Shown one piece after another: positions 1 to 64,000 of a stretch of 64,000 nucleotides of DNA (within the stretch, counting starts at the first letter, position 1; each line of letters starts with the position of its first letter). The translations under genes and the position numbers were made by a program. The notes below the pieces were generated by a model that did no database searches, was not told the origin of the DNA, and saw only the letters and a list, made by a program, of their open reading frames with translations. This DNA comes from a virus. The stretch spans positions 36,108 through 100,107 of IMG/VR virus record IMGVR_UViG_3300025666_000003; one strand, given 5' to 3'.

Positions 1-3000
1 TTACTATATCCTATACCATGTTGGTATAACATCACAAGTGGAAACATTTTAAATAATTTACTTATATATGCATTATCTTTTTTATCAGCTTTGGCATTAC
101 CAGTAGATACTTTTTTAATATTAACATCTGCTAATTCTTTTAAATTATGATAATAACTAGATGCCAAGTCCCCTTCTACTCTATTTTTATCTGCTAATGT
201 AAGTACTTTATCATCACCAATAGTATCAGCAGGTGTAAGTTGTTGAAGTACAGGATACTTAACTTTCAAACTTGGAAAATCTTTTATAACATCAAGTATA
301 GTCTGACTAAAAGAATATGTTTCCATTTGCATAAGAAACTTACGGTTAAATGCATTTATTAATGCTCTTTTAGTTAAAAATTCTTCATATGCACGTTCAG
401 GTGTTAAGCCACCTGCTTTGATTCGTTTATATTCTTTATTATCTTTTACTAATTCAATTGGATTTTTTAATTTTGTAATTGCTCTTTCTATACTATATTT
501 AAAGAAACTAGATTTTTTATTACGTATTCCTGATTCAGAAACAAAAGGATCATTTTCTTCTGTAAATGATGTCAAGCCTCTATTAGTGTATGCTTTTTCA
601 GCAGTAGATGATCTAAGGTAATATCCATAATCGTAATCATCTGATAACATTCCTGGATTGATAGTTATAATTTCTTTTTCAGAATTAATTTCTACTCCAC
701 CAGGTATGTTTTTTGTTGATGTATTAACTTTGTAACCTTTATATAAATCTGGATAATCAATTACTTCTCCTTTACTATTTACAAAGTTAGACATGCGATT
801 TTGATAGATGTAATTAACTACACCATTTTTAAATTCACGTATAAATTGACTAACAGCTTCTTGATCACTACCATATCTATCTGCTATTCTTGGTGACCCT
901 AACTTGTCTAAGATAAACTTTGTTATTACAGAATTGTTTCTTAACTTAAATAATGGTTCAAGTAATTTAAGCACAAGTTCATTTTTATAAAATGAGCTTA
1001 ATATTGATTCATTAACTAATGCCAGTACTGTATCTGAATCTACTTTTGAATTAGTCATTAATTCTTCAAGACCTTGTATTTTTCCAACTAATTCTTGGGC
1101 TGTTTTAGATCTTGTAGTATCAGGATTTGCTAATCTTTTAAGTGAATTCAAACCTTTAATTTGCTTTTCAATTTCTAAGAAATGCATAAACGCAGCTATC
1201 TTTGTTTTTTCACTACCTTCACCTTTTACTATTTTATATAATTCATTTTTATTAAAAGTACCAATTCCAGCTTCTTCCATAGCTACACTTGCACCTTGAT
1301 AATATTTACTTGTAGAAACAGGACTTGATCTAAGCTTATAAATTTTATCTCCTTTTTCAGTAATTATAAGATTAATTATAGTATCCTCATTATTTAATAG
1401 TTGCTCCATTTCTGCTTTTGTAGCAAATTCTGTATTCTTTTTACCTTTTTGATAATATTCTACAATTGATTTTCCTTCTAATACAGGAATTAAAGCTTTT
1501 AAATTTTCAGTATTTACTTTAGCTTCCATAGCTATTTTTTCTTTAGCAGACATTGATTCTGTTAAAGTTTGATCAGCGGCCATATATTTAATCAATGGAT
1601 TAGCTATTACTTCTCCTCTTTGAGTAACAATTTCTTCGTAAGCACTGCTAAGCAATCTTTGTTTTTCTGCATACTTACGTACTAATGGATTGGATACAAA
1701 GTAAATTGCATCTTTAGCTGGAACTCCAGCTTTAAATAAATAAAATAATACTGGTGCAAGTTCAGGATTAGCTTGAATATAAAATATCCAAGCATCCGCT
1801 TCAACATCTACTAATCCATTTACTGACTCTGAAAATAGATCAGCTATTTTTTCTATACCATCTACTGAATATATATCAGATAATGAAATTACAGTTTGGT
1901 TTTTACTATTTGTTGTTGAGTTATGGCGAAGTTTTAAACGCATTTTATAATCCACATCTATATCAACATAACCATCTTCACTATATATTTGTGCTTTATA
2001 AGATGCTGGCATTTTTGCATCAATTTGATTTAATAATGGGTGCAATGCATTTTCAATTGCAGCAATACCAAGTACTTCTTTACCAATTAAATTTGCTGAA
2101 TGCTTATCTAAATTAAAAGGTACTTCTAATGTTCTTGTTGGACTTATTACAATATCATTATTTTTTCCATCAATTCTTGGACCATCATAAACATTTTCAA
2201 ATTTATCAAATTCACTAACGTATTTTTGAAGATCCATAGCTATGGGTCTTAATGTATTTGTTCCTGTAGGTTTGGTAAGTTGTGCAAAGTTTGAAGGAAG
2301 CTCAACTATACCTTTAATAGCTTGGATTAAGTTATTTTCTAAAGCATTTTTCTGATTACGTATTATAACTGATATACCTTTTCCTTTATCTTCTTTTATT
2401 TTACTTATTTCTTTTTTTAATTCTTCATTAGTTACATTAGATGTAATAAACTTTCCACTTGCATCAATGCTTGGCATGAATGTAGTCATCTTATCTACAT
2501 CAAAATCAGATCCATTTTTAACTACGATCTCTGAAGGAAGTATAATTATATTACTTGCTGCTGGATCTAGGAATTCGTAGACTTCCATTGACTCAATAAA
2601 TCCTAATGTTTGAGTAGGAATACGTACACCAGCTAATGTTACAGCTTTTCTATTTGAACCATCATCTTGATCTAACCAATTATCATCTTTGATCATCTCA
2701 TTAAGACGCTCCCTTGTTTCTATAACCTCACCATTTATATCTTTAAGATTTAATAAGTTTAGAAAGTCTCCTTGAAGTGCAATTGCAACCTTCATTAGTT
2801 TAGTCTTACCATTTACTTGATGATAAAACGGAAGATTGTTACTTCCCAGGAATTTTTTAATATCAGCTTTTGAAGCTTTATCAAATTTCTGTCTTAAAAC
2901 CCTATCCCATGTACCATTTGTAGTAGCACTAGACACCTGTACAAGTCCTTCACCTTTTACTTTTTGTTTGATTAATCTTTTTTCAATTAAAGATATAATA

Positions 3001-6000
3001 GTTTTTTCAATTGTGTCGGCTTCAAGATGTAAAGACAAATCTATGTTAATCTTATTCTCTTGATTTACACCTATCATCTTTATTAGATGTTTAGGTACTG
3101 CTTTTCTGCCTAATTCTTTATGAATAACATTTACAAATCTATTTAAATCTCCAGTGTATGCTCCATACTTATATTCAAATCCAATATCATTAAGAAGTTC
3201 TATTGTTAAAATTTCTGTGTATTCATCTACAGCATCATCATAAGCTTTGACTTTTTGCTTATCTATACCTACTGGTACTTCACCATTATTATATAAACTT
3301 TCAATAATAACTTTACGTAACTGAGTTGCAAAAATTGTTTTCTTTTTAAATTTATTTGGTACTTTAGTTACATCTTTAAGATATTCACCATATATTTTGT
3401 TTATTGTAAACTCTATATTATTTACAATATCTTTTTGTTCTTCGTTATCATATATTTTATCAGGAGAACCATCTTTTGTTATTCCAGATACTTTTGAACC
3501 AGACTCAAATACAACATATTGAATATCTTTTTCCATCATTTGCTTATGAAGATTATCCATATCTGATCCTTCACCAACCATAGTAGGAATAAGAGGCATT
3601 AATGAGAATTTATGCATTCCTGTTAAAGGTAGTAGTGCATCTGCTATAGGTCCGTAATACTGAAGTTTGTATACAGGAAAAAATTCTTTTATGTCTGAAG
3701 GATTAATTTCTCTGTTATGTATTATATCTTGAAATAAGTCTTCTTGTTCCGGACTCCATTGTTTAGATAACTTTTTTAACATTCTGTATGTATCAAAAGT
3801 AATTAAACCTTGACCATCACCTTCTTCCATATTTTTATACTCATCTATATCTCTAGCTACTCTTGATTCAACTAAAGCTTTTACTAATTGAGGTTTAGTT
3901 GGATTTGAACCTAACTTAGATAATTCAATTTCATTTAATGCATCTTTAAGATCTTCTTTAGCAACTTTCTTAAATCTTATTGCATAGTCTTTTCTCCAAG
4001 CATTTGCTATTTCATCAATGTATATACTAGTTCTTTTAACATCTTCAAGTACAGCTGTATTTATTGTTCCATTGTATTTGATATTTTTGTATCTTGCATC
4101 AAGTGTAGTAGCATAACTACCTTTATTCCATACATTTTGTATAAAGTTTTGTGCTGAAATATCTGTTCTCACACCTAATCCTCCAGAAGTAAGACCTGTA
4201 TTTCTTTTATGTAGATGATCTTTAGCGTGATTATACTGAGCCATATCTCCATACAATAAACCTATTGTTTCAAAGTTATGTATGAATGAATTATATACAT
4301 AAGTTCTTACTAAAGCATCATCAATCTCAGCTTCTGTTAATTTATGTACAGCAAGTTTATTTCTAAGTTTTGGATCAATAAATCTATTTTTTCTAAGTAT
4401 TGCTATAGAGTTTGTAGTTTGATTATCAAAATAATTTTTAGTGCTCTCTGCCATTTTAGCTTTAAGACTAGGGTTATTATTCAATGCTTCAATAAGATCC
4501 GTTCCTTCTAGGTTGTAAATTTGATTTTTTATATTATTGTTTAATACATCATCAAAAGCTGTAAATAATTCACCAGCATAATATTCTTTACCATCCCATT
4601 TCATTCTTCTATTATAGCCTTTATACTTTTTAAATTCTTCTGGATTTGCACGAAATCTTTTGAGTCTTTCAAACTCAGCAGCCATATAAGGTAATATTAT
4701 TTCTTCAAAAGCATAAGTTTCACCTGATCCATTCTTTAATAAAGATTCAAGATCTACATAAAGTTTACTTTGTTCTTGACTAATGGGTCCGTCAATACCA
4801 CCTCTTATAACTATACCAAAAGAAGAAGATTTAGAGGCATGTCTAATAAATTCTTGAATACCTTCTTTAAGCATCAAATTCATTTCTTGTAAAAACTTAC
4901 CATAGTAATCTAGACCTGTAGTAACAACTCCTTCTTGAATCTCTGCATTTTGTGTACCTGAATCAATAAATAATTCTAAACTTTTATCTTTTAATTTATT
5001 AAATTGACCACCATCGTAAAAATTAAATAAGTTTTTAAGTATTTGAGATCTTTTTGTAAATGAATTAGTTGCCGGATTAAGATCTGACATGTGTTTAAAT
5101 TCATCTTTAGTCCACAAGTCAGTAAGTTTTTTTGCTTTATTTAAAGCATACACTCTTCTACTTGCAGTTTGATCATCAATATGTTCGTATACAACATTAC
5201 CTTCTGGATTCAGTACACTAAAGTTTGCATATTGTGATCCATATTTACCATGTAAAATAGCTATACGTTCTATTTGTGTTCTTTCAGTTATTTCTTTACC
5301 AAAAAGTTCAGTTGATAAACCAGTTGATTTACTTAATTCAGCTACAGGATCTTTTTTAAAGATTTCAATTTGAGTTAACTTAAATTCTTCCTGCTTTGTA
5401 AGTTTATTATTTTCTGCTTTAGTTTGAAGTTGAAGTTCTAATGCAGAAAGATCTTTAATAATACTATATATGTATGGTAGACCGTAGTATTCACTACGCA
5501 TTTCTAACTCATTTTTAATTATTTTTAAGTCATCAAGATTCATTCCCAAGGCTCTTGCAAAAGCTAAACTTTTACTAACGTCAAAGGTTCCTTTTACAGT
5601 GCTTGCATCTTTAAATACATCAGTAACTTTTTGAAGATTTAATTTAGATTTATTATTATCTCTTGTGATAAATCTATTTTCTTCTATTGTTTGAGTTTTA
5701 AAGTTATCACTAAAGCTTCTTCTAAGAAGTCCTGTTTCATAACTTGCTTTAATAGGTTTTAATACATAACCATCTTCAGTATTAAATGCAGTAAGTTGCA
5801 TATAAGAGGTTCTCTTTCTTTTGAAAGTTTGCCAAAATGCTGTAGTAATATCAAATTCTGTTTCATGATCAGCAGAATTTGGATTTGGAAGCTTATATTT
5901 AATTAACTGTTCTAATTCCGGAAAAGATTGCCAAAGTAATTTATTATTTAATATTTCATAAGCTTCAACAGGATCTTCAATTCCACCTATAGCTCTAACA

Positions 6001-9000
6001 ACATTATCCCACATGCTACCATAGTTGACTAATTTTTTAAAACCTAATCTATTATAAACAAAATTTTTATTTTCTTTCTTATGAAGACTACCCAATACAT
6101 AAGATACTTCATCTTCTGTACTTTCTTCTAATGATTTTTGACCAACACTTTTATCAGCTATTTGATCTGAATTATTTATTGATTCAGCATCTCCAACATA
6201 ACTATCTTCATCTTCCTTTAATTCTTCATTAATTATAGTTTGTCTTTCATTGATAATTCTATAACTACTATTTTCAACAAGGTATGCTAATGAACCATGC
6301 TTTTCATTACCAAAGTTTGTAATTACAGTTTGTAGTATTCTTATATCATCTTGTAACTTTGCTTGCTCAGCTGTAAGTATTTTAGTAGTTACAGGTTTCT
6401 TATTATATTCAAGAGCTTTGTATTTTGCTCCACCTTCAATATAGCTTGTATATTGTACAGTAGCATCTTGCATTGAATCAACTACTATTATTCCTACACG
6501 TTTCCCTTTACTGTTGGTTATAGATTCGTGACTATAGAAGTCTCCAATAATACTAATTCCATGATACATTTCACCTTTTAACCTGTCTCCTTTTTTTGAG
6601 CTTAAGTTAAGTTTGTTAAATTCATCAATTTGTGATCTAAGAAATACATACTTGTCATCTCCTGATTTTTCACTAGCAATCATAACAGCTGCTGCATTAG
6701 CTTTAAGTTCTGATAAAGTATTGATTGAATTAAAAGAAACATCTGTTATTTGCCCAAGCTCTTTTTTACGGTTTTCAAGTTGTTTTTCAAATCTTCCTTT
6801 AAGTATTTTAAATGCAATCTCTCTATTACTTATATTCTGCTCCGTTCCAAGAAACATTCTTTTCTTTTTCTTATTACTAAGAATCTCAATACTACCTGCT
6901 TTACTACCTGGAGCATCTCCATTTTTAATTGCTAATTGATCAACCATTTCAGAAAGAGTTGAGTCAGCACTTTCAACAAATAAATCTGATTCTTCTTTAT
7001 TTAAAGCATCTTCTTTTTTATTTTTTACTTGAGATATACCTCTGTCCATTTCATTAAACATGACATTGTCAATCAATGGAGTATACTTATTTAGTAGTTT
7101 TGGATTTTTACTAGAAAAATAAAGTGTATCAAACATCTCTTTAACTGATGAAATATCATAAAGATCTGTAATTACATCTTGTTTAGTTGTATTTTCAAAT
7201 ACACTTTTAATCCAATTTAGTATTCTTCTAAAGAGTGAATTTCTTTTTGGCCTACCTTTTTTAGCTTTTGGATTTTTAGAAAAAGTTCTGAAATCTTCTG
7301 CAAGTTCTTCTTCAATATCATAGAAAGACATATCTTTCCATTTACCACCTTTACTTCTTATCTCTTTATATAGTGCAGTCTTTTCTGCTTTTGTCAAGAA
7401 CAATTGTGAAAATGCATGCCAAGCTTCATGATACACATCTACCATGTTACCACCCGTATGCTCATTAATTCCTATCTTACCTAACTTACCACCTTCAAAT
7501 AATGTAGACCCCGCACTAATAAACTCTGCATAAACATCAGAATTTACAATATTGGCCATTTGACCTAAAGAGATGAAATTTTGTAGTGGAGATGTTTTCC
7601 ACCAATCATCAGCACGTTTAATATCTTCAGATGTTATACCTAACTGATTAAGAATGGTTTTTCTTTTAAGTCCACTTTTTGTATCAAAACCATCAAAAAG
7701 ATCTCCTTCTGATGGATTAATAGTTCCTTCAGGATTAAGTTTTTCAGCGTCTGTAGTTTTAATCTTTTTTGCTTCAAGATCTTTCTTTTGTTCTTGATAT
7801 AATTTTGTTCTTGGCTTTTCATTTAATGTGTAATCAGTTTCTTTAATAAAAGCTATTGCCACACCTTCACTATTATATACAGTAATTGTATCAGTAATAT
7901 ATTCAGTATCTGTTTCAATATCTTCGCTAACTAAAGTTACAGAATCATTAAGTTTTGGCATTACTTTTTTAACAGTTCCTTCATTTTTTTTAAATTTTTT
8001 AATAATTGATGCAGATACAGGTTGACCTTCAGCATTAAGAATTGTAAATGAACCATATCCTTCACCTTCTGTATTGGTACCTGTGTTTCCAATGTAGTTA
8101 ACTTTAAAATCTTTTGTGTTATTTTCTTCTAGTTTAAGTTCGTTAACTAAATTATCTTTAAGTTCTCTTGTGTATGATCTAAAATTTTCAGATTCAATTT
8201 CATTTTTTGCTTCATCAATTTCTTCAGTAATCCCTCCTGGTAATGCAAATTGCATGTAAGCATTAAATACTTCTTGAGTTTGGGATGTAGTAAAAATTTC
8301 AGCATGTGCTTTACGTAGTACATCATTAATATAGTCAGCTCTTACAAGTTTTCCATTTTGAAAATCAAAGTAACCTCCGTTAACTAAATCAGCTCTATAA
8401 CGCATTCTTGTTGCACTAACTTGACCAACATTTTCAGCATTTGGATTTGTTACAGTTGTTGCAAACATTAAAGCATCTTTAATTTCTTTAAAAGCTGTTG
8501 CTGATGTTAAGTCAACAGGTTTAACATTTTTATCAATTGCACCACTTTTTTCTGCAACTATTTTAATTGAAAACTCATCAGTAGCTGGAATATAAGACAA
8601 TCTGTATCTTCTTATACTTCTTGCCATATTATTATGAATAAATTGCTCAGCAAAATTCATTTTTTCTTTTCCTGTAAGTTGTGAACTAGTTAATGCACTT
8701 GCTATTTTTCCAGCAATTTCATCAGTCATACGTGGTCTATCAATAGTAAATTTCTTGTTGTCTATTGTAATAGTATGATATCCTTCAGGTCTTCCTTTTG
8801 ATTCTACTGTTACTGATGTTAATGAACTATAAATATTTAACAACTCAGTTTCTGATAATCCAGATTCTGATAATGTATCTAAATACATAAACTTACCTGC
8901 TGCAAAACTTTGGATACCTTCATTAATTCCTGTTATTGGAACTAACTTAGCTTCTTTAGTTTTTATAAATTGCTGAGTAAAATTATAAAGATCTTTTAAT

Positions 9001-10058
9001 TCTTTTTGTTGTTCCTTATCAATTGCATCAATAATATTTTGTTCAGTTTGTTCAGTTTCTTTAGCATACTCTGTTAAAGTCATATCAAATGAAGCTGCTA
9101 ACTTATTTGCAATCTCTGCTGGAGTAGTCACTTGTGATTCTTGATTATAAAGACCTTTTGCATTATATCTAGCTCCTTCTTTTCTTACTGTTCTTGTAAA
9201 CTGATATACATAACTACCATCTTCAGTAATTTTTCCATCAGTATTAAACTTAACTGGATTACCATTTGCATCAACAATAATCATAGCAACTCTTTCATTT
9301 AAAGGAGTTACATTTTTATTTTGTTTACCTTTACCCTCAAGAATATAACCTCTTTCAACAGTTCTTTTAGTATGTGCATCTAAATGTTCTGCTGGAATAT
9401 CTTTAACAAGTATAGGTTTAAGTTTAAGCACTTGATCTTCATATATAACATCATTTAATCCAGGAACACTTTTAGGATCAACTTGATTACTAATATTTCT
9501 TATTGTATTAAATATTCTTCTTCTAGTTTCACTTAAAAGTTCTTGTGTGAAGTCTGTTTTATCTTCAGGATTTAATGGATTATATTCTTGCATTGTTGTT
9601 GCAAGAGGACTAAATGGTCTAAGTCTTAATTCAACAAATTCATTAAGTTTTTCTTCATCAATTACTTCTTTTGGTGTAAGAATTTCTTCTTTTTTTTCAT
9701 TAACCAATTTCTCGAATTCTTCTGGAGATAAATCTGGTCTGAATGTTCTCAATGTATTAACAAATCCGTCATCTGGATTTCTAAAAGTTTGATTTAATTT
9801 TCTTAAATCAGAACCTTCAAGAACAGCATCTTGAGTATCTTGCTGCATAGAAGCTATTGTTAAAAGAGCAGGTAATTGTTGTACAAATTTTGCAGCATTA
9901 GCTTCATTTGTTTTATTTGCTATCTTATCAAACATTATGTTCATATAATTATCAACATTAAAAGGAATATTTTCCTTCATGCCAATCTTTATACTTTTAT
10001 AAGCGTGTTTGTATAATTTTTCTACCTGGTCTACTGTTAATGCACAAGTTATTTTCAT
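1..10058 (-). CDS. Giant virion-type RNA polymerase with N-terminal zincin domain (3' end outside window)
   Basis: Open frame of at least 3352 codons from ATG 10058 that runs off the left edge, so the C terminus is missing. The polymerase assignment rests on a catalytic loop DFDVD (residues 2518-2522, three metal-binding Asp), preceded by GVRIPTQTLGF and followed by a GKEVLGIAAIENA segment. Upstream lie KLQYYGP (K2131) and HKFSLMPLIP (H2149, K2150). This layout matches the crAss-like virion RNA polymerases related to phi14:2 gp66 (two double-psi barrels, DxDxD), which are packaged and transcribe early genes after ejection. A second domain near residues 870-925 has HEAWH (H877, E878, H881) followed by EEELAEDF, a gluzincin-type metalloprotease pattern. 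The start lies 1 nt after the stop of the 2255-aa gene. Length and fusion with a protease-like domain are inferred from the uninterrupted frame. Confidence 0.85.
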   Translation of the reverse strand, partial: MKITCALTVDQVEKLYKHAYKSIKIGMKENIPFNVDNYMNIMFDKIANKTNEANAAKFVQQLPALLTIASMQQDTQDAVLEGSDLRKLNQTFRNPDDGFVNTLRTFRPDLSPEEFEKLVNEKKEEILTPKEVIDEEKLNEFVELRLRPFSPLATTMQEYNPLNPEDKTDFTQELLSETRRRIFNTIRNISNQVDPKSVPGLNDVIYEDQVLKLKPILVKDIPAEHLDAHTKRTVERGYILEGKGKQNKNVTPLNERVAMIIVDANGNPVKFNTDGKITEDGSYVYQFTRTVRKEGARYNAKGLYNQESQVTTPAEIANKLAASFDMTLTEYAKETEQTEQNIIDAIDKEQQKELKDLYNFTQQFIKTKEAKLVPITGINEGIQSFAAGKFMYLDTLSESGLSETELLNIYSSLTSVTVESKGRPEGYHTITIDNKKFTIDRPRMTDEIAGKIASALTSSQLTGKEKMNFAEQFIHNNMARSIRRYRLSYIPATDEFSIKIVAEKSGAIDKNVKPVDLTSATAFKEIKDALMFATTVTNPNAENVGQVSATRMRYRADLVNGGYFDFQNGKLVRADYINDVLRKAHAEIFTTSQTQEVFNAYMQFALPGGITEEIDEAKNEIESENFRSYTRELKDNLVNELKLEENNTKDFKVNYIGNTGTNTEGEGYGSFTILNAEGQPVSASIIKKFKKNEGTVKKVMPKLNDSVTLVSEDIETDTEYITDTITVYNSEGVAIAFIKETDYTLNEKPRTKLYQEQKKDLEAKKIKTTDAEKLNPEGTINPSEGDLFDGFDTKSGLKRKTILNQLGITSEDIKRADDWWKTSPLQNFISLGQMANIVNSDVYAEFISAGSTLFEGGKLGKIGINEHTGGNMVDVYHEAWHAFSQLFLTKAEKTALYKEIRSKGGKWKDMSFYDIEEELAEDFRTFSKNPKAKKGRPKRNSLFRRILNWIKSVFENTTKQDVITDLYDISSVKEMFDTLYFSSKNPKLLNKYTPLIDNVMFNEMDRGISQVKNKKEDALNKEESDLFVESADSTLSEMVDQLAIKNGDAPGSKAGSIEILSNKKKKRMFLGTEQNISNREIAFKILKGRFEKQLENRKKELGQITDVSFNSINTLSELKANAAAVMIASEKSGDDKYVFLRSQIDEFNKLNLSSKKGDRLKGEMYHGISIIGDFYSHESITNSKGKRVGIIVVDSMQDATVQYTSYIEGGAKYKALEYNKKPVTTKILTAEQAKLQDDIRILQTVITNFGNEKHGSLAYLVENSSYRIINERQTIINEELKEDEDSYVGDAESINNSDQIADKSVGQKSLEESTEDEVSYVLGSLHKKENKNFVYNRLGFKKLVNYGSMWDNVVRAIGGIEDPVEAYEILNNKLLWQSFPELEQLIKYKLPNPNSADHETEFDITTAFWQTFKRKRTSYMQLTAFNTEDGYVLKPIKASYETGLLRRSFSDNFKTQTIEENRFITRDNNKSKLNLQKVTDVFKDASTVKGTFDVSKSLAFARALGMNLDDLKIIKNELEMRSEYYGLPYIYSIIKDLSALELQLQTKAENNKLTKQEEFKLTQIEIFKKDPVAELSKSTGLSTELFGKEITERTQIERIAILHGKYGSQYANFSVLNPEGNVVYEHIDDQTASRRVYALNKAKKLTDLWTKDEFKHMSDLNPATNSFTKRSQILKNLFNFYDGGQFNKLKDKSLELFIDSGTQNAEIQEGVVTTGLDYYGKFLQEMNLMLKEGIQEFIRHASKSSSFGIVIRGGIDGPISQEQSKLYVDLESLLKNGSGETYAFEEIILPYMAAEFERLKRFRANPEEFKKYKGYNRRMKWDGKEYYAGELFTAFDDVLNNNIKNQIYNLEGTDLIEALNNNPSLKAKMAESTKNYFDNQTTNSIAILRKNRFIDPKLRNKLAVHKLTEAEIDDALVRTYVYNSFIHNFETIGLLYGDMAQYNHAKDHLHKRNTGLTSGGLGVRTDISAQNFIQNVWNKGSYATTLDARYKNIKYNGTINTAVLEDVKRTSIYIDEIANAWRKDYAIRFKKVAKEDLKDALNEIELSKLGSNPTKPQLVKALVESRVARDIDEYKNMEEGDGQGLITFDTYRMLKKLSKQWSPEQEDLFQDIIHNREINPSDIKEFFPVYKLQYYGPIADALLPLTGMHKFSLMPLIPTMVGEGSDMDNLHKQMMEKDIQYVVFESGSKVSGITKDGSPDKIYDNEEQKDIVNNIEFTINKIYGEYLKDVTKVPNKFKKKTIFATQLRKVIIESLYNNGEVPVGIDKQKVKAYDDAVDEYTEILTIELLNDIGFEYKYGAYTGDLNRFVNVIHKELGRKAVPKHLIKMIGVNQENKINIDLSLHLEADTIEKTIISLIEKRLIKQKVKGEGLVQVSSATTNGTWDRVLRQKFDKASKADIKKFLGSNNLPFYHQVNGKTKLMKVAIALQGDFLNLLNLKDINGEVIETRERLNEMIKDDNWLDQDDGSNRKAVTLAGVRIPTQTLGFIESMEVYEFLDPAASNIIILPSEIVVKNGSDFDVDKMTTFMPSIDASGKFITSNVTNEELKKEISKIKEDKGKGISVIIRNQKNALENNLIQAIKGIVELPSNFAQLTKPTGTNTLRPIAMDLQKYVSEFDKFENVYDGPRIDGKNNDIVISPTRTLEVPFNLDKHSANLIGKEVLGIAAIENALHPLLNQIDAKMPASYKAQIYSEDGYVDIDVDYKMRLKLRHNSTTNSKNQTVISLSDIYSVDGIEKIADLFSESVNGLVDVEADAWIFYIQANPELAPVLFYLFKAGVPAKDAIYFVSNPLVRKYAEKQRLLSSAYEEIVTQRGEVIANPLIKYMAADQTLTESMSAKEKIAMEAKVNTENLKALIPVLEGKSIVEYYQKGKKNTEFATKAEMEQLLNNEDTIINLIITEKGDKIYKLRSSPVSTSKYYQGASVAMEEAGIGTFNKNELYKIVKGEGSEKTKIAAFMHFLEIEKQIKGLNSLKRLANPDTTRSKTAQELVGKIQGLEELMTNSKVDSDTVLALVNESILSSFYKNELVLKLLEPLFKLRNNSVITKFILDKLGSPRIADRYGSDQEAVSQFIREFKNGVVNYIYQNRMSNFVNSKGEVIDYPDLYKGYKVNTSTKNIPGGVEINSEKEIITINPGMLSDDYDYGYYLRSSTAEKAYTNRGLTSFTEENDPFVSESGIRNKKSSFFKYSIERAITKLKNPIELVKDNKEYKRIKAGGLTPERAYEEFLTKRALINAFNRKFLMQMETYSFSQTILDVIKDFPSLKVKYPVLQQLTPADTIGDDKVLTLADKNRVEGDLASSYYHNLKELADVNIKKVSTGNAKADKKDNAYISKLFKMFPLVMLYQHGIGYS

Positions 10059-10059
10059 A

Positions 10060-13000
10060 TTAAGGACATTCTAAATCGTTAAATAAATCTTCTTCTATAT
10101 CATCAATACTAGATGAGTCTGCTACGTCATTGATAGGATCTTTAGCTATTCCACCAGTTTCTGCAAATAATTTTACTGAGTCTGATGTTTGTTTAATTAA
10201 TTGCTTGTCACTTTCATTAAGTGGTTTAGATGTTGATATAGCTTTTGTTTTAAATATTGCCACTGTTGTAAAATATTCATTAGGGTTATTAAATGTTTTG
10301 CTTTCTCCTGTACTTAATAAAGTTACTGTTACTGAATAAGAAGCACTGGACGCTTGCCCATCATCATCATATTCTGGAACTCCTTGAATTTTTGTAACTA
10401 CAACTGTATCATACTGTTCTGCAAATAATTCTTCACCTTCAAAGATATCATTTTTAACTATAAGTTGAGTCCCTTCTTCAAGATTATCTAAAGCAATTTC
10501 AATATTAGTTCCTTCATCTAATTCTGCTGTTCTTGCTGTAAGTAAACCAGACATTTTGTTTACTGTCTCTGCGTCTATCTTACCCTCTTGAAAAGCAATA
10601 AGTAACTCACCTCTCAATTGATTAACATCATTTGTTTTAGCAATCATTACCTTAACTTCAGCAAGAGTTATTTTTTTAACTGCAGGTTCTGTAGATTTTA
10701 TTTCTTCTTTTGGTTTAGTCTCTTTTTTCTGTTTTCTAGGATTAATTTCTGTTGATCCTTCGGTAGGCTCATCATCACTAAGTTCATCACTACTTGTTTC
10801 TCCTTTATTGTTTTCATAATTTCCTGTATATAATAATATATTAATAATTTCTAAGTTTTCTAAAGCTTTTCCTATAAGAAGCTTTGGTTGTTTAAAGAAT
10901 AATTTACTCATATCAACAATAGCATCTGTAACGTATAAATCTAGAATAAGTTTCTCTTGATCTGTAAGTGGAGCAAATCTGCCAGGTGAATGTAACTTAT
11001 TAAGTGCATCTGCAATTTCAGGACTCATGTTTTTATTTAAAACATTATTTATAACACTGAGTGTAATGTAATCATCTTCTGCTAATACTTTTTCTATATC
11101 TTCTTGTTCTATTAACTCATCTTTTGTATTTACTTCAGATATTTCTTGATAATTAATTTTATTTCTCTCTACTTCTACAGCTACAATAAGTGCTTGATTT
11201 TTAATACGTTGTTTAGAATTATTTGCAGGAATAAGTGAAATAATATTACCATCTTTATCTGTAACAATATCATAACTTTGATTATTAACAATAACTTTCT
11301 TTTCACTTTTTAACTGAACTGTATACTTAGAAGCAATATCTTCTCTTTCCTCAGGAAGATTTAAACCAGCTTCTTCAATTGTAGTTTCTCCTGTAACATC
11401 TGTTAAATATAATGTCTTAGTTGGAGAATATAATTCATACCTAGCAGATTTCTTTTTTCTATTAACTTTCTTTAATCTATATGCTTTTCCTTCAAAGTAA
11501 ACATTTTGACCAATCATTTCATCTAATGTAGGATACTCTACTTCCCCAATAATTTCAACATTAGTTTCAGGAACTTGATCACTATCTTGAGCAACAGTTT
11601 CAGTTAATGCATCAGCTACTTCTGCAGGGAGTTCTTCTTTTTCGTCAATAAGAACTTCTTCTTGTATAGGAATTTTTGTATTAACTTTATCTATAAGATC
11701 TTGACTTGGGTTTAATTCAAACCATGCTGGTGTATCTCTATTTGTAAGGTTTTCATTTATACTACTTGATTCAATTTTACCAGTGTTAATGTTAACTTTA
11801 GTAAGTAAAGGCATTAGATTTATAGTTGCCTCTACGCCTATCATATTAAATAGTAAATTTTTGTATGCTGTTTGTTGTAATTCGTAAGCTTCAGTCTTAG
11901 AATTTTGTGGATAAACACCACCAGTTTTAGTAAAATGTGACCATTTTGTATCCGCACCTGTTTTAAGATCTACAATATGAAATTGACCAAATTTATCTAC
12001 AAGTAGTAAATCTATCTCCCCTGCTATTCTTACATTTTTATCATAAAGTATAAGTCCTTCTGCTGCTATGTAATACGTTCCTTCTTTTATATCTTTTCTT
12101 AATTTAACTAAAGGACCTTTGTTAAAAGTATTATCAAATGCTTCTTGAGTTATAAATGCCCCGTGTATTTTTGAATCCCATATAAATGGTTTATCAACGT
12201 CCATGAAATAATCTCTAACTAATCCATCTATGTATGTACCTGCATTTCTTTCTTCTCTGTAAGTAGCTTCATTTACATCTTTAGTAAGTGTTGCTTCAGC
12301 ATCTTCTTTTGCTAAAGGAATTGTTTTTTCTAAGTCAAGTATTTGTTTACGTATTTCTGCAATACTTTCAGGAGTGCTGCTCTCTAATTTTTCTTCTTCA
12401 AGTATTTCATTTTCTTGACTTTCAATTTGCTGATAAATACGATCAATTTGAATTTGATCAATCTTTTTAGCTTTAAGTCTAGCTTCAATAACTTCAGCTC
12501 TTTCAGCCATTACATCAAATGATATACGTGGAAGTTCATTTGTTCTTGAATAAAGCAAATTCATAAAGTCAACTGCTGTTTCACCAGAACCCATTGTAAG
12601 TTCATAAGCATTTAATACTTTGTCAAGTGCACCATATGCATATGGTTTTTCTTTTAAATCTTCTAGGCTTCTAGTTACTCTAGAGAATGGCTCATGATTA
12701 ATTAAATATGCTTCTTTTGTCTTTCTTATATTTTCATTAAGCTTTTTTATTCTTTCAACTTTTGCAATAGCATCTTGCATTTCTTGAGTTCTAGCTATAC
12801 TTTGTTTGTATGTTAAGTATCTAGATAATTCTCCTAATACTTCAGTATATTCTGCAAACATTAATCTATCTTCATCAGTTTGCTTTTCTTTACTTTCAAT
12901 ATCTGTAATAACTTTTTGATAACGTTTAATATAATTTTTAATAGTTGCTTCACTCATTTCTGAAGACTCAAGGATTTTACCATCAATAGCAATCTGTGGT

Positions 13001-16000
13001 GCAACTGGAGGGCCTTCTTTACTTACATTAAAAATTTCTTCCTGTGTATCATTATATTTTTGAATTATATCAGTTGCTATATCACTTTCCATAAAAGCTT
13101 CTAAGTTATCTTCTGAACTACCTTCATATATTCCAGGTGTAATAACCATTTCATTTTCTAAAGCATCTAAAAGTTCTTGTTTAAGTGTAGCAGGAAGATT
13201 ATTAACAGGTGTATACATTGTAACAGGAATGTATTCATCTGATTCATTATCCTTATTAAAGTTTTCAATTAATTCAGCTTCTTTTTTAGCATATTCTTTT
13301 TCTATTTCTGCTACAGCTGCATCTTCCGGTTTAAGTACTATTTTAAATCTATTAGCTGATTCAAATTTTTCAGTAATATTTTCTATATTTAATACTTTAC
13401 CTTCAGCATTATCTTGTTTTAACTCTTCACCATCTCTATAAAACACTTCTGTAACAGTGTCAGTTCCTTTTTTATATGTAACTGTAACATACTCTTTATC
13501 TTGAAGTTCTTTAAGAACAACTTTAATGCTAAGTTTTTTAAGTTTAGGTTTTTTAATTGCTCCTAAATCTATTTTAGTTTCAGTTTTAGGAAGTTCGTCA
13601 ATCTCAGCCTGCATCTTTTTAGCAAGTTCATCACGTTTTTCTTGAAGAGCTTTTCTTAATGGATGTTTACTTATTGTTTCAACAAGATCTAGTGCTGCTT
13701 TTTGATGAAATAAATTAGCATACTTAGCATAATCAGGACTATTTTCTGTAATTACTTTTTTTCTAGATTCATCATAAAATTCAAGTGGAAACAAACCTTC
13801 TTTTTTAAATCGCACCCAGTCTTCAGGACTTAAGAATATATTATCGTTGGCAAGCTTATTAAGTAATGAATTATCTTCAATGTTATCCATTGCATCTTTA
13901 ACCATCTTATCATAATAATCTTTACGATTTTCATAAAGCTCACTCATCCATTCATAATTTCTTGAAACATGGTCTCTAAAATCAGCTGGACTACTTAATA
14001 AATTAGCATAAAATGCCATTGATCGTGATTGATGACTTAACCTATGATAATCAACTAATTTATCAAATGCTTCATCTATGTTCTTATTAAAGATATGATC
14101 ATCTGATAATTCTGCTATTGTCTTTAAATAATTTTTAAAGTGTGTTTCAAAATCATTTATTGCTTTGTTATCATTCTCTTCAGTTCTGTATGATTCAAAT
14201 CCTTCCCTTAGTGCTGCATCAAATTCTTCATCTGTTGCTTTTTTACCCATATTTTTTTCAAGATCTACACGGGCTTTCTCTCTTAATTCTGGAGTTAAAG
14301 TTTTTATAAAAAAGTATTCATTAAAAGTTTTTAGACCTTCTTGAAAATTAGTATATGCATTAAGTTTCTTTTCAAGTTTGCCTAATCTTTTTTTAGATTT
14401 TTCATCTGTTAATAGTTTTAATCCTTCAATTTCTGTAGAAAGAATATCTTTTTCATTAGAAAGTCTTTCAAGATCAAACACTGAATTAAGATCTGTAGAC
14501 GAAACTTTACTAAAATCAAGTTCTGTAGAAAAGTCTTGCATAATACTTTCCATTCTTGAAACAGTATCAGTAAAACTTTCATTAAAAAAAAGCGCATTTC
14601 TTTGAGCTAATTTCCAAGCACTGTCAAATATACTTGCTTTATTATATGTTTCTGTACCTTTTTCATAGTCATCTAAATTAACAGGACTAGGGAATTTTTC
14701 TTTAATATTTTTATGTGTACGTTCTATTGAACGTGCTCTAGATATTATACTATCAATTCTATCTTGATACTTCTTACCTGTTCCTTTTTCAAAACCAAAT
14801 GCTTCTTCAAATTCTTCAGGAGTTAAACCTTTCATTGATTCTAAATGCTCAACAAAAAAGTCCATTGAGTTTGTATCTAATGCAAGTGCAACTTTTTGAA
14901 TCAACCCTTCTTCTCTGGCATCCATTGTCTCCATCTTTGGAGAATCTTTTGAAATATCATTTACTGAATTTTGAAGTGCTTGATTAAATAATTTTGATTC
15001 AAAGAAATCTTTTGGATCAGAATAAAATTCATTAAGTGCAGCAGCAACATCTTTACCTGTTTTAGCTTTTGCATTTTTGTATTCTGCATATACATCTTTA
15101 TTAAAAATTTTATTATAACCTAGCTGATAGTTATTAACAACAGCATTCATTGGTTTAGCAAACATACCCATCATAAAACCACTTGCAAAAGTTTCAAATC
15201 CTTGAGCTGATAGTTGAGCATCTATTGCATTAGTAAGTAAACCTTTTGAAAAGTCACTTGTTATTACACTTTCATCAACGTACATTTGCTTATAGTAATT
15301 TTTACTAAAGTCAGCAATTACATCTTGAGCATTTTCTTGTAAACCTTCACTTACGTTTGCTTTAAAATATCCCATAAAACCTTTTACACTTGTACCAAGA
15401 GGTTGACTACTAAAATTCTTTAATGCATTCTTAAAACTTTTATCTGTATATTCAAATGCACCTTTAGCAGCAGTTTTTTTAGCTCCTTCTTTAGTTGCAC
15501 CTTTTACAGTTTTCTTAAATACTACCTTACCTGTTTCAAGATCAATAACATCACTTATTTTTGAACTTAATGCTTTTTTAAGGCCACGGTTTGATCCAAG
15601 TACATTAGGCAGAAGTATTTTATTACTAGCAAATATTATTGCTGTATTCCAAAGTAATGCATTTGTACCTGCAGCTTTGGCTTGTTTTGTCATTTCTTCT
15701 TGAACTTCATTAGTTGGAGCTTCATGAAATTCATTATAATGTTCATCATATAATTCTTGATATAATTCATTCTGAACAAAACCACCTTCAAGTCTAGCTT
15801 CAGATAAAGCCATGTTAGCATTTCTCACATCTCTATAAAATCCACCAGCTGTTTTTGATAGCTTAGCTAAATTATTAATATTATCACCTACAGACTCTGC
15901 TTTTTTTATATCTTGAATTGCACCACGAACATTTTCAAAAGGATTTATTACCCTACCTACAGATGTTCCCCAAAATGTTCTTGCATTAGAAACATTATTT

Positions 16001-16827
16001 AAACCTTTCATTGTTTGATTTACTGCTTTTGTACCATCATACATTAAATCAGCAGTAGCTCCAATCTTGCGTATTTTTCTTAAGTTATTAGCTGTTGCTG
16101 CAAAGAAACTTGCCCCTCCTGTAGCAGGCGTTAATAATGTTCCTGCTATTTCTTCTAATATTGCAGATGTAAATATACCAGCAGTGTATGCAAAAGACAT
16201 AGCTGTGTTACTCATAAATGCACCAAAACCATCTTTACTTGATTGACCAATAGCTGCTGCTTCAGCATATTCTTTTGCTGATTCAAGATTTACACTAAAG
16301 TCCCCTTTTAAAGCTTTAAATAAACTTTCATAAGTATCCGTGAATCCTTTTGTAAATAAAGGAGCCATTGAATTACTTATCATGACAGATGTATTTTCCC
16401 ACCAACTTGTGTTTGCATTATAGAGAGCTTCATTATCTCTCATTGGTGAAAATCCTAACTTTTCAAACTTTTCTGGACCATACGCAGCATATCTTTTATA
16501 AAAGTTATTACCAGAAGCTCCCGCATTATAAGAAAAAATGCGTGAATGTTGTTCAGGTGGAGCTTCGCCAAGTGCTAGAAGTCTACCTTCTATTCCATTA
16601 AATTTTTCTTGATATGATGTAGGAACACCTTTATTTACTTTATTTATGTCAGCATTTTTTTTTCTTAATGTTTTAAAGTCTGCAGTAAGTGGTTCTTGAT
16701 AAAATTCAGGAAACGAAGGTGTATCTCCTTCAAAAGGTTTTAAACTTTCAGGATTAATATTTTGTGGATTTATTTTTCCAAATTCTGGACCTAAGGATTC
16801 AGTTGCGTCAAATGTGTTATCTGCCAT
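10060..16827 (-). CDS. Giant 2255-aa putative ejected virion protein with internal PD-(D/E)XK nuclease domain
   Basis: Very large, mostly hydrophilic and helical protein placed between a cargo protein and the virion RNA polymerase, the position of packaged RNAP-associated proteins in crAss-like phages. Residues about 205-245 are hydrophobic and Gly/Ala-rich and could insert in a membrane during ejection. Around residues 1600-1625 the pattern GEID (D1606), then VDLKTG (D1620, K1622), preceded by a helical segment and followed by a Gln/Ala helix (ELQQTAYKN), fits a RecB/Cas4-like PD-(D/E)XK nuclease. Long acidic and Lys/Glu-rich stretches follow, including an acidic patch near residues 2000-2020. 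The start codon lies inside the end of the preceding gene (11-nt overlap), implying translational coupling. The nuclease call is by motif. The ejection role is inferred from position and size. Confidence 0.75.
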   Translation of the reverse strand: MADNTFDATESLGPEFGKINPQNINPESLKPFEGDTPSFPEFYQEPLTADFKTLRKKNADINKVNKGVPTSYQEKFNGIEGRLLALGEAPPEQHSRIFSYNAGASGNNFYKRYAAYGPEKFEKLGFSPMRDNEALYNANTSWWENTSVMISNSMAPLFTKGFTDTYESLFKALKGDFSVNLESAKEYAEAAAIGQSSKDGFGAFMSNTAMSFAYTAGIFTSAILEEIAGTLLTPATGGASFFAATANNLRKIRKIGATADLMYDGTKAVNQTMKGLNNVSNARTFWGTSVGRVINPFENVRGAIQDIKKAESVGDNINNLAKLSKTAGGFYRDVRNANMALSEARLEGGFVQNELYQELYDEHYNEFHEAPTNEVQEEMTKQAKAAGTNALLWNTAIIFASNKILLPNVLGSNRGLKKALSSKISDVIDLETGKVVFKKTVKGATKEGAKKTAAKGAFEYTDKSFKNALKNFSSQPLGTSVKGFMGYFKANVSEGLQENAQDVIADFSKNYYKQMYVDESVITSDFSKGLLTNAIDAQLSAQGFETFASGFMMGMFAKPMNAVVNNYQLGYNKIFNKDVYAEYKNAKAKTGKDVAAALNEFYSDPKDFFESKLFNQALQNSVNDISKDSPKMETMDAREEGLIQKVALALDTNSMDFFVEHLESMKGLTPEEFEEAFGFEKGTGKKYQDRIDSIISRARSIERTHKNIKEKFPSPVNLDDYEKGTETYNKASIFDSAWKLAQRNALFFNESFTDTVSRMESIMQDFSTELDFSKVSSTDLNSVFDLERLSNEKDILSTEIEGLKLLTDEKSKKRLGKLEKKLNAYTNFQEGLKTFNEYFFIKTLTPELREKARVDLEKNMGKKATDEEFDAALREGFESYRTEENDNKAINDFETHFKNYLKTIAELSDDHIFNKNIDEAFDKLVDYHRLSHQSRSMAFYANLLSSPADFRDHVSRNYEWMSELYENRKDYYDKMVKDAMDNIEDNSLLNKLANDNIFLSPEDWVRFKKEGLFPLEFYDESRKKVITENSPDYAKYANLFHQKAALDLVETISKHPLRKALQEKRDELAKKMQAEIDELPKTETKIDLGAIKKPKLKKLSIKVVLKELQDKEYVTVTYKKGTDTVTEVFYRDGEELKQDNAEGKVLNIENITEKFESANRFKIVLKPEDAAVAEIEKEYAKKEAELIENFNKDNESDEYIPVTMYTPVNNLPATLKQELLDALENEMVITPGIYEGSSEDNLEAFMESDIATDIIQKYNDTQEEIFNVSKEGPPVAPQIAIDGKILESSEMSEATIKNYIKRYQKVITDIESKEKQTDEDRLMFAEYTEVLGELSRYLTYKQSIARTQEMQDAIAKVERIKKLNENIRKTKEAYLINHEPFSRVTRSLEDLKEKPYAYGALDKVLNAYELTMGSGETAVDFMNLLYSRTNELPRISFDVMAERAEVIEARLKAKKIDQIQIDRIYQQIESQENEILEEEKLESSTPESIAEIRKQILDLEKTIPLAKEDAEATLTKDVNEATYREERNAGTYIDGLVRDYFMDVDKPFIWDSKIHGAFITQEAFDNTFNKGPLVKLRKDIKEGTYYIAAEGLILYDKNVRIAGEIDLLLVDKFGQFHIVDLKTGADTKWSHFTKTGGVYPQNSKTEAYELQQTAYKNLLFNMIGVEATINLMPLLTKVNINTGKIESSSINENLTNRDTPAWFELNPSQDLIDKVNTKIPIQEEVLIDEKEELPAEVADALTETVAQDSDQVPETNVEIIGEVEYPTLDEMIGQNVYFEGKAYRLKKVNRKKKSARYELYSPTKTLYLTDVTGETTIEEAGLNLPEEREDIASKYTVQLKSEKKVIVNNQSYDIVTDKDGNIISLIPANNSKQRIKNQALIVAVEVERNKINYQEISEVNTKDELIEQEDIEKVLAEDDYITLSVINNVLNKNMSPEIADALNKLHSPGRFAPLTDQEKLILDLYVTDAIVDMSKLFFKQPKLLIGKALENLEIINILLYTGNYENNKGETSSDELSDDEPTEGSTEINPRKQKKETKPKEEIKSTEPAVKKITLAEVKVMIAKTNDVNQLRGELLIAFQEGKIDAETVNKMSGLLTARTAELDEGTNIEIALDNLEEGTQLIVKNDIFEGEELFAEQYDTVVVTKIQGVPEYDDDGQASSASYSVTVTLLSTGESKTFNNPNEYFTTVAIFKTKAISTSKPLNESDKQLIKQTSDSVKLFAETGGIAKDPINDVADSSSIDDIEEDLFNDLECP

Positions 16828-19800
16828 TTTGTAAGTCTATATTTGCTTTTCTAACGTTGAACAATTCTGTTATTAAAACTTCTCGTGTATGCATAGATAG
16901 ATTATGTAAAGGTATTGGACGGCTTTCATTTCTATAATCTTTTATATTAGGATCCCATGTTTTATATTTAACCAAAGCTGACCAAGGTGCACCTGTCTCT
17001 TTTGGATTACTTGGAGTAATGTGAAAAGAACCAACATTAGGAACCTCATAAAAATCTCCTGCAGCTCCTTTATATTTTACACTTTGCTCATATGGATCCA
17101 TCCAGCTAGAATTAAATAAATTATTATTAAAATTTAATTTATCTGACATAAAATTAAAACCATTTTTCATAAATTTTTCACCTTCCTCTACTGTAAATAA
17201 ATTTTCTTCTTTAACTTCTCCTTTTGCATTTAGAGTAGATATATATGATTCCATCCATTCTTTTTCAGGTATTACTTGCATTCCACCTACTAAACCATTT
17301 CCTCCAGCTATTGAAAGTGCTTTTATAGTAAAAGGTTTCATTTTATTAAGTGGGTTGTAAAATTCAGCTTCAAAATCTCTCCATGCTAATAATACTTTTT
17401 CATTTAATTCTAAATCTCCACTATTAAGATCTGAAGGTTCATCTCCAAGAGCTGCAACACTATTAGTACCATCCCAATCAATATTAGCAAAATCTCCTTT
17501 AGAAAACTGATTCATTGTTACATATCCTGGTGACATGTATGCTTTAGGGATTACCATTTGGTTTCCAATGCTATTTACGGATAGTCCGGTACCTCCGTTA
17601 CCATCTCCATACATATTAATACCAGAAACGTAATCTTTCATTACATCACCATCTTTGTAAACATTATTAATTTGTGTTATTAGATTATCATAAGTTGTCT
17701 CATAATCATCAGAACCTTTTGGTAAAAGAAGTCCTGTACCAGATGCTGCAGCTTTAGGACTATGCATTTGATAATCACCTACTATTTTTTGAATTTGTTT
17801 TTTATTTTCTTCTGTAACTTCATAAATATCATGTTCTCCTCCAAACCAACCACGTGCACTTTTTGTAAGAGTAACATATTGACTGTCACCCTTAATGTTT
17901 TTCTTCCATAAAGCAGCTTCAGGTTCACCTGTCAGTACTTTAACTTTTCCATCTGCTGTATAAAGATTCACTGTTGAGTTAGCTTGAAGAACTCCTTCTT
18001 TATTTACTTTATTCCATACATTAAAACCATTTTCTACTCTACCCGTTCCAAAGGGACCCTTAGAAGCTCTCATAGCTTTTGCACCAAGTAAATCTCTGTA
18101 ATATAAATAATTATTGTTATCAATTGTAACTGGCTTACCATCTATAATTCTTTGCGTAGGTCTTTCAATTAAATTTCTTGATGTACCATCCGCTTGTAAT
18201 TTTTCAATAAATTCAAATTTACTTAATTGTGAACCTGATTCATCAAAAATTGCATTTATATCTTCAGTATTATACCCATTGTCTAGAAGTCTTCTTTCTA
18301 CTGCTGCAGCCATTTTAAGTTTACTATCTTGATAGTTTTTTTGATTATCAAGACTTACAGTAAATTTATCAGAGTTTATAATTAAATTTGCATGCATTTG
18401 TTGTAACACACCTCCATCTTCAGTAAGTGTAGGATTTTCTTTTAAATAACTAGTTACTCTATTAACAATACCTTCTAATCTTTTAGCAGGAAAGTTTACG
18501 CCTTGACTTGTAAAAGCTTCATTTAATTCATGTACAGTTTCATAATCTGGAGTTCCTTGATTTTCTTGTCGGTTTGCTGCATTTTGTTCCCAAGCTTGCC
18601 TTGCGTAATTCCCTACAGGTTTATTTAAAAAATCATACCATTTCCCTTTACCAGTTCCTCCACCAGATTCTTCTTGTCTTTTTACTCTATCAATATCAGC
18701 CTGCTGCATTCCAAATTGATACGGTTTCTGCCCAGTACCATCACCAGTCCCATTTAATAAATCTTTTATTTCAGCATCAGTTATTAAGTTTTTACCTTCT
18801 AAATAACCAAAAAATGTTGTATATTCTTCAATAAGAGGTCTGTTAATATTTTCAAGATTATGTTTAGCTTGTTGTTCAGCAATTTCAAACATATTTTGGG
18901 GTGGTGTAGTTTGTCCTGTTCCTCTTGGTTTAGTAAAAAAAGTGTTATGCATATCAGGATTTTCTACAATCTTACCACTATATGGATCAATTTTATCTAT
19001 ACCATTATCTAATCTAAACTTTTGTATCATATTTAGCTTTTCACCTGTATTTCTAGCTTTTACTCTAGACATAGCTGCAGCATCTTTAAGCTCCTGAACT
19101 TTATATGGATTAGCTTCAATATCAATACCTGCATTTCTAAAGGCCCAATTCTCAGCACCCTCTTTCATATCTTTTTGCATAAAAAATGAAGCCATACCTG
19201 CATCTACTTTTTGTCTTAATGATTTAAGATCACCATATGGATTTTCAAAACCTGTTGAAGTAGATAGTGTATTTTGTCCTGTACCAAGAAGTTTTTGAAC
19301 GTATTTTGATTGTTCTAAAACAGTTGTATTAATACCTGCACTTTCTTTTAACTTTTCTAAATATGTCATAGATTCAACACTACCATTACCACCATCAATA
19401 TTTTTCTGTACTTCTATTGATTTATTTTTAGTAGCTCTCCCACTATCTTCTAAAGTTTTTACTCTATCTTCATTTAATTTTTTAAGAGTATTAAAACTAG
19501 TTTGAAGGTATTCCATTTCTGCAGCTTCCTTACTATCTCCAAACTGTGCAGCATTATTATATGCAAAATCTTTTCTAGTTACATAAGATTGTGTTCTATA
19601 TACTGCACCAATTGCAGGATCAGATCCTAAAGTAGCTTCAAATATTTTATAAAGCGGATCCATAGCTGCTTCACCATTAGTTTTCTTAATGACCCATTTA
19701 CCATCAGGACTAAAATCAATTGATTCAACGTTAAGATCTGCTTTTATAGCTAAATCTTCAATTCTTTCACCTACATTTATGTATGATGTATATTCAGCAT

Positions 19801-20293
19801 TACCAAATGTCATTGATTCTTCATCATTACTTTCTTTGAATTCTTCTCTACGATAATCCATCTCTCTTATACCAGTATCCCAGTATTGAGACTTCATTTC
19901 AGCATCCATAGAATTCTTTAAGCTTTTTGCACGAGATCTTTTTCGCATGTAATTCTTAGTCCATGCCATATCTTTCATAAGAAATTTATTCTCATAAAAA
20001 GGTTTGAATACTTGACTAGCTTGAGATACGTTTTGTTCTAATGATAAATCTAAACCAGCTACTCTATTTAGATTAAATTCTATATCTTTTAAATATTCCT
20101 CTTTTCTTTCAATATTTGGTTCTCTTGTAAGATCCGCATACATATACTGACCATACATTTTATTAATTGATTTCCAGTTTTGATCATACTGATTTTGCTT
20201 AGCCTGCATTAAACCACCATAGAAATTCAAGTCCGGTTGAAAGGGTTGAATTTCTGGTATAAAATCTGTAACTCCTTGAAGATAAGTTGCCAT
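16817..20293 (-). CDS. Large conserved internal (cargo) virion protein, 1158 aa
   Basis: The N terminus (MATYLQGVTDFIPEIQPFQP, then NFYGGLMQAKQNQYDQNW and SLEQNVSQASQVF, residues 1-115) is the hallmark start of a large structural/cargo protein found just before the RNA polymerase genes of crAss-like phages. The rest is soluble, rich in charged helices and Gly/Asn-rich segments, with no recognised enzyme motif. It lacks the LPxAQxG head tag present on the three preceding cargo genes. A 60-nt gap with a hairpin lies upstream, and an 11-nt overlap links it to the 2255-aa gene downstream, so the two are probably co-translated. Packaging inside the capsid and ejection into the host are inferred from family position. 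Confidence 0.75.
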   Translation of the reverse strand: MATYLQGVTDFIPEIQPFQPDLNFYGGLMQAKQNQYDQNWKSINKMYGQYMYADLTREPNIERKEEYLKDIEFNLNRVAGLDLSLEQNVSQASQVFKPFYENKFLMKDMAWTKNYMRKRSRAKSLKNSMDAEMKSQYWDTGIREMDYRREEFKESNDEESMTFGNAEYTSYINVGERIEDLAIKADLNVESIDFSPDGKWVIKKTNGEAAMDPLYKIFEATLGSDPAIGAVYRTQSYVTRKDFAYNNAAQFGDSKEAAEMEYLQTSFNTLKKLNEDRVKTLEDSGRATKNKSIEVQKNIDGGNGSVESMTYLEKLKESAGINTTVLEQSKYVQKLLGTGQNTLSTSTGFENPYGDLKSLRQKVDAGMASFFMQKDMKEGAENWAFRNAGIDIEANPYKVQELKDAAAMSRVKARNTGEKLNMIQKFRLDNGIDKIDPYSGKIVENPDMHNTFFTKPRGTGQTTPPQNMFEIAEQQAKHNLENINRPLIEEYTTFFGYLEGKNLITDAEIKDLLNGTGDGTGQKPYQFGMQQADIDRVKRQEESGGGTGKGKWYDFLNKPVGNYARQAWEQNAANRQENQGTPDYETVHELNEAFTSQGVNFPAKRLEGIVNRVTSYLKENPTLTEDGGVLQQMHANLIINSDKFTVSLDNQKNYQDSKLKMAAAVERRLLDNGYNTEDINAIFDESGSQLSKFEFIEKLQADGTSRNLIERPTQRIIDGKPVTIDNNNYLYYRDLLGAKAMRASKGPFGTGRVENGFNVWNKVNKEGVLQANSTVNLYTADGKVKVLTGEPEAALWKKNIKGDSQYVTLTKSARGWFGGEHDIYEVTEENKKQIQKIVGDYQMHSPKAAASGTGLLLPKGSDDYETTYDNLITQINNVYKDGDVMKDYVSGINMYGDGNGGTGLSVNSIGNQMVIPKAYMSPGYVTMNQFSKGDFANIDWDGTNSVAALGDEPSDLNSGDLELNEKVLLAWRDFEAEFYNPLNKMKPFTIKALSIAGGNGLVGGMQVIPEKEWMESYISTLNAKGEVKEENLFTVEEGEKFMKNGFNFMSDKLNFNNNLFNSSWMDPYEQSVKYKGAAGDFYEVPNVGSFHITPSNPKETGAPWSALVKYKTWDPNIKDYRNESRPIPLHNLSMHTREVLITELFNVRKANIDLQNGR

Positions 20294-20331
20294 GTCTATT
20301 ATTTATTATAAATGTATTAAAATTTTATAAG

Positions 20332-20358
20332 TTTAGTAAACCTATAAAGTTTACTAAA
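20332..20358 (-). terminator. Hairpin overlapping the stop codon of the 1140-aa cargo gene
   Basis: Perfect 10-bp inverted repeat TTTAGTAAAC / GTTTACTAAA with a 7-nt loop. The 5' arm includes the gene's tandem stops TAG TAA. The run of T after the stem is poor, so it may be a weak terminator or an mRNA 3'-end stabiliser rather than a strong terminator. Confidence 0.5.
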
Positions 20359-23300
20359 ACATGAAAGGGAATACATTTGAACCCATAACATACCCACCAT
20401 CTTGTTGATATTGTGACATTGCATTGTCTACATCACTTCCAGCATAACCAGCTTGTTTAGCTAAAGCATCTCTGGCAGCTTTTTGTGCTACTGCAGCAGG
20501 TATACCTTGATCTAAATATTGCTGGAACCATTCATCATATGTCTTAGCTGTACGTTCACCTGTAAACTTTTTCTTCTCCCCTGTATAATCCATTTGACCA
20601 CCTACAGATGGGTCAACTGAATACTGCGGATACATTTGATTAAGTGCATCTGTTTTCCATCTATTGGTAATTGCTCCTGTATACAATCCTCTACCTTGAG
20701 CTCTTGATTGAGCCATTGAATTATCATATTGTTGATTAGCAATTGTATTTTGATCATACAATCTTTGATTTTTCTGAGCTTCTAACATACGCTCTTGATT
20801 TCTAACACCTACGTTAGCTTGTTCAAATTGATTTGCTATTCCAACATTTTGTGTATTGTGTCTTGAAATTGCTTCTGCAGTATTTCCTGCTAATTGACCT
20901 TGTATAGAACTTGCTCTTGCGGATGCTGCTTGTGGTCCTGTAAATTGAGATAAACCTTCCATCATTGAAGCAGCACCTGCTGTAGCTAGATTAGCATCAA
21001 ATCTTGGATCAGTAAATGTAGGATCCATTTCTTCAAGATCAACACCTGGTGCCCACGGCATGTACTTGTTGATTCTTGATCTGTCCATTATGTTACCTGC
21101 AATGTTTACTTCATCTTGCAACCACCATGGAGCGGGTCCTCTTGGGCCATCAGGTTCAATATCTACTTCTGTTTTCTTTCTTTCTTTTTCTTCTTTTAAA
21201 TCTTCTTCACCATATCCATAGTTACTTATACCAGCTAATTGACCTGCAGTTGTATTTCCATATATTGATTGTGATAAATCATCACTAAAATCATCAATAG
21301 GTGATACATTTGGAAACCTCTGACCTGTTTCATCTGAAGCACCCATTTGAACATTATTTGCAAAACTACGTAAAGCATACTGTTTATCTTGATCTGTATA
21401 AAGACCTTTATCAACATTATCAGTTAAAGTTGTATAACCATGGAAAGTAGCTTGTTGAAGTGCTCTTTCTTTTCCGCTAGCTTCAAGAGGAACTCCAATC
21501 AGCTTTGATGCATTCTGAATAGTAGTCCAACCTTTTTCTTTATACGTTTTGATTAGTTCTTTGCCTTCTTCTAAAGTTTTAACAATTTTTTTATTTACCA
21601 ATTCCTGAGCTGTTTTTAAACCTCTTCCACTATCTATAAATACTCTTGAGTTAATATCATTAGCACCAAGTTTAAGATTTCTTTCTTGATGTTTTAAGAA
21701 TGAAGCTATGATTTGATCATCTGTAGGTTTGGTATAACCTCTAGCACTCCATGTTTTACCATACTTTCCAGGTTTTCCATTTTTCCCTTTTCTTTTATAT
21801 GATTCTTTATTATCTAAAGCTGCCAAAGTTTGTTTAATAATTTCTGCTCTTACTATAGGATCTTTTACTGAAGCTACTAAAGCCTGATATTGTCCAGCTT
21901 CTACACGAGTAGCGTCTCCACCCCAAGAATCTATATCAGTACCTGAGTATTCAGGAAAAGTATTTTGTGTTTTTGTTATTTTTCTTCTCTTACCATCATT
22001 ACCAATAACTACTAACACTTTATTAGCTTTCTCAGCTTCATTAAATTTAAAATATTTAGCTCTTTTATACTCAGCTTCTGTTTTATAGTCTGATCTATTA
22101 ATAACTATTTCACCTTCCTTTTTTGCTCCACCCCCTTGATATTTATCAAGTTGACCACCACTTCTATAACTTGAATTACCATAATTCATTTCTGAATTTG
22201 GCATCATGTATCCTTCAGGCATCATATGATATCCTTCAGGTGTAGATTCTCCTCCAGTTTGAAATGTTGTTGAAACTCTAGGTTTTTTTCTTTGATGAAA
22301 TAAATCATATACTCTATCACCAAATGTTCTATTATATATATCTTCAGCTTCTTGATTTGAACCATATACATTTAAATCTGCATTTGGATTATAATGAAAA
22401 CTTTTATTTCCTTTTTGTACATATTCAGGACTGTTTGTAAATTCTTCAGAATTAGGATCTAATCCAATTTGATTATAAGAAGTATTATCTGCATCATTAA
22501 GATCATTAGTAGAAAACATAGTTTCTGGTAGTAAAGAAACACCTGTTTGAGCTTGAGGTATAAATCTTTGTAAACTACCTCCATTTCGTGCCATTGGCAT
22601 TTCTTCACAAGGAACACATTTATCTTGCATTATTGTTTGACCATTAGCTAAAGGCATAGGAACTTTTATCATACAAGGACATTTATCAATTGCATCCATA
22701 CTATTTTGTAAATACCCAGGAGTAGGTTTGCCCCAATCCATTCTATGCATCATTCTACGTTGAAAGTTTTTTTCATATTTAACTTTTTCTTCTGGAGTCA
22801 TTGATGGATTAGGTGTAGGTGAAATAATTTTTTCAAAATTTTGTCGGTTAAGATTGTATTCATTCTTTTTCTCCCACCAATCTTTTTCCTCTTGAGACCA
22901 TTTTGTTGGATCTGAAAGATTAGGATTATCTTTTAAATAATCTATTGTTTCTTGATCATTTTTAAACTCTTTTGGAAAAACTTCTCCATCCTTTTGATAT
23001 TTAGGAATAAATCTATTAAGAGGAGCTACTGATTCATAACCGTATCTAGCTAATGGCATTTCCTCCATTGGCTGCTGTTGTTGCTGTTGTTGATCCTGTT
23101 GAGCTAATTGTTGTTGTTCTTGCAACATCTCTTCTGGTAAAATATCTTGATCAGTAAGCCCCATCTTTTCCATGTAGGGTCTAGCAACTTGAGGAATACC
23201 TTGTTCAAAGTTTTTTAAAGATTCTTGTGCTAAAGCAAGTGCACCGAGTTTCATTTGAAACTCTTGTATCATTAATTCAGCAGTAGCAATATCTTTTTTA

Positions 23301-23776
23301 TCAGAATTAGGACTCTGTAAAATTTCTCTATATTTATTAATATCATATTGCTTAGCTAATTCTGCAGGAGTGTATCCTCTTTTAGATTTACCTTTTTTAT
23401 CAACTTTACCAAACATTGCTAAGACTTTTGGATCTTTAATCTTCATTTGATTAAAGTCACTAAAGATAAATGTATTAGCTGGAAGATTTAATGGTGTTCC
23501 TCCATTATTATGTCGTTTACCACCAATTACATAAGTTTCTGCAAAGTTATCTCCATTAATATCACCGTATGCAACTTCACCTTTTTCAGCTTCTAAATTA
23601 GCATTTTCCCTAGCTACTGGTTTTAAAGTACGGGAAGTTGATGTATTTTGCATTTTATTTTCATTAACATCTGCACCACCAAAGTTTCCAAATTGTTCTG
23701 GAACTGTGTTACTATAACCATTTGCAGCGCCTCCTGCTTTAGCTTGCGGTAATCTTTTTATTCTTACTCTACGCAT
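20354..23776 (-). CDS. Internal virion (cargo) protein with LPxAQ tags, 1140 aa
   Basis: It begins MRRVRIKRLPQAKAGG, a basic head tag shared with neighbouring genes. Residues 60-110 (GEVAYGDINGDN, then YVIGGKRHNNGGTPLNLP) match a domain typical of crAss-like structural proteins. A Gln-rich run (about residues 215-240, with seven consecutive Q) follows. Further tag-like motifs are RFIPKYQKDGE, MARNGGS followed by RFIPQAQTGV, and LDKYQGGG. The C terminus (YQQDGGYVMGSNVFPFMF) resembles the GGYV tail tag. A small Cys cluster (CPCMIK and KCVPCEE) lies between the tags. No enzyme motif is recognised. The gene ends TAG TAA inside a hairpin. Packaging and ejection are inferred from neighbours and family resemblance. 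Confidence 0.7.
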   Translation of the reverse strand: MRRVRIKRLPQAKAGGAANGYSNTVPEQFGNFGGADVNENKMQNTSTSRTLKPVARENANLEAEKGEVAYGDINGDNFAETYVIGGKRHNNGGTPLNLPANTFIFSDFNQMKIKDPKVLAMFGKVDKKGKSKRGYTPAELAKQYDINKYREILQSPNSDKKDIATAELMIQEFQMKLGALALAQESLKNFEQGIPQVARPYMEKMGLTDQDILPEEMLQEQQQLAQQDQQQQQQQPMEEMPLARYGYESVAPLNRFIPKYQKDGEVFPKEFKNDQETIDYLKDNPNLSDPTKWSQEEKDWWEKKNEYNLNRQNFEKIISPTPNPSMTPEEKVKYEKNFQRRMMHRMDWGKPTPGYLQNSMDAIDKCPCMIKVPMPLANGQTIMQDKCVPCEEMPMARNGGSLQRFIPQAQTGVSLLPETMFSTNDLNDADNTSYNQIGLDPNSEEFTNSPEYVQKGNKSFHYNPNADLNVYGSNQEAEDIYNRTFGDRVYDLFHQRKKPRVSTTFQTGGESTPEGYHMMPEGYMMPNSEMNYGNSSYRSGGQLDKYQGGGAKKEGEIVINRSDYKTEAEYKRAKYFKFNEAEKANKVLVVIGNDGKRRKITKTQNTFPEYSGTDIDSWGGDATRVEAGQYQALVASVKDPIVRAEIIKQTLAALDNKESYKRKGKNGKPGKYGKTWSARGYTKPTDDQIIASFLKHQERNLKLGANDINSRVFIDSGRGLKTAQELVNKKIVKTLEEGKELIKTYKEKGWTTIQNASKLIGVPLEASGKERALQQATFHGYTTLTDNVDKGLYTDQDKQYALRSFANNVQMGASDETGQRFPNVSPIDDFSDDLSQSIYGNTTAGQLAGISNYGYGEEDLKEEKERKKTEVDIEPDGPRGPAPWWLQDEVNIAGNIMDRSRINKYMPWAPGVDLEEMDPTFTDPRFDANLATAGAASMMEGLSQFTGPQAASARASSIQGQLAGNTAEAISRHNTQNVGIANQFEQANVGVRNQERMLEAQKNQRLYDQNTIANQQYDNSMAQSRAQGRGLYTGAITNRWKTDALNQMYPQYSVDPSVGGQMDYTGEKKKFTGERTAKTYDEWFQQYLDQGIPAAVAQKAARDALAKQAGYAGSDVDNAMSQYQQDGGYVMGSNVFPFMF

Positions 23777-23785
23777 AATACAAAT

Positions 23786-25954
23786 TTATATAAATTCTAG
23801 TTCTCCACCACTATTAATGAAGTCTTCTATATCTTCTTCACTCATATACATTTCATCACCTATCTGTCCACCTTTTTGTGATACACCTCTGAATCCTTGT
23901 TGATTTGGTCTAAAGTTACCTTGTTGACCCCAGTCACCTACTTTCTTTTTTCTTGTTACAGGGTTAAAAGCTTCAGCATTAGTTTGATCTTCCAACCATT
24001 TGTCTCTTGATTTTTCAGCTGGTTTTTCAAATATGTTACCTATAGTCCAGTTAGCTTTTGCATTAAAACCTTGAACCAATTTTTCACCATCAATATTATA
24101 CATATCTTTTTTTTCATAATCTACATCAGCTTTTCCTTGATTATCTCTATCATTTTGTGTAATTAATCCATCATTTTGATAGTTTCCATCTTCACCCATT
24201 GTAATTCCAGGTGTATAATTTTCATTTGTAAATGAATTAGTTATGTTTTTCATTAAAAATGGATTTTCAACTTGACTATTAAGACTGCCACCAACATCTT
24301 CGTTAATATCAAATGAAGGGTTTCCTTGAAAATCTCTACATACACCATCTGCGCCTTTAAAATAACCAGGCTTGCAAGTTTCTAGACCCATCTGTGCTCT
24401 ACTTAAGTTACCATTTTCTTGTCTTTGTTCAGGTCTACCTTGACGTACTTTATTCCACATATTTTGGAATACATTAGTACCACCTGTATCATTACCTTGG
24501 ATACCTTGCTGTGTTTTCCATTTCATTCTTTCAAATATATTACCTTCATCTGGAACTTTGTACCCTGCATCAATGGCATCACGTCTTTGTTCAACAGTCA
24601 TGTTTTCTGTATCACGTTTATTAATTCTACCTCTACTGTTAACAGGTGCATCTATCATAGGCATTTGTTGATTACCTAGTCGATTCATCATACCATCTGA
24701 TCCTCTATACATTGTAGGTGCTTCATAATTTTCTAATGCTGCACCAGGTACTATATTTGTTCCATATGTAGTTGTCCATTCTTGTGGTCTACCTCTTCTG
24801 CTTGCTTTAGTTACCTTAGTTTGTGTAGCATCATTGTAATTTATCCCTCCTGTATAAGGATTACCTTCCATATCTCTAGCATTACTGGCTTGTGCCCAAG
24901 AACCTTGGTATTCTACACCTCTGTTGAATGGTATTAAATCTCTCCAATTTCTTTTACCTTTCATTTTTTTATCAAATAAACCAGGATAAATGTTTTGTCC
25001 AGTTGATGTTTTACCAATTATACCACTATTAATTCTTCTTTGATTATTTATTTGCTGATCAATATACTTATCTCTTTCAGCTTGTATTCTTCTAGCTTCT
25101 GCATCATCTTTAACTTCACCTTCTGTTTGATATTTTTGTATACCACCTTTAGAAAATCTTGTAAGATCACCATCTACAAATCCACCATACTGGTTCATTT
25201 GTTGTTGTTCTTGGATCATTGCTTCATACTGCTCTTCAGCTTGCTTCTTTAAACTAGATTCATTTGAAGCTTCTTTAAGACCACTCATAAATTCTTCCTT
25301 AATTCTTTTTCTATCTCCTAGTGCACTATCTGTAATAGTTGCTTTAGTAACTTTAGGCTGTTCAGGTTGACCTACATCACCCATTTGTTTTTTAGCAAGT
25401 TTCATTACATTACTAACAAATTTCTTTTTACTTATTTGACCACCTTTTTTTGCTTCTACAAGTTCATCATCATACAAGTATGACTCATCAAGATCTTCAT
25501 TCATCATTTGATCATTCATCATTTGATTAGCTGATGGTTGTGATTGTATCATTTGTTCTTGCATTCCAGAATATTCAGGAGCTGTTTCTGCTGCAAGGTC
25601 ATCTTGTGGTTTTGGAATTCTTTTTTCATTAAATGAATCAACAACTGAACTTATCATTTTAGATAATTCTTCAGGATTTATTTGATCTTTAAGTTGTTTA
25701 AGTAAAGCTTCATAAATTATTTGTGGTTCTTCACCTTCTTCTAATGCTTGTGAAATAACACTAAGTAATTGTTGTTTTGGATCAACTTGTTGTTGTTGCA
25801 TAGGTTGCATAGGTTGTTGTTCCATAGGATATTGTGCTTCAGCCATATTACCGCCTTCCTGCACTCTATTCATAAACTGAGCTGTCCTATTTACATAAGC
25901 TCCTGCTCCTTCTGTAGCACCTCCTGCTTTATATACTCTTACACGTTTCTTCAT
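23786..25954 (-). CDS. Internal virion (cargo) protein, Gln/Met-rich, 722 aa
   Basis: It starts MKKRVRVYKAGGATEGAG, a divergent version of the basic head tag of its neighbours. Residues 40-60 are Gln/Met/Pro-rich, and residues 130-150 contain short repeats of QMMND/E. The centre has several Gly-Gly spacers (YGGFVDGD, FSKGGIQKYQTEGE) and LSRAQMGLETC. The protein ends with an acidic tail tag (MYMSEEDIEDFINSGGELEF). Composition is low-complexity and hydrophilic, with no enzyme motif. It follows the 769-aa gene after a 59-nt gap that holds a GTATATT motif and is 9 nt from the next gene, so the gap may be an internal transcription start. The function is unknown and a packaged role is inferred. Confidence 0.65.
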   Translation of the reverse strand: MKKRVRVYKAGGATEGAGAYVNRTAQFMNRVQEGGNMAEAQYPMEQQPMQPMQQQQVDPKQQLLSVISQALEEGEEPQIIYEALLKQLKDQINPEELSKMISSVVDSFNEKRIPKPQDDLAAETAPEYSGMQEQMIQSQPSANQMMNDQMMNEDLDESYLYDDELVEAKKGGQISKKKFVSNVMKLAKKQMGDVGQPEQPKVTKATITDSALGDRKRIKEEFMSGLKEASNESSLKKQAEEQYEAMIQEQQQMNQYGGFVDGDLTRFSKGGIQKYQTEGEVKDDAEARRIQAERDKYIDQQINNQRRINSGIIGKTSTGQNIYPGLFDKKMKGKRNWRDLIPFNRGVEYQGSWAQASNARDMEGNPYTGGINYNDATQTKVTKASRRGRPQEWTTTYGTNIVPGAALENYEAPTMYRGSDGMMNRLGNQQMPMIDAPVNSRGRINKRDTENMTVEQRRDAIDAGYKVPDEGNIFERMKWKTQQGIQGNDTGGTNVFQNMWNKVRQGRPEQRQENGNLSRAQMGLETCKPGYFKGADGVCRDFQGNPSFDINEDVGGSLNSQVENPFLMKNITNSFTNENYTPGITMGEDGNYQNDGLITQNDRDNQGKADVDYEKKDMYNIDGEKLVQGFNAKANWTIGNIFEKPAEKSRDKWLEDQTNAEAFNPVTRKKKVGDWGQQGNFRPNQQGFRGVSQKGGQIGDEMYMSEEDIEDFINSGGELEFI

Positions 25955-25973
25955 TATAAACTTTATATATATT

Positions 25974-26006
25974 AATATACTAAATTTTGATGTATTGTTT
26001 AAACTT
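25974..26006 (-). promoter_or_regulatory. Candidate promoter/operator in the 59-nt gap before the 722-aa cargo gene
   Basis: On the minus strand the gap contains AAGTTTAAACAA (25995-26006), identical to a 12-mer inside the promoter at 61600-61630. Downstream is AATTTAGTATATTA (25974-25987), which recurs in other intergenic regions. The motif ends 20 nt before the ATG. It lacks the TTTG end of the Bacteroidota -7 box, so it could be a phage-specific promoter. This is inference from recurrence only. Confidence 0.4.
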
Positions 26007-26013
26007 TATAAAT

Positions 26014-28323
26014 TTAAAATTCTTCTACTACATAACCACCGTCTCTATACTCTTGTATTTCTTCATCACTTAATTCCATTTCTATAAAGTTACCACCTTT
26101 AGAAAACTTATATGATTTTCCTTTGTCATCACTTTCTAATGCTGCACCAGTTGCTATTGCTCCTGGTATTATACCATATGTTTTATTTAAGACATCTGTA
26201 ACTGCTTTAATCCAATTTTTACTTCCTACAGGCATAGTAGGACTCATACTAGCAGATCCTGGTGAATTTAAAGAATAAGCATCTAAATAATTTAAAAGTT
26301 TATATATATCATCATATTTTCCACGTTGTAGTTGTCTCCCGCCTTTTACACCTCCCCTGTAATCACCTTTTAAAACCTTATGTTTATAGATACCTCCTTC
26401 TTCTGAGGGAGCTGACCATTCCCCAAACATGTTTGACTTTGCAAATTCTGTTTCTCCTTCGTTTAATCCTTTCCCCAGCTTTTCAACCATTTCCTCTGTA
26501 ATCTCATCTCCCATTTTTAAACCAGCATTTTCTTCTAACCAGCCGATAGCTTTTCTAAATCTAACTTGTTGTTCTGGAGCAATTGATTGATACTCTGCAC
26601 CACCAGGTATACTTACATTTTTATCTTCAGTAAGCTTTAAAGCAGGATAATTATCATATAAAGGTTGACCATGAAGTTTCCCATCTATAGAAATATAAGG
26701 ACCTTTTGAATCACTGAATAAATGATTAACTTCATGGTCTATAACACCTAAAACATCTTCTTTACTTTTATTTTTTAAGTTTCTAGTATTAATCGCTATT
26801 TTACCATTTCCTTCATATACACCACCCGCTTTATCTCCTAAGTCTTTTAAAGTAATAGAACCTTCATTAAATTCTTTTGTAAATTTTTCTATAGACTCTG
26901 TTACTTCCTCTCTACTTCTACCTGTAGCTTTCATATTATTAGTAATAAACTTATCAGTCGTAAGTCTACTTTTTATTTTTTGAACTATATCAGCAACATC
27001 TTTATTTGTTACTCCTAATTTAGACAAATCTGCAAGATCATTTGATTTTCCTAAAAATTTATTTATATTTGGATCTACTTGATTCATTCTTTTGTATACT
27101 GATACAATTTCATCTACAGGTGTTCCTTGTGCAATTGAATTAATAATTTCAGCTTTAGGTACGGATAAAGATATTTCGTTTAATTTAGGATTTAGTTTAT
27201 CTAAAGTACTAAATACTGATTCTAATGTAATAAGTGGAACTTCGTTTTTTAATGCAATCTCTGCAAAATCTTTTAATTGTTCATTTGTTACACCTGTTGG
27301 TAATTTGTAATCTTGGAAATTACCCATTTTTGGTACAGAATTATTTGTAACATAATATTTTTTATCAATTGATGCAGTGTTTTTTATTACATCATCAATT
27401 AATTTCTTAGCTAAAATTTCTTGATGCGTACCTACTTTTTTATTTATTAAAGCTTCTGCTTTTTTAAGTTCAGGAATCTTATTAAAAATTTCAGGACTGC
27501 GCCCTTTTAACTTGTCTAAAGTTTGTTTAAGTATAGTTTGATCATAAAAACTAATATCATCAGCAAGAGCTTTTGGAGCTTTTGGAACTTTTATATTTTT
27601 AGCTGATGCTGGAAGTGCTTTATGAGCTTTTCTTATTGCACGCCATTCTTTAGTTCCTGGTATAAATGCAAGTAAACCTAAGGCAGCTTCTACGTAATTT
27701 TCATTATCTATTGCCATATCTATGTCACTTGCCCATTTAAGTGGATTACCCATTTGATTAACAAAGTCAAGTGGGTTGGATCCTTGTCCTTTTCCTTCAT
27801 CACCATAGCCAAATTTTTCTCGGAAACTTGATGCAGTTGGATCAATTCCTGCATATAACATTTGATTATAGTTTCTTGGCATATTATCTAAGCCTCCACC
27901 TACAAATGAATATTTAGCTGCTGCAAAAGGATTACTAACAATATCTGAAAATCTGTCAATACCTCTATCCCAAGAACTAGGCTTGTCCCATTCTTCTACA
28001 GTGCCATGATTTTCTTTAGCAGTAGCATGCATATCGTATATGTCAACTAATTCACTAAGACTTTTAATATTATCTTTTACCATGTCTCCACTACCTGCTT
28101 CTCCTGTTTTAATTAACTCACGAGCAATTGCAGCTTTTTGTTGAAATATATTTATTGATTCATCAGTTAAATCTCCTCCATTTTTTGGTGGGTAATAGTT
28201 ATAAGGTTGTGTTGATTCAGAAACTGCTGGAGCATATGCAGGATTATCTAAAATTGGGTCATAAGTTGCCCCTGTTCTACCTTTTTGTGCTTTTGGTAAA
28301 GCTTTTATTTTATATCGTGCCAT
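26014..28323 (-). CDS. Cargo protein with HExxH metalloprotease motif, 769 aa
   Basis: It begins MARYKIKALPKAQKGR, the clearest example of the LPxAQxG head tag. Residues 140-240 include a Gly/aromatic-rich region and a short hydrophobic helix (ALGLLAFIPG). At residues 505-540 a stretch of alternating polar and hydrophobic residues (GKIAINTRNL) is followed by DVLGVIDHEVNHLFSD, giving H530-E531-x-x-H534, a zincin active-site pattern. A third zinc ligand is not certain. The C terminus is a tail tag (MELSDEEIQEYRDGGYVVEE). The start is 2 nt after the stop of the 1520-aa gene. A role as an ejected protease, for example in envelope passage or processing of virion proteins, is inference. Confidence 0.7.
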   Translation of the reverse strand: MARYKIKALPKAQKGRTGATYDPILDNPAYAPAVSESTQPYNYYPPKNGGDLTDESINIFQQKAAIARELIKTGEAGSGDMVKDNIKSLSELVDIYDMHATAKENHGTVEEWDKPSSWDRGIDRFSDIVSNPFAAAKYSFVGGGLDNMPRNYNQMLYAGIDPTASSFREKFGYGDEGKGQGSNPLDFVNQMGNPLKWASDIDMAIDNENYVEAALGLLAFIPGTKEWRAIRKAHKALPASAKNIKVPKAPKALADDISFYDQTILKQTLDKLKGRSPEIFNKIPELKKAEALINKKVGTHQEILAKKLIDDVIKNTASIDKKYYVTNNSVPKMGNFQDYKLPTGVTNEQLKDFAEIALKNEVPLITLESVFSTLDKLNPKLNEISLSVPKAEIINSIAQGTPVDEIVSVYKRMNQVDPNINKFLGKSNDLADLSKLGVTNKDVADIVQKIKSRLTTDKFITNNMKATGRSREEVTESIEKFTKEFNEGSITLKDLGDKAGGVYEGNGKIAINTRNLKNKSKEDVLGVIDHEVNHLFSDSKGPYISIDGKLHGQPLYDNYPALKLTEDKNVSIPGGAEYQSIAPEQQVRFRKAIGWLEENAGLKMGDEITEEMVEKLGKGLNEGETEFAKSNMFGEWSAPSEEGGIYKHKVLKGDYRGGVKGGRQLQRGKYDDIYKLLNYLDAYSLNSPGSASMSPTMPVGSKNWIKAVTDVLNKTYGIIPGAIATGAALESDDKGKSYKFSKGGNFIEMELSDEEIQEYRDGGYVVEEF

Positions 28324-28325
28324 AA

Positions 28326-31300
28326 TTATATTTTTTCAAAAACGTAACCTTGTTTTTCTAATGCTTTTACTTCTTCATATGTAAGTTCAACTTCATCATT
28401 TATTTTACCATTAAATTGTGTTGTACCGCCTTGTTCTAAAAACTTAGGGTTACTGATAGATGCAATTGAAGGTACTGAATCTAATTCTTTATCTTGTTTT
28501 ATTTTTCTTTTTATTTCTGCACGTTGCCGTGATCTTTTATCTACTGGAAGACCAAGAGATGCACCTAAAGTAAATGTAGGACGGAATCCTAAATTTTCAG
28601 AATTATTTGATTCTGTATCTGTTTTTTTACCTAATACTGGATTAAACATTACTCCTGCATTTAGTTTAAGAATTGAATTATTTTTAAGTTTTCTTTTATA
28701 ATCTGCTTTAATACCATAATTTAATCCAAGTTGTGCTTCTTTTCTATCTTCACCAAATACTTGTGTTGCTGATGCATGTGGTTTTGTTTGTGCATTCATT
28801 CCACCATAAGGAGTTATGTTTAATTCATTTTGCCTATTTTTAATTGCGTGAATTTTATGACCTGCGCTTAAATCATAATACCCTCCTCTTACTGGATCTA
28901 AACCTATATTTTGTTTCATGAAGTTTTTAGCTGGCCAACTTCCTCTTTGTTCAGTTCCAAACTCATAACCTGCTTTAGCACCAAAACCAAAGTTACCACC
29001 ATAGACATCTCCTGATAAAGTGTGAATATTAGATCTATCTTTTGTCCCTCTAAATTCATGCTCTAATCCAAGATTACCCATTAAACCATAGTCATCTGAA
29101 TTATACTGCGGACCTAAAGAAAGAGTTGTGCCATTCTGAGCTTGTGGTAATTCCTCTACTACGTAGCCTCCATCTTTGTATGCTTTAATCTCGTGTTCAT
29201 CTAAGTCAAGTTCAATATAATTATTATTTTGCCCACCACTTTGCAAAAATCCTATTTTTCTAGATTCTAAGTCTTCAGGTTTAACAGCTTTCTCTCGTTG
29301 CACCCATCCTATTACAGGTTCTTTCACCCATTCTAAAGTACTAGCTGGTGGCTTAACTGTTCCTGGTGTAGATTTTTTCTTTATAGGTGCAGGCTTACTA
29401 ACAGGTATATCTTCAATAGAAACCTCTGGACTTGCTATAGGTTCAACATTTCCTATAGGTCTTTCTGTACTTATAGCAACAGCATCTGCACGTTCTTGAT
29501 CAGTCATGTTCCGTCCATTCTTCTTATAGTATTCAGCATCAGCTATAAAGGCATCTAGTGTTGGATATTTTTCTTTATCTACATTCTTGTACGCAGCTTT
29601 ATATGACTTCTTAGGTTGTATTATATTAATCAAGGTACCAAATGTATTAGGATCAGGAAGTAATTCTTCTTCTTCTTCTTCTTTATATATGTAAGGTTGA
29701 ACTGGTTTTGAATATGTTACATTGTAACCTGAATATTGTGGTCCTGAACCTGTTAACCATTGACTCCAAGTTTGGTGTGGTGTATATGCACCTGTTGGAC
29801 CTATAGTAGGATGACTAAATTCAGCATGGATAGCTTTATTCTTTAGATCTTTTGTAGGTTTTTTATTTTCATCCCAGTTATCCGAAACTCTTATATTAGG
29901 ATTATCTGGATGCGGATAGGATGCTGCTGAAACACTATTATAAAGCTGTGGTGGTTGATTCATTGGTTTGGTTGCTTGATATAAATCTCCCAAGCTCTCA
30001 GAACTATTTACAGAATCGAAACCTATTAAATCACCTACTCTATTTTTGAAATCATTACTAAAGTTATAAAGATCTAAACTATCCTTATAACCCTGTAATC
30101 TTGGATCATCAGGATCTGTTAACTCTATAGGCTTTCTACCTCCTCTTTGAGCTTTAGGTATAAATCTATTTAATGTGCCTCCTTTTTGCAAATAACTACC
30201 TGTACTTAGATTATACTCTTTTAAATCTTTAGGTTTAACAGGTCTCTGTATTTGATACCAAGTTCCTGTTTGTGGATGTTTTACCCACTGTAGAGTAGAA
30301 GCTGGTGGTTTAACTGTTCCTGGTGTATCAGCAGGGGTATCTTTAATAGGAACTTTTGGTATTCTGTATGCACCCATTCTTATATCAAAGTAATCAGGGT
30401 CAGCACCTTGCCTCTCCATTAATTTCTTCATTTCTGGCCCGTCAGTGATACTTATTCCGACAGGTGCATGATATGTGTAGTCATCATCTTCATACATTAC
30501 ACCTGGATTTTCAACAGGTTTTATATAATAATCTTTGTCAAGTACCTCTATACTTTTTATTTGATTTTCATCTGTACCATTATTCCCTATATAATCAGTA
30601 ACGTTAGTTATCTTAGCTAAATCTTCAGCAGGCATATTTCTACCATTCTTCTTATAGTATTCAGCATCAGCTATAAATGCATCAATAGTTGGATATTTTT
30701 CTTTGTCTACATTTTTGTATGCATCTTCATATGACTTCTTAGGTTGTATTATAGTACCAAGTGCCCGTCCAGATGAAGAACTAGAAGATGAAGTTTTGTT
30801 TCTAGTTAATTCTTTTTCTTCTTCAGTCTTCATATCCCAAGGCTTTATTGAAGTTGGATTATAATAAGGTAACTTTGTCAAAGCTCCAGGAGTTTTGGCG
30901 CGAACTTTGTTTTGTTGCAGTTGTCTATAAAGAAGAACTTTCATATCTTTCTCAGTAAAGCCTTTAGATTTAGCATACGTAATAAGGTCTTTTTTACCAG
31001 TATTGGTGTCATCATATTCCAAAAAAAGATGAAGATTATCAGGATCTCTGTGAAGCTTTTCATAAAGCTCACGTTCTGTTTTGTTTAACTTATTATAACC
31101 AAACATATTTTTTGGAGTGTACATTATCTCACCTTCAGGTTTTATTCTGTGATCATATCTTAGTAAAGGTGCATTAGTATCTATTGCACCTGTAATCATA
31201 TCACTTGTGTAAGATATGTTTGGATCATTGTTACGCTCAATTATTTTTGTATTATCATATGATAAATCAGAATGACCCATAGTTTCTGCCTCAATTTCTT

Positions 31301-32888
31301 TCATTCTTGAATTAGTTTCACCCCAATGAGGAAAAATATCTACATCGTAAAAATTTTTATTTTTATCATAAAACCCCTGAACTTCCATTGCATTATTGTA
31401 AAGATCTAAACTATCTTGTCTAGTAACTTCTATTGGTGGTACTCTTCTTGATGGAAAAATGCCAGTTTGTGCTTTTGGTAAGAATATATTTTCGCCACCT
31501 TCTTGTAAAGTATTAGTAAACATTTTAAGCTGAGCTAATGTAGGTTTGAAAGGTTTTTTAGTTATACTACTTGTTCCAATATTATACGATGGACCTTGTG
31601 CACGTCTTTCTCTTTCGTACCATGTTCCAGTTGAAGGTGATTTATGCCAAGTAGTAGCAGATCCAGGTAATTCAAGAAGAGCATTATTTGTCTTATCATG
31701 AATAAGCTGTTTATCAATTTCTTTAGTTGGTATTTGTTCTAAAGGTTTGGTAGGAAGTGTAGGAGTTTGCGCTTCTTCCCATGCTGCTTTATCCATTACT
31801 GGTTTCTTGTAAACAGGTGACGTATGACTACCATCCCAATATGTTCCTGTAGGTTTTATTGTCTCGTGATATAGATCAGGAGATGTTGCAATACTATTTC
31901 TTACATTACCATTGAATGGTAAAGTATCATAGTAGTTTAATATTTTTTCAGCACTAGGATCATCTGTACCATAAGCATTTATTAAAGCTTTCCTGTTAGA
32001 GAATCCACCTGCATTATAATTATTCCAATCCCAAGAATGATTACTTGCCATAAATCTATTACGTCTATCTTTTAAACCTTGTTCAAGAGTAAGTCCTTTA
32101 TTGTTATAATATCTTTCCATGGATTCTTTCTGAGCAGGATCATTACCCAAAACTTCCATTGTAGACAATTGGTTAGCCTTTTGAAATTGATAAGCATTGT
32201 ATAAATTTAAACTATCACTATAGGCTGCTTGATTAAATATATCACCACCTGTTTGCTTATTTTGTAAATGTTCTGGTAATTGATCTTTCCAAGAACCCAT
32301 TCCAAAAGCTAATGCAGCTTCCTTATCCTTTCCAAAATCATATACCTCACCTCTTTTCTCAGCCTCTTCATATATTGGCCACCAACCATCTTTTTCATCA
32401 GACATGTCAACCCAATTTCTAGAGTCGTCTGCGTATGGTTTAGAGTCTTGAAATAATGAAGGGAATGCTACCCAACCTCTTCCGTCTACGTACTCTGCTT
32501 TCATTAAGTGAGAGGATACATCAGAAGGTCTAGAAAACTGACCTGAAGGTGTCCAAACAGAATGCCCGTCATAGTTTTCTCTTGTCCCTCTTCTTTGTTT
32601 TACAGTATGACCACCAGATTGCATTTGTGGAAATTCATCAACATAGTCTGCACCGGGAAAATTATAATCTTGTCCTGGTTGCATCATCATACCTGGGCCA
32701 ACATTAGGTTGTGCCCATACAGGGTAAGGTACATTATCCATAGTAATATCACTACCTGGAATTCTTGTATTTTCTCCAGGATGAGCCCATTGTCCTCTTG
32801 GATCTTTTATTATATCCTTTGGTTTTGATGGAGCTTTTGCTTTACCTAATTCTGATATAGCTTTTGAAAGAAGTTTTTTATTATACAT
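28326..32888 (-). CDS. Multidomain tagged virion protein with C-terminal beta-barrel-like domain, 1520 aa
   Basis: Residues 105-212 (YDGHSVW, SSHLMKAEYVDGRGW, FGMGSWKDQLP) resemble a domain recurrent in crAss-like cargo proteins. The protein then carries repeated units: a Gly-Gly or PKAQ tag (NKQTGGD, FLPKAQTGI, FIPKAQRGG), about 15-30 residues, then DSLNLYN or DSLDLYN. It also has two copies of a 37-residue block (KKSY, AYKNVDKEKYPT, AEYYKKNGRN) and two of TPGTVKPPASTL. Near residues 1228-1250 a tail tag (KAYKDGGYVVEE) is directly followed by LPQAQNG. Then comes an about 195-residue segment of alternating hydrophobic strands rich in Gly/Tyr (1253-1448), like a small outer-membrane beta-barrel. 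A second tail tag (QGYVFEKI) ends the protein. It looks like two fused tagged modules. The start shares 1 nt (TAATG) with the nozzle gene stop. Confidence 0.7.
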   Translation of the reverse strand: MYNKKLLSKAISELGKAKAPSKPKDIIKDPRGQWAHPGENTRIPGSDITMDNVPYPVWAQPNVGPGMMMQPGQDYNFPGADYVDEFPQMQSGGHTVKQRRGTRENYDGHSVWTPSGQFSRPSDVSSHLMKAEYVDGRGWVAFPSLFQDSKPYADDSRNWVDMSDEKDGWWPIYEEAEKRGEVYDFGKDKEAALAFGMGSWKDQLPEHLQNKQTGGDIFNQAAYSDSLNLYNAYQFQKANQLSTMEVLGNDPAQKESMERYYNNKGLTLEQGLKDRRNRFMASNHSWDWNNYNAGGFSNRKALINAYGTDDPSAEKILNYYDTLPFNGNVRNSIATSPDLYHETIKPTGTYWDGSHTSPVYKKPVMDKAAWEEAQTPTLPTKPLEQIPTKEIDKQLIHDKTNNALLELPGSATTWHKSPSTGTWYERERRAQGPSYNIGTSSITKKPFKPTLAQLKMFTNTLQEGGENIFLPKAQTGIFPSRRVPPIEVTRQDSLDLYNNAMEVQGFYDKNKNFYDVDIFPHWGETNSRMKEIEAETMGHSDLSYDNTKIIERNNDPNISYTSDMITGAIDTNAPLLRYDHRIKPEGEIMYTPKNMFGYNKLNKTERELYEKLHRDPDNLHLFLEYDDTNTGKKDLITYAKSKGFTEKDMKVLLYRQLQQNKVRAKTPGALTKLPYYNPTSIKPWDMKTEEEKELTRNKTSSSSSSSGRALGTIIQPKKSYEDAYKNVDKEKYPTIDAFIADAEYYKKNGRNMPAEDLAKITNVTDYIGNNGTDENQIKSIEVLDKDYYIKPVENPGVMYEDDDYTYHAPVGISITDGPEMKKLMERQGADPDYFDIRMGAYRIPKVPIKDTPADTPGTVKPPASTLQWVKHPQTGTWYQIQRPVKPKDLKEYNLSTGSYLQKGGTLNRFIPKAQRGGRKPIELTDPDDPRLQGYKDSLDLYNFSNDFKNRVGDLIGFDSVNSSESLGDLYQATKPMNQPPQLYNSVSAASYPHPDNPNIRVSDNWDENKKPTKDLKNKAIHAEFSHPTIGPTGAYTPHQTWSQWLTGSGPQYSGYNVTYSKPVQPYIYKEEEEEELLPDPNTFGTLINIIQPKKSYKAAYKNVDKEKYPTLDAFIADAEYYKKNGRNMTDQERADAVAISTERPIGNVEPIASPEVSIEDIPVSKPAPIKKKSTPGTVKPPASTLEWVKEPVIGWVQREKAVKPEDLESRKIGFLQSGGQNNNYIELDLDEHEIKAYKDGGYVVEELPQAQNGTTLSLGPQYNSDDYGLMGNLGLEHEFRGTKDRSNIHTLSGDVYGGNFGFGAKAGYEFGTEQRGSWPAKNFMKQNIGLDPVRGGYYDLSAGHKIHAIKNRQNELNITPYGGMNAQTKPHASATQVFGEDRKEAQLGLNYGIKADYKRKLKNNSILKLNAGVMFNPVLGKKTDTESNNSENLGFRPTFTLGASLGLPVDKRSRQRAEIKRKIKQDKELDSVPSIASISNPKFLEQGGTTQFNGKINDEVELTYEEVKALEKQGYVFEKI
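29516..29625 (-). repeat. Direct repeat copy A inside the 1520-aa gene
   Basis: A segment of about 110 nt encodes KKSYKAAYKNVDKEKYPT and the following DAFIADAEYYKKNG block. It matches copy B at 30644-30753 with about 9 mismatches by manual alignment. The offset is 1128 nt (376 codons), which keeps the frame. It points to a fairly recent internal duplication. Confidence 0.8.
30644..30753 (-). repeat. Direct repeat copy B inside the 1520-aa gene
   Basis: Partner of the repeat at 29516-29625, encoding KKSYEDAYKNVDKEKYPT and the same following block. A linked second pair (TPGTVKPPASTL, about 29344 and 30301) has a different offset, so insertions or deletions have occurred between the duplicated units. 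Confidence 0.8.
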
Positions 32889-35800
32889 TACCTTGGGGAT
32901 ATTTGATTCTTAGTATTAACTATTTTCACTACCATGTTTACACCATTTGATATATCTTTTCTTAAATATAGCATATTATTGTAATGTCTGAACTTTTTTC
33001 TTTGCAAAGGTTCTTTTGTATAATTAAGATTAAATTCATTTAAAGCTTTAATATAACCATTTGATTCTGTAATCCAAATGTGTCTTTGTTGTTTTCCACC
33101 TAGTTGAGTTGTTGTTCCAGGAATTACTGGATTAGTAGTTGGACTACTTGAGCCTACAGGAAACTCTCCTCTATCTCTTGTTATATCCCAAAACTGATTA
33201 AATCTATATTTATGTTCTTCCTTTGAAAATAGTATATCTATTGAACTACCATTTATGATAGGGTATGTGAGATTTAAAGGAACATTGTTTTTAGGATATA
33301 TAAATAAATCTAAATATCCGGATACTTGCTCAGTGTTATGTATTACAGCTGTATCAAAATTATAATCTAATACATGAAATTGATCTACACAATTATATTC
33401 ATTTCTTCTATAGCACTCAAGTAAATATTCTACACTTTTCATTGTAGTTATTGTCTGTCCAGTCACTATAGGAATTTCAACTTCAAATGGATAGTTAGTA
33501 CCATAAAAGTTACAGTATTCATTACATAAATTATTATGTTTCCAAACACCGTTATCTTTAACAGTTAAAAAATTACCTTTAGATGCTAGCATTATATTTG
33601 GATGCCAGTCATGATGAGAAACCCAGAATTTAGATTTTGGATCATATGACATTGTCCAAGAAGCATCTTCAAATATATTTGCATCTTTAAGATTAGTTCT
33701 TATTACATCATCTACTATAAATTGTTTAAGTTCTTCATTCCAAACTACTCTTCCTTTAAACGGATCTTTTAATTTGTAATCTTTTTTAGCAAAGTAAAGT
33801 ACACTGTTTTCATTATCATATATTGAATGACATCCAATACCAGCTACTGGATTATCAGTATGTGGATAATTTGGAAAATCTTCTAAAAGTTGAAATGGTA
33901 AGAATTTATTAAACCACCATTTTAATCCTGAACTTGATATTTCTTGTAAACCAGATGCATATGAAAATATTTTACCTTGATTTTGACTTATGTAAAACAT
34001 ACCAGCTGGCGTAGATATTACACTTCTTCCATTTTGAGATGATCCATATTCATATTCTTCATCTGCAGCTACTACATTTTGTGCAGCTTGATTAAACAAC
34101 CCACCATCACCTAAGGTAACTTTAGTACCTAAGTCTGTTTGTAAAGTATCAACACCTTGGTAAACCATAGGGCTTGCATTTTTAAACGTAATAAATATAC
34201 CCGTTTTAGCAAAGTTTTTTACACTACTTATTTGATTTTTAAATTCTTTATAATTATTAGGTAAATACATAAACCATGAATCTTTTACTGATTCTAATTC
34301 TTGTGGTAATGAATAAAGAATTCTATCTGGATAATATGTATAACAAAGTTCTGCAACTTGAGGATCATAAAACCTAGTTTGAAGATTACCTTGTGAAAAA
34401 TATTGAGTAAACAATTTTGATATACTTAAAGAGTAATCATATTCGTTATAGTTACCTCTAGTAATAACATCTGGATTCATATTAAATAATCTATACAAAT
34501 CAGTATATCCATATGGGTCATAATGTTTTTCAAAAATTTCAACACCTTGTTCTCTAAAATCTACAATAACATCACTCTCAACATAAAAGTCTCTTACAGC
34601 TGATGTAGACAAATAGAAGTATGCATTTTTAATTCCAAATATTCCGTTATTAAGATTAGCTATTGTTCCTAAAATACTATTATCATTACTGTAATTATAA
34701 TTTTCCCAATCTAGATTATAATAATTATGTGGAAACAGTCCTTCACCTTCAGGAGGTGTATTAAATGGATTAATAAAATCTATAAGATTTGCCCACATTG
34801 CATTGGCTTCATATCTTATACTATTCATCCAGAATCGTGGATCAGGAATCATCTTTCTATTTAGATAATTATATTCAGTTCCATCTGGTTGATCATATAA
34901 CCAATCATGAAACATAAACATAGAATTCTTTTCTGTATATCTATTAATGTAAGTATCTCCTTCAAATAATATAGGCGTTGTTTGAATAATTTTTTGTTCA
35001 AATTGAGGAAGGCTGCATGCTGGAGCTAATGTAGTAATGGGAATATCAGCATACTCAAACTTTTGTTCACACGGTGTAATTGGAATTTGCTTTATTGCTT
35101 GTAATTGCCCATACTGATTTCCTATACGTACTTTAATACCTCCGTAATGACTTTTGATATTTTTATTAAAAGTTTTTGTTTTACCTTTTTTAAAGTCAAC
35201 ATGTGATACATCAGAAGTACCTATAGTAACTAATGAATCATCAGCTCCAGGCCCTGTAAGAAAATTTGGACCACCTGTTACTCTGCTAACTCCTTCAGAA
35301 GTTCTAATAACTACTGTTTCAGATCTTCTAAGATTATTAATTCTATAAGTAACTGGAAAGCCAAAAGTTGCAGGTGTATAACTAGACATTTCTTGAAGAT
35401 CTTGACCTAAATAAAATTCATCTTCTATATTAAATCTACGTATCTTTGTTAGATCAACTTTATTAAACGTATCATAGTACCCATGTGCAATTAATTGAAG
35501 AGCACGTTGTCTATAAGGTACAAGAGAATATATTAATCTAATTACTAAATCTGCTCCTTCTGAAAAGTAATATAGCATTTGTGCTAAATCATTGCCAAAT
35601 ACATTTGCTAAACTACTATTTTTAAGATATTGATGTTTACTTAACTCTGTGTCATAACTAGGTGCTGTGTATGTACCACCTGCACGTAAACCACCATCTA
35701 AATTAAATTTATCATAATGATCTTGTAAAGAGCCATCTGTACCTACTCCTGGAATGAATGAAAAGATACTTGATAAACCTTCATTTACAGCTTCACCATT

Positions 35801-38278
35801 ATTAAAATAGTCATCATATTCATTTGTGTATGTAGGTTCATCATTATTTGTAAATTCATCAACACCTGAACCACCAGTGACTCCAGAATCATCTGAGTAT
35901 TCTACTATTTCTGTAGAACCATCATTACTGTTAAGTGGACTTATAGTTCCTGGAGTAAGTAATCCAGAACCACCCGTTAAAAAACCACTTGTACCACTTG
36001 TACCACCTCCACCACCAATTGAATTTTGGGTATAGTCATCACCAAAGACTCTAGTAAAACTAGCTCCTGGAGCATTAATAGTTCTCTTACCTAAATTAGC
36101 TATGATAGCTTCAATAATACCACCCATAATAGCAGCCCACATTGCAACATCTTTTAAAAGCTTATCTTTAGGATGCTTACTAGGTTCTATAAACTGTTGA
36201 TCGCTTTCACCACTTATATTACCATATAGTTTTAATTCTGTAGTTCCTAAAAAAGGTTCTTTAAATTCAGTATCTGGTGAGTGAAATGTTATTATGTCTT
36301 CTGGAATATTTGCTTCAGTAATATCAATTGTATCATCATCATTGTCTACTGCTCTGATATATGGATCAACAGCACCATTGACACCTCCTGTTGGATTAAT
36401 AGTATTAAAAGGATGATTAGGGTATAATCCTGCTGTACCACCCCCTGTTACTCTGTAAGGTCTCATATTATTAAGCATACCTTTTGCTATAATAGTTTTG
36501 TTTCCATCACGAGCTCCTCTTAATATTTCATATCCTACTAAATTTGGTATATCATTACCATCATTATCTTTAGGATAAATTATATTTTCAAACAATACTC
36601 CTAGAATTCTAATTTTACTACCATCAGTTCCGTTATCTATAAAATGATTTACATCATCGTTTACACTTTGTTCTGGAAACTTATGATGTCTAATTTGCAA
36701 TCCACATAAATCCCATTGTTCACTTGCTTGACCATATACACCTGTCCAACACTGAGCACTTGAATTCCAAATTTCAGGTTTATTATCAGGATAAAATTCT
36801 GTTGACTGCCAGTATCCCATGTCACCTGTTCTTAACACTACACCACCATCTGGAAGTACTGTTCCATTTGGAGTACCTGATGTAGCTGTATTTATAGTTT
36901 CAAATAACAGTGTATCATCAGGAAGGCTATCGTCATCTGAGTATACAGAATTTTCAAACAAACCAGTATTTTGAAATAATCTTGGCCCTCTACCTGGAAT
37001 ATGATAAGATGAAGTTTTATCTCCTGTATTGTATACCCATCTAATAAAAAATGGATAATTTTCATCTCTTAAATAACTAGGCTTATGCCCACCTTTAGAA
37101 TAATATCTTGCAGGATATTCTACTGAAGCCCACTTAGCTTTAATTAAATTTGCTAATGGTTGATAATTAAAATCAAATTTAGATGTAGGACCTATTCTTA
37201 ATAAATAGTTATCTATCTCAACTATTTCATCTGATCTTTCAAAAATAGGATTTTGTAATGGAATAAGACTTAATTGTACAGGAATAAGATCTTCTTTTAT
37301 TTGATCAATATATATAGTTGTTGTACGAGTAGAATAGTATCCTATCTTTTTTGCAACAGCACCTTGATTTATATTTTGAATTATAACAAGTTCAAATTCA
37401 TCAAAATGTTCTGAATCAGCTTCTACATTAATCTTTAAGCCACCTCTTGCATTATCTTTATGCCAAATAGGCTGAACATTACTAGGTGAATAATAATCTG
37501 TAACTTTCTGATTTTTAATAGTATACGCAAGTACTACAAAATATGAACCATTAAATAAAGTACCACCTTGTGTACCAGATTCAATTGTTAAACAAGGTGT
37601 ATCAACTAACCTAGCTAATCTAATAGCATTGCAATCAAGCTCTTGTGTATCTACACATATCTTACAACCATTTACAATTGGACAATCTTCAATCCATTGT
37701 ACACCTGGCCATTGTATAGTATCACTTCCATTTGTATATTCATTATCACTTGCCCATACAAAATCATTTGAAGGCCATATTTGAGGATCCCCAATGTTTA
37801 AATACCTATCTGGATTATTACTATCTGCAAAATACACTGCCCATGAACAATCTTCCTTTTCTCTTGAAGCTCCTGTAATTAAATTATATCTATCAAAGTT
37901 TAAACAATTATCCTGAACAATAATTTTATAACTACATAAGTCTTCTTGAAATAAACCTATTTCATCTTTTTTACCTGTTTGACCGGGTCCTAAAATAGAA
38001 GTTGTAAAAATTACCCAGTTATCACTAAATAAATGTATTGCACCAATTATTTCTTTTTCAGAACCTACTAATGTTTCCCCTGCAGTAATACATAAATAAT
38101 TAGAAGATTCATTTGATAATGTACCTAAGTTACCTTCTGCTGTATTATTTACAGCATTACGAGCATGTGTCCATTCTCCTTCAGATACAAAAGATGGATC
38201 CGCATCTTTGTTTAACCCTTTAAAAAAAGTATTAGTATTTAGTTGACCTGTATTTTGTTTTCCTTGTTTTTTAGCCAT
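32888..38278 (-). CDS. Tail nozzle/muzzle ('stabilisation') protein, 1796 aa
   Basis: The N terminus has the pattern FFKGLNKDADPSFVSEGEW, THARNAVNN, GTLSNE (residues 18-56). This is the start of the P22 gp10/T7 gp12-type tail stabilisation or nozzle family that in crAss-like phages forms the distal tail muzzle. The body is beta-rich, with many aromatic Asp/Gly turns typical of propeller and beta-sandwich domains. A Gly/Ser/Thr-rich low-complexity insert lies near residues 749-816, and a hydrophobic helical segment just before it (VAMWAAIMGGIIEAIIANLG). It follows two neck/ring proteins and precedes the cargo genes, as expected for the tail assembly order. At 1796 aa it is very long for the family as known from T7 and P22. 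Confidence 0.8.
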   Translation of the reverse strand: MAKKQGKQNTGQLNTNTFFKGLNKDADPSFVSEGEWTHARNAVNNTAEGNLGTLSNESSNYLCITAGETLVGSEKEIIGAIHLFSDNWVIFTTSILGPGQTGKKDEIGLFQEDLCSYKIIVQDNCLNFDRYNLITGASREKEDCSWAVYFADSNNPDRYLNIGDPQIWPSNDFVWASDNEYTNGSDTIQWPGVQWIEDCPIVNGCKICVDTQELDCNAIRLARLVDTPCLTIESGTQGGTLFNGSYFVVLAYTIKNQKVTDYYSPSNVQPIWHKDNARGGLKINVEADSEHFDEFELVIIQNINQGAVAKKIGYYSTRTTTIYIDQIKEDLIPVQLSLIPLQNPIFERSDEIVEIDNYLLRIGPTSKFDFNYQPLANLIKAKWASVEYPARYYSKGGHKPSYLRDENYPFFIRWVYNTGDKTSSYHIPGRGPRLFQNTGLFENSVYSDDDSLPDDTLLFETINTATSGTPNGTVLPDGGVVLRTGDMGYWQSTEFYPDNKPEIWNSSAQCWTGVYGQASEQWDLCGLQIRHHKFPEQSVNDDVNHFIDNGTDGSKIRILGVLFENIIYPKDNDGNDIPNLVGYEILRGARDGNKTIIAKGMLNNMRPYRVTGGGTAGLYPNHPFNTINPTGGVNGAVDPYIRAVDNDDDTIDITEANIPEDIITFHSPDTEFKEPFLGTTELKLYGNISGESDQQFIEPSKHPKDKLLKDVAMWAAIMGGIIEAIIANLGKRTINAPGASFTRVFGDDYTQNSIGGGGGTSGTSGFLTGGSGLLTPGTISPLNSNDGSTEIVEYSDDSGVTGGSGVDEFTNNDEPTYTNEYDDYFNNGEAVNEGLSSIFSFIPGVGTDGSLQDHYDKFNLDGGLRAGGTYTAPSYDTELSKHQYLKNSSLANVFGNDLAQMLYYFSEGADLVIRLIYSLVPYRQRALQLIAHGYYDTFNKVDLTKIRRFNIEDEFYLGQDLQEMSSYTPATFGFPVTYRINNLRRSETVVIRTSEGVSRVTGGPNFLTGPGADDSLVTIGTSDVSHVDFKKGKTKTFNKNIKSHYGGIKVRIGNQYGQLQAIKQIPITPCEQKFEYADIPITTLAPACSLPQFEQKIIQTTPILFEGDTYINRYTEKNSMFMFHDWLYDQPDGTEYNYLNRKMIPDPRFWMNSIRYEANAMWANLIDFINPFNTPPEGEGLFPHNYYNLDWENYNYSNDNSILGTIANLNNGIFGIKNAYFYLSTSAVRDFYVESDVIVDFREQGVEIFEKHYDPYGYTDLYRLFNMNPDVITRGNYNEYDYSLSISKLFTQYFSQGNLQTRFYDPQVAELCYTYYPDRILYSLPQELESVKDSWFMYLPNNYKEFKNQISSVKNFAKTGIFITFKNASPMVYQGVDTLQTDLGTKVTLGDGGLFNQAAQNVVAADEEYEYGSSQNGRSVISTPAGMFYISQNQGKIFSYASGLQEISSSGLKWWFNKFLPFQLLEDFPNYPHTDNPVAGIGCHSIYDNENSVLYFAKKDYKLKDPFKGRVVWNEELKQFIVDDVIRTNLKDANIFEDASWTMSYDPKSKFWVSHHDWHPNIMLASKGNFLTVKDNGVWKHNNLCNEYCNFYGTNYPFEVEIPIVTGQTITTMKSVEYLLECYRRNEYNCVDQFHVLDYNFDTAVIHNTEQVSGYLDLFIYPKNNVPLNLTYPIINGSSIDILFSKEEHKYRFNQFWDITRDRGEFPVGSSSPTTNPVIPGTTTQLGGKQQRHIWITESNGYIKALNEFNLNYTKEPLQRKKFRHYNNMLYLRKDISNGVNMVVKIVNTKNQISPR

Positions 38279-38287
38279 CTCGATATA

Positions 38288-39295
38288 TTATAATCTGTAA
38301 CTTCCATTTGGAGAATAGCTTTTAAACATATCATAGTATTTACTATACATGGCTTTTCTATTACTAGCCCATACTTTGTGCATCTCAGAAAAGTTAGGAG
38401 TGTTTACAATGCTCAATGCTCTGTTACGTGCTTCTCTTAATTTTACTTCTACTAACTGTAATCTTTGAACTACATCACTACCATTTAAATAAAGATTCTC
38501 TAATATGCGTTGTTTAATAGCATACTCATAATATTGATTTATTTCATCATGATCAGGTAACATTAAATTACCATCGCAGTCTTCTAATGCTCCTTGATAA
38601 TTAAGATATATTTTACCTGTTGTAAATGAAGTATGTAAAAAATTATTTTTTATCCAACCTTCATCAGGAGTATTAAAATATAAGTTAGGACATTCACATT
38701 CAATACCTTGACCTGTTTTCATTCTTAACGGATGTACTGTAGAATATACTCTAGTTTGTCCAGAGTTAACTATTTGTATTAATTCTTGAGCATCACCTTT
38801 ACAATTGAAAAATACACGTGGTTGCACGCATGTATTACCATATGGATTATTTGAATCATAACCTAATTCTTGAATTGTAGCTGCATTAGTTATGCAAGAT
38901 GCATTGTTATTACAAGGATTGCAATTACAAGAAGAACAATTTACAGTAGCTGGAGCACATTGATTAATAGTAGCTGGGACTTCTGCATAAGGAACTTCGT
39001 GAATATTAGTACCACCAACATCGTAACCCGTATGTACTTTATGTTCACCACAAATTAATCCAAAATTAAATACATAAAAATCATCTGGCAGTTTTGCTTT
39101 ACTATGATTAACTTCAAGAATAACTTCTTTAGTCATATTGATTCTTAAACCAAGATCATATGTAACACGTTTAGCAATTTTAATAAGTTGTTGTGGTTGT
39201 ATAACACCTTCTAATGCATATGATTGAAAATCAACATGAACTTCATCCATTAACTGATCAAAGGTTTTATATTTTAGTGTATAGTTAAAGTCCAT
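38288..39295 (-). CDS. Neck/tail ring protein with cysteine-rich insert, 335 aa
   Basis: The overall pattern matches crAss-like head-tail connector (ring) proteins: an N-terminal helical part (residues 10-55), a beta-rich centre with NFGLICGEHKV, and a C-terminal helical region containing INQYYEYAIKQRILENLYLNG and REARNRALSIV. An insert near residues 113-134 carries six Cys (C113, C120, C123, C125, C128, C134) in an Asn-rich loop, suggesting a metal site or disulfides. Its start overlaps the stop of the 223-aa gene by 1 nt (TAATG). It sits immediately before the nozzle gene, consistent with stacking between portal and nozzle. The specific ring identity cannot be assigned by eye. Confidence 0.6.
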   Translation of the reverse strand: MDFNYTLKYKTFDQLMDEVHVDFQSYALEGVIQPQQLIKIAKRVTYDLGLRINMTKEVILEVNHSKAKLPDDFYVFNFGLICGEHKVHTGYDVGGTNIHEVPYAEVPATINQCAPATVNCSSCNCNPCNNNASCITNAATIQELGYDSNNPYGNTCVQPRVFFNCKGDAQELIQIVNSGQTRVYSTVHPLRMKTGQGIECECPNLYFNTPDEGWIKNNFLHTSFTTGKIYLNYQGALEDCDGNLMLPDHDEINQYYEYAIKQRILENLYLNGSDVVQRLQLVEVKLREARNRALSIVNTPNFSEMHKVWASNRKAMYSKYYDMFKSYSPNGSYRL

Positions 39296-39966
39296 TATCT
39301 TAATACATTTTGACTATCATCAGATCCATTAGTTGGAATCTGAATAGTAGTTGTAAGTTCCGTAATTACAAATTGTTCAATTTCAGAGAATAAATACTCT
39401 GGGATATTAAATTCAGCTTCTTGTCTTATTTGACATTCAGTTGATGTATCACATGAATATTCACTTACATCACCTTCAAATAAAGCATTAATTAAAACAG
39501 CATCCCAAATTACATCTGGAATATATAAGTATCCATTATCATACCAGTAATATTTTTTTTTATTATATTTAAAGTTAGTACTATTACTAAGTGAAACATA
39601 TATATTTGAAAATGTTTCAGTAAGTTCAGTAGTCCCATCAATTGAGTTTACATACCTTATAACAGGACCTCCACCTGCAGTTGCAATAGATGGTAGTTTA
39701 TCTTTTGTACGTTTAATTGTACATCCTGAATATATACCTGTACATCCAGCTTCTATTTTATCAACATCAATTAATTCAACAAAAGGTAACGTCTTAAATA
39801 TTGAACTAATGTTTGTTAATTTGTTTTTATTGTCTTCTCTTTTCATTAAAGAAGTACCGTACTTAAGAATAGAATAATAAATTGTTCTATCAGTTAAAAA
39901 AGGATCTTCTTTAACTGCTTTAAGTGTGTTTCTTACTCTAGAGATTGCTTCACCAATTGTTGTCAT
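39295..39966 (-). CDS. Probable neck/ring (head-tail adaptor) protein, 223 aa
   Basis: The helical N terminus (MTTIGEAISRVRNTLKAVKE, then DPFLTDRTIYYSILKYGTSLMKRED) followed by a beta-rich core (FVELIDVDKIEAGC, then YYWYDNGYLYIPDV) and an acidic C terminus is the usual shape of crAss-like connector proteins. The start codon overlaps the TGA stop of the upstream gene (ATGA), the only TGA stop seen among the complete genes. It overlaps the next ring gene by 1 nt, so the three genes form a tightly coupled tail-assembly unit. Function is inferred from position and architecture. Confidence 0.55.
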   Translation of the reverse strand: MTTIGEAISRVRNTLKAVKEDPFLTDRTIYYSILKYGTSLMKREDNKNKLTNISSIFKTLPFVELIDVDKIEAGCTGIYSGCTIKRTKDKLPSIATAGGGPVIRYVNSIDGTTELTETFSNIYVSLSNSTNFKYNKKKYYWYDNGYLYIPDVIWDAVLINALFEGDVSEYSCDTSTECQIRQEAEFNIPEYLFSEIEQFVITELTTTIQIPTNGSDDSQNVLR

Positions 39967-40550
39967 ATGTCAAACTCATTATAGTTTTTCAGACCGGGGT
40001 CTTTTTTATTTTTCATTCTATGCTTGGTTGTCTCTTTATTAAAGATTTCCCGCATCTTTCTCATAGGATCAACTTGAATATACATTGTCCAATTCTCTGG
40101 ATAACTTTTAGACAAACTTCTTTTAAATGTTCTACATGCATTAAAAGCCCAACACTCTCTATTAATAAACTTATATTTACTTGCGTAACTTGTATAAAAA
40201 ATCTTAGCTAGTTTACCATCTGTTTCCCAATTTTTATTATTAACTGTTATACCATATTTCTGAGACTTGCCAAAGTTTATATTATTCTTCTTACTAGCTT
40301 GACAAGTACCTACAAAGACATATCCTAAGCCTTCTGGTAATTCTACACCGTCTCTAACATCAATTACATTTTCCCAAAATAGAATATTAAAAGCTTTTCC
40401 TATTTTTCTTAAATCTTTATCACTAACATCTTTATATCTTAAATGTTTTTTTCTAAAATCATTAAAGAGCTTAGGATTCATAACTTGATAAACATCTGGT
40501 CTGAATCTGGGTCCCTTTATGTTTGGTTTTTTAAATTCTTTGGTATTCAT
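39963..40550 (-). CDS. Conserved phage protein of unknown function, 195 aa
   Basis: Basic, soluble protein with a central block (NILFWENVIDVRDGVELPEG, then LGYVFVGTCQASKK) and a second block (FINRECWAFNACRTFKRSLS). I recall similar proteins near tail genes of Bacteroidota phages, but no function can be named. It is first in the unit that begins after the 141-nt intergenic region, with a -7-like element 48 nt and a TTTAGTATATT motif 9 nt upstream of its ATG. It ends in an ATGA overlap with the 223-aa ring gene. The transcriptional position suggests it acts with neck and tail assembly. Confidence 0.6.
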   Translation of the reverse strand: MNTKEFKKPNIKGPRFRPDVYQVMNPKLFNDFRKKHLRYKDVSDKDLRKIGKAFNILFWENVIDVRDGVELPEGLGYVFVGTCQASKKNNINFGKSQKYGITVNNKNWETDGKLAKIFYTSYASKYKFINRECWAFNACRTFKRSLSKSYPENWTMYIQVDPMRKMREIFNKETTKHRMKNKKDPGLKNYNEFDI

Positions 40551-40558
40551 ACTATATA

Positions 40559-40605
40559 TTTAATATACTAAAATTAACTGAATTTAGCAAGTTAACACAA
40601 ATATA
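40559..40605 (-). promoter_or_regulatory. Candidate promoter region of the neck/tail/cargo unit
   Basis: TATATTTG (40598-40605) matches the Bacteroidota -7 box TAnnTTTG, but no TTG is found at 19-21 nt upstream. A second element, AATTTTAGTATATTAA (40559-40574), is shared with other gaps and ends 9 nt before the ATG at 40550. The region lies just downstream of a terminator, so it is the natural place to restart transcription. Confidence 0.5.
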
Positions 40606-40607
40606 CA

Positions 40608-40640
40608 GAAAAACAAAACCCCTGAATAATTCCAAGGGTT
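40608..40640 (-). terminator. Intrinsic terminator after the fibre gene cluster
   Basis: On the minus strand AACCCTTGG and the facing TTCAGGGGTT form a stem of about 10 bp including G-U pairs. It is followed directly by TTTTGTTTTT. It lies about 50 nt after the stop of the 273-aa fibre gene and just before the next promoter-like element. Confidence 0.75.
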
Positions 40641-40646
40641 ATGCTT

Positions 40647-40671
40647 TTTGTTAGCCGCAGAAACCAACAAA
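40647..40671 (-). other. Additional hairpin in the 40551-40691 intergenic region
   Basis: TTTGTTGG and CTAACAAA form an 8-bp stem (one G-U) around a 9-nt loop. It sits between the stop-codon palindrome and the terminator and has no T tract of its own. It may protect the 3' end of the fibre mRNA or form part of a larger structure. Confidence 0.4.
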
Positions 40672-40688
40672 CTACGACATATTTTATA

Positions 40689-40708
40689 TTACTAAAATAT
40701 TTTAGTAA
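40689..40708 (-). other. Perfect 20-nt palindrome spanning the fibre gene stop codon
   Basis: TTACTAAAATATTTTAGTAA is fully self-complementary and includes the TAG TAA stops of the 273-aa gene. It could act as a protein-binding operator or as an mRNA hairpin. It shares the TTTTAGTAA core with the hairpin at 20332-20358. Confidence 0.6.
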
Positions 40709-41513
40709 GAGATAATATTTTTGATGTTACAAAATTTCCTGGATCTGCAACAACAAATCTAGCTCTTACAGCAAAAAGAGTACCTAAAAAGTTTGTTGTA
40801 TCAACTACTGAAGTTGTATTTAAGCCTGTTCCAATATTATCAAGGACACCACCGTATTGTACACTACCTGTTGCACCAATACTTCTTACAACAATTTCTG
40901 CTTCAAGTACAAAGTCGTTACCTCCTGTTGATGAGTGAGTTGCAAGAGTAATACCACCAAATTGAACCTGAATTTCAGTGTCCGTTGCAAAACCTACAGT
41001 ACGTTCTACGTGAACTTTCAGTCTAAAAGTATCACCAACACTTAATGAATTTGCTGGGATAGTCATTGATCCTACACCTGAACCTACAAAATTTGTAAAA
41101 CTGGTTGTGTTTGATACAACCGCATCTGCAATAGCTGTAAATAATCCTTGGGGTAGTATATTATCAATAGCAGTACAAAAATAAGCTACAATTAATACTA
41201 GTGCATCTTCAACTAAAGTATCTGCAGGTACAATTACATCAAGATTACATAAAATATCATTATCTACAGTTACTTCATCACATAAAAAAGATGTTATAGA
41301 TGCAAGTGCATCTGAAACACTAGAGTTTGTACTTACTACTTCAACAAGACCACAAGTGATTGGCAATCCTGTATATACAATACATTCTGCATTAAATGAT
41401 TCTGAACATGGTTGTACTTCAGGACAATCAGATGGTACTGGACATGGTGGAGGAGTAGTTAAATAACTATCTTGACATCCACATTTACTTAAATTACATT
41501 TATTACAACTCAT
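40692..41513 (-). CDS. Head-fibre-like protein: Cys-rich N terminus and jelly-roll-like tip, 273 aa
   Basis: The first 36 residues contain seven Cys (MSCNKCNLSKCGC, then C24, C30, C36), a motif shared with neighbouring genes. Residues 40-115 form two helical units of the type CxxYTGLPITCG and SVSDALASITSFLC, seen in trimeric fibre stalks of Bacteroidota phages. The C-terminal half (about 135-273; SMTIPANSLSVGDTFRLKVH, then EIQVQFGGITLA) reads as a beta-sandwich tip domain. The gene ends TAG TAA within a palindrome and is the last of the fibre block before a terminator. Head-fibre or decoration function is inferred. A receptor-binding role is possible. Confidence 0.65.
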   Translation of the reverse strand: MSCNKCNLSKCGCQDSYLTTPPPCPVPSDCPEVQPCSESFNAECIVYTGLPITCGLVEVVSTNSSVSDALASITSFLCDEVTVDNDILCNLDVIVPADTLVEDALVLIVAYFCTAIDNILPQGLFTAIADAVVSNTTSFTNFVGSGVGSMTIPANSLSVGDTFRLKVHVERTVGFATDTEIQVQFGGITLATHSSTGGNDFVLEAEIVVRSIGATGSVQYGGVLDNIGTGLNTTSVVDTTNFLGTLFAVRARFVVADPGNFVTSKILSLTKIF

Positions 41514-41536
41514 GTTTTTATTTTTATTAATCTTTA

Positions 41537-42019
41537 TTACGCTACTGTTATTCTATATGATCCAGTAATGCTAAAGATACCTTCAATATTTCCTGTTATG
41601 TTATTATATCTTAACCCTGAACAAAGACCGTTAGCAATTGCATCTTCATATTCCACATCTGGTGGAGCAATATTTTGAGCTTGTCCTACCATAATTAAAA
41701 ATCTTCCTGCTACCCAATCAGCAATTGTTTTACCAGGAACCATTATTGCTAATTGTGCAGGTGTTACTAAAAGAACCCAAACACCTGTAGCATTTACGTT
41801 AGAAGTACGTGTGCCAAAAGCTAAAGCTCCTCCTCCTGCAGGACCTTGTGGACCTTCCGGACCAGTAGCTCCATCATTTCCATCAGCTCCATCAGCACCA
41901 TCAGGACCTTGGATACCTTGGATACCTTGGGTACCCGGATCTCCTTGAGAACCTGGTAAGCCTCTGTCACCTTTCTCTGGTGTACACGAACAGTCACATT
42001 TACAATTTCCACAACTCAT
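41537..42019 (-). CDS. Collagen-like fibre protein with Cys-rich N terminus, 160 aa
   Basis: MSCGNCKCDCSC at the start (five Cys) is followed by about 16 uninterrupted Gly-X-Y triplets (residues 17-64, for example GDRGLPGSQGDPGTQG), which predict a collagen-like triple helix. Residues 65-160 form a small beta-rich globular head (LAFGTRTSNVNATGVWVLL, then IFSITGSYRITVA). It is therefore probably a short trimeric fibre on the capsid or tail. It lies 11 nt after the 532-aa fibre gene and 23 nt before the 273-aa one. Confidence 0.75.
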   Translation of the reverse strand: MSCGNCKCDCSCTPEKGDRGLPGSQGDPGTQGIQGIQGPDGADGADGNDGATGPEGPQGPAGGGALAFGTRTSNVNATGVWVLLVTPAQLAIMVPGKTIADWVAGRFLIMVGQAQNIAPPDVEYEDAIANGLCSGLRYNNITGNIEGIFSITGSYRITVA

Positions 42020-42030
42020 ATTAATCTGTA

Positions 42031-43629
42031 TTAATCTATGTATGCTACTAAACCATCTAAAGTAAATGCAAAACCTCCTATATCTGTTTCTTCTCCAGCA
42101 TCACATGTCAAAGGCCACGTAGTATTTCTAGTACCTGACGTTAATGGAAAATCTGCATTTAAAGGTGCATTTTGTATATCTGTATTTACATCAATATAAT
42201 TAGGAACATACTCACCAAGTCTAATATTAGTAGTTACCATTCTTAATGGAGAACTTCCTAGCCATCCAGCACCTCTTGTTGGTGTAATTTCTAAATCTTT
42301 TAATGTAGCGAAATATAATTTTTTGTCTACAGTAATACCAACATTACCGGGAGCTACTAAACTTGTTCCATATGTAGCATCTAAATCAAGACCTCTTGTA
42401 GATATTGTATGTGAGCCTACATAAGGCCCATCTAAATTAGTAGCTGCAGGTAAAACACTTGCTGGAATTATACTTAAATTATTATTAAAAAATACACCTC
42501 CGTTAGAACTTAACGTAACTCCTCCACTTGCACCTGTATAAGGTGCTACATATAATTCACTATTGTATGATGTATTTGCAAGAAATGGAATTAACGTAGT
42601 TCCTCCATCATTACTTAATGGAATAAAAACATTTCCTCTAAAATTTAATACTTTTCCTATTCTACGTACCTGAGGTTTAGTTATAGATAAAGGATAGAAT
42701 TGAAAACCTTCTAAATCTACCCAACCTGTATCAACTAACTCAGCTTTAATATTATAGTTACCGAGACTATTTATTAATGTTAAATCTATAGTTTCACTGT
42801 CAGTTACAGAAACTGTAGTCGCAACAGCATTTCGCATATCACATAATGTTATCCATACGTTATTTATAGATTGTGATAATGTTGTAGCACTTGCTATCCA
42901 AGTCCCTGCATATTCAACTGACATTGAATTAGCTGGATTAACCTTAGAAGGACTGGCTGATAAACCAAGACATTCTGCAGCAATAGCTGTTGCAATATCA
43001 GCTATTGTACCTACGTTACTTATATAATTACAATATGCAATTTCCAATGCACTCAATACTTGATCAATTGGCGTTGGTACACCTGGTAACACACAAGCTG
43101 GGGTAATAGATGGTAATGTAAATGTAGGCGCTGGTGCTACTTCTAATGAAACTATTCTTACTTCATGGTTTGCTATACCTGCTTTATTTAAACTAATTTC
43201 AGTAATATTCTCTGCAATTTTAGTTCCCATTGCTAAAGAGTAATCTGTAAGATCCATTGTAGTTTCACCATCTTCTTGAAATGGTTCAGCTACTGTTATT
43301 ATACAACCTGATGGGCATTCGCCATCACCTAATCCAACATGTGTATGTGGATCTAGATTTTCTAATTTACAAATCTTTTCAGTTAAAAATTGAATAAATG
43401 CTTTAAAATCATCAGGTTTAGATTGATTAATATTAAAACATGACAAATCATAACTATTAATATCAAGAATAGTTAATACACAACATAGTTCTTCAGCTAA
43501 TTTAGCTACTACATCTGATACTGTGTCACCTCTACATAAATTAATACATGGGATGTCGGGCCCTTGCCATATCACACAATTAGAGGATATTGGACTGCAG
43601 GGTTTGTTATCTAAGTTTAAAGGCTTCAT
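42031..43629 (-). CDS. Fibre-like structural protein, 532 aa
   Basis: Residues 8-90 contain paired Cys motifs (CSPISSNCVIWQGPDIPC, then ELCCVL) and short helices resembling the N-terminal stalk of the 273-aa protein. A HTHVGLGDGECPSGC loop follows. The centre has a second helical unit (LSALEIAYCNYI). The C-terminal half is beta-rich and Gly/Asn/Ser-rich (NFRGNVFIPLSNDGGTTLI, GSHTISTRGLDLDATYG), as expected of a trimeric fibre shaft and tip. A 55-nt gap upstream carries two TTTAGTATA motifs, so it may have its own promoter. Surface exposure and host binding are inferred. Confidence 0.65.
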   Translation of the reverse strand: MKPLNLDNKPCSPISSNCVIWQGPDIPCINLCRGDTVSDVVAKLAEELCCVLTILDINSYDLSCFNINQSKPDDFKAFIQFLTEKICKLENLDPHTHVGLGDGECPSGCIITVAEPFQEDGETTMDLTDYSLAMGTKIAENITEISLNKAGIANHEVRIVSLEVAPAPTFTLPSITPACVLPGVPTPIDQVLSALEIAYCNYISNVGTIADIATAIAAECLGLSASPSKVNPANSMSVEYAGTWIASATTLSQSINNVWITLCDMRNAVATTVSVTDSETIDLTLINSLGNYNIKAELVDTGWVDLEGFQFYPLSITKPQVRRIGKVLNFRGNVFIPLSNDGGTTLIPFLANTSYNSELYVAPYTGASGGVTLSSNGGVFFNNNLSIIPASVLPAATNLDGPYVGSHTISTRGLDLDATYGTSLVAPGNVGITVDKKLYFATLKDLEITPTRGAGWLGSSPLRMVTTNIRLGEYVPNYIDVNTDIQNAPLNADFPLTSGTRNTTWPLTCDAGEETDIGGFAFTLDGLVAYID

Positions 43630-43633
43630 ATTA

Positions 43634-43670
43634 TAATATACTAAATTTAATCTATTTTATACTAAAATTT
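43634..43670 (-). promoter_or_regulatory. Tandem TTTAGTATA motifs before the 532-aa fibre gene
   Basis: On the minus strand the 55-nt gap contains AAATTTTAGTATAAAA (43655-43670) and AAATTTAGTATATTA (43634-43648) about 21 nt apart. The second ends 5 nt before the ATG at 43629. The same element occurs at 40559 and 25974. It may be a phage promoter or operator. No other sequence is strong evidence here. Confidence 0.4.
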
Positions 43671-43684
43671 ATCTACTTTTTCAA

Positions 43685-46204
43685 TTAAGGGCATAGTCCC
43701 CCTTCAACTACTGTAACTTCATCAATTGGCCTTGTGTATAACGTACCCTCACGAGCACAAATTACTTCAGTGTCTTCTGTAGATACAGCTGGGTAAGTAA
43801 CTGATTGAGCTATACCACTACAGTCTAACCAACTATAAACATATCCTGGTGAACCTGCTAAAAAAGTTAAAGTATAATTTACACATATGAATTCACAACA
43901 ACTAGTTTCTTTATATTCAAAACCTTTCTCTGCTGATACTACTAAAGTTTGGCCTGGTTGTCCACAAAAAGTAAATGCATCCCATTCACCACTAACACCT
44001 GGATAAGTATATTCAGTTGCTATACCATCACAATCAATATATGGAATGACACCGGGGGCTCCATTATTCACTGCTCCTGTATATGTAGAGCAAGAGCAAG
44101 GTATAAGTGGCTCTGGACAGTCACCTAGAAGTTCTAAAAAACCTTCTGTTATTATAGGTGTACCTGGAGTGACACATATAGTATACACTATTACAGTATC
44201 TGTTAAAACATGTTCAATAGTAATTATTTCATTAGTTTCACAATCTGTATATGAAGTTATATCATCAGGTGCATCAGTTTCGTATGTAATAGTGTAACCT
44301 AAACAAGCACCTGTTGTACAATCTATAAATCCTGTTGATGGCGCAGCACAAGGATCAAAACATGCATTTGTTGGTGGACATACATAATCAGGATTTGTAA
44401 TTGCTGTTAGATTAAGCATTTCTTTTTTAATCTCCCATTTATTTAAATCTATAGTTTTACAATTTGTTGATATACCATATCTATCTTCCAAAGCTATTTT
44501 ATAGTATGCTTCAGCAAAGTTACAAGATACTTTATCATAGTAATCTGCTGGACAACCTGGTGTATTATAGCCTGGTCTTACACTACGTGTTTTAGATATA
44601 ACTTCAGAACATTCCCATATAGAGCTTTCATTTTCTATTATTTCTTCTGTACAGTCACCATACCATTCAATATCTATAGCATTTTCAAGATTCCATTCAA
44701 TTGCACAAACTCTTGGAGTTCTTGCACCACTAGGTATAATAGCAGTTTCTATCCAACTTCCATTACAATCTAAATATTGTAAAGACCCTGATATAGTTCC
44801 TCCATTAACAGCAGTAGAACATACACAATCAGATAGATCTGCTTTACAACTATCGCAGTCTGTATAATATTCATTTATAAAAACTGTTTCAAAAGTATTG
44901 CCTTTTAACTCTCTTACTTCTTCAAGTTCAAAACATATGCCTGGTATATTATCTAGAGTAACTATAAAACCTTCATAAGCTACTAAATCAGTATCAGTAT
45001 ATATTACATCATGTATTTGACCAGGACATGGAGTTAATTTCCAAAATGTACTTAAACATGTTTTGCAATTCTTAAATGAATATTGTACTATAAGATTTTG
45101 ATCAGAAGGCGGTGCAATTTCTAAACACTCTACAAACCAGCATCCTGCACAATTTTCAAATTCTACAGCTTGATCAATATATTCAGATAAATCATTTGTT
45201 GTATATTTTATATAGTTACTGTCCTCACAATTAGTAAGTTTATAACCTTTACACTTTCTACATTCTTCACAATCTGTCCAGCTGCTTATTACTGTAACTT
45301 CAATTGCACATTCACATTCACTAATTTCTCTAAAGCTCCAACATGTATTTGGAAACCCGTCTAGTTTAAGAATGTTTGCAGTATCAATGTATGTTTGAAT
45401 AGAAGTATAGCTAACATATATATCATCTTCAATTCCTTCACAATCTGTTAATAAAAAACATGTACTAATCGGACATATTTTAGATGGTGGTAGTAATCCA
45501 TCACTTTCACAATCACCAAACATTTCTACTTCAAAACTTGCACTTAAATCCCAAGATCTAGCACAAACTTTTTCAGACCACACCCTATCAATTGGTATAA
45601 TTAACGTTTCATTAACACCATCACAATTAACAATTACTACTGATATTGGTGCAATTATAGTATCTTTACTACGCACCCTAATACAAACACAACATTCAGA
45701 ATCATCACACGGTGTGCCAGTTGCTATAACTTCAGCTTCATTAGGAAAAGTAGCTAAGTTGCTTAATTCACTACTAACATTTTTTACTACAGTGTAAGTT
45801 TTATCTTTATAAAGATATGCTTCAGCATTATTAAATACTCGTGATGTTGGTTGAAAATAAAGACTATCATCACCTTGACAACAAGGTATCAATACAGTAG
45901 TACCACAATTACAATCAGGTTCAAGAACAAATGCTTCAGCACAAGTATCAGCAAGATACACCATTTCACTAGTTGTAGGTACTGGTGTAGCAGGTTGAGC
46001 TGCAATTGCAACACTTTCATGAGTTACAGTATAACACCCTTCTAATTCAGGGTTACTAGGAGAAGGTGTGTATTTCCAAACAGTTCCCTGAACTGTATTC
46101 CACCAACCATTAGGGCCAGCTTCATTTACCTGACCTCCAAATTCTAAAATTTCACCATCTTCACAACAAGGTGTAAAAGTTATTTTTGCTCCTAGTATTG
46201 ACAT
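43685..46204 (-). CDS. Cysteine-rich repetitive structural protein, 839 aa
   Basis: It contains dozens of Cys in modular repeats. Residues about 248-455 hold three units of the pattern C-x-L-T-x-C, then YxxTxDLxxY, then a CW/CF pair and a closing DCxxC (for example GYKLTNCEDSNYIKYTTNDL). Flanking parts of the protein use another unit (YLDCNG, YIDCDG, WLDCSG) followed after about 20-25 residues by a CA or CG motif. Both repeat types are familiar from fibre and appendage proteins of Bacteroidota phages. There is no signal peptide or membrane segment. It sits 4 nt after a tiny Cys-rich gene and before the fibre genes. A surface appendage or adhesin role is the most likely, and its metal or disulfide state is unknown. 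Confidence 0.65.
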   Translation of the reverse strand: MSILGAKITFTPCCEDGEILEFGGQVNEAGPNGWWNTVQGTVWKYTPSPSNPELEGCYTVTHESVAIAAQPATPVPTTSEMVYLADTCAEAFVLEPDCNCGTTVLIPCCQGDDSLYFQPTSRVFNNAEAYLYKDKTYTVVKNVSSELSNLATFPNEAEVIATGTPCDDSECCVCIRVRSKDTIIAPISVVIVNCDGVNETLIIPIDRVWSEKVCARSWDLSASFEVEMFGDCESDGLLPPSKICPISTCFLLTDCEGIEDDIYVSYTSIQTYIDTANILKLDGFPNTCWSFREISECECAIEVTVISSWTDCEECRKCKGYKLTNCEDSNYIKYTTNDLSEYIDQAVEFENCAGCWFVECLEIAPPSDQNLIVQYSFKNCKTCLSTFWKLTPCPGQIHDVIYTDTDLVAYEGFIVTLDNIPGICFELEEVRELKGNTFETVFINEYYTDCDSCKADLSDCVCSTAVNGGTISGSLQYLDCNGSWIETAIIPSGARTPRVCAIEWNLENAIDIEWYGDCTEEIIENESSIWECSEVISKTRSVRPGYNTPGCPADYYDKVSCNFAEAYYKIALEDRYGISTNCKTIDLNKWEIKKEMLNLTAITNPDYVCPPTNACFDPCAAPSTGFIDCTTGACLGYTITYETDAPDDITSYTDCETNEIITIEHVLTDTVIVYTICVTPGTPIITEGFLELLGDCPEPLIPCSCSTYTGAVNNGAPGVIPYIDCDGIATEYTYPGVSGEWDAFTFCGQPGQTLVVSAEKGFEYKETSCCEFICVNYTLTFLAGSPGYVYSWLDCSGIAQSVTYPAVSTEDTEVICAREGTLYTRPIDEVTVVEGGLCP

Positions 46205-46208
46205 TAAT

Positions 46209-46337
46209 TTATTTTTTTAACTTAAGAGATTTTTCATATGCTTGCAAGCAAGTAGTACAGCAGGATTTTGAATTTGATGCTGTTCTTTTTTGGCAGCCAC
46301 ATGAAAGTTTTCTTTTACAATTTATACAATTTGCCAT
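46209..46337 (-). CDS. Tiny cysteine-rich protein, 42 aa
   Basis: The ATG at 46337 opens a 42-codon frame ending TAA at 46209, filling the gap between the 181-aa and 839-aa genes (21 nt and 4 nt spacing). Seven Cys occur in CxxC-type spacing: C4, C7, C13, C15, C26, C27, C30 (MANCINCKRKLSCGC, then SCCTTC). Lys residues are abundant. This could fold as a small zinc finger. The Cys-rich start echoes the N termini of the 160- and 273-aa fibre proteins. Tight packing and composition support a real gene. The function is unknown. Confidence 0.65.
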   Translation of the reverse strand: MANCINCKRKLSCGCQKRTASNSKSCCTTCLQAYEKSLKLKK

Positions 46338-46358
46338 CTTTTTGGTTTTTTAAATGGT

Positions 46359-46904
46359 TTAACAAGAACTATTGCAGTCAAGCTTATCTAATAGCTTTAA
46401 AGCATAGTTATATAAAGTCATACCTTTTTGAGGTTCATGACAATATTCAACTTTAGCTACAGCTGCGTCTAAATACATTTTAATTAATCTAAGTTGTTCT
46501 AATTTATTTTTAAGTTCACAATCTGGTTCACAGTTTGAAATATCTAATTCACACAATGCTTCATTATATTTTATCAAAGCTTGTGTAATTCTTAAATGGT
46601 TGTACTCTACGTATACAACTTCATTAGGTGAAATACTATATTTAATTATATATATTCCATCAGGAAAGTTTAAGTAACTAGTTCCACAATCATCTACCTG
46701 CAAACCTAAGTCACACGCTGTTAATACAATTGATGATCCTGGTACAAAATCAATTTGAGTTGAATATGTAAATCCTGGAGGTGTGATGTTTAGTGTAGGA
46801 CACGTTACAGGAACTATATCTACATAAACACTTGTATCCATAATAGAAATTATGCATGGATTCATTACTGTAGGTACTTCTAAACTTAATACGTGATTTG
46901 CCAT
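46359..46904 (-). CDS. Structural-region protein of unknown function, 181 aa
   Basis: The N-terminal part (residues 1-105) is beta-rich with two short hydrophobic strands and Cys at 17, 35, 64 and 73. The C-terminal part (105-181) is helical with further Cys (CELDISNCEPDCELKNKLEQ). A beta head with a helical tail would suit a decoration or adaptor protein. It begins just downstream of a terminator and heads the Cys-rich and fibre gene block. No family is recognised. Confidence 0.6.
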   Translation of the reverse strand: MANHVLSLEVPTVMNPCIISIMDTSVYVDIVPVTCPTLNITPPGFTYSTQIDFVPGSSIVLTACDLGLQVDDCGTSYLNFPDGIYIIKYSISPNEVVYVEYNHLRITQALIKYNEALCELDISNCEPDCELKNKLEQLRLIKMYLDAAVAKVEYCHEPQKGMTLYNYALKLLDKLDCNSSC

Positions 46905-46916
46905 TGTAATTATATT

Positions 46917-46953
46917 AAAAAAAGGAGAGGAGATATACTCTCACTCTCCTTTT
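46917..46953 (-). terminator. Intrinsic terminator after the 507-aa capsid-associated gene
   Basis: On the minus strand AAAAGGAGAG pairs with CTCTCCTTTT (10 bp). The loop itself contains GAGA/TCTC, and a run of seven T follows. It lies 24 nt after the stop codon at 46978. Confidence 0.85.
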
Positions 46954-46977
46954 AATTATTTTAAATTTATTAAGAGA

Positions 46978-48501
46978 TTAGTCTCCAGGTATTGCTGTTG
47001 TTGGTATACACACAGACAAACATGACACTGTCTCTAATTGTACACATTCATTACAGTTAGATAACCAACCATTAACAAATGCTTCAAATTCAGTATTAGT
47101 AGATCCCGCAGGAACAATAATATCTAACATGTACTGATCATTATCAAATGTACCTGTTGGGTTATTAAAACGTGGAACACTATGTAAGATACAGTATCTA
47201 TCATAAGTTGCAGTTCTATCAATAATATTTAAGATATCATTTCCTTGAGTAATCTCACGGATTCTAAGATCAGTATGGAAGAATGATTGACGGTAAGACT
47301 CTGACATAATAACGTCACGTGCTACTGTTTCACCAAATCCTTGACCTTGTGAACCAAGACACTCATCAACTACACAACATCCTGCAAATGTACAAGGATC
47401 TCCATTTAAATCAACTTCAGAAGCATAAAGTCTTAAAGGCTCTTTCTCGTAGAAATCACTTGTTTGGAATGTACAATCACCAAATTTAGTATCAATGTAT
47501 GCTCCATTAAGGATTAAACCTGCACAAGCATCTGTAATATATCCAGGAGATACATAGTTATCCCAAGTATCAGCACCTTGTGTTACTAAGAAAGCTGCGT
47601 CAGTTCCTGGTTTGTACCATAAAACTCCAGTTTGATCAACCACTACTGGAAGAACAAAGTTAGACATGATAGCATCATCAACAATACCTTCAGCCCATTT
47701 AATCATTACAAGTGTTCCATCTGTAAGAACCGGAGTAACTGTACCATCTGCACAACACCCTGTGTATGCATCAAGAGTTTTGTATGCTTGATGATTCAAT
47801 GTACGTAATGTAGGAGAACCTTTAACATCTAAACGTAAATTATATGTTTCATCACATAAGAATTCACAACAGCAATCAGTACCACCTGCAGCAGCTGAAA
47901 CTGTAAGAATATCTACAGTTGCATCAGCATTACCACCTACTAATGTAACTACATCAGGAGTACTAGTATATCCAATACCTGGATTAATTATACTAGTAAT
48001 TGTTGGTACACCAGCAGCTACAGTAGCTCCTAAGATCATACCTGAACCTAAACCACCAGTAACAGCAAATGCTACTTCAGTTACAGAGTTAGTATAACCA
48101 GTTCCATTTGCGTTGTCAGTGTATGTAAGAACACCACCACCTAAGTTAAAAGAAGTACCTCCAATATTTAAGATAGCTCTAGTAGGATTACACGCTTCTA
48201 CTTTATAAAATTGATTTACGTATTTAGGGTTAATCATCTTTGATTTGTTACTCTCTTGGTAACCCCCGTGAAAAGGACCTTGTTTATCATTTTGATAAAG
48301 TGTTCCTGCAGCTAAAATAAGGTTACAACAATTTGTTGGTGGAGTTGCTGTATCTTGTATCTCCCATGTTGTTGGATTTACAAACGCAAACTCACCAGTT
48401 GCAAGTATATTACTTGCTGTACCTAACATTCCTTCTGCTTTGTCAGTAAAGCCTGTAGTTCCTACAAAACATTTACTAAACGCATGATTAAAATATGCCA
48501 T
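46978..48501 (-). CDS. Probable auxiliary capsid/major structural protein, 507 aa
   Basis: Soluble, Gly/Thr/Asn-rich beta protein without signal peptide. Residues about 122-207 form an inserted Gly-rich domain of the type GTGYTNSVTEVAFAVTGG, then NPGIGYTSTPDVVTL, a pattern widely seen as an accessory beta-domain in phage structural proteins. A cluster CCCEFLC (210-216) follows. The C-terminal half (ESYRQSFFHTDLRIREITQG) is more typical of a core virion fold. It is third after the capsid gene and ends at a strong terminator, which suggests high expression. Identity as auxiliary capsid protein is inferred from position and size. Confidence 0.55.
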   Translation of the reverse strand: MAYFNHAFSKCFVGTTGFTDKAEGMLGTASNILATGEFAFVNPTTWEIQDTATPPTNCCNLILAAGTLYQNDKQGPFHGGYQESNKSKMINPKYVNQFYKVEACNPTRAILNIGGTSFNLGGGVLTYTDNANGTGYTNSVTEVAFAVTGGLGSGMILGATVAAGVPTITSIINPGIGYTSTPDVVTLVGGNADATVDILTVSAAAGGTDCCCEFLCDETYNLRLDVKGSPTLRTLNHQAYKTLDAYTGCCADGTVTPVLTDGTLVMIKWAEGIVDDAIMSNFVLPVVVDQTGVLWYKPGTDAAFLVTQGADTWDNYVSPGYITDACAGLILNGAYIDTKFGDCTFQTSDFYEKEPLRLYASEVDLNGDPCTFAGCCVVDECLGSQGQGFGETVARDVIMSESYRQSFFHTDLRIREITQGNDILNIIDRTATYDRYCILHSVPRFNNPTGTFDNDQYMLDIIVPAGSTNTEFEAFVNGWLSNCNECVQLETVSCLSVCIPTTAIPGD

Positions 48502-48549
48502 TTTTTTAAAAGTTTAATTTATATAAATAATTATAATATAATATAATGA

Positions 48550-48573
48550 ATATATTGTTACTAAACAACATAT
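48550..48573 (-). other. AT-rich hairpin in the 77-nt gap before the 507-aa gene
   Basis: The minus strand forms a 10-bp stem (one G-U) with a TAGT loop, ATATGTTGTT facing AACAATATAT. No T tract follows, so termination is doubtful. The site again contains TTTAGTAA. It may be an mRNA end or operator. The rest of the gap is A/T-rich leader. Confidence 0.4.
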
Positions 48574-48578
48574 TTTAT

Positions 48579-49277
48579 TTAATTATTTCTTTCTGCACCT
48601 TCACTACCTCTACTGAACTGACTACTTGATTCAATATCACCTGCTAGTATACTTGCAGCTTCATCAATAATTAGTTCTATAATATCATCTTTAAATTCAG
48701 ATAGAACCTCTATTGCTGAACGTTCTTGAGTATATGGGTCAACACAATTTTCTACTTGAATTTTAATAGGTTGTCTGTAATATATAAGAGAACCTTCAGC
48801 TATTGAAAATTTTGAGTCATGATAAATATTTACTTTATTACCACGTAATGTAGCAAATGTTTCGGCCCATTCAAAACTTGGTTGTTTTGATACATCTCTA
48901 AGTAATTGATTTAAGTTAGCTTCTTCTGCTAAGTATACATTCATTCTTCTACCTTCACAACAATCGTCACCTGCTTTTATATCTACACGTTTCCATTGTA
49001 GATAATCTTCTGGAATTTCACCAAATACGTGATCTGATTTATTATTAAGACTTAATGGAAATGTTTCAAGTAATACTTGAAGATCATCAATTCTTCGTGT
49101 AGATTGTTCATCACCTTCTTTAGTAAGATTAATACCATGAAGTTGTCTTCTTGGCCATTCTACTTGTGCTTTATTAAAAGCTTCAACAAACTGCCAACAT
49201 TCTATATTATCATAATCTTGACTATCTAATTTATTTAGACGTTGTTTAAGTTTTATAAATATAGTACTGTTTAACAT
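48579..49277 (-). CDS. Head completion/neck-type protein, 232 aa
   Basis: The helical N terminus (FIKLKQRLNKLDSQDYDN, then CWQFVEAFNKAQVEWPRRQL), a central beta segment (HVFGEIPEDYLQWKRVDI) and a long C-terminal helix rich in acidic residues (EFKDDIIELIIDEAASILAG) resemble the connector/ring proteins at 38288-39966. In crAss-like genomes such proteins lie after the capsid gene. It is flanked by a terminator on its 5' side and a hairpin gap on its 3' side. The exact ring cannot be named. Confidence 0.55.
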   Translation of the reverse strand: MLNSTIFIKLKQRLNKLDSQDYDNIECWQFVEAFNKAQVEWPRRQLHGINLTKEGDEQSTRRIDDLQVLLETFPLSLNNKSDHVFGEIPEDYLQWKRVDIKAGDDCCEGRRMNVYLAEEANLNQLLRDVSKQPSFEWAETFATLRGNKVNIYHDSKFSIAEGSLIYYRQPIKIQVENCVDPYTQERSAIEVLSEFKDDIIELIIDEAASILAGDIESSSQFSRGSEGAERNN

Positions 49278-49290
49278 TAGTAATAAATTT

Positions 49291-49322
49291 AAAAAAGTCA
49301 GGCAAGTTGCCTCACCTGACTT
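49291..49322 (-). terminator. Intrinsic terminator after the 335-aa head gene
   Basis: AAGTCAGG and CCTGACTT form an 8-bp GC-containing stem. The loop holds a second short stem (GGCAACTTGCC), and TTTT follows. It begins 20 nt after the stop at 49342. Confidence 0.85.
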
Positions 49323-49341
49323 AGATTTGTTCTTTTTTCTT

Positions 49342-50349
49342 TTAAGCGTTCCACAATTTCTCCACCTTAGTATTTAGATTTTGTAAAATATCCTCATGTA
49401 AAGGATTCTTCAAATATTCTATTACTTCAGATACATTTTTACCCATTAGAGATTGTGTTTCTGTATGATAAATATGTCCATCAGCTTTAGTAGCGATATA
49501 CTTATAATATACAGAATCTTTTACAATTGATCTAATTTTTAATGTCTCCATATCAAGTTTTGTTGCATCAAGGAATCCATTAGCTGCTCTTTCTTTATTT
49601 CCTTCTACACCTTCACCTGTAATGTGTCTATCCATATTATCATAGATAACATCATTTGGAGTGTTTCTTTTGTACTGTATACTTGTACCATCAACAACTT
49701 TTGCAATATACATTAATTTAGTACTATTCTTGTCAAAGAGTTTTTGCAATTCAGCAAGTGCTCTATTACGTAATTTCTTGTATTCTGTTTTAGCAGTTAC
49801 TGTCTGCTCTTCTTTATCTAAATAAAATTTAGGTGGAATTGCTTGAGTTCTTGCATCATCATAACTTTTTGATACAAATGCAAATCCTCCTGCATCAATT
49901 GCATGAAGTTTTATTCTGTCATAAGGATCTTTTGGATCTAAGAATACTGGTTCATTTCCACAACTAAGAACAATCTTGTTCCAAAATTCTTCATTGTCGG
50001 GTTTAAGTAATTTAACTTTATTCCAAAAATCTTTATCTTCAACATCAAGAACATTAGCAGCAAGCTCTTTTTCTAATTCTGCTACAGATTCTCTAATACT
50101 TTTGATTACTCCTTCTCTTTTTTCATCTGGAAGAAGTTTAACTTCAGGTGCAAATTCATTTAAACCTGTTAAATAACGCATAATACCATTATTTTCTAAA
50201 CATGCTAGTTGTTCATAATGTTTAACGCCATCATATAATGATAGTCCATAATTTTCAAGTCCCATATTTGATACTGAATTATCAAAGAATGGTCTGATAG
50301 CAATGGCTTTGCTTTTTGTTGCGAATCCTTCTACGTGTGTAAAACTCAT
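49342..50349 (-). CDS. Head-associated protein of unknown function, 335 aa
   Basis: First gene after the major capsid protein. The mixed alpha/beta sequence opens MSFTHVEGFATKSKAIAIRP and has an acidic helical middle (RESVAELEKELAANVLDVED) and a Lys-rich region around residue 190-215 (KTEYKKLRNRALAELQKLFD). It has no Cys cluster, unlike later genes, and no enzyme motif. Its 5' leader (ATTAAAACCAACAAA just before the ATG) is nearly identical to that of the scaffold-like gene, suggesting shared translation control. Intrinsic terminators lie on both sides, so it may form its own short transcript. Confidence 0.6.
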   Translation of the reverse strand: MSFTHVEGFATKSKAIAIRPFFDNSVSNMGLENYGLSLYDGVKHYEQLACLENNGIMRYLTGLNEFAPEVKLLPDEKREGVIKSIRESVAELEKELAANVLDVEDKDFWNKVKLLKPDNEEFWNKIVLSCGNEPVFLDPKDPYDRIKLHAIDAGGFAFVSKSYDDARTQAIPPKFYLDKEEQTVTAKTEYKKLRNRALAELQKLFDKNSTKLMYIAKVVDGTSIQYKRNTPNDVIYDNMDRHITGEGVEGNKERAANGFLDATKLDMETLKIRSIVKDSVYYKYIATKADGHIYHTETQSLMGKNVSEVIEYLKNPLHEDILQNLNTKVEKLWNA

Positions 50350-50371
50350 TTGTTTGTTGGTTTTAATTATT

Positions 50372-50402
50372 AAAAAAAGGGAGAGAGTATTAACTCTCTC
50401 CC
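50372..50402 (-). terminator. Strong intrinsic terminator after the major capsid gene
   Basis: GGGAGAGAGT and ACTCTCTCCC form a perfect 10-bp stem with a TAAT loop, followed by seven T. It starts 14 nt after the capsid stop codon. This is the best terminator in the window. Confidence 0.92.
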
Positions 50403-50415
50403 ATACTATATTAGA

Positions 50416-52032
50416 TTAAAATGATCCTCCAGTAATTGGATTTCTCATTACAATTTTCAATACTTTAGTTGGATCTTTCACCCAAATTGCAGGCATTGTT
50501 TGTGACATCATAACACGATAACCATTGAATTGACCAGAAGACTGGAATCCTTGAGTACGTCCCATGTAATCCATTGTACCATTCTGATACCACCACTTCA
50601 ATTGATTGTCCCATCCTAATTTCAACATGTAAATGTTGTCATTAACATTATCAGTGATATCAAAGATAATAAATGAGTAAGATGATAATGGGAAACCATC
50701 AATGATTGGGTTTTCAATATCATTAGTATGAACATTATCAAATGCTGGGTTCACAACAAATTTAACGTTAGCCAAGAATGGAATAACATAACTTGTATAA
50801 GCAAATCCAAAGTTTAAATCCATACTGTTTCCAGAGATAGCTCCAATATCAGAAGCTTGAATTACAAGACCTGAAGATACTGCTTCACGTTTGATAGCTT
50901 CGTTTACCATTCTCATTCCACCCATACCAGTTTGAACAACTAGTGAACGTTGTGGATCTGGACCAGTAAATTCAACTTTACCATTAAAGAAATTATAAAG
51001 TTCTCCACGGAATAAATCTAAGTTAAAGTTATTCTTATTGTATACTCTTTTGAAAGAGTTATCCAATTGCTTCCAAAGACCAACAGATAATCTAACATCA
51101 TCTGGACCATCTTGACGAACTCTACCACCATGACCCCACATTAAGTAAGTTTCAATGTCATTAGCAATTTTAGTCAAGTGAGCTGCTTCCATTTGAGTAA
51201 GGAAAGTACGAGATAAGTCACCATTGTCAAATGCTTTCTTAACTGCATCTTTACCCATGATCTTAACCATATCCTCTAAAGAAGATATTGATGGATCCAT
51301 TGATGTACCAAATGTTCTCCAAATCTCTGTTACAGGAACAGTACCATCAGCATTCATTGCTCCCTTAACCATAAGGTCAGCTTTAGAAGATACTGAATAG
51401 TGTACGTGAGCTTCTGCACCACCTACGTAGTTGTAGAATTCACGAAATCCTGTTTTAGTTGTGATATCAGAGAAACGTTCTCCATATTCACCTCTTGCAG
51501 AACCTTTTCTAAAAAGTTTTGTTCCATTTGACAAATACTTGTTGTCCAAGAATTTATAGTTGTCGTTGTTTACTAATTGAACAGTGTAGATAAAACCATC
51601 ACCTACAGGAAGAATATCTTCCGCAGTAATATAAAGTTCACATCCATTATACTTATCATAAGTAATAATGTCACCGTGTCCAAATTCTCTACAGTTAAGT
51701 TTGATTTTGAAAGTAGTACCTTCAACACCTTTTGCTTCATTTGCAGGTTCAATGTCTTCTAAAATGTAAGGAAGATCTTGTGATACAGGTGTTTGCCACT
51801 TGTATTCACCACGTGCATTATCTACTTCGATAATATTTTTTCCACCAAAGCTAGATAGCTGATAAAGAGGCATTTCTACTTTCTGTGCCATTGCCCAAAG
51901 GTCAACTGGCCCCATGTCCATAGGTTCTGCATCTTTCAGCATATTAACCAAGTGATAAGAATCCACATGAGAACTAGCATCATATGCTGTGTCTCTTAGG
52001 AATATACCATTATTTAATACTGGAGTCGCCAT
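50416..52032 (-). CDS. Major capsid protein, 538 aa
   Basis: Position (terminase, portal, scaffold-like, then this gene), size and sequence fit the crAss-like major capsid protein with HK97 fold. The N-terminal region (LRDTAYDASSHVDSYHLVNM) and the Gly/Asn/Phe-rich C-terminal half (GFAYTSYVIPFLANVKFVVN, then YRVMMSQTMPAIWVKDPTKV) are typical. The protein assembles the icosahedral shell. Expression is probably high. The gene has an A-rich 5' leader without a Shine-Dalgarno sequence, as usual for highly translated Bacteroidota-type genes, and a perfect terminator directly downstream. No protease gene is evident nearby. Confidence 0.93.
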   Translation of the reverse strand: MATPVLNNGIFLRDTAYDASSHVDSYHLVNMLKDAEPMDMGPVDLWAMAQKVEMPLYQLSSFGGKNIIEVDNARGEYKWQTPVSQDLPYILEDIEPANEAKGVEGTTFKIKLNCREFGHGDIITYDKYNGCELYITAEDILPVGDGFIYTVQLVNNDNYKFLDNKYLSNGTKLFRKGSARGEYGERFSDITTKTGFREFYNYVGGAEAHVHYSVSSKADLMVKGAMNADGTVPVTEIWRTFGTSMDPSISSLEDMVKIMGKDAVKKAFDNGDLSRTFLTQMEAAHLTKIANDIETYLMWGHGGRVRQDGPDDVRLSVGLWKQLDNSFKRVYNKNNFNLDLFRGELYNFFNGKVEFTGPDPQRSLVVQTGMGGMRMVNEAIKREAVSSGLVIQASDIGAISGNSMDLNFGFAYTSYVIPFLANVKFVVNPAFDNVHTNDIENPIIDGFPLSSYSFIIFDITDNVNDNIYMLKLGWDNQLKWWYQNGTMDYMGRTQGFQSSGQFNGYRVMMSQTMPAIWVKDPTKVLKIVMRNPITGGSF

Positions 52033-52067
52033 AATTGTTAATTGTTATTTATTGTTTATTTGTTTAC

Positions 52068-53339
52068 TTATCTTTTGAAAAAACCTCCTGGATCTCTCTG
52101 AAGTGTTTTTTTTGTTTTTCTTCTTGTTGGTTCTTCTTGTGGTGAGGAAGAAACATTTTTTCTTGCTTCTTCAGTTTTAAGTTGTCTAACAACTTTTTCT
52201 GTAGCTGCATTACCACCTTGTTCTTTAATTTTATTTTTGTATCCTTGAGGATCTTGTAATAACCAAAGTGCTTCAGCAATTAGATCATGTCTTGGTTCTA
52301 CAAATTGATACTTTTCTAAAAGATGACCAAGTAAATTAGTTGGTTTCCCAGATATAGAAGGGTAATTTGGTTGAACTAATCCTGAATATAACATACCTTG
52401 AGTTTTCTTATCAAGTTTAATATCTCCAAGTTGACCTACAGATAAAGTATCGTATACGTTATCCATATATTGTTTAGCAGCAGTTTCTTGTTGATGTTTT
52501 TTAGATTCTTGTTGAGCAAGTTTATTTGCTATAATAGACTCTTGCATCTTATCAAGCTTTGGTTTAAACTGTGAAGCTTTTGCATCTAACTTTCCAATAT
52601 CATCCCATTCAGATATCTGCTCTTCAATTTCCTCTGCTGTACCAAACTGAGTAGCATGTAGATATTGTCTTGCAATTTCTGGATGATGTGTTTCAATATC
52701 TAAACTTAAATCTACAATTTCACTTACTTGTGATAGTGTTTTAAATAATCCTTTTAGATCTTGCCCTCCATCTGCTACATACTTAGCAGCAATTTGAAGT
52801 TCATCAGGAAGTGAATTAAAAAACTCAGTTGGCATTGATGCGGCAACTTTATTTTCTCTTTCTTGAAAATTAGCTTCTAGTAATTCTCTAAAATCTTTTA
52901 CTGAATAGTCTTCTAACTCTTTCCCATCATCAAATGGAATAAGAGTCCCCGCTTCAATCATTTTAGTAGTAAGATCATATAAACCATCTTTATCAAGTTT
53001 TGGCCTACCTACATTACCACCATCTTCTTCCTCATTAATAAGTTTATCTAACTCATCCATCTCAACTTTAACTTCTTCAGCCTCTTCTTCTGTTTGAGGA
53101 GTTTCATCTGTTGTTTCACCTGTTAAGCTAGGTTTCTTATCATCAAGGAAATTTACATTTACTTTTTCCTTTGAGAATATATTTGGTTTTTTCTCTACAG
53201 GTAGAGGTTCTGAACCATCTTCCGGTAGCATAATACTATCTGCACCAGGTTGTCCAAACATTGCGTCTATATCAATATTTGCTTCTTGTACTGTTGTATT
53301 ATCAATAAGGTCTATCACTTCTTTTGTTTCTTGAGCCAT
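52068..53339 (-). CDS. Probable capsid scaffolding/assembly protein, 423 aa
   Basis: Between portal and capsid genes, the usual place for a scaffold. Residues 30-115 are acidic and Pro-rich, likely disordered. The middle is predicted helical (EFFNSLPDELQIAAKYVADG). Residues 230-300 form a charged, Gln-rich coiled coil (KLDKMQESIIANKLAQQESK), and the last 30 residues are basic (RRKTKKTLQRDPGGFFKR), which suits binding of an acidic capsid interior surface. No protease motif is evident. The 113-nt gap upstream holds no clear ORF, and the leader ATTAAAACCAACAAA precedes the ATG. Scaffold identity is inferred. Confidence 0.65.
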   Translation of the reverse strand: MAQETKEVIDLIDNTTVQEANIDIDAMFGQPGADSIMLPEDGSEPLPVEKKPNIFSKEKVNVNFLDDKKPSLTGETTDETPQTEEEAEEVKVEMDELDKLINEEEDGGNVGRPKLDKDGLYDLTTKMIEAGTLIPFDDGKELEDYSVKDFRELLEANFQERENKVAASMPTEFFNSLPDELQIAAKYVADGGQDLKGLFKTLSQVSEIVDLSLDIETHHPEIARQYLHATQFGTAEEIEEQISEWDDIGKLDAKASQFKPKLDKMQESIIANKLAQQESKKHQQETAAKQYMDNVYDTLSVGQLGDIKLDKKTQGMLYSGLVQPNYPSISGKPTNLLGHLLEKYQFVEPRHDLIAEALWLLQDPQGYKNKIKEQGGNAATEKVVRQLKTEEARKNVSSSPQEEPTRRKTKKTLQRDPGGFFKR

Positions 53340-53452
53340 TTTTGTTGGTTTTAATTGCTTAATATTAATATATGGAAATTTATAGAGATAAACTTCTAAA
53401 ATTTAAAATAACTGCATCTAAAGATGATGATTTTTTGCATTATATAGCTAAG

Positions 53453-56203
53453 TTACTTTTCTTTACTTTTAGAAGATTTGTTATCAAACCTATTTTTGTT
53501 TTCTCTAGCTATTTGTAAATCTGTATCTTTCATCTGAAGTTGAGCTTGAATTTTCTCTCTTTCAATTTGATTTTTGTTAGCATCACTAGTAATATTGTTT
53601 GATTCCTTTTCTCTTTGCAGTTGCATTTGATCTTGGTATTGTTCGCTCTGTTTCATTTGAGCCATGGAATCTTGAAAATCAGATTGTTGGTTTTCATTAA
53701 TATCCATTGTTGCTCCAAAGCCAGAAGCTCTAATTTCTGCAACCATAAGATCTCTTCTTCTATTTAACTCAGCCTCTGTTGATTCATGATCTAATTTAGC
53801 TTTCTCTTCTGCAGCTTGTGCTTGAATTTGTTGTTCTTGCATTTGCTGAGCTGATTGTTGTTCTTGTTGTTTCTGTTGTTGAATTTTTTCTTCTGAATCT
53901 TTAAGAACATGGTTAAGTTCAGATACAGAATCAGATTGCATAATCTTACCTAAGTCATAAATAGAAGCTCCTGTAGTATTATTATTTACTGCCAAATTCT
54001 TAAGTTGCTCTAATATAGATCTATGATTTGCAGTTGTGCTTGCAAATATATTTAAGTCTCTCATTAACAAATCAGTACCATTTATTTGAAAGTTAACCTT
54101 TTCATCTAAAGATGTTGTATAACTTAATCTTAACGAAGGTTTTGTAGAATTATAATATTGTGCTAAATCTGTACGCATTTGATGTACTCTAGGCATTAGA
54201 TAATCTGAATGTTGTATAAAAAACATTTCTGTTTGTGCATAAGATGCACTCACTGCTTGCTCAACACCCGTGGCTGTAGTTTGAGATAGTTGTTGTCCCA
54301 TTCTTTGTGGATTAACACCTATTACTTCATATGCTTGTTGTTTAAAATAATTAGCCAACTGTACTCGTCCCATTAATCTATTAGTTTGTTCTAAATCTAA
54401 TTTTTGGAAATGTTGGAAATTAAGTGGATTCTCTGTATTAGTTATTGAAGTATCTAATGGAAGAATTTGAAAATTCTTCATTGCTGTATATGCTTTAGCA
54501 TAATTACCTTTACCCCAGTCTTCACCAAGTGAATGTTTTGGTAATGTATTCTGATCAAGCATAATAATAGTACCTAGTTCATCAACTAAAATATCTGCAA
54601 TTTGATTATTTACAATGTTATATCCAATTTGATATGGTTTCATTAAATCAAGTAAAGCAGTTGATTTTGTATTTCTATCTGAAAATACAGCACCTTCTAC
54701 TGGAAGTTTACATCCATATAAAGAATTATCTCCTTTAAATTGAAACTTAAGTGGTCCTAATGTACTTCTATCTATACCAATATAAAGTGGCGTAAACCCA
54801 TCTGGATTATTCATGCCCCAATAACTAGGGATATTTGGTCCAATTTTTACACCACCCCAAACTTCGTTAGTCCATATCCAATCTATATGATCTCCAAATA
54901 TTAAATTGTCTTTACTTTTATTTTTAAAAAGTCTAGTATCATATATTGGATTATTAATTACTTTATAGTCCTCTGTTACAATTTCATTTGTAACTTCACC
55001 ATTATCATCTATCTTAGTTAGATGACCTAATTTTCTTTGTGATTTCCAATAACCTGTTGTTACTCTTACTAAGTAAGCTGTTCCTTCTGAATAATAGTCT
55101 TCACTTTCACTAAGTATTTGATTAACAACGTCTGCTCCTTCGTATACACTATTGGCCATCATTGATGTATATTGTCTATACGCTAATGAAGGCATGTTAG
55201 TATTTGATTCATGTGATTTTGTACCATCATAAAATGAACCATCATTCTGGTATCCTGATATTGAATATCCTGCCGCATTGATAGGATAGATAGCTTCTAA
55301 TGCAGCTAACTGATCTTCGTCCATCAAGTATCCATATTTATCAATAACATCGGCTACAGTAAGCATATCAGTTTTTCCAACCCAGTTAGATTGAGAAATA
55401 TATCTTGCATCAGGTGACTTATGATAAAAAGTAAGAGCTGGATTCCACAGTTCTACTTCATAATCATCTTCCATCATTCTCATATGCCAAAATTCTCTGT
55501 CAGCAATTAACATATCACGGAAAGCTCTTTCTTCAAGTTCATCCATGTTAAATCTTTCAATGTCTACTTTATGCTGATGACTTGCCCATTCTTCTACCAT
55601 AGATCTATAGTCTTTTTGAAAAAAAGATTCTATTTCTGGTAATGTTCTTATGTTTTCTGGTGCAAGTTGTTGCTGTGCTTCTTCAGATTCCGGATCTAAA
55701 CCTTGTTCAAGTAAAGATGCTACAATTTTCATTTCAGCTTCACCCATTAAAACTTCTTCAACCATAGATCTTTTTTGTTCCATCATCTCATTATAAGATG
55801 TGTCATCTACTGCACGGTATGTAAGTTTAGTGCTTCGTTTAGCAAACTCTGCTGTAAGTACATTAATAACATTTGGAATAATTGGATAGAACTTTAATTC
55901 TAATGCTGATGAATCTTCTTCTGTAAGTAATTCTACAAGTTCACGTTGCTCATGATCTGTTTCAACTATATAGTCTGATTTATCAATTAAACCTTTGGCC
56001 AACTTATAATTTTTCATTATACGTCTGGCATTTTTTTTAATTTGTTTTAATCCGTTCCATTCTAACCAATCAAGATTCCAAGCTGCCCATTGTTCATCTT
56101 TATCTTTTTTAGAAATAAACTGTAGAGGTTGTGTAACATTACCTAAACGATTATGTTTTTGTTTAGCCCCATTCTTTATTTGCATTGCATTTTGTACTTG
56201 CAT
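53453..56203 (-). CDS. Portal protein, 916 aa
   Basis: Directly follows TerL (2-nt gap) and precedes the scaffold and capsid genes. The N-terminal region (WNLDWLEWNGLKQIKKNARR, then IIPNVINVLTAEFAKRSTKL) and the central stretch around QLANYFKQQAYEVIGVNPQR are characteristic of crAss-like and P22/T7-type portals. The C-terminal 170 residues are a Gln-rich coiled coil with charged residues, which may form the barrel or enter the capsid. At 916 aa it is longer than the classic P22 portal but in line with large crAss-like portals. Twelve copies would form the vertex through which TerL packages DNA. Confidence 0.95.
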   Translation of the reverse strand: MQVQNAMQIKNGAKQKHNRLGNVTQPLQFISKKDKDEQWAAWNLDWLEWNGLKQIKKNARRIMKNYKLAKGLIDKSDYIVETDHEQRELVELLTEEDSSALELKFYPIIPNVINVLTAEFAKRSTKLTYRAVDDTSYNEMMEQKRSMVEEVLMGEAEMKIVASLLEQGLDPESEEAQQQLAPENIRTLPEIESFFQKDYRSMVEEWASHQHKVDIERFNMDELEERAFRDMLIADREFWHMRMMEDDYEVELWNPALTFYHKSPDARYISQSNWVGKTDMLTVADVIDKYGYLMDEDQLAALEAIYPINAAGYSISGYQNDGSFYDGTKSHESNTNMPSLAYRQYTSMMANSVYEGADVVNQILSESEDYYSEGTAYLVRVTTGYWKSQRKLGHLTKIDDNGEVTNEIVTEDYKVINNPIYDTRLFKNKSKDNLIFGDHIDWIWTNEVWGGVKIGPNIPSYWGMNNPDGFTPLYIGIDRSTLGPLKFQFKGDNSLYGCKLPVEGAVFSDRNTKSTALLDLMKPYQIGYNIVNNQIADILVDELGTIIMLDQNTLPKHSLGEDWGKGNYAKAYTAMKNFQILPLDTSITNTENPLNFQHFQKLDLEQTNRLMGRVQLANYFKQQAYEVIGVNPQRMGQQLSQTTATGVEQAVSASYAQTEMFFIQHSDYLMPRVHQMRTDLAQYYNSTKPSLRLSYTTSLDEKVNFQINGTDLLMRDLNIFASTTANHRSILEQLKNLAVNNNTTGASIYDLGKIMQSDSVSELNHVLKDSEEKIQQQKQQEQQSAQQMQEQQIQAQAAEEKAKLDHESTEAELNRRRDLMVAEIRASGFGATMDINENQQSDFQDSMAQMKQSEQYQDQMQLQREKESNNITSDANKNQIEREKIQAQLQMKDTDLQIARENKNRFDNKSSKSKEK

Positions 56204-56205
56204 CT

Positions 56206-58407
56206 TTATTTTAGGTTTTTAAATGGAGATCTCTTTATTGACTTACCATTAACTCTTATACCTTTACCTATATTTCGGAAAGGTGTATGTGATAATTTAT
56301 ACAAATTATCTGAATTTTGCAACTTTTTACTTGCATCATCCATAATAACATTTTTCATATATCCTCTATTAGACTGCTGTATTCTCATAAAAGCAACTAA
56401 TGCAGAAAAAGCAACTAACCTATCTACGTTAAGACCAGGTTGGTATTGCTGCATTTCTGTAAGCAACATAGGATCAGGAATTCTTTCAATTCCAAAGGTT
56501 GTTTTAATTATTGTACCATCTTCTTCAGTTTCAACATCTATTTCTTCTTTAGTATATTCTACACAATAACTAAGTAAATGTGTTTTAAATAAGACACCAG
56601 TATTTTTCCATCCATATTCTTGATATACACTTCTATTTGAAGCTAAATCTTTTAAGAACATTATCTGATCTTTAGGTACAAGATATCTTTGTCTTTTTTT
56701 TGATATCATATACTGAATAAATAATGAAATATTATTTTCTATTAAAGCCCAAGCATTATACCATTCTATTACTAATGATAATCTTTCATGAGTTTTATTA
56801 ATATCATCAAATCTCCCGCACCAAGCTGCTACTATTTTATCTTGTTCAAGATAAGTTTCAGTTTCTCCTGCTGTTACTTTGGTAACTTCTATTGGAGCTT
56901 TCATAACATACATGGAACATAATGAATCAGAAGTTGTTGTTTTACCTTCAGATACCGGATCAATTGATACATAGTACATACCAAACTTTAAATCTTTTTC
57001 TGGTCTTTCCCATACTACGACACATCCTGTTTTATCTTCTCTTTTTTTAGAAACAGGAAATTCACTGATTGGAAGTTTGTCTGTAGCTTTTGCTTTTATT
57101 TTTCCATCTGCTTCCCTTGTAAGTTCTAAATGTTCATATGCATATTCTTTTTCTTTTATTCTCATTAGTTGAGCTCCTACATGTTCTTGTGGAAATATAG
57201 ATTGGTTTCTATATGCAAAGGCTTCTTCAATATTTCTTGGATGTTGAGATATTCTTAATTGATATTTTGCAGCAGTTAGTTTGATCTTCCATTCAGCAAA
57301 TTGTTTATCTAATGCTTCTAATGCTTCTTCTACAAGTGAATTTCCGTAATCATCTATGAAAGGTGGCATTGACCATTGTTCTGGAATAAATAAACCTGAT
57401 TTACCATGTGTATGCTCTTTATCCAATAAATCAGTTTCTACTGCATATATGTCATTATCCTCAGGAAATAGGATCATATCTTTTAATGGTTCACATTGAT
57501 CAAGATCACCTACTGAACCAGCTGCTACAAAAACTCCAGTAGTAACAAAACCAGATTTCATAGCAGGTCTAATGTACTCAAATGTTTGATCCATCTTTGG
57601 AGCAATCCCAGCCTCTTCATGAAAAAAGAATTTACATGGTCCACCTACACCATTTGTTGGATCTTTTTCAAATGACATTCCTTGAATAGTACCTTTAAGA
57701 CCTTTTTTAGTTTTTCTATTATTCCTTCTTACTTCAATTTGCTGTTGCCACATTAAAACTTTATCCGGATTCATTGGACGGTACCATGCTGTATGTTCAT
57801 TAAGGAATGCTGCATATTCAGAAAGAAATTTCCAAGTACCTTTTTCATTTATGTAATCTTTAAGGCTTGATCCCATTTTTAATGAGACACCTGCTTCAAA
57901 CCATAATTGATTTAGAAGTTTAGCTGCATGATAATATGAAGACGCTATCTGTCTTTTTTTTAATATAGCAACATGTTTATAATTTAGTTCTGCTAACATC
58001 TCATATAATGACATATGATATTGTGCATCTCTTATTTTAGCAAAACCAAAAGCTGATATTTCTTTATTATATATTGGAAGAAAATTCAACCACATATAGT
58101 ATTCTCTACTTATATACCAAGTGTTGTCTTTAGATTTATATATTACACCTTTTCTACATTTCTTTTTTTCTCCGTCCCAGTATTTTTTAAAATCTCTTGA
58201 TTTAAAAGGAGCTGCGCAATATACTTTACTAGTTTCAAACTTCCTGCCTTCAATATTAAATTCATGACTTGTTTTATCAAATTTATACTCACCTGGCAAT
58301 TTAAATAAATCTAATAAAAATTGAGCATATTCTTCTCTAGAATCAAAAGATGTTTCTGTCCATGTACCATTATCCCAAGTAGGTATTTCTTGATAAATTT
58401 CACTCAT
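56206..58407 (-). CDS. terL: Terminase large subunit (TerL), 733 aa
   Basis: ATPase and nuclease motor that packages DNA into the prohead. The ATPase domain has a Walker A-like segment (KKRQIASSYYHAA, residues 150-162, atypical for a P-loop), Walker B with the catalytic pair (CKFFFHEEAG, 258-267) and a coupling motif (VAAGSVGD, 294-301). The nuclease domain has FGMYYVSIDPVSEG (D483), AAWCGRFDD and AWALIENN (E557). Length and order match crAss-like TerL. It lies 24 nt after a small upstream gene in the TerS position and 2 nt before the portal. Confident by motifs and context. Confidence 0.96.
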   Translation of the reverse strand: MSEIYQEIPTWDNGTWTETSFDSREEYAQFLLDLFKLPGEYKFDKTSHEFNIEGRKFETSKVYCAAPFKSRDFKKYWDGEKKKCRKGVIYKSKDNTWYISREYYMWLNFLPIYNKEISAFGFAKIRDAQYHMSLYEMLAELNYKHVAILKKRQIASSYYHAAKLLNQLWFEAGVSLKMGSSLKDYINEKGTWKFLSEYAAFLNEHTAWYRPMNPDKVLMWQQQIEVRRNNRKTKKGLKGTIQGMSFEKDPTNGVGGPCKFFFHEEAGIAPKMDQTFEYIRPAMKSGFVTTGVFVAAGSVGDLDQCEPLKDMILFPEDNDIYAVETDLLDKEHTHGKSGLFIPEQWSMPPFIDDYGNSLVEEALEALDKQFAEWKIKLTAAKYQLRISQHPRNIEEAFAYRNQSIFPQEHVGAQLMRIKEKEYAYEHLELTREADGKIKAKATDKLPISEFPVSKKREDKTGCVVVWERPEKDLKFGMYYVSIDPVSEGKTTTSDSLCSMYVMKAPIEVTKVTAGETETYLEQDKIVAAWCGRFDDINKTHERLSLVIEWYNAWALIENNISLFIQYMISKKRQRYLVPKDQIMFLKDLASNRSVYQEYGWKNTGVLFKTHLLSYCVEYTKEEIDVETEEDGTIIKTTFGIERIPDPMLLTEMQQYQPGLNVDRLVAFSALVAFMRIQQSNRGYMKNVIMDDASKKLQNSDNLYKLSHTPFRNIGKGIRVNGKSIKRSPFKNLK

Positions 58408-58431
58408 GTACTATAGCTTTTTTATTAATCA

Positions 58432-58950
58432 TTATTCATCATCATATGCTAAGCCTTCTCCACCACGAACTTGACTTTGTTGTTCATCTTTAAGATCTCT
58501 ATAAGCCCCCTTAAAAGAAGATCTTATTGAATCAAATTTAGATGCTGCGTTTACCATAGAAGTTATGTTACCATCTTTACCATCAGTAATAACTGTCACT
58601 TCCATATATTTAGCTAATCTGTCTAACATATTAGCTATTCCATCGTATGCTCTACTTGTTGGTGTAGAATTCATATCTTGACAAAATTTAAGAGCCATAC
58701 GTATAGATTCATCTTCTGTAGAAAATTCAGAATTAATTTCATCAAGAATCATAGATTCTTTATCAACTATTGGTGTTGTAAAAAATGGATTTAAATCAGG
58801 ACTTGGACAAGTCATATAAAAAAGATATAAGTAAATTTTGAGATGTTCCTCTGGATACTTATCCATTATATTCTTTAAAGTTTTCAATGTATAACAATGT
58901 TCACTTGGAATTACTGCTCCATTTTGTATATCAAATAATTTAATCAGCAT
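58432..58950 (-). CDS. Small protein in the terminase small-subunit position, 172 aa
   Basis: Mainly helical, acidic protein (KTLKNIMDKYPEEHLKIYLY, then MALKFCQDMN, ending GGEGLAYDDE) immediately upstream of TerL, where many phages encode TerS. No DNA-binding HTH can be recognised by eye, so TerS is only a positional guess. It overlaps the preceding 79-aa gene by 11 nt, implying coupling within the packaging unit. Confidence 0.5.
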   Translation of the reverse strand: MLIKLFDIQNGAVIPSEHCYTLKTLKNIMDKYPEEHLKIYLYLFYMTCPSPDLNPFFTTPIVDKESMILDEINSEFSTEDESIRMALKFCQDMNSTPTSRAYDGIANMLDRLAKYMEVTVITDGKDGNITSMVNAASKFDSIRSSFKGAYRDLKDEQQSQVRGGEGLAYDDE

Positions 58951-59179
58951 CTTCTAATAATTTATCAATTTCTTCTAAAGTGTTATTAACAGTATATATT
59001 CCCCCATTTACTGTATAAATTAATGTTTGCGTTAAAGAAATTTCTCCTTCTGTATCAACAAAATGTCTATATGCTTCTATCTGGTCTTTTCTAATACGCA
59101 TGTTTACAAGTATGTCTTGTTGTACACCAAGCTCAGCAAGCTTGATATTTTCCATTATTACTTCAAGTTTTATAATCAT
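58940..59179 (-). CDS. Small conserved-context protein, 79 aa
   Basis: Short acidic alpha/beta protein (NIKLAELGVQQDILVNMRIR, then TQTLIYTVNGGIYTVNNTL). The start used is MIIKLEVIMEN. An internal Met at residue 9 is possible. It is 3 nt downstream of the 80-aa gene and overlaps the TerS-position gene by 11 nt. Function unknown. Placement implies a role with packaging or the virion. Confidence 0.55.
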   Translation of the reverse strand: MIIKLEVIMENIKLAELGVQQDILVNMRIRKDQIEAYRHFVDTEGEISLTQTLIYTVNGGIYTVNNTLEEIDKLLEDAD

Positions 59180-59182
59180 ATT

Positions 59183-59425
59183 TTATGGGTTTACTATTGC
59201 GTCAAATGCTGCATATGTCATATCTATTACTATAGGTGGTACACCTGTCATCATGACATTTGTACTTAATGTAAGAGTTCCGTTAGGATCAACAAATTGA
59301 TAATATGCAATTACGCTTGCAATATCAATTGTTCCTGACGAAGATTCATAATTAAATACAGGTTGATTATTTACATCTGGTGTTACATAAAGTGTTAATA
59401 CTGTAACGGCTTGTGGTGTTGTCAT
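59183..59425 (-). CDS. Small beta-rich protein, 80 aa
   Basis: Thr/Val/Asn-rich, beta-strand-like sequence (MTTPQAVTVLTLYVTPDVNN, then GTLTLSTNVMMTGVPPIVID) without Cys or motif. The composition resembles small structural or decoration proteins. It lies 2 nt after the PD-(D/E)XK nuclease gene and 3 nt before the 79-aa gene. Unknown function. Confidence 0.5.
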   Translation of the reverse strand: MTTPQAVTVLTLYVTPDVNNQPVFNYESSSGTIDIASVIAYYQFVDPNGTLTLSTNVMMTGVPPIVIDMTYAAFDAIVNP

Positions 59426-59427
59426 AA

Positions 59428-60264
59428 TTATTTCTTTTTAAGTTTATGTTTGTTTTCATGTAACCAGTTTATCATTTGTTGGACCTCATCTTTTAAATAA
59501 GGCACTGGAATCTCTACTACTTTTGTTACTACAGGATCTCCATTTGCTTCACGAGCTATTATTGGATATCCATAATCATCTTGTCCTGCATGTTTAAATA
59601 ATACATGGTGCAACATTATTGTACCAGGTTTAAGTTTTGGGTTATGTTTTAATATAATATACATATAAATACTTAACTGTAAAGCATAGTGAAAAAAATT
59701 ACAATCTTCAATATGACTAATTGGGGACAACATTTTTTGTGATATGCCTTCCCAATTTACATATGAATTCATTTTTATTTCTTTATTTGTTTTATAATCA
59801 ATAACATTTACATGCCCATTAACTATTTCTACTAAATCTGATTGGCCACATATTCCAGCAGATTTTAAATAAACCATGTGTTCTGGATATATACCCTCAT
59901 CTATTTTTTGTTCAGGAGCTATTTTGTCTCCATCTTTTTTTATTATAGGTGAAAATACAGGAAGATTTAAACCTTCTCTTTCTATTGAAGCTAAATTACA
60001 TAAATCATTTTCTCTTTGATTATGATAAAATGTGCCTACACCCATTGCTCTATTAGCTTCACCATCCCAAATATCTAAAATTTCTTTAAAAGGTAATCCA
60101 TACCATTTAGATTTTTTATTTTTTGATACTTTTTTAGCAACGGCTTTTGCATCAAATGGTTTTTTTAAAGAAGAAACTAAAGTTGTTACACTAGTCCAAT
60201 TAATATTTTCAGCAGAATCTATACTATTATAACTATGTGCTGCTTCATTAAATACTATACTCAT
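59428..60264 (-). CDS. PD-(D/E)XK family nuclease, 278 aa
   Basis: Motif set of the PD-(D/E)XK (Cas4/RecB-like) superfamily: a helix with E128 (YPEHMVYLKSAG), the acidic residue D143 in GICGQSDLVEI, then NVIDYKTNKE with D156 and K158, and a following helix with Gln-rich residues (FFHYALQLSIYMYIL). The same enzyme class sits beside the terminase in crAss-like phages, where it probably trims or repairs DNA ends for packaging or recombination. It is 5 nt from the zinc-ribbon protein gene and 2 nt from the next, so transcribed with the packaging unit. Confidence 0.85.
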   Translation of the reverse strand: MSIVFNEAAHSYNSIDSAENINWTSVTTLVSSLKKPFDAKAVAKKVSKNKKSKWYGLPFKEILDIWDGEANRAMGVGTFYHNQRENDLCNLASIEREGLNLPVFSPIIKKDGDKIAPEQKIDEGIYPEHMVYLKSAGICGQSDLVEIVNGHVNVIDYKTNKEIKMNSYVNWEGISQKMLSPISHIEDCNFFHYALQLSIYMYIILKHNPKLKPGTIMLHHVLFKHAGQDDYGYPIIAREANGDPVVTKVVEIPVPYLKDEVQQMINWLHENKHKLKKK

Positions 60265-60269
60265 TTTAT

Positions 60270-60539
60270 TTATTTTTTATGAATACTCCATTTTCCTTGA
60301 GGACACTCTGATTCCATGGATCTTAGTTTTAATTTAAGTGAACATCCACAATCACCACAACAAGGTTGAGTTCCTTTAACTTCACATTTTGTTCCTAATG
60401 TGTCAAACATGTTACATTGTCTGCATATAGAATATCTATAGTTAGCTACATTTTCTATATAAGGTTTTCTAAATGTATTATTTAAAAAACCTTCCCATAT
60501 TAATTTTCTATTAGTCCAGATTTTTTTTACATTCATCAT
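60270..60539 (-). CDS. Cysteine-rich zinc-ribbon-like protein, 89 aa
   Basis: Eight Cys in ribbon-like spacing: C39, C42, C52, C60, C61, C64, C66, C79 (SICRQCNMF, then CCGDCGCS). Basic N-terminal helix. Similar small Cys proteins are common in phages. DNA or protein binding by one or two zinc sites is a reasonable guess. The start (MM, 60539 or 60536) lies inside the end of the IHF-like gene, a 29-nt overlap that indicates coupling. Confidence 0.6.
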   Translation of the reverse strand: MMNVKKIWTNRKLIWEGFLNNTFRKPYIENVANYRYSICRQCNMFDTLGTKCEVKGTQPCCGDCGCSLKLKLRSMESECPQGKWSIHKK

Positions 60540-60894
60540 TTAGATTTTTTTTAAATTCTGTCTTTATAAAATTAAACTCTTCTATTTTTTGCTTAACTGA
60601 AGATAAGGATTCTAAACGAGCTTCCAATCTTTTCTTGTTAAAATAACCTGAAAATTCAAAAGTATCTGCTTTATTTGCCATGCTACTGTATTTTAGAATA
60701 AGCTTGTCAACGGTCTTTGGTTTTATAACCATTTGACCTAGCCCGTCTAGATTTATCCTAGTATAACTTAATTCTGATAAATGCCTTCTAACTTCTTTAT
60801 AATAAAATGTAATAAACTTATCTACAAGATCCTCACCAATATTTTGTTCTTCGGCAATTTCTTTAAATAATTTATTTGGTTTTTTAGGAATCAT
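60511..60894 (-). CDS. IHF/HU-like DNA-bending protein, 127 aa
   Basis: Residues 8-65 show the IHF/HU subunit pattern: an N-terminal helix pair (LFKEIAEEQNIGEDLVDKFI) and the arm-type segment INLDGLGQMVIKPKTV, which corresponds to the conserved I-x-L-x-G-x-G-x-F motif. An extra C-terminal coiled extension (70-127) is charged and absent from ordinary HU. Crassvirales carry such IHF-like genes upstream of the packaging module. It may bend DNA for packaging initiation or transcription control. It overlaps the winged-helix gene by 11 nt. Confidence 0.75.
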   Translation of the reverse strand: MIPKKPNKLFKEIAEEQNIGEDLVDKFITFYYKEVRRHLSELSYTRINLDGLGQMVIKPKTVDKLILKYSSMANKADTFEFSGYFNKKRLEARLESLSSVKQKIEEFNFIKTEFKKNLNDECKKNLD

Positions 60895-61249
60895 TAGCTA
60901 AAAAATTATAATCAAGAAGTATAGTTCCTTCTGTTTGAATTTTTAAACTGGGATCAATACTAATTAATTTTTTATTAATAGTGTCTTTAATTACTAAACC
61001 ATTCTTTTCAGCTTTATTAATTGAATTTCTAACAGTCTGAGAAGATTTAAATACTGAGTGTTCTTCAGAAGCATCGTAACAAAAATCAGTAAGTTCTATT
61101 GGGCTGTTTAAACTTAATAAAGTTAAACATTCAAGATCAGCATTACTCACTGTTATCCTATTAAGATAACAATGAGTAACAATCTGAAATTTTACAGTGT
61201 CCCATTTAGACATTTTTACACGCTTCTGTACTTGATTTACTAAAGCCAT
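60884..61249 (-). CDS. Winged-helix DNA-binding protein (probable), 121 aa
   Basis: Residues 35-105 read as a helix-turn-helix with wing: LECLTLLSLN, SSQTVRNSINKAEKNGLVIK (recognition region), then NKKLISIDPSLKI as a beta wing. The N-terminal part (VQKRVKMSKWDTVKFQIV) is basic. Could regulate the promoter at 61600 or assist terminase DNA recognition. Sits between the 107-aa gene (2 nt) and the IHF-like gene (overlap), so is co-expressed with packaging genes. Identity is by fold pattern only. Confidence 0.6.
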   Translation of the reverse strand: MALVNQVQKRVKMSKWDTVKFQIVTHCYLNRITVSNADLECLTLLSLNSPIELTDFCYDASEEHSVFKSSQTVRNSINKAEKNGLVIKDTINKKLISIDPSLKIQTEGTILLDYNFLANDS

Positions 61250-61251
61250 GA

Positions 61252-61575
61252 TTAACTAGTTCTTAATGGTTTTTTTCTTTTTAGTTTTTTTTTCTTAGCT
61301 TCAGGTTTAGGTTTAGGTGAAGATTCTTGAGTTACTTTTTCAGGATATTCTTCAGGATATTCTTCTTGATTTTCATTTTGTGCTAGCATCATTGCACTCT
61401 GCATTGAGATTTGCAATCTTTTAAAACGTACTTCATCTACTTCCATCAGTTTAGTTTCATATCCTAACTGAGCATCTAGATAAGGCATTGAATCTTTATA
61501 GAATGTAAGCATTTCTTCCTTTCGTCTATCCATCTCTTCTGGTGAAAGTTTTTCTGTGTTTTCTTGATAATCCAT
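61252..61575 (-). CDS. Charged protein with a basic C-terminal tail, 107 aa
   Basis: The start at ATG 61575 is chosen because the longer frame (ATG 61602) overlaps the -7 promoter box. The protein is helical and charged (SPEEMDRRKEEMLTFYKDSM), with a tandem EEYP-EEYP repeat and a 25-residue Lys/Pro-rich basic tail (PKPKPEAKKKKLKRKKPLR). It is first in the packaging unit. I recall similar short charged proteins at this point in crAss-like genomes, with no known function. The basic tail suggests nucleic-acid binding. Confidence 0.65.
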   Translation of the reverse strand: MDYQENTEKLSPEEMDRRKEEMLTFYKDSMPYLDAQLGYETKLMEVDEVRFKRLQISMQSAMMLAQNENQEEYPEEYPEKVTQESSPKPKPEAKKKKLKRKKPLRTS

Positions 61576-61599
61576 AATTATATTTAATTGGTTTAAATA

Positions 61600-61630
61600 C
61601 AAATATACAAAATTTGTTTAAACTTACCAA
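61600..61630 (-). promoter_or_regulatory. Bacteroidota-type promoter of the packaging unit, with operator-like palindrome
   Basis: TTG (rc of 61628-61630), a 20-nt spacer, then TATATTTG (61600-61607), matching the Bacteroidota pattern TTTG / TAnnTTTG. Transcription would start near 61593 and leave about 18 nt before the ATG at 61575. The spacer includes the palindrome GTTTAAAC within AAGTTTAAACAA, which recurs at 25995-26006. A repressor could act here. Confidence 0.75.
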
Positions 61631-61640
61631 GTTTATACAC

Positions 61641-61667
61641 AAAACCCAAATACTAAAAGTATCTGGG
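61641..61667 (-). terminator. Intrinsic terminator closing the lysis unit
   Basis: CCCAGATACT and AGTATTTGGG form a 10-bp stem (one G-U) with a short T loop, followed by TTTTG. It lies just upstream of the packaging promoter. It separates the lysis unit from packaging. Confidence 0.8.
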
Positions 61668-61710
61668 CTTGCCTTACCTAACTTAGCATCTAACATGCGT
61701 TCTTGATTAT

Positions 61711-61746
61711 AGATAATTTTAAAACTAATTTTAAAAAAAATTATCT
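61711..61746 (-). other. AT-rich hairpin spanning the stop of the 55-aa gene
   Basis: AGATAATTTT and AAAATTATCT form a perfect 10-bp stem with an about 16-nt loop. The 5' arm includes the gene's TAA stop. It precedes the terminator at 61641 and is likely an mRNA 3' structure. Confidence 0.5.
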
Positions 61747-61908
61747 AGACTTTATAGTGAGATTTAATAATGTGAACAAATAAAATTCACGTGAAATATC
61801 TATTTCAAATGCAATAATATCTATCTTACCCAATCTTATTTTAAGATGTAACTTGTCCCATTGTTTATTTGTCCAAGCTTTTTTCTTCCAGGAGTTTCTA
61901 TATTTCAT
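61741..61908 (-). CDS. Small basic protein, 55 aa
   Basis: ATG at 61908 begins 2 nt after the endolysin stop, and the frame runs 55 codons to TAA. The first third is Trp/Lys-rich (MKYRNSWKKKAWTNKQWDKL) and the rest alternates Ile/Leu and acidic residues, like a small alpha/beta or amphipathic protein. Coupling to the endolysin gene and the terminal hairpin support a real gene. Function unknown. A role in lysis control is possible. Confidence 0.55.
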   Translation of the reverse strand: MKYRNSWKKKAWTNKQWDKLHLKIRLGKIDIIAFEIDISREFYLFTLLNLTIKSR

Positions 61909-61910
61909 AA

Positions 61911-62744
61911 TTACATTACTTTGATTATATCTTGAATACGTGTTTGAGGAGTAATGATTATACCATTTTTTTCAAAATAGCTAATTATTATAGATAAATA
62001 ACTATTTCCTGCTCTAGCTCCTGTAGCATAAATTTTTACAAACTGATCTAATTGTCCTGTAAATATAAAATTGTATCCAGGAAGATATGGACTCATGCCA
62101 TATAGTTTAGAATGTTTGGCAATTTCAGGAGAAAAATAAGGACTTATAATTTTTCTTGCTCCTAAAGGATATGCTTTATGTTTACCTGAAGCAACTTTTA
62201 ATATATAATTTTTTTGAGCTAATATACCTTCTTGTAGACTATCTATTTTTTTATTTAATCCAGAATCAACATTTCCAATATTTCCTGGATTGTTTGTACG
62301 ATAAGATCTTGTTCCTACACGAAAACCTTCTTTATAAGCCATTATAGTAATAAGTAATTGTAATCCAGTTGGTTCATTACCTATAATTGCATCTCTAGCA
62401 GGAATATATTCTTCTAATATTTCTTTATTAAATTTAATTTTTAGATTAGTTTTAATAAGCTGATCTGGATAATGAGATCCTTCAATTAAAAATCCTTTAT
62501 ATTTTTCATCATACTCAGAAGTTGGTGGGTGTTGCATGTCTAAATTAAGTAACTTAAATGTTTCTTTACCTGCTTTACCATCAATTACAAGCCCATTAGC
62601 TTTTTGAAATTTTCTTAAATACTTATCAGTGGTTGGCCCAAATCTTTTAGAATATGGAATATGTATTGGCCAGCAACCTACAGCATTCAAACTTTTTTGA
62701 ATTTGAATAACATTTTTTCCGTAGTCTCCTCTTTTTATTATCAT
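61911..62744 (-). CDS. Endolysin: peptidoglycan-binding domain plus lysozyme-like muramidase, 277 aa
   Basis: Residues 3-68 form a PG_binding_1 repeat (GKNVIQIQKSLNAVG, then LRKFQKANGLVIDGKAGKET). Residues 110-277 are a lysozyme/transglycosylase-like catalytic domain with MAYKEGF (E139, likely catalytic acid) and the motif TNNPGNIG (150-157), which is characteristic of phage and bacterial peptidoglycan hydrolases. No signal peptide is present, so it needs the adjacent holin to reach the cell wall. Close neighbours are a membrane-anchored protein (5-nt gap) and the holin candidate, forming a compact lysis cassette. Confidence 0.85.
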   Translation of the reverse strand: MIIKRGDYGKNVIQIQKSLNAVGCWPIHIPYSKRFGPTTDKYLRKFQKANGLVIDGKAGKETFKLLNLDMQHPPTSEYDEKYKGFLIEGSHYPDQLIKTNLKIKFNKEILEEYIPARDAIIGNEPTGLQLLITIMAYKEGFRVGTRSYRTNNPGNIGNVDSGLNKKIDSLQEGILAQKNYILKVASGKHKAYPLGARKIISPYFSPEIAKHSKLYGMSPYLPGYNFIFTGQLDQFVKIYATGARAGNSYLSIIISYFEKNGIIITPQTRIQDIIKVM

Positions 62745-62749
62745 AATTA

Positions 62750-63346
62750 TTATTTTTTACCTAACTTCCAATATAAACCAAATTGAATTTGTGGTTTAAA
62801 CTTTTGATCAACACCAATACCTAAACCAAAAGCTGTTCTTTTTTTAGTTTTAAGTAAACCTTCTAAACCTACATACTTTAAAGCATTAATAGAAGCGCCA
62901 ACATGTGGTCCTACATAAAATTCTCTTTTGTTAAGATAATGTTCTTCAGTTATTGTTATTGTTTTAATAGGGTATAGAATTTCATATTGTAGATTTCTAT
63001 TAGAAATTTTATTTTTAAGAATACTATCATTAATTATAATCTTAACACTATCGTCAGCTATAGTGTCTGTATAATAATACGTAATAAAATAATCTTTTAT
63101 AATAGCTGAAGTATCTACATTTTTATATACAGTATCATTAGGTAATATTCTATCATTCCATTTAGGAATATAATTGTTTACAAATACTGTAATTGTATCA
63201 ATCTTTGTAACAGTTTCTATTTTAGTAATGATTTTAGTTTCATTATCTATAACTTTTTTACCACATTGTCTTAATAATAATAATACAATTATTAATAAAA
63301 CTATAAGTAAATTTTTTAAATTCTTAAAAAAATTAGTTACATTCAT
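62750..63346 (-). CDS. Membrane-anchored envelope (spanin-like) candidate, 198 aa
   Basis: The start is set at ATG 63346 (MNVTNFFKNLKNLL), just after the holin stop. An upstream ATG at 63391 would overlap the holin. One hydrophobic segment at residues 12-26 anchors it, and the rest should be periplasmic: Lys/Asp/Thr-rich, then a C-terminal region of amphipathic strands (FYVGPHVGASINALKYVGLE, then GLGIGVDQKFKPQIQFGLYW) that resembles a small outer-membrane or lipocalin-like beta fold. There is a Cys at residue 28 but no proper lipobox. A link between inner and outer membrane in lysis is inferred. Confidence 0.6.
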   Translation of the reverse strand: MNVTNFFKNLKNLLIVLLIIVLLLLRQCGKKVIDNETKIITKIETVTKIDTITVFVNNYIPKWNDRILPNDTVYKNVDTSAIIKDYFITYYYTDTIADDSVKIIINDSILKNKISNRNLQYEILYPIKTITITEEHYLNKREFYVGPHVGASINALKYVGLEGLLKTKKRTAFGLGIGVDQKFKPQIQFGLYWKLGKK

Positions 63347-63365
63347 TAAGCAAATATAATAAATC

Positions 63366-63596
63366 TTATTTACTAAGAATACCTTTAGCAATAGATATTC
63401 CTAACATTGTACCTGAGTAAGCCCACATAGGATTCAATATCTCAGATGCTACTGTATACCAATCTAACCCACTTACTATGGCACCTGTTGCTGCTAGTAG
63501 ACCTACAATAATTCCCATAAAACGTTTAGATGAAAACTTACCAGTACCTTTTGGTGTTTCTTCTGAAAAAATGTCATTAACAAATTTTTTCATCAT
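63366..63596 (-). CDS. Two-helix holin candidate, 76 aa
   Basis: Two hydrophobic stretches at residues 27-44 (GIIVGLLAATGAIVSGL) and 55-73 (PMWAYSGTMLGISIAKGI), a short charged N terminus and a basic end (KGILSK). Size and topology suit a class II-like holin. The start overlaps the stop of the basic repeat gene by 1 nt (TAATG). Next to the spanin-like and endolysin genes, which supports membrane permeabilisation in lysis. Confidence 0.7.
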   Translation of the reverse strand: MMKKFVNDIFSEETPKGTGKFSSKRFMGIIVGLLAATGAIVSGLDWYTVASEILNPMWAYSGTMLGISIAKGILSK

Positions 63597-63751
63597 TAAC
63601 TTTTAGGAGATACTTTTGCTGGTGAGTTCATTTTACGGTTTGTAGGAGTAGGTCTAGTTTGAACTGTTGCTTTCTTGTTCATTGATCTGTTAGCTGGTGT
63701 TGCTGTTCTTTGAACTGTTGCTTTCTTGTTTAAAGATGGAATTGTTTTCAT
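63596..63751 (-). CDS. Small basic repeat protein, 51 aa
   Basis: ATG at 63751, 51 codons to TAA, sharing 1 nt with the holin start. The protein has two exact copies of NKKATVQ about 17 residues apart, followed by Thr/Pro/Asn-rich links, and is strongly basic without acidic residues. It is probably unstructured and binds nucleic acid or anionic surfaces. No family recognised. Confidence 0.6.
   Translation of the reverse strand: MKTIPSLNKKATVQRTATPANRSMNKKATVQTRPTPTNRKMNSPAKVSPKS
63658..63730 (-). repeat. 22-nt direct repeat with 51-nt period
   Basis: Positions 63658-63679 and 63709-63730 are identical over 22 nt and lie in the same frame (17 codons apart) within the 51-aa basic protein. An internal duplication at DNA level is indicated. 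Confidence 0.85.
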
Positions 63752-63766
63752 ATTATTATTATTTGT

Positions 63767-64000
63767 TTAGTTTTTAACTTTAGACATGCTTGTTACTCTT
63801 TTATTTAAAGCCTTAATGTCTTTTGATATACATTGAAATGTTTTTTCACTTGTGTCTTTATTATTATCCATTTCTTTTTTAATGTACTCTATGTTTCTTG
63901 CTTGAGTAGTTGCATTAACATCAACCTTTCTATGAATTTCGCTTACTTCCTGGCTTATTGTCATTGCATCTGGTGGCCTACAGTTGACAGCTTTATCTAC
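63767..64000 (-). CDS. Small coiled-coil-like protein (5' end outside window)
   Basis: A frame is open from the right edge to TAA at 63767. An internal ATG at 63964 would give 65 aa, but 12 further in-frame codons (VDKAVNCRPPDA) lie before it without a stop, so the gene may start outside. The sequence has a heptad-like pattern of Ile, Val and Lys (EVSEIHRKVDVN, NIEYIKKEMDNN, DIKALNKRVTSM), suggesting a coiled coil. It is the first gene seen upstream of the lysis genes. Function unknown. Confidence 0.5.
   Translation of the reverse strand, partial: VDKAVNCRPPDAMTISQEVSEIHRKVDVNATTQARNIEYIKKEMDNNKDTSEKTFQCISKDIKALNKRVTSMSKVKN

Follow-up and report, generated by a model that had tools for sequence, protein, structure and literature searches.

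Short tail and head peptides bound exchangeable units in putative cargo proteins of a crAss-like phage lineage

The first gene past the muzzle gene of a crAss-like phage encodes a 1520-aa protein in which a peptide that also ends proteins (the tail tag) is followed at once by a peptide that begins them (the head tag). Is this junction a site of cleavage, the trace of a gene fusion, or a chance likeness? We addressed this question in the window, a 64,000-nucleotide stretch of DNA (positions 36108–100107 of a 100,107-base virus record), and in related phages. The window DNA is from a crAss-like phage: it carries a muzzle protein that matches crAss_MUZ, and portal (1e-90), terminase (TerL, 1e-61) and major capsid (MCP, 3e-32) genes are found in the same cluster with PHROGs. 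Past the muzzle gene, the minus strand encodes proteins of 1520, 769, 722, 1140, 1158 and 2255 aa (the first four are genes 1 to 4; Table 1) and then a giant ORF that leaves the window. This ORF of about 4,245 aa (window positions 1–10058, minus strand) extends left in the full record (G000) to about 33428 and has 2OG-Fe(II) oxygenase and NADAR domains in its C-terminal part; because it spans the first 10 kb of the window, no long ORF is listed there. It adjoins a 1994-aa protein (G000:27410–33391; L090:7410–13391, minus strand) with a HEFAH zincin-like motif and a LysM domain.

Table 1. Features of the locus downstream of the muzzle gene, in window coordinates
Feature	Position	Strand	Remarks
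Muzzle protein	32888..38278	(-)	PF25731, E 1.3e-25; anchor for collecting relatives
Gene 1, 1520-aa multi-unit putative cargo protein	28326..32888	(-)	First gene after muzzle gene
Conserved N-terminal anchor of gene 1 (aa 1-95)	32604..32888	(-)	Ends in head-like FPQMQSGG (aa 86)
Internal separator LQEGGENIFLPKAQTG of gene 1, about aa 460-476	31461..31511	(-)	
Internal separator LQKGGTLNRFIPKAQRGG of gene 1, about aa 899-917	30138..30194	(-)	
Internal tail tag LDLDEHEIKAYKDGGYVVEE of gene 1, aa 1227-1246	29151..29210	(-)	Matrix score 41.8; profile E 3.4e-21
Head tag LPQAQNG of gene 1, aa 1247-1253	29130..29150	(-)	Abuts tail tag
C-terminal beta-rich, possibly barrel-like unit of gene 1	28419..29129	(-)	No close relative found
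True C-terminal tail tag of gene 1, type A, NDEVELTYEEVKALEKQGYVFEKI	28329..28400	(-)	
Gene 2, 769-aa putative cargo protein	26014..28323	(-)	Zincin-like HEVNH motif
Head tag MARYKIKALPKAQKG, gene 2 N terminus	28279..28323	(-)	
Tail tag IEMELSDEEIQEYRDGGYVVEEF, type B, gene 2 C terminus	26017..26085	(-)	Profile E 4.3e-16
Gene 3, 722 aa	23786..25954	(-)	Starts MKKRVRVYKAGG; ends in related tag GDEMYMSEEDIEDFINSGGELEFI
Gene 4, 1140 aa	20354..23776	(-)	Head tag MRRVRIKRLPQAKAGG at start; internal GGSLQRFIPQAQTG; ends in YVMGSNVFPFMF

The sequence-only reading of this locus had reported a tail tag running directly into a head tag, and we found that arrangement where it had been placed: positions 28326–29222 on the minus strand correspond to aa 1223–1520 of the 1520-aa ORF, and the two tags abut within them. 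The other tags that it had named are also present, namely a second, slightly different tail tag at the true C terminus of the 1520-aa protein, a head tag and a tail tag at the two ends of the 769-aa protein, and a head tag at the start of the 1140-aa protein. The tail tag has the form acidic helix, GG and YIVEE, and the head tag at natural N termini is basic, with the form [KR][VY][RK]I..LPKAQxG. Gene 1 contains two further separators of the form LQxGG...F[LI]PKAQxG, and the junction therefore belongs to a set of several unit borders, in this case with the acidic helix. The protein also has an internal duplication of roughly 120–200 aa (aa 681–887 and aa 1086–1208, IIQPKKSY..AYKNVDKEKYP); one copy ends in a plain separator and the other in a separator plus the acidic helix tag. 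The beta-barrel proposed for the C-terminal unit fared less clearly. It is plausible from sequence, but the single-sequence AlphaFold model, made with no alignment, is poor (pLDDT 38) and has a few late strands. Neither Pfam nor PDB gave a sequence match for this unit, and the only relative that a search retrieved is a near-identical contig.

To follow the tags across relatives, we used 80 muzzle-anchored loci from IMG/VR (written L plus a number), which are metagenomic contigs apart from named phage records and in which genes are simple ATG-to-stop ORFs; the tag counts span about 70 related contigs. The tail-tag matrix was trained on natural C termini only, so that its internal matches are an independent test. 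It gave 109 matches in 191 unique proteins downstream of the muzzle (170,602 aa) as compared to 0 in shuffled copies of them, and 0 matches in 578 upstream proteins (298,276 aa). The strict head motif gave 80 matches as compared to 1.4 in shuffles, and again 0 upstream. Thus, both tags recur among the relatives and are specific to proteins downstream of the muzzle. The motifs are short and rich in G and E, as a chance or low-complexity likeness within one protein would have them, but the empty shuffles and the empty upstream proteins of the same phages speak against this, as does a junction profile that includes the window's own copy: across the full 100-kb record it matches only at the internal junction (3e-21) and at the C termini of the 769-aa (4e-16) and 1520-aa (1e-3) proteins. 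We regard chance resemblance as refuted by the shuffles and the relatives, and its probability as negligible. A tblastn search of phages and plasmids with the 38-aa consensus junction gave no match, which we put down to the shortness of the query, and we found no earlier description of the tag-bounded unit pattern in the open-access literature.

Complete copies of gene 1 are 183 to 2507 aa long, have a hypervariable middle, and mostly keep the N-terminal anchor and a C-terminal tail tag. The 95 aa of the anchor are kept in about 50 relatives, most of them about 60–77% identical, with identity falling to about 34% in the remotest; some relatives have a SET domain in place of the anchor. SET domains (protein lysine methyltransferase type) occur at the start of or within gene 1 in L069 (13845–14393), L053, L049, L040, L057 and L088. 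Of 55 complete unique copies of gene 1, 37 have a single internal and a single terminal tail tag, and 10 have the terminal tag only. The internal tag can be anywhere from aa 58 to aa 1871. Within 26 aa past it, the strict head motif is found in 17 of 52 cases (background 1.3%) and a loose motif in 28 of 52 (background 11.7%); exact abutment of tail and head is frequent, though not universal. A module of about 50 aa, ATNRLFxxNPLFxKPKxxKxKxFDPNAxxxxxGG, often precedes the internal tail tag in gene 1 of many loci.

The same tags appear at the ends of neighbouring genes. Twelve loci have gene 2, and in each of them gene 1 closes with the GDEV-type tail that we call type A, which is absent from every complete gene 1 copy without gene 2; the 12 loci may be kin, and we therefore count this as an association rather than as 12 separate events. 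In the window, gene 2 starts 2 nt past the stop codon of gene 1. There and in at least seven other loci, the border between the two genes is a tail-head junction broken by a stop codon and 2 bases. In 33 distinct relatives, gene 3 has a C-terminal tag of the related form GDEVYMTEEEIxxFxANGGELEYL. Related tags close each of genes 1 to 3, which are adjacent. Gene 4 (L070/L014-type) also closes with a GG and then a conserved C-terminal peptide of its own, YVMGSNVFPFMF or YVYADxxYPFIL.

If the junction is a fusion point, the same unit should end naturally at the tag in another phage, and this is what we found. In L069, gene 1 is only 183 aa long and consists of a SET domain, the ATNRLF module and the tail tag, followed by a stop. 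It corresponds end to end to aa 1–178 of the L057 protein (632 aa) at 63% identity, where the tag is internal. Among 53 internal tags, 29 are matched by a homologous upstream unit of another phage that ends there; the internal tag is thus the true C terminus of homologous units elsewhere. As a comparison of homologous sequences, the L069/L057 pair and these 29 counterparts provide decisive evidence for fusion, one of the two readings of the junction that the sequence-only reading had offered, and its description of the tags as modular unit borders holds as well. The units are shuffled: depending on the phage, one and the same domain lies on either side of the junction or in gene 2. For example, aa 932–1250 of L019 gene 1 match aa 954–1285 of L049 gene 2 (51%), and aa 609–828 of L040 gene 1 match aa 286–509 of L055 gene 2 (53%). 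A unit that once ended at a tail tag would have been joined in frame to a unit opening with a head tag, and the fused protein would keep its tags while gaining units. Within-genome duplication was considered as a source of internal tags and rejected, because the internal and terminal tags of a genome resemble each other no more than tags from different genomes do (pS 0.52 within genomes and 0.55 between). The tags have a pN/pS of 0.5–0.7 at near-saturated pS (about 0.5), which shows protein-level constraint weakly. Because the protein motif persists at near-saturated synonymous sites and within-genome copies are no more alike, the tag is not just recently copied DNA.

Exchange at the junction is also visible in the DNA. 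When we compared relatives at ≥85% DNA identity, 28 of 130 right ends of identity blocks were 15–45 aa after the tag start as compared to 3.2 expected, about nine times the expected frequency; at 80% identity, 48 of 246 were just after the junction as compared to 6.4 expected, and block ends also cluster at PKAQxG-type separators generally (44 of 130 as compared to 5.6 expected), with the reservation that all of these counts share sequences, are not fully independent and have no phylogenetic correction. L014 and L018 are 95% identical up to aa 158 and unrelated directly past LPEAQVG. In L054 and L062, a junction-plus-cassette of roughly 260 aa is present in one only, and both flanks are 96–98% identical. 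Enzymatic units are likely to be gained, lost and swapped at tag points. Identity blocks that stop at the junction and other separators, and a tag that is mostly unstructured beyond a short helix, are also consistent with tags that are low-selection linkers or recombination hot spots, aiding cassette exchange with no role in the virion. However, DNA homology alone does not maintain the tags, because pS is near saturation and within-genome copies are no more alike, and tags also close the products of three adjacent genes, a place where no linking by recombination is called for. We consider a mere linker or hot-spot role unlikely.

A second possibility is that the junction is a processing site, where cleavage behind the tail tag, by a protease of phage or host, frees units with natural-like tagged ends. 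The same sequence is found at natural termini and at the junction, as this possibility expects, although at natural C-terminal tags there is nothing to cut. Zincin-like HExxH motifs are strongly enriched in the cassettes (22 as compared to 0.1 in shuffles), with one in the neighbouring 769-aa protein and HEFAH in the 1994-aa protein of the same phage, and metallopeptidases of polyvalent proteins have been proposed to free units, with P1 DdrB processed before packaging (PMC5512222). However, only 15 of 55 complete loci have these motifs, whereas the junction is far commoner, and the residues just past the tail tag are variable (LPEAQ, ISVPSL, VDEIS, LDDYK). A search of the 100-kb record, which may be incomplete, gave no S78 (Peptidase_S78) prohead-protease match with its controls working; the S77 search gave no match, but its controls gave none either. 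The paper on the crAss001 structure says nothing of a protease or of cleavage in its main text (PMC10172136). Cleavage thus keeps some weight, but we think that it is improbable, and we return to fusion of tag-bounded units.

What do the units contain? The 1520-aa and 769-aa proteins of the window have no significant Pfam match (a PF01487 match of the 769-aa protein, E 0.03, was below the cutoff and was disregarded), and tblastn of both against INPHARED phages gave no match; their membership among polyvalent proteins therefore rests on orthology and position. Pfam domains across 39 proteins include SET in 6, phage lysozyme in 5 and ART-PolyVal (ADP-ribosyltransferase) in 3, as well as amidase, SLT and tail lysozyme. 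Relatives can have two or more effector domains in one polypeptide, such as SET and ART-PolyVal in L053 and SET and GNAT in L040. The tagged genes are surrounded by virion genes, and the phage encodes a terminase and a portal, which is the setting used to recognise polyvalent proteins. Polyvalent proteins (Iyer et al., 2017; PMC5512222) are likewise very large and multidomain, are encoded in virion gene clusters with extensive mosaicism, and carry shuffled effectors including ART-PolyVal, lysozyme and zincin-like peptidases. In contrast to that description, here standard peptides bound the units, at natural ends and at internal fusion points; the word 'linker' has 0 occurrences in the text of PMC5512222. 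The tagged proteins are thus likely to be polyvalent-type cargo built from tag-bounded cassettes.

The position of the genes points the same way. In crAss001, the locus from gp45 on encodes cargo that was detected in virions by mass spectrometry (PMC10172136), and gp45/gp46, like the genes described here, are located between the muzzle gene and RNA-polymerase-type giant proteins (PMC10172136). The gp45 protein also starts with a basic stretch and then a GG motif. crAss001 has one gp45-type gene, as compared to up to four tagged genes in this lineage. From this position, which matches that of crAss001 cargo, we infer that the tagged proteins are packaged and ejected with the DNA. We did not find the tail tag in crAss001 gp45/gp46 or in Cellulophaga phi17:2, so it is not a general crassvirus signal.

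A distant deposited relative, Leptolyngbya phage Lbo-JY46 (PP438436; 25% muzzle identity), keeps the N-terminal anchor of gene 1, and there a tail tag ends a 674-aa protein and a head tag starts a 484-aa protein; unlike in the window, the units are in separate genes with no internal tail tag. The listed host of Lbo-JY46 (PP438436.1, L092) is a cyanobacterium, yet the phage has a crAss-type muzzle and tagged cargo genes. It is either a crassvirus outside Bacteroidota or a phage with a misassigned host.

How might the tags act? The model of the tail tag has a short helix, with pLDDT about 75 there, and the sequence around it is poorly defined. This prediction, in which only the helix is at fair confidence, fits a short linear motif. 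The T4 capsid targeting sequence and the propeptides of SPN3US head proteins are short terminal peptides that route internal proteins into the head, and those of the T4 type sit at the N terminus, from which the prohead protease removes them. The tags resemble these signals as short terminal peptides and may similarly route proteins into the head. In contrast to T4-type signals, they occur at either end of proteins as well as inside them, and we found no such protease in the record. From their position, the tags are most likely virion-cargo address or docking peptides, and they would have been selected for loading cargo into the capsid or tail, or for ordering it. A more specific idea is matched docking: the acidic tail on one cargo protein would bind the basic head on its successor, unfused units would thereby be arranged as an ordered ejection train, and fusion would make the contact covalent. 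The restriction of the type A tail to the 12 complete loci with a separate gene 2 and the spacing of only 2 nt between stop and start in at least 8 of these 12 fit such docking, and head and tail are in the same register before proline (YRITSLP / YVVEELP). We offer this idea as a long shot.

Overall, we favour, with reasonable though incomplete confidence, a reading in which the proteins are polyvalent-type cargo of exchangeable tag-bounded units, the junction is a fusion point, and the tags are putative address or docking peptides. The large tagged proteins are probably virion proteins that are injected. Crassviruses carry megadaltons of protein cargo, and the tag pair is a concrete candidate for its address signal. 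The tags also offer a simple rule, readable from sequence, by which hypervariable proteins can be divided into units and searched for new injected enzymes.
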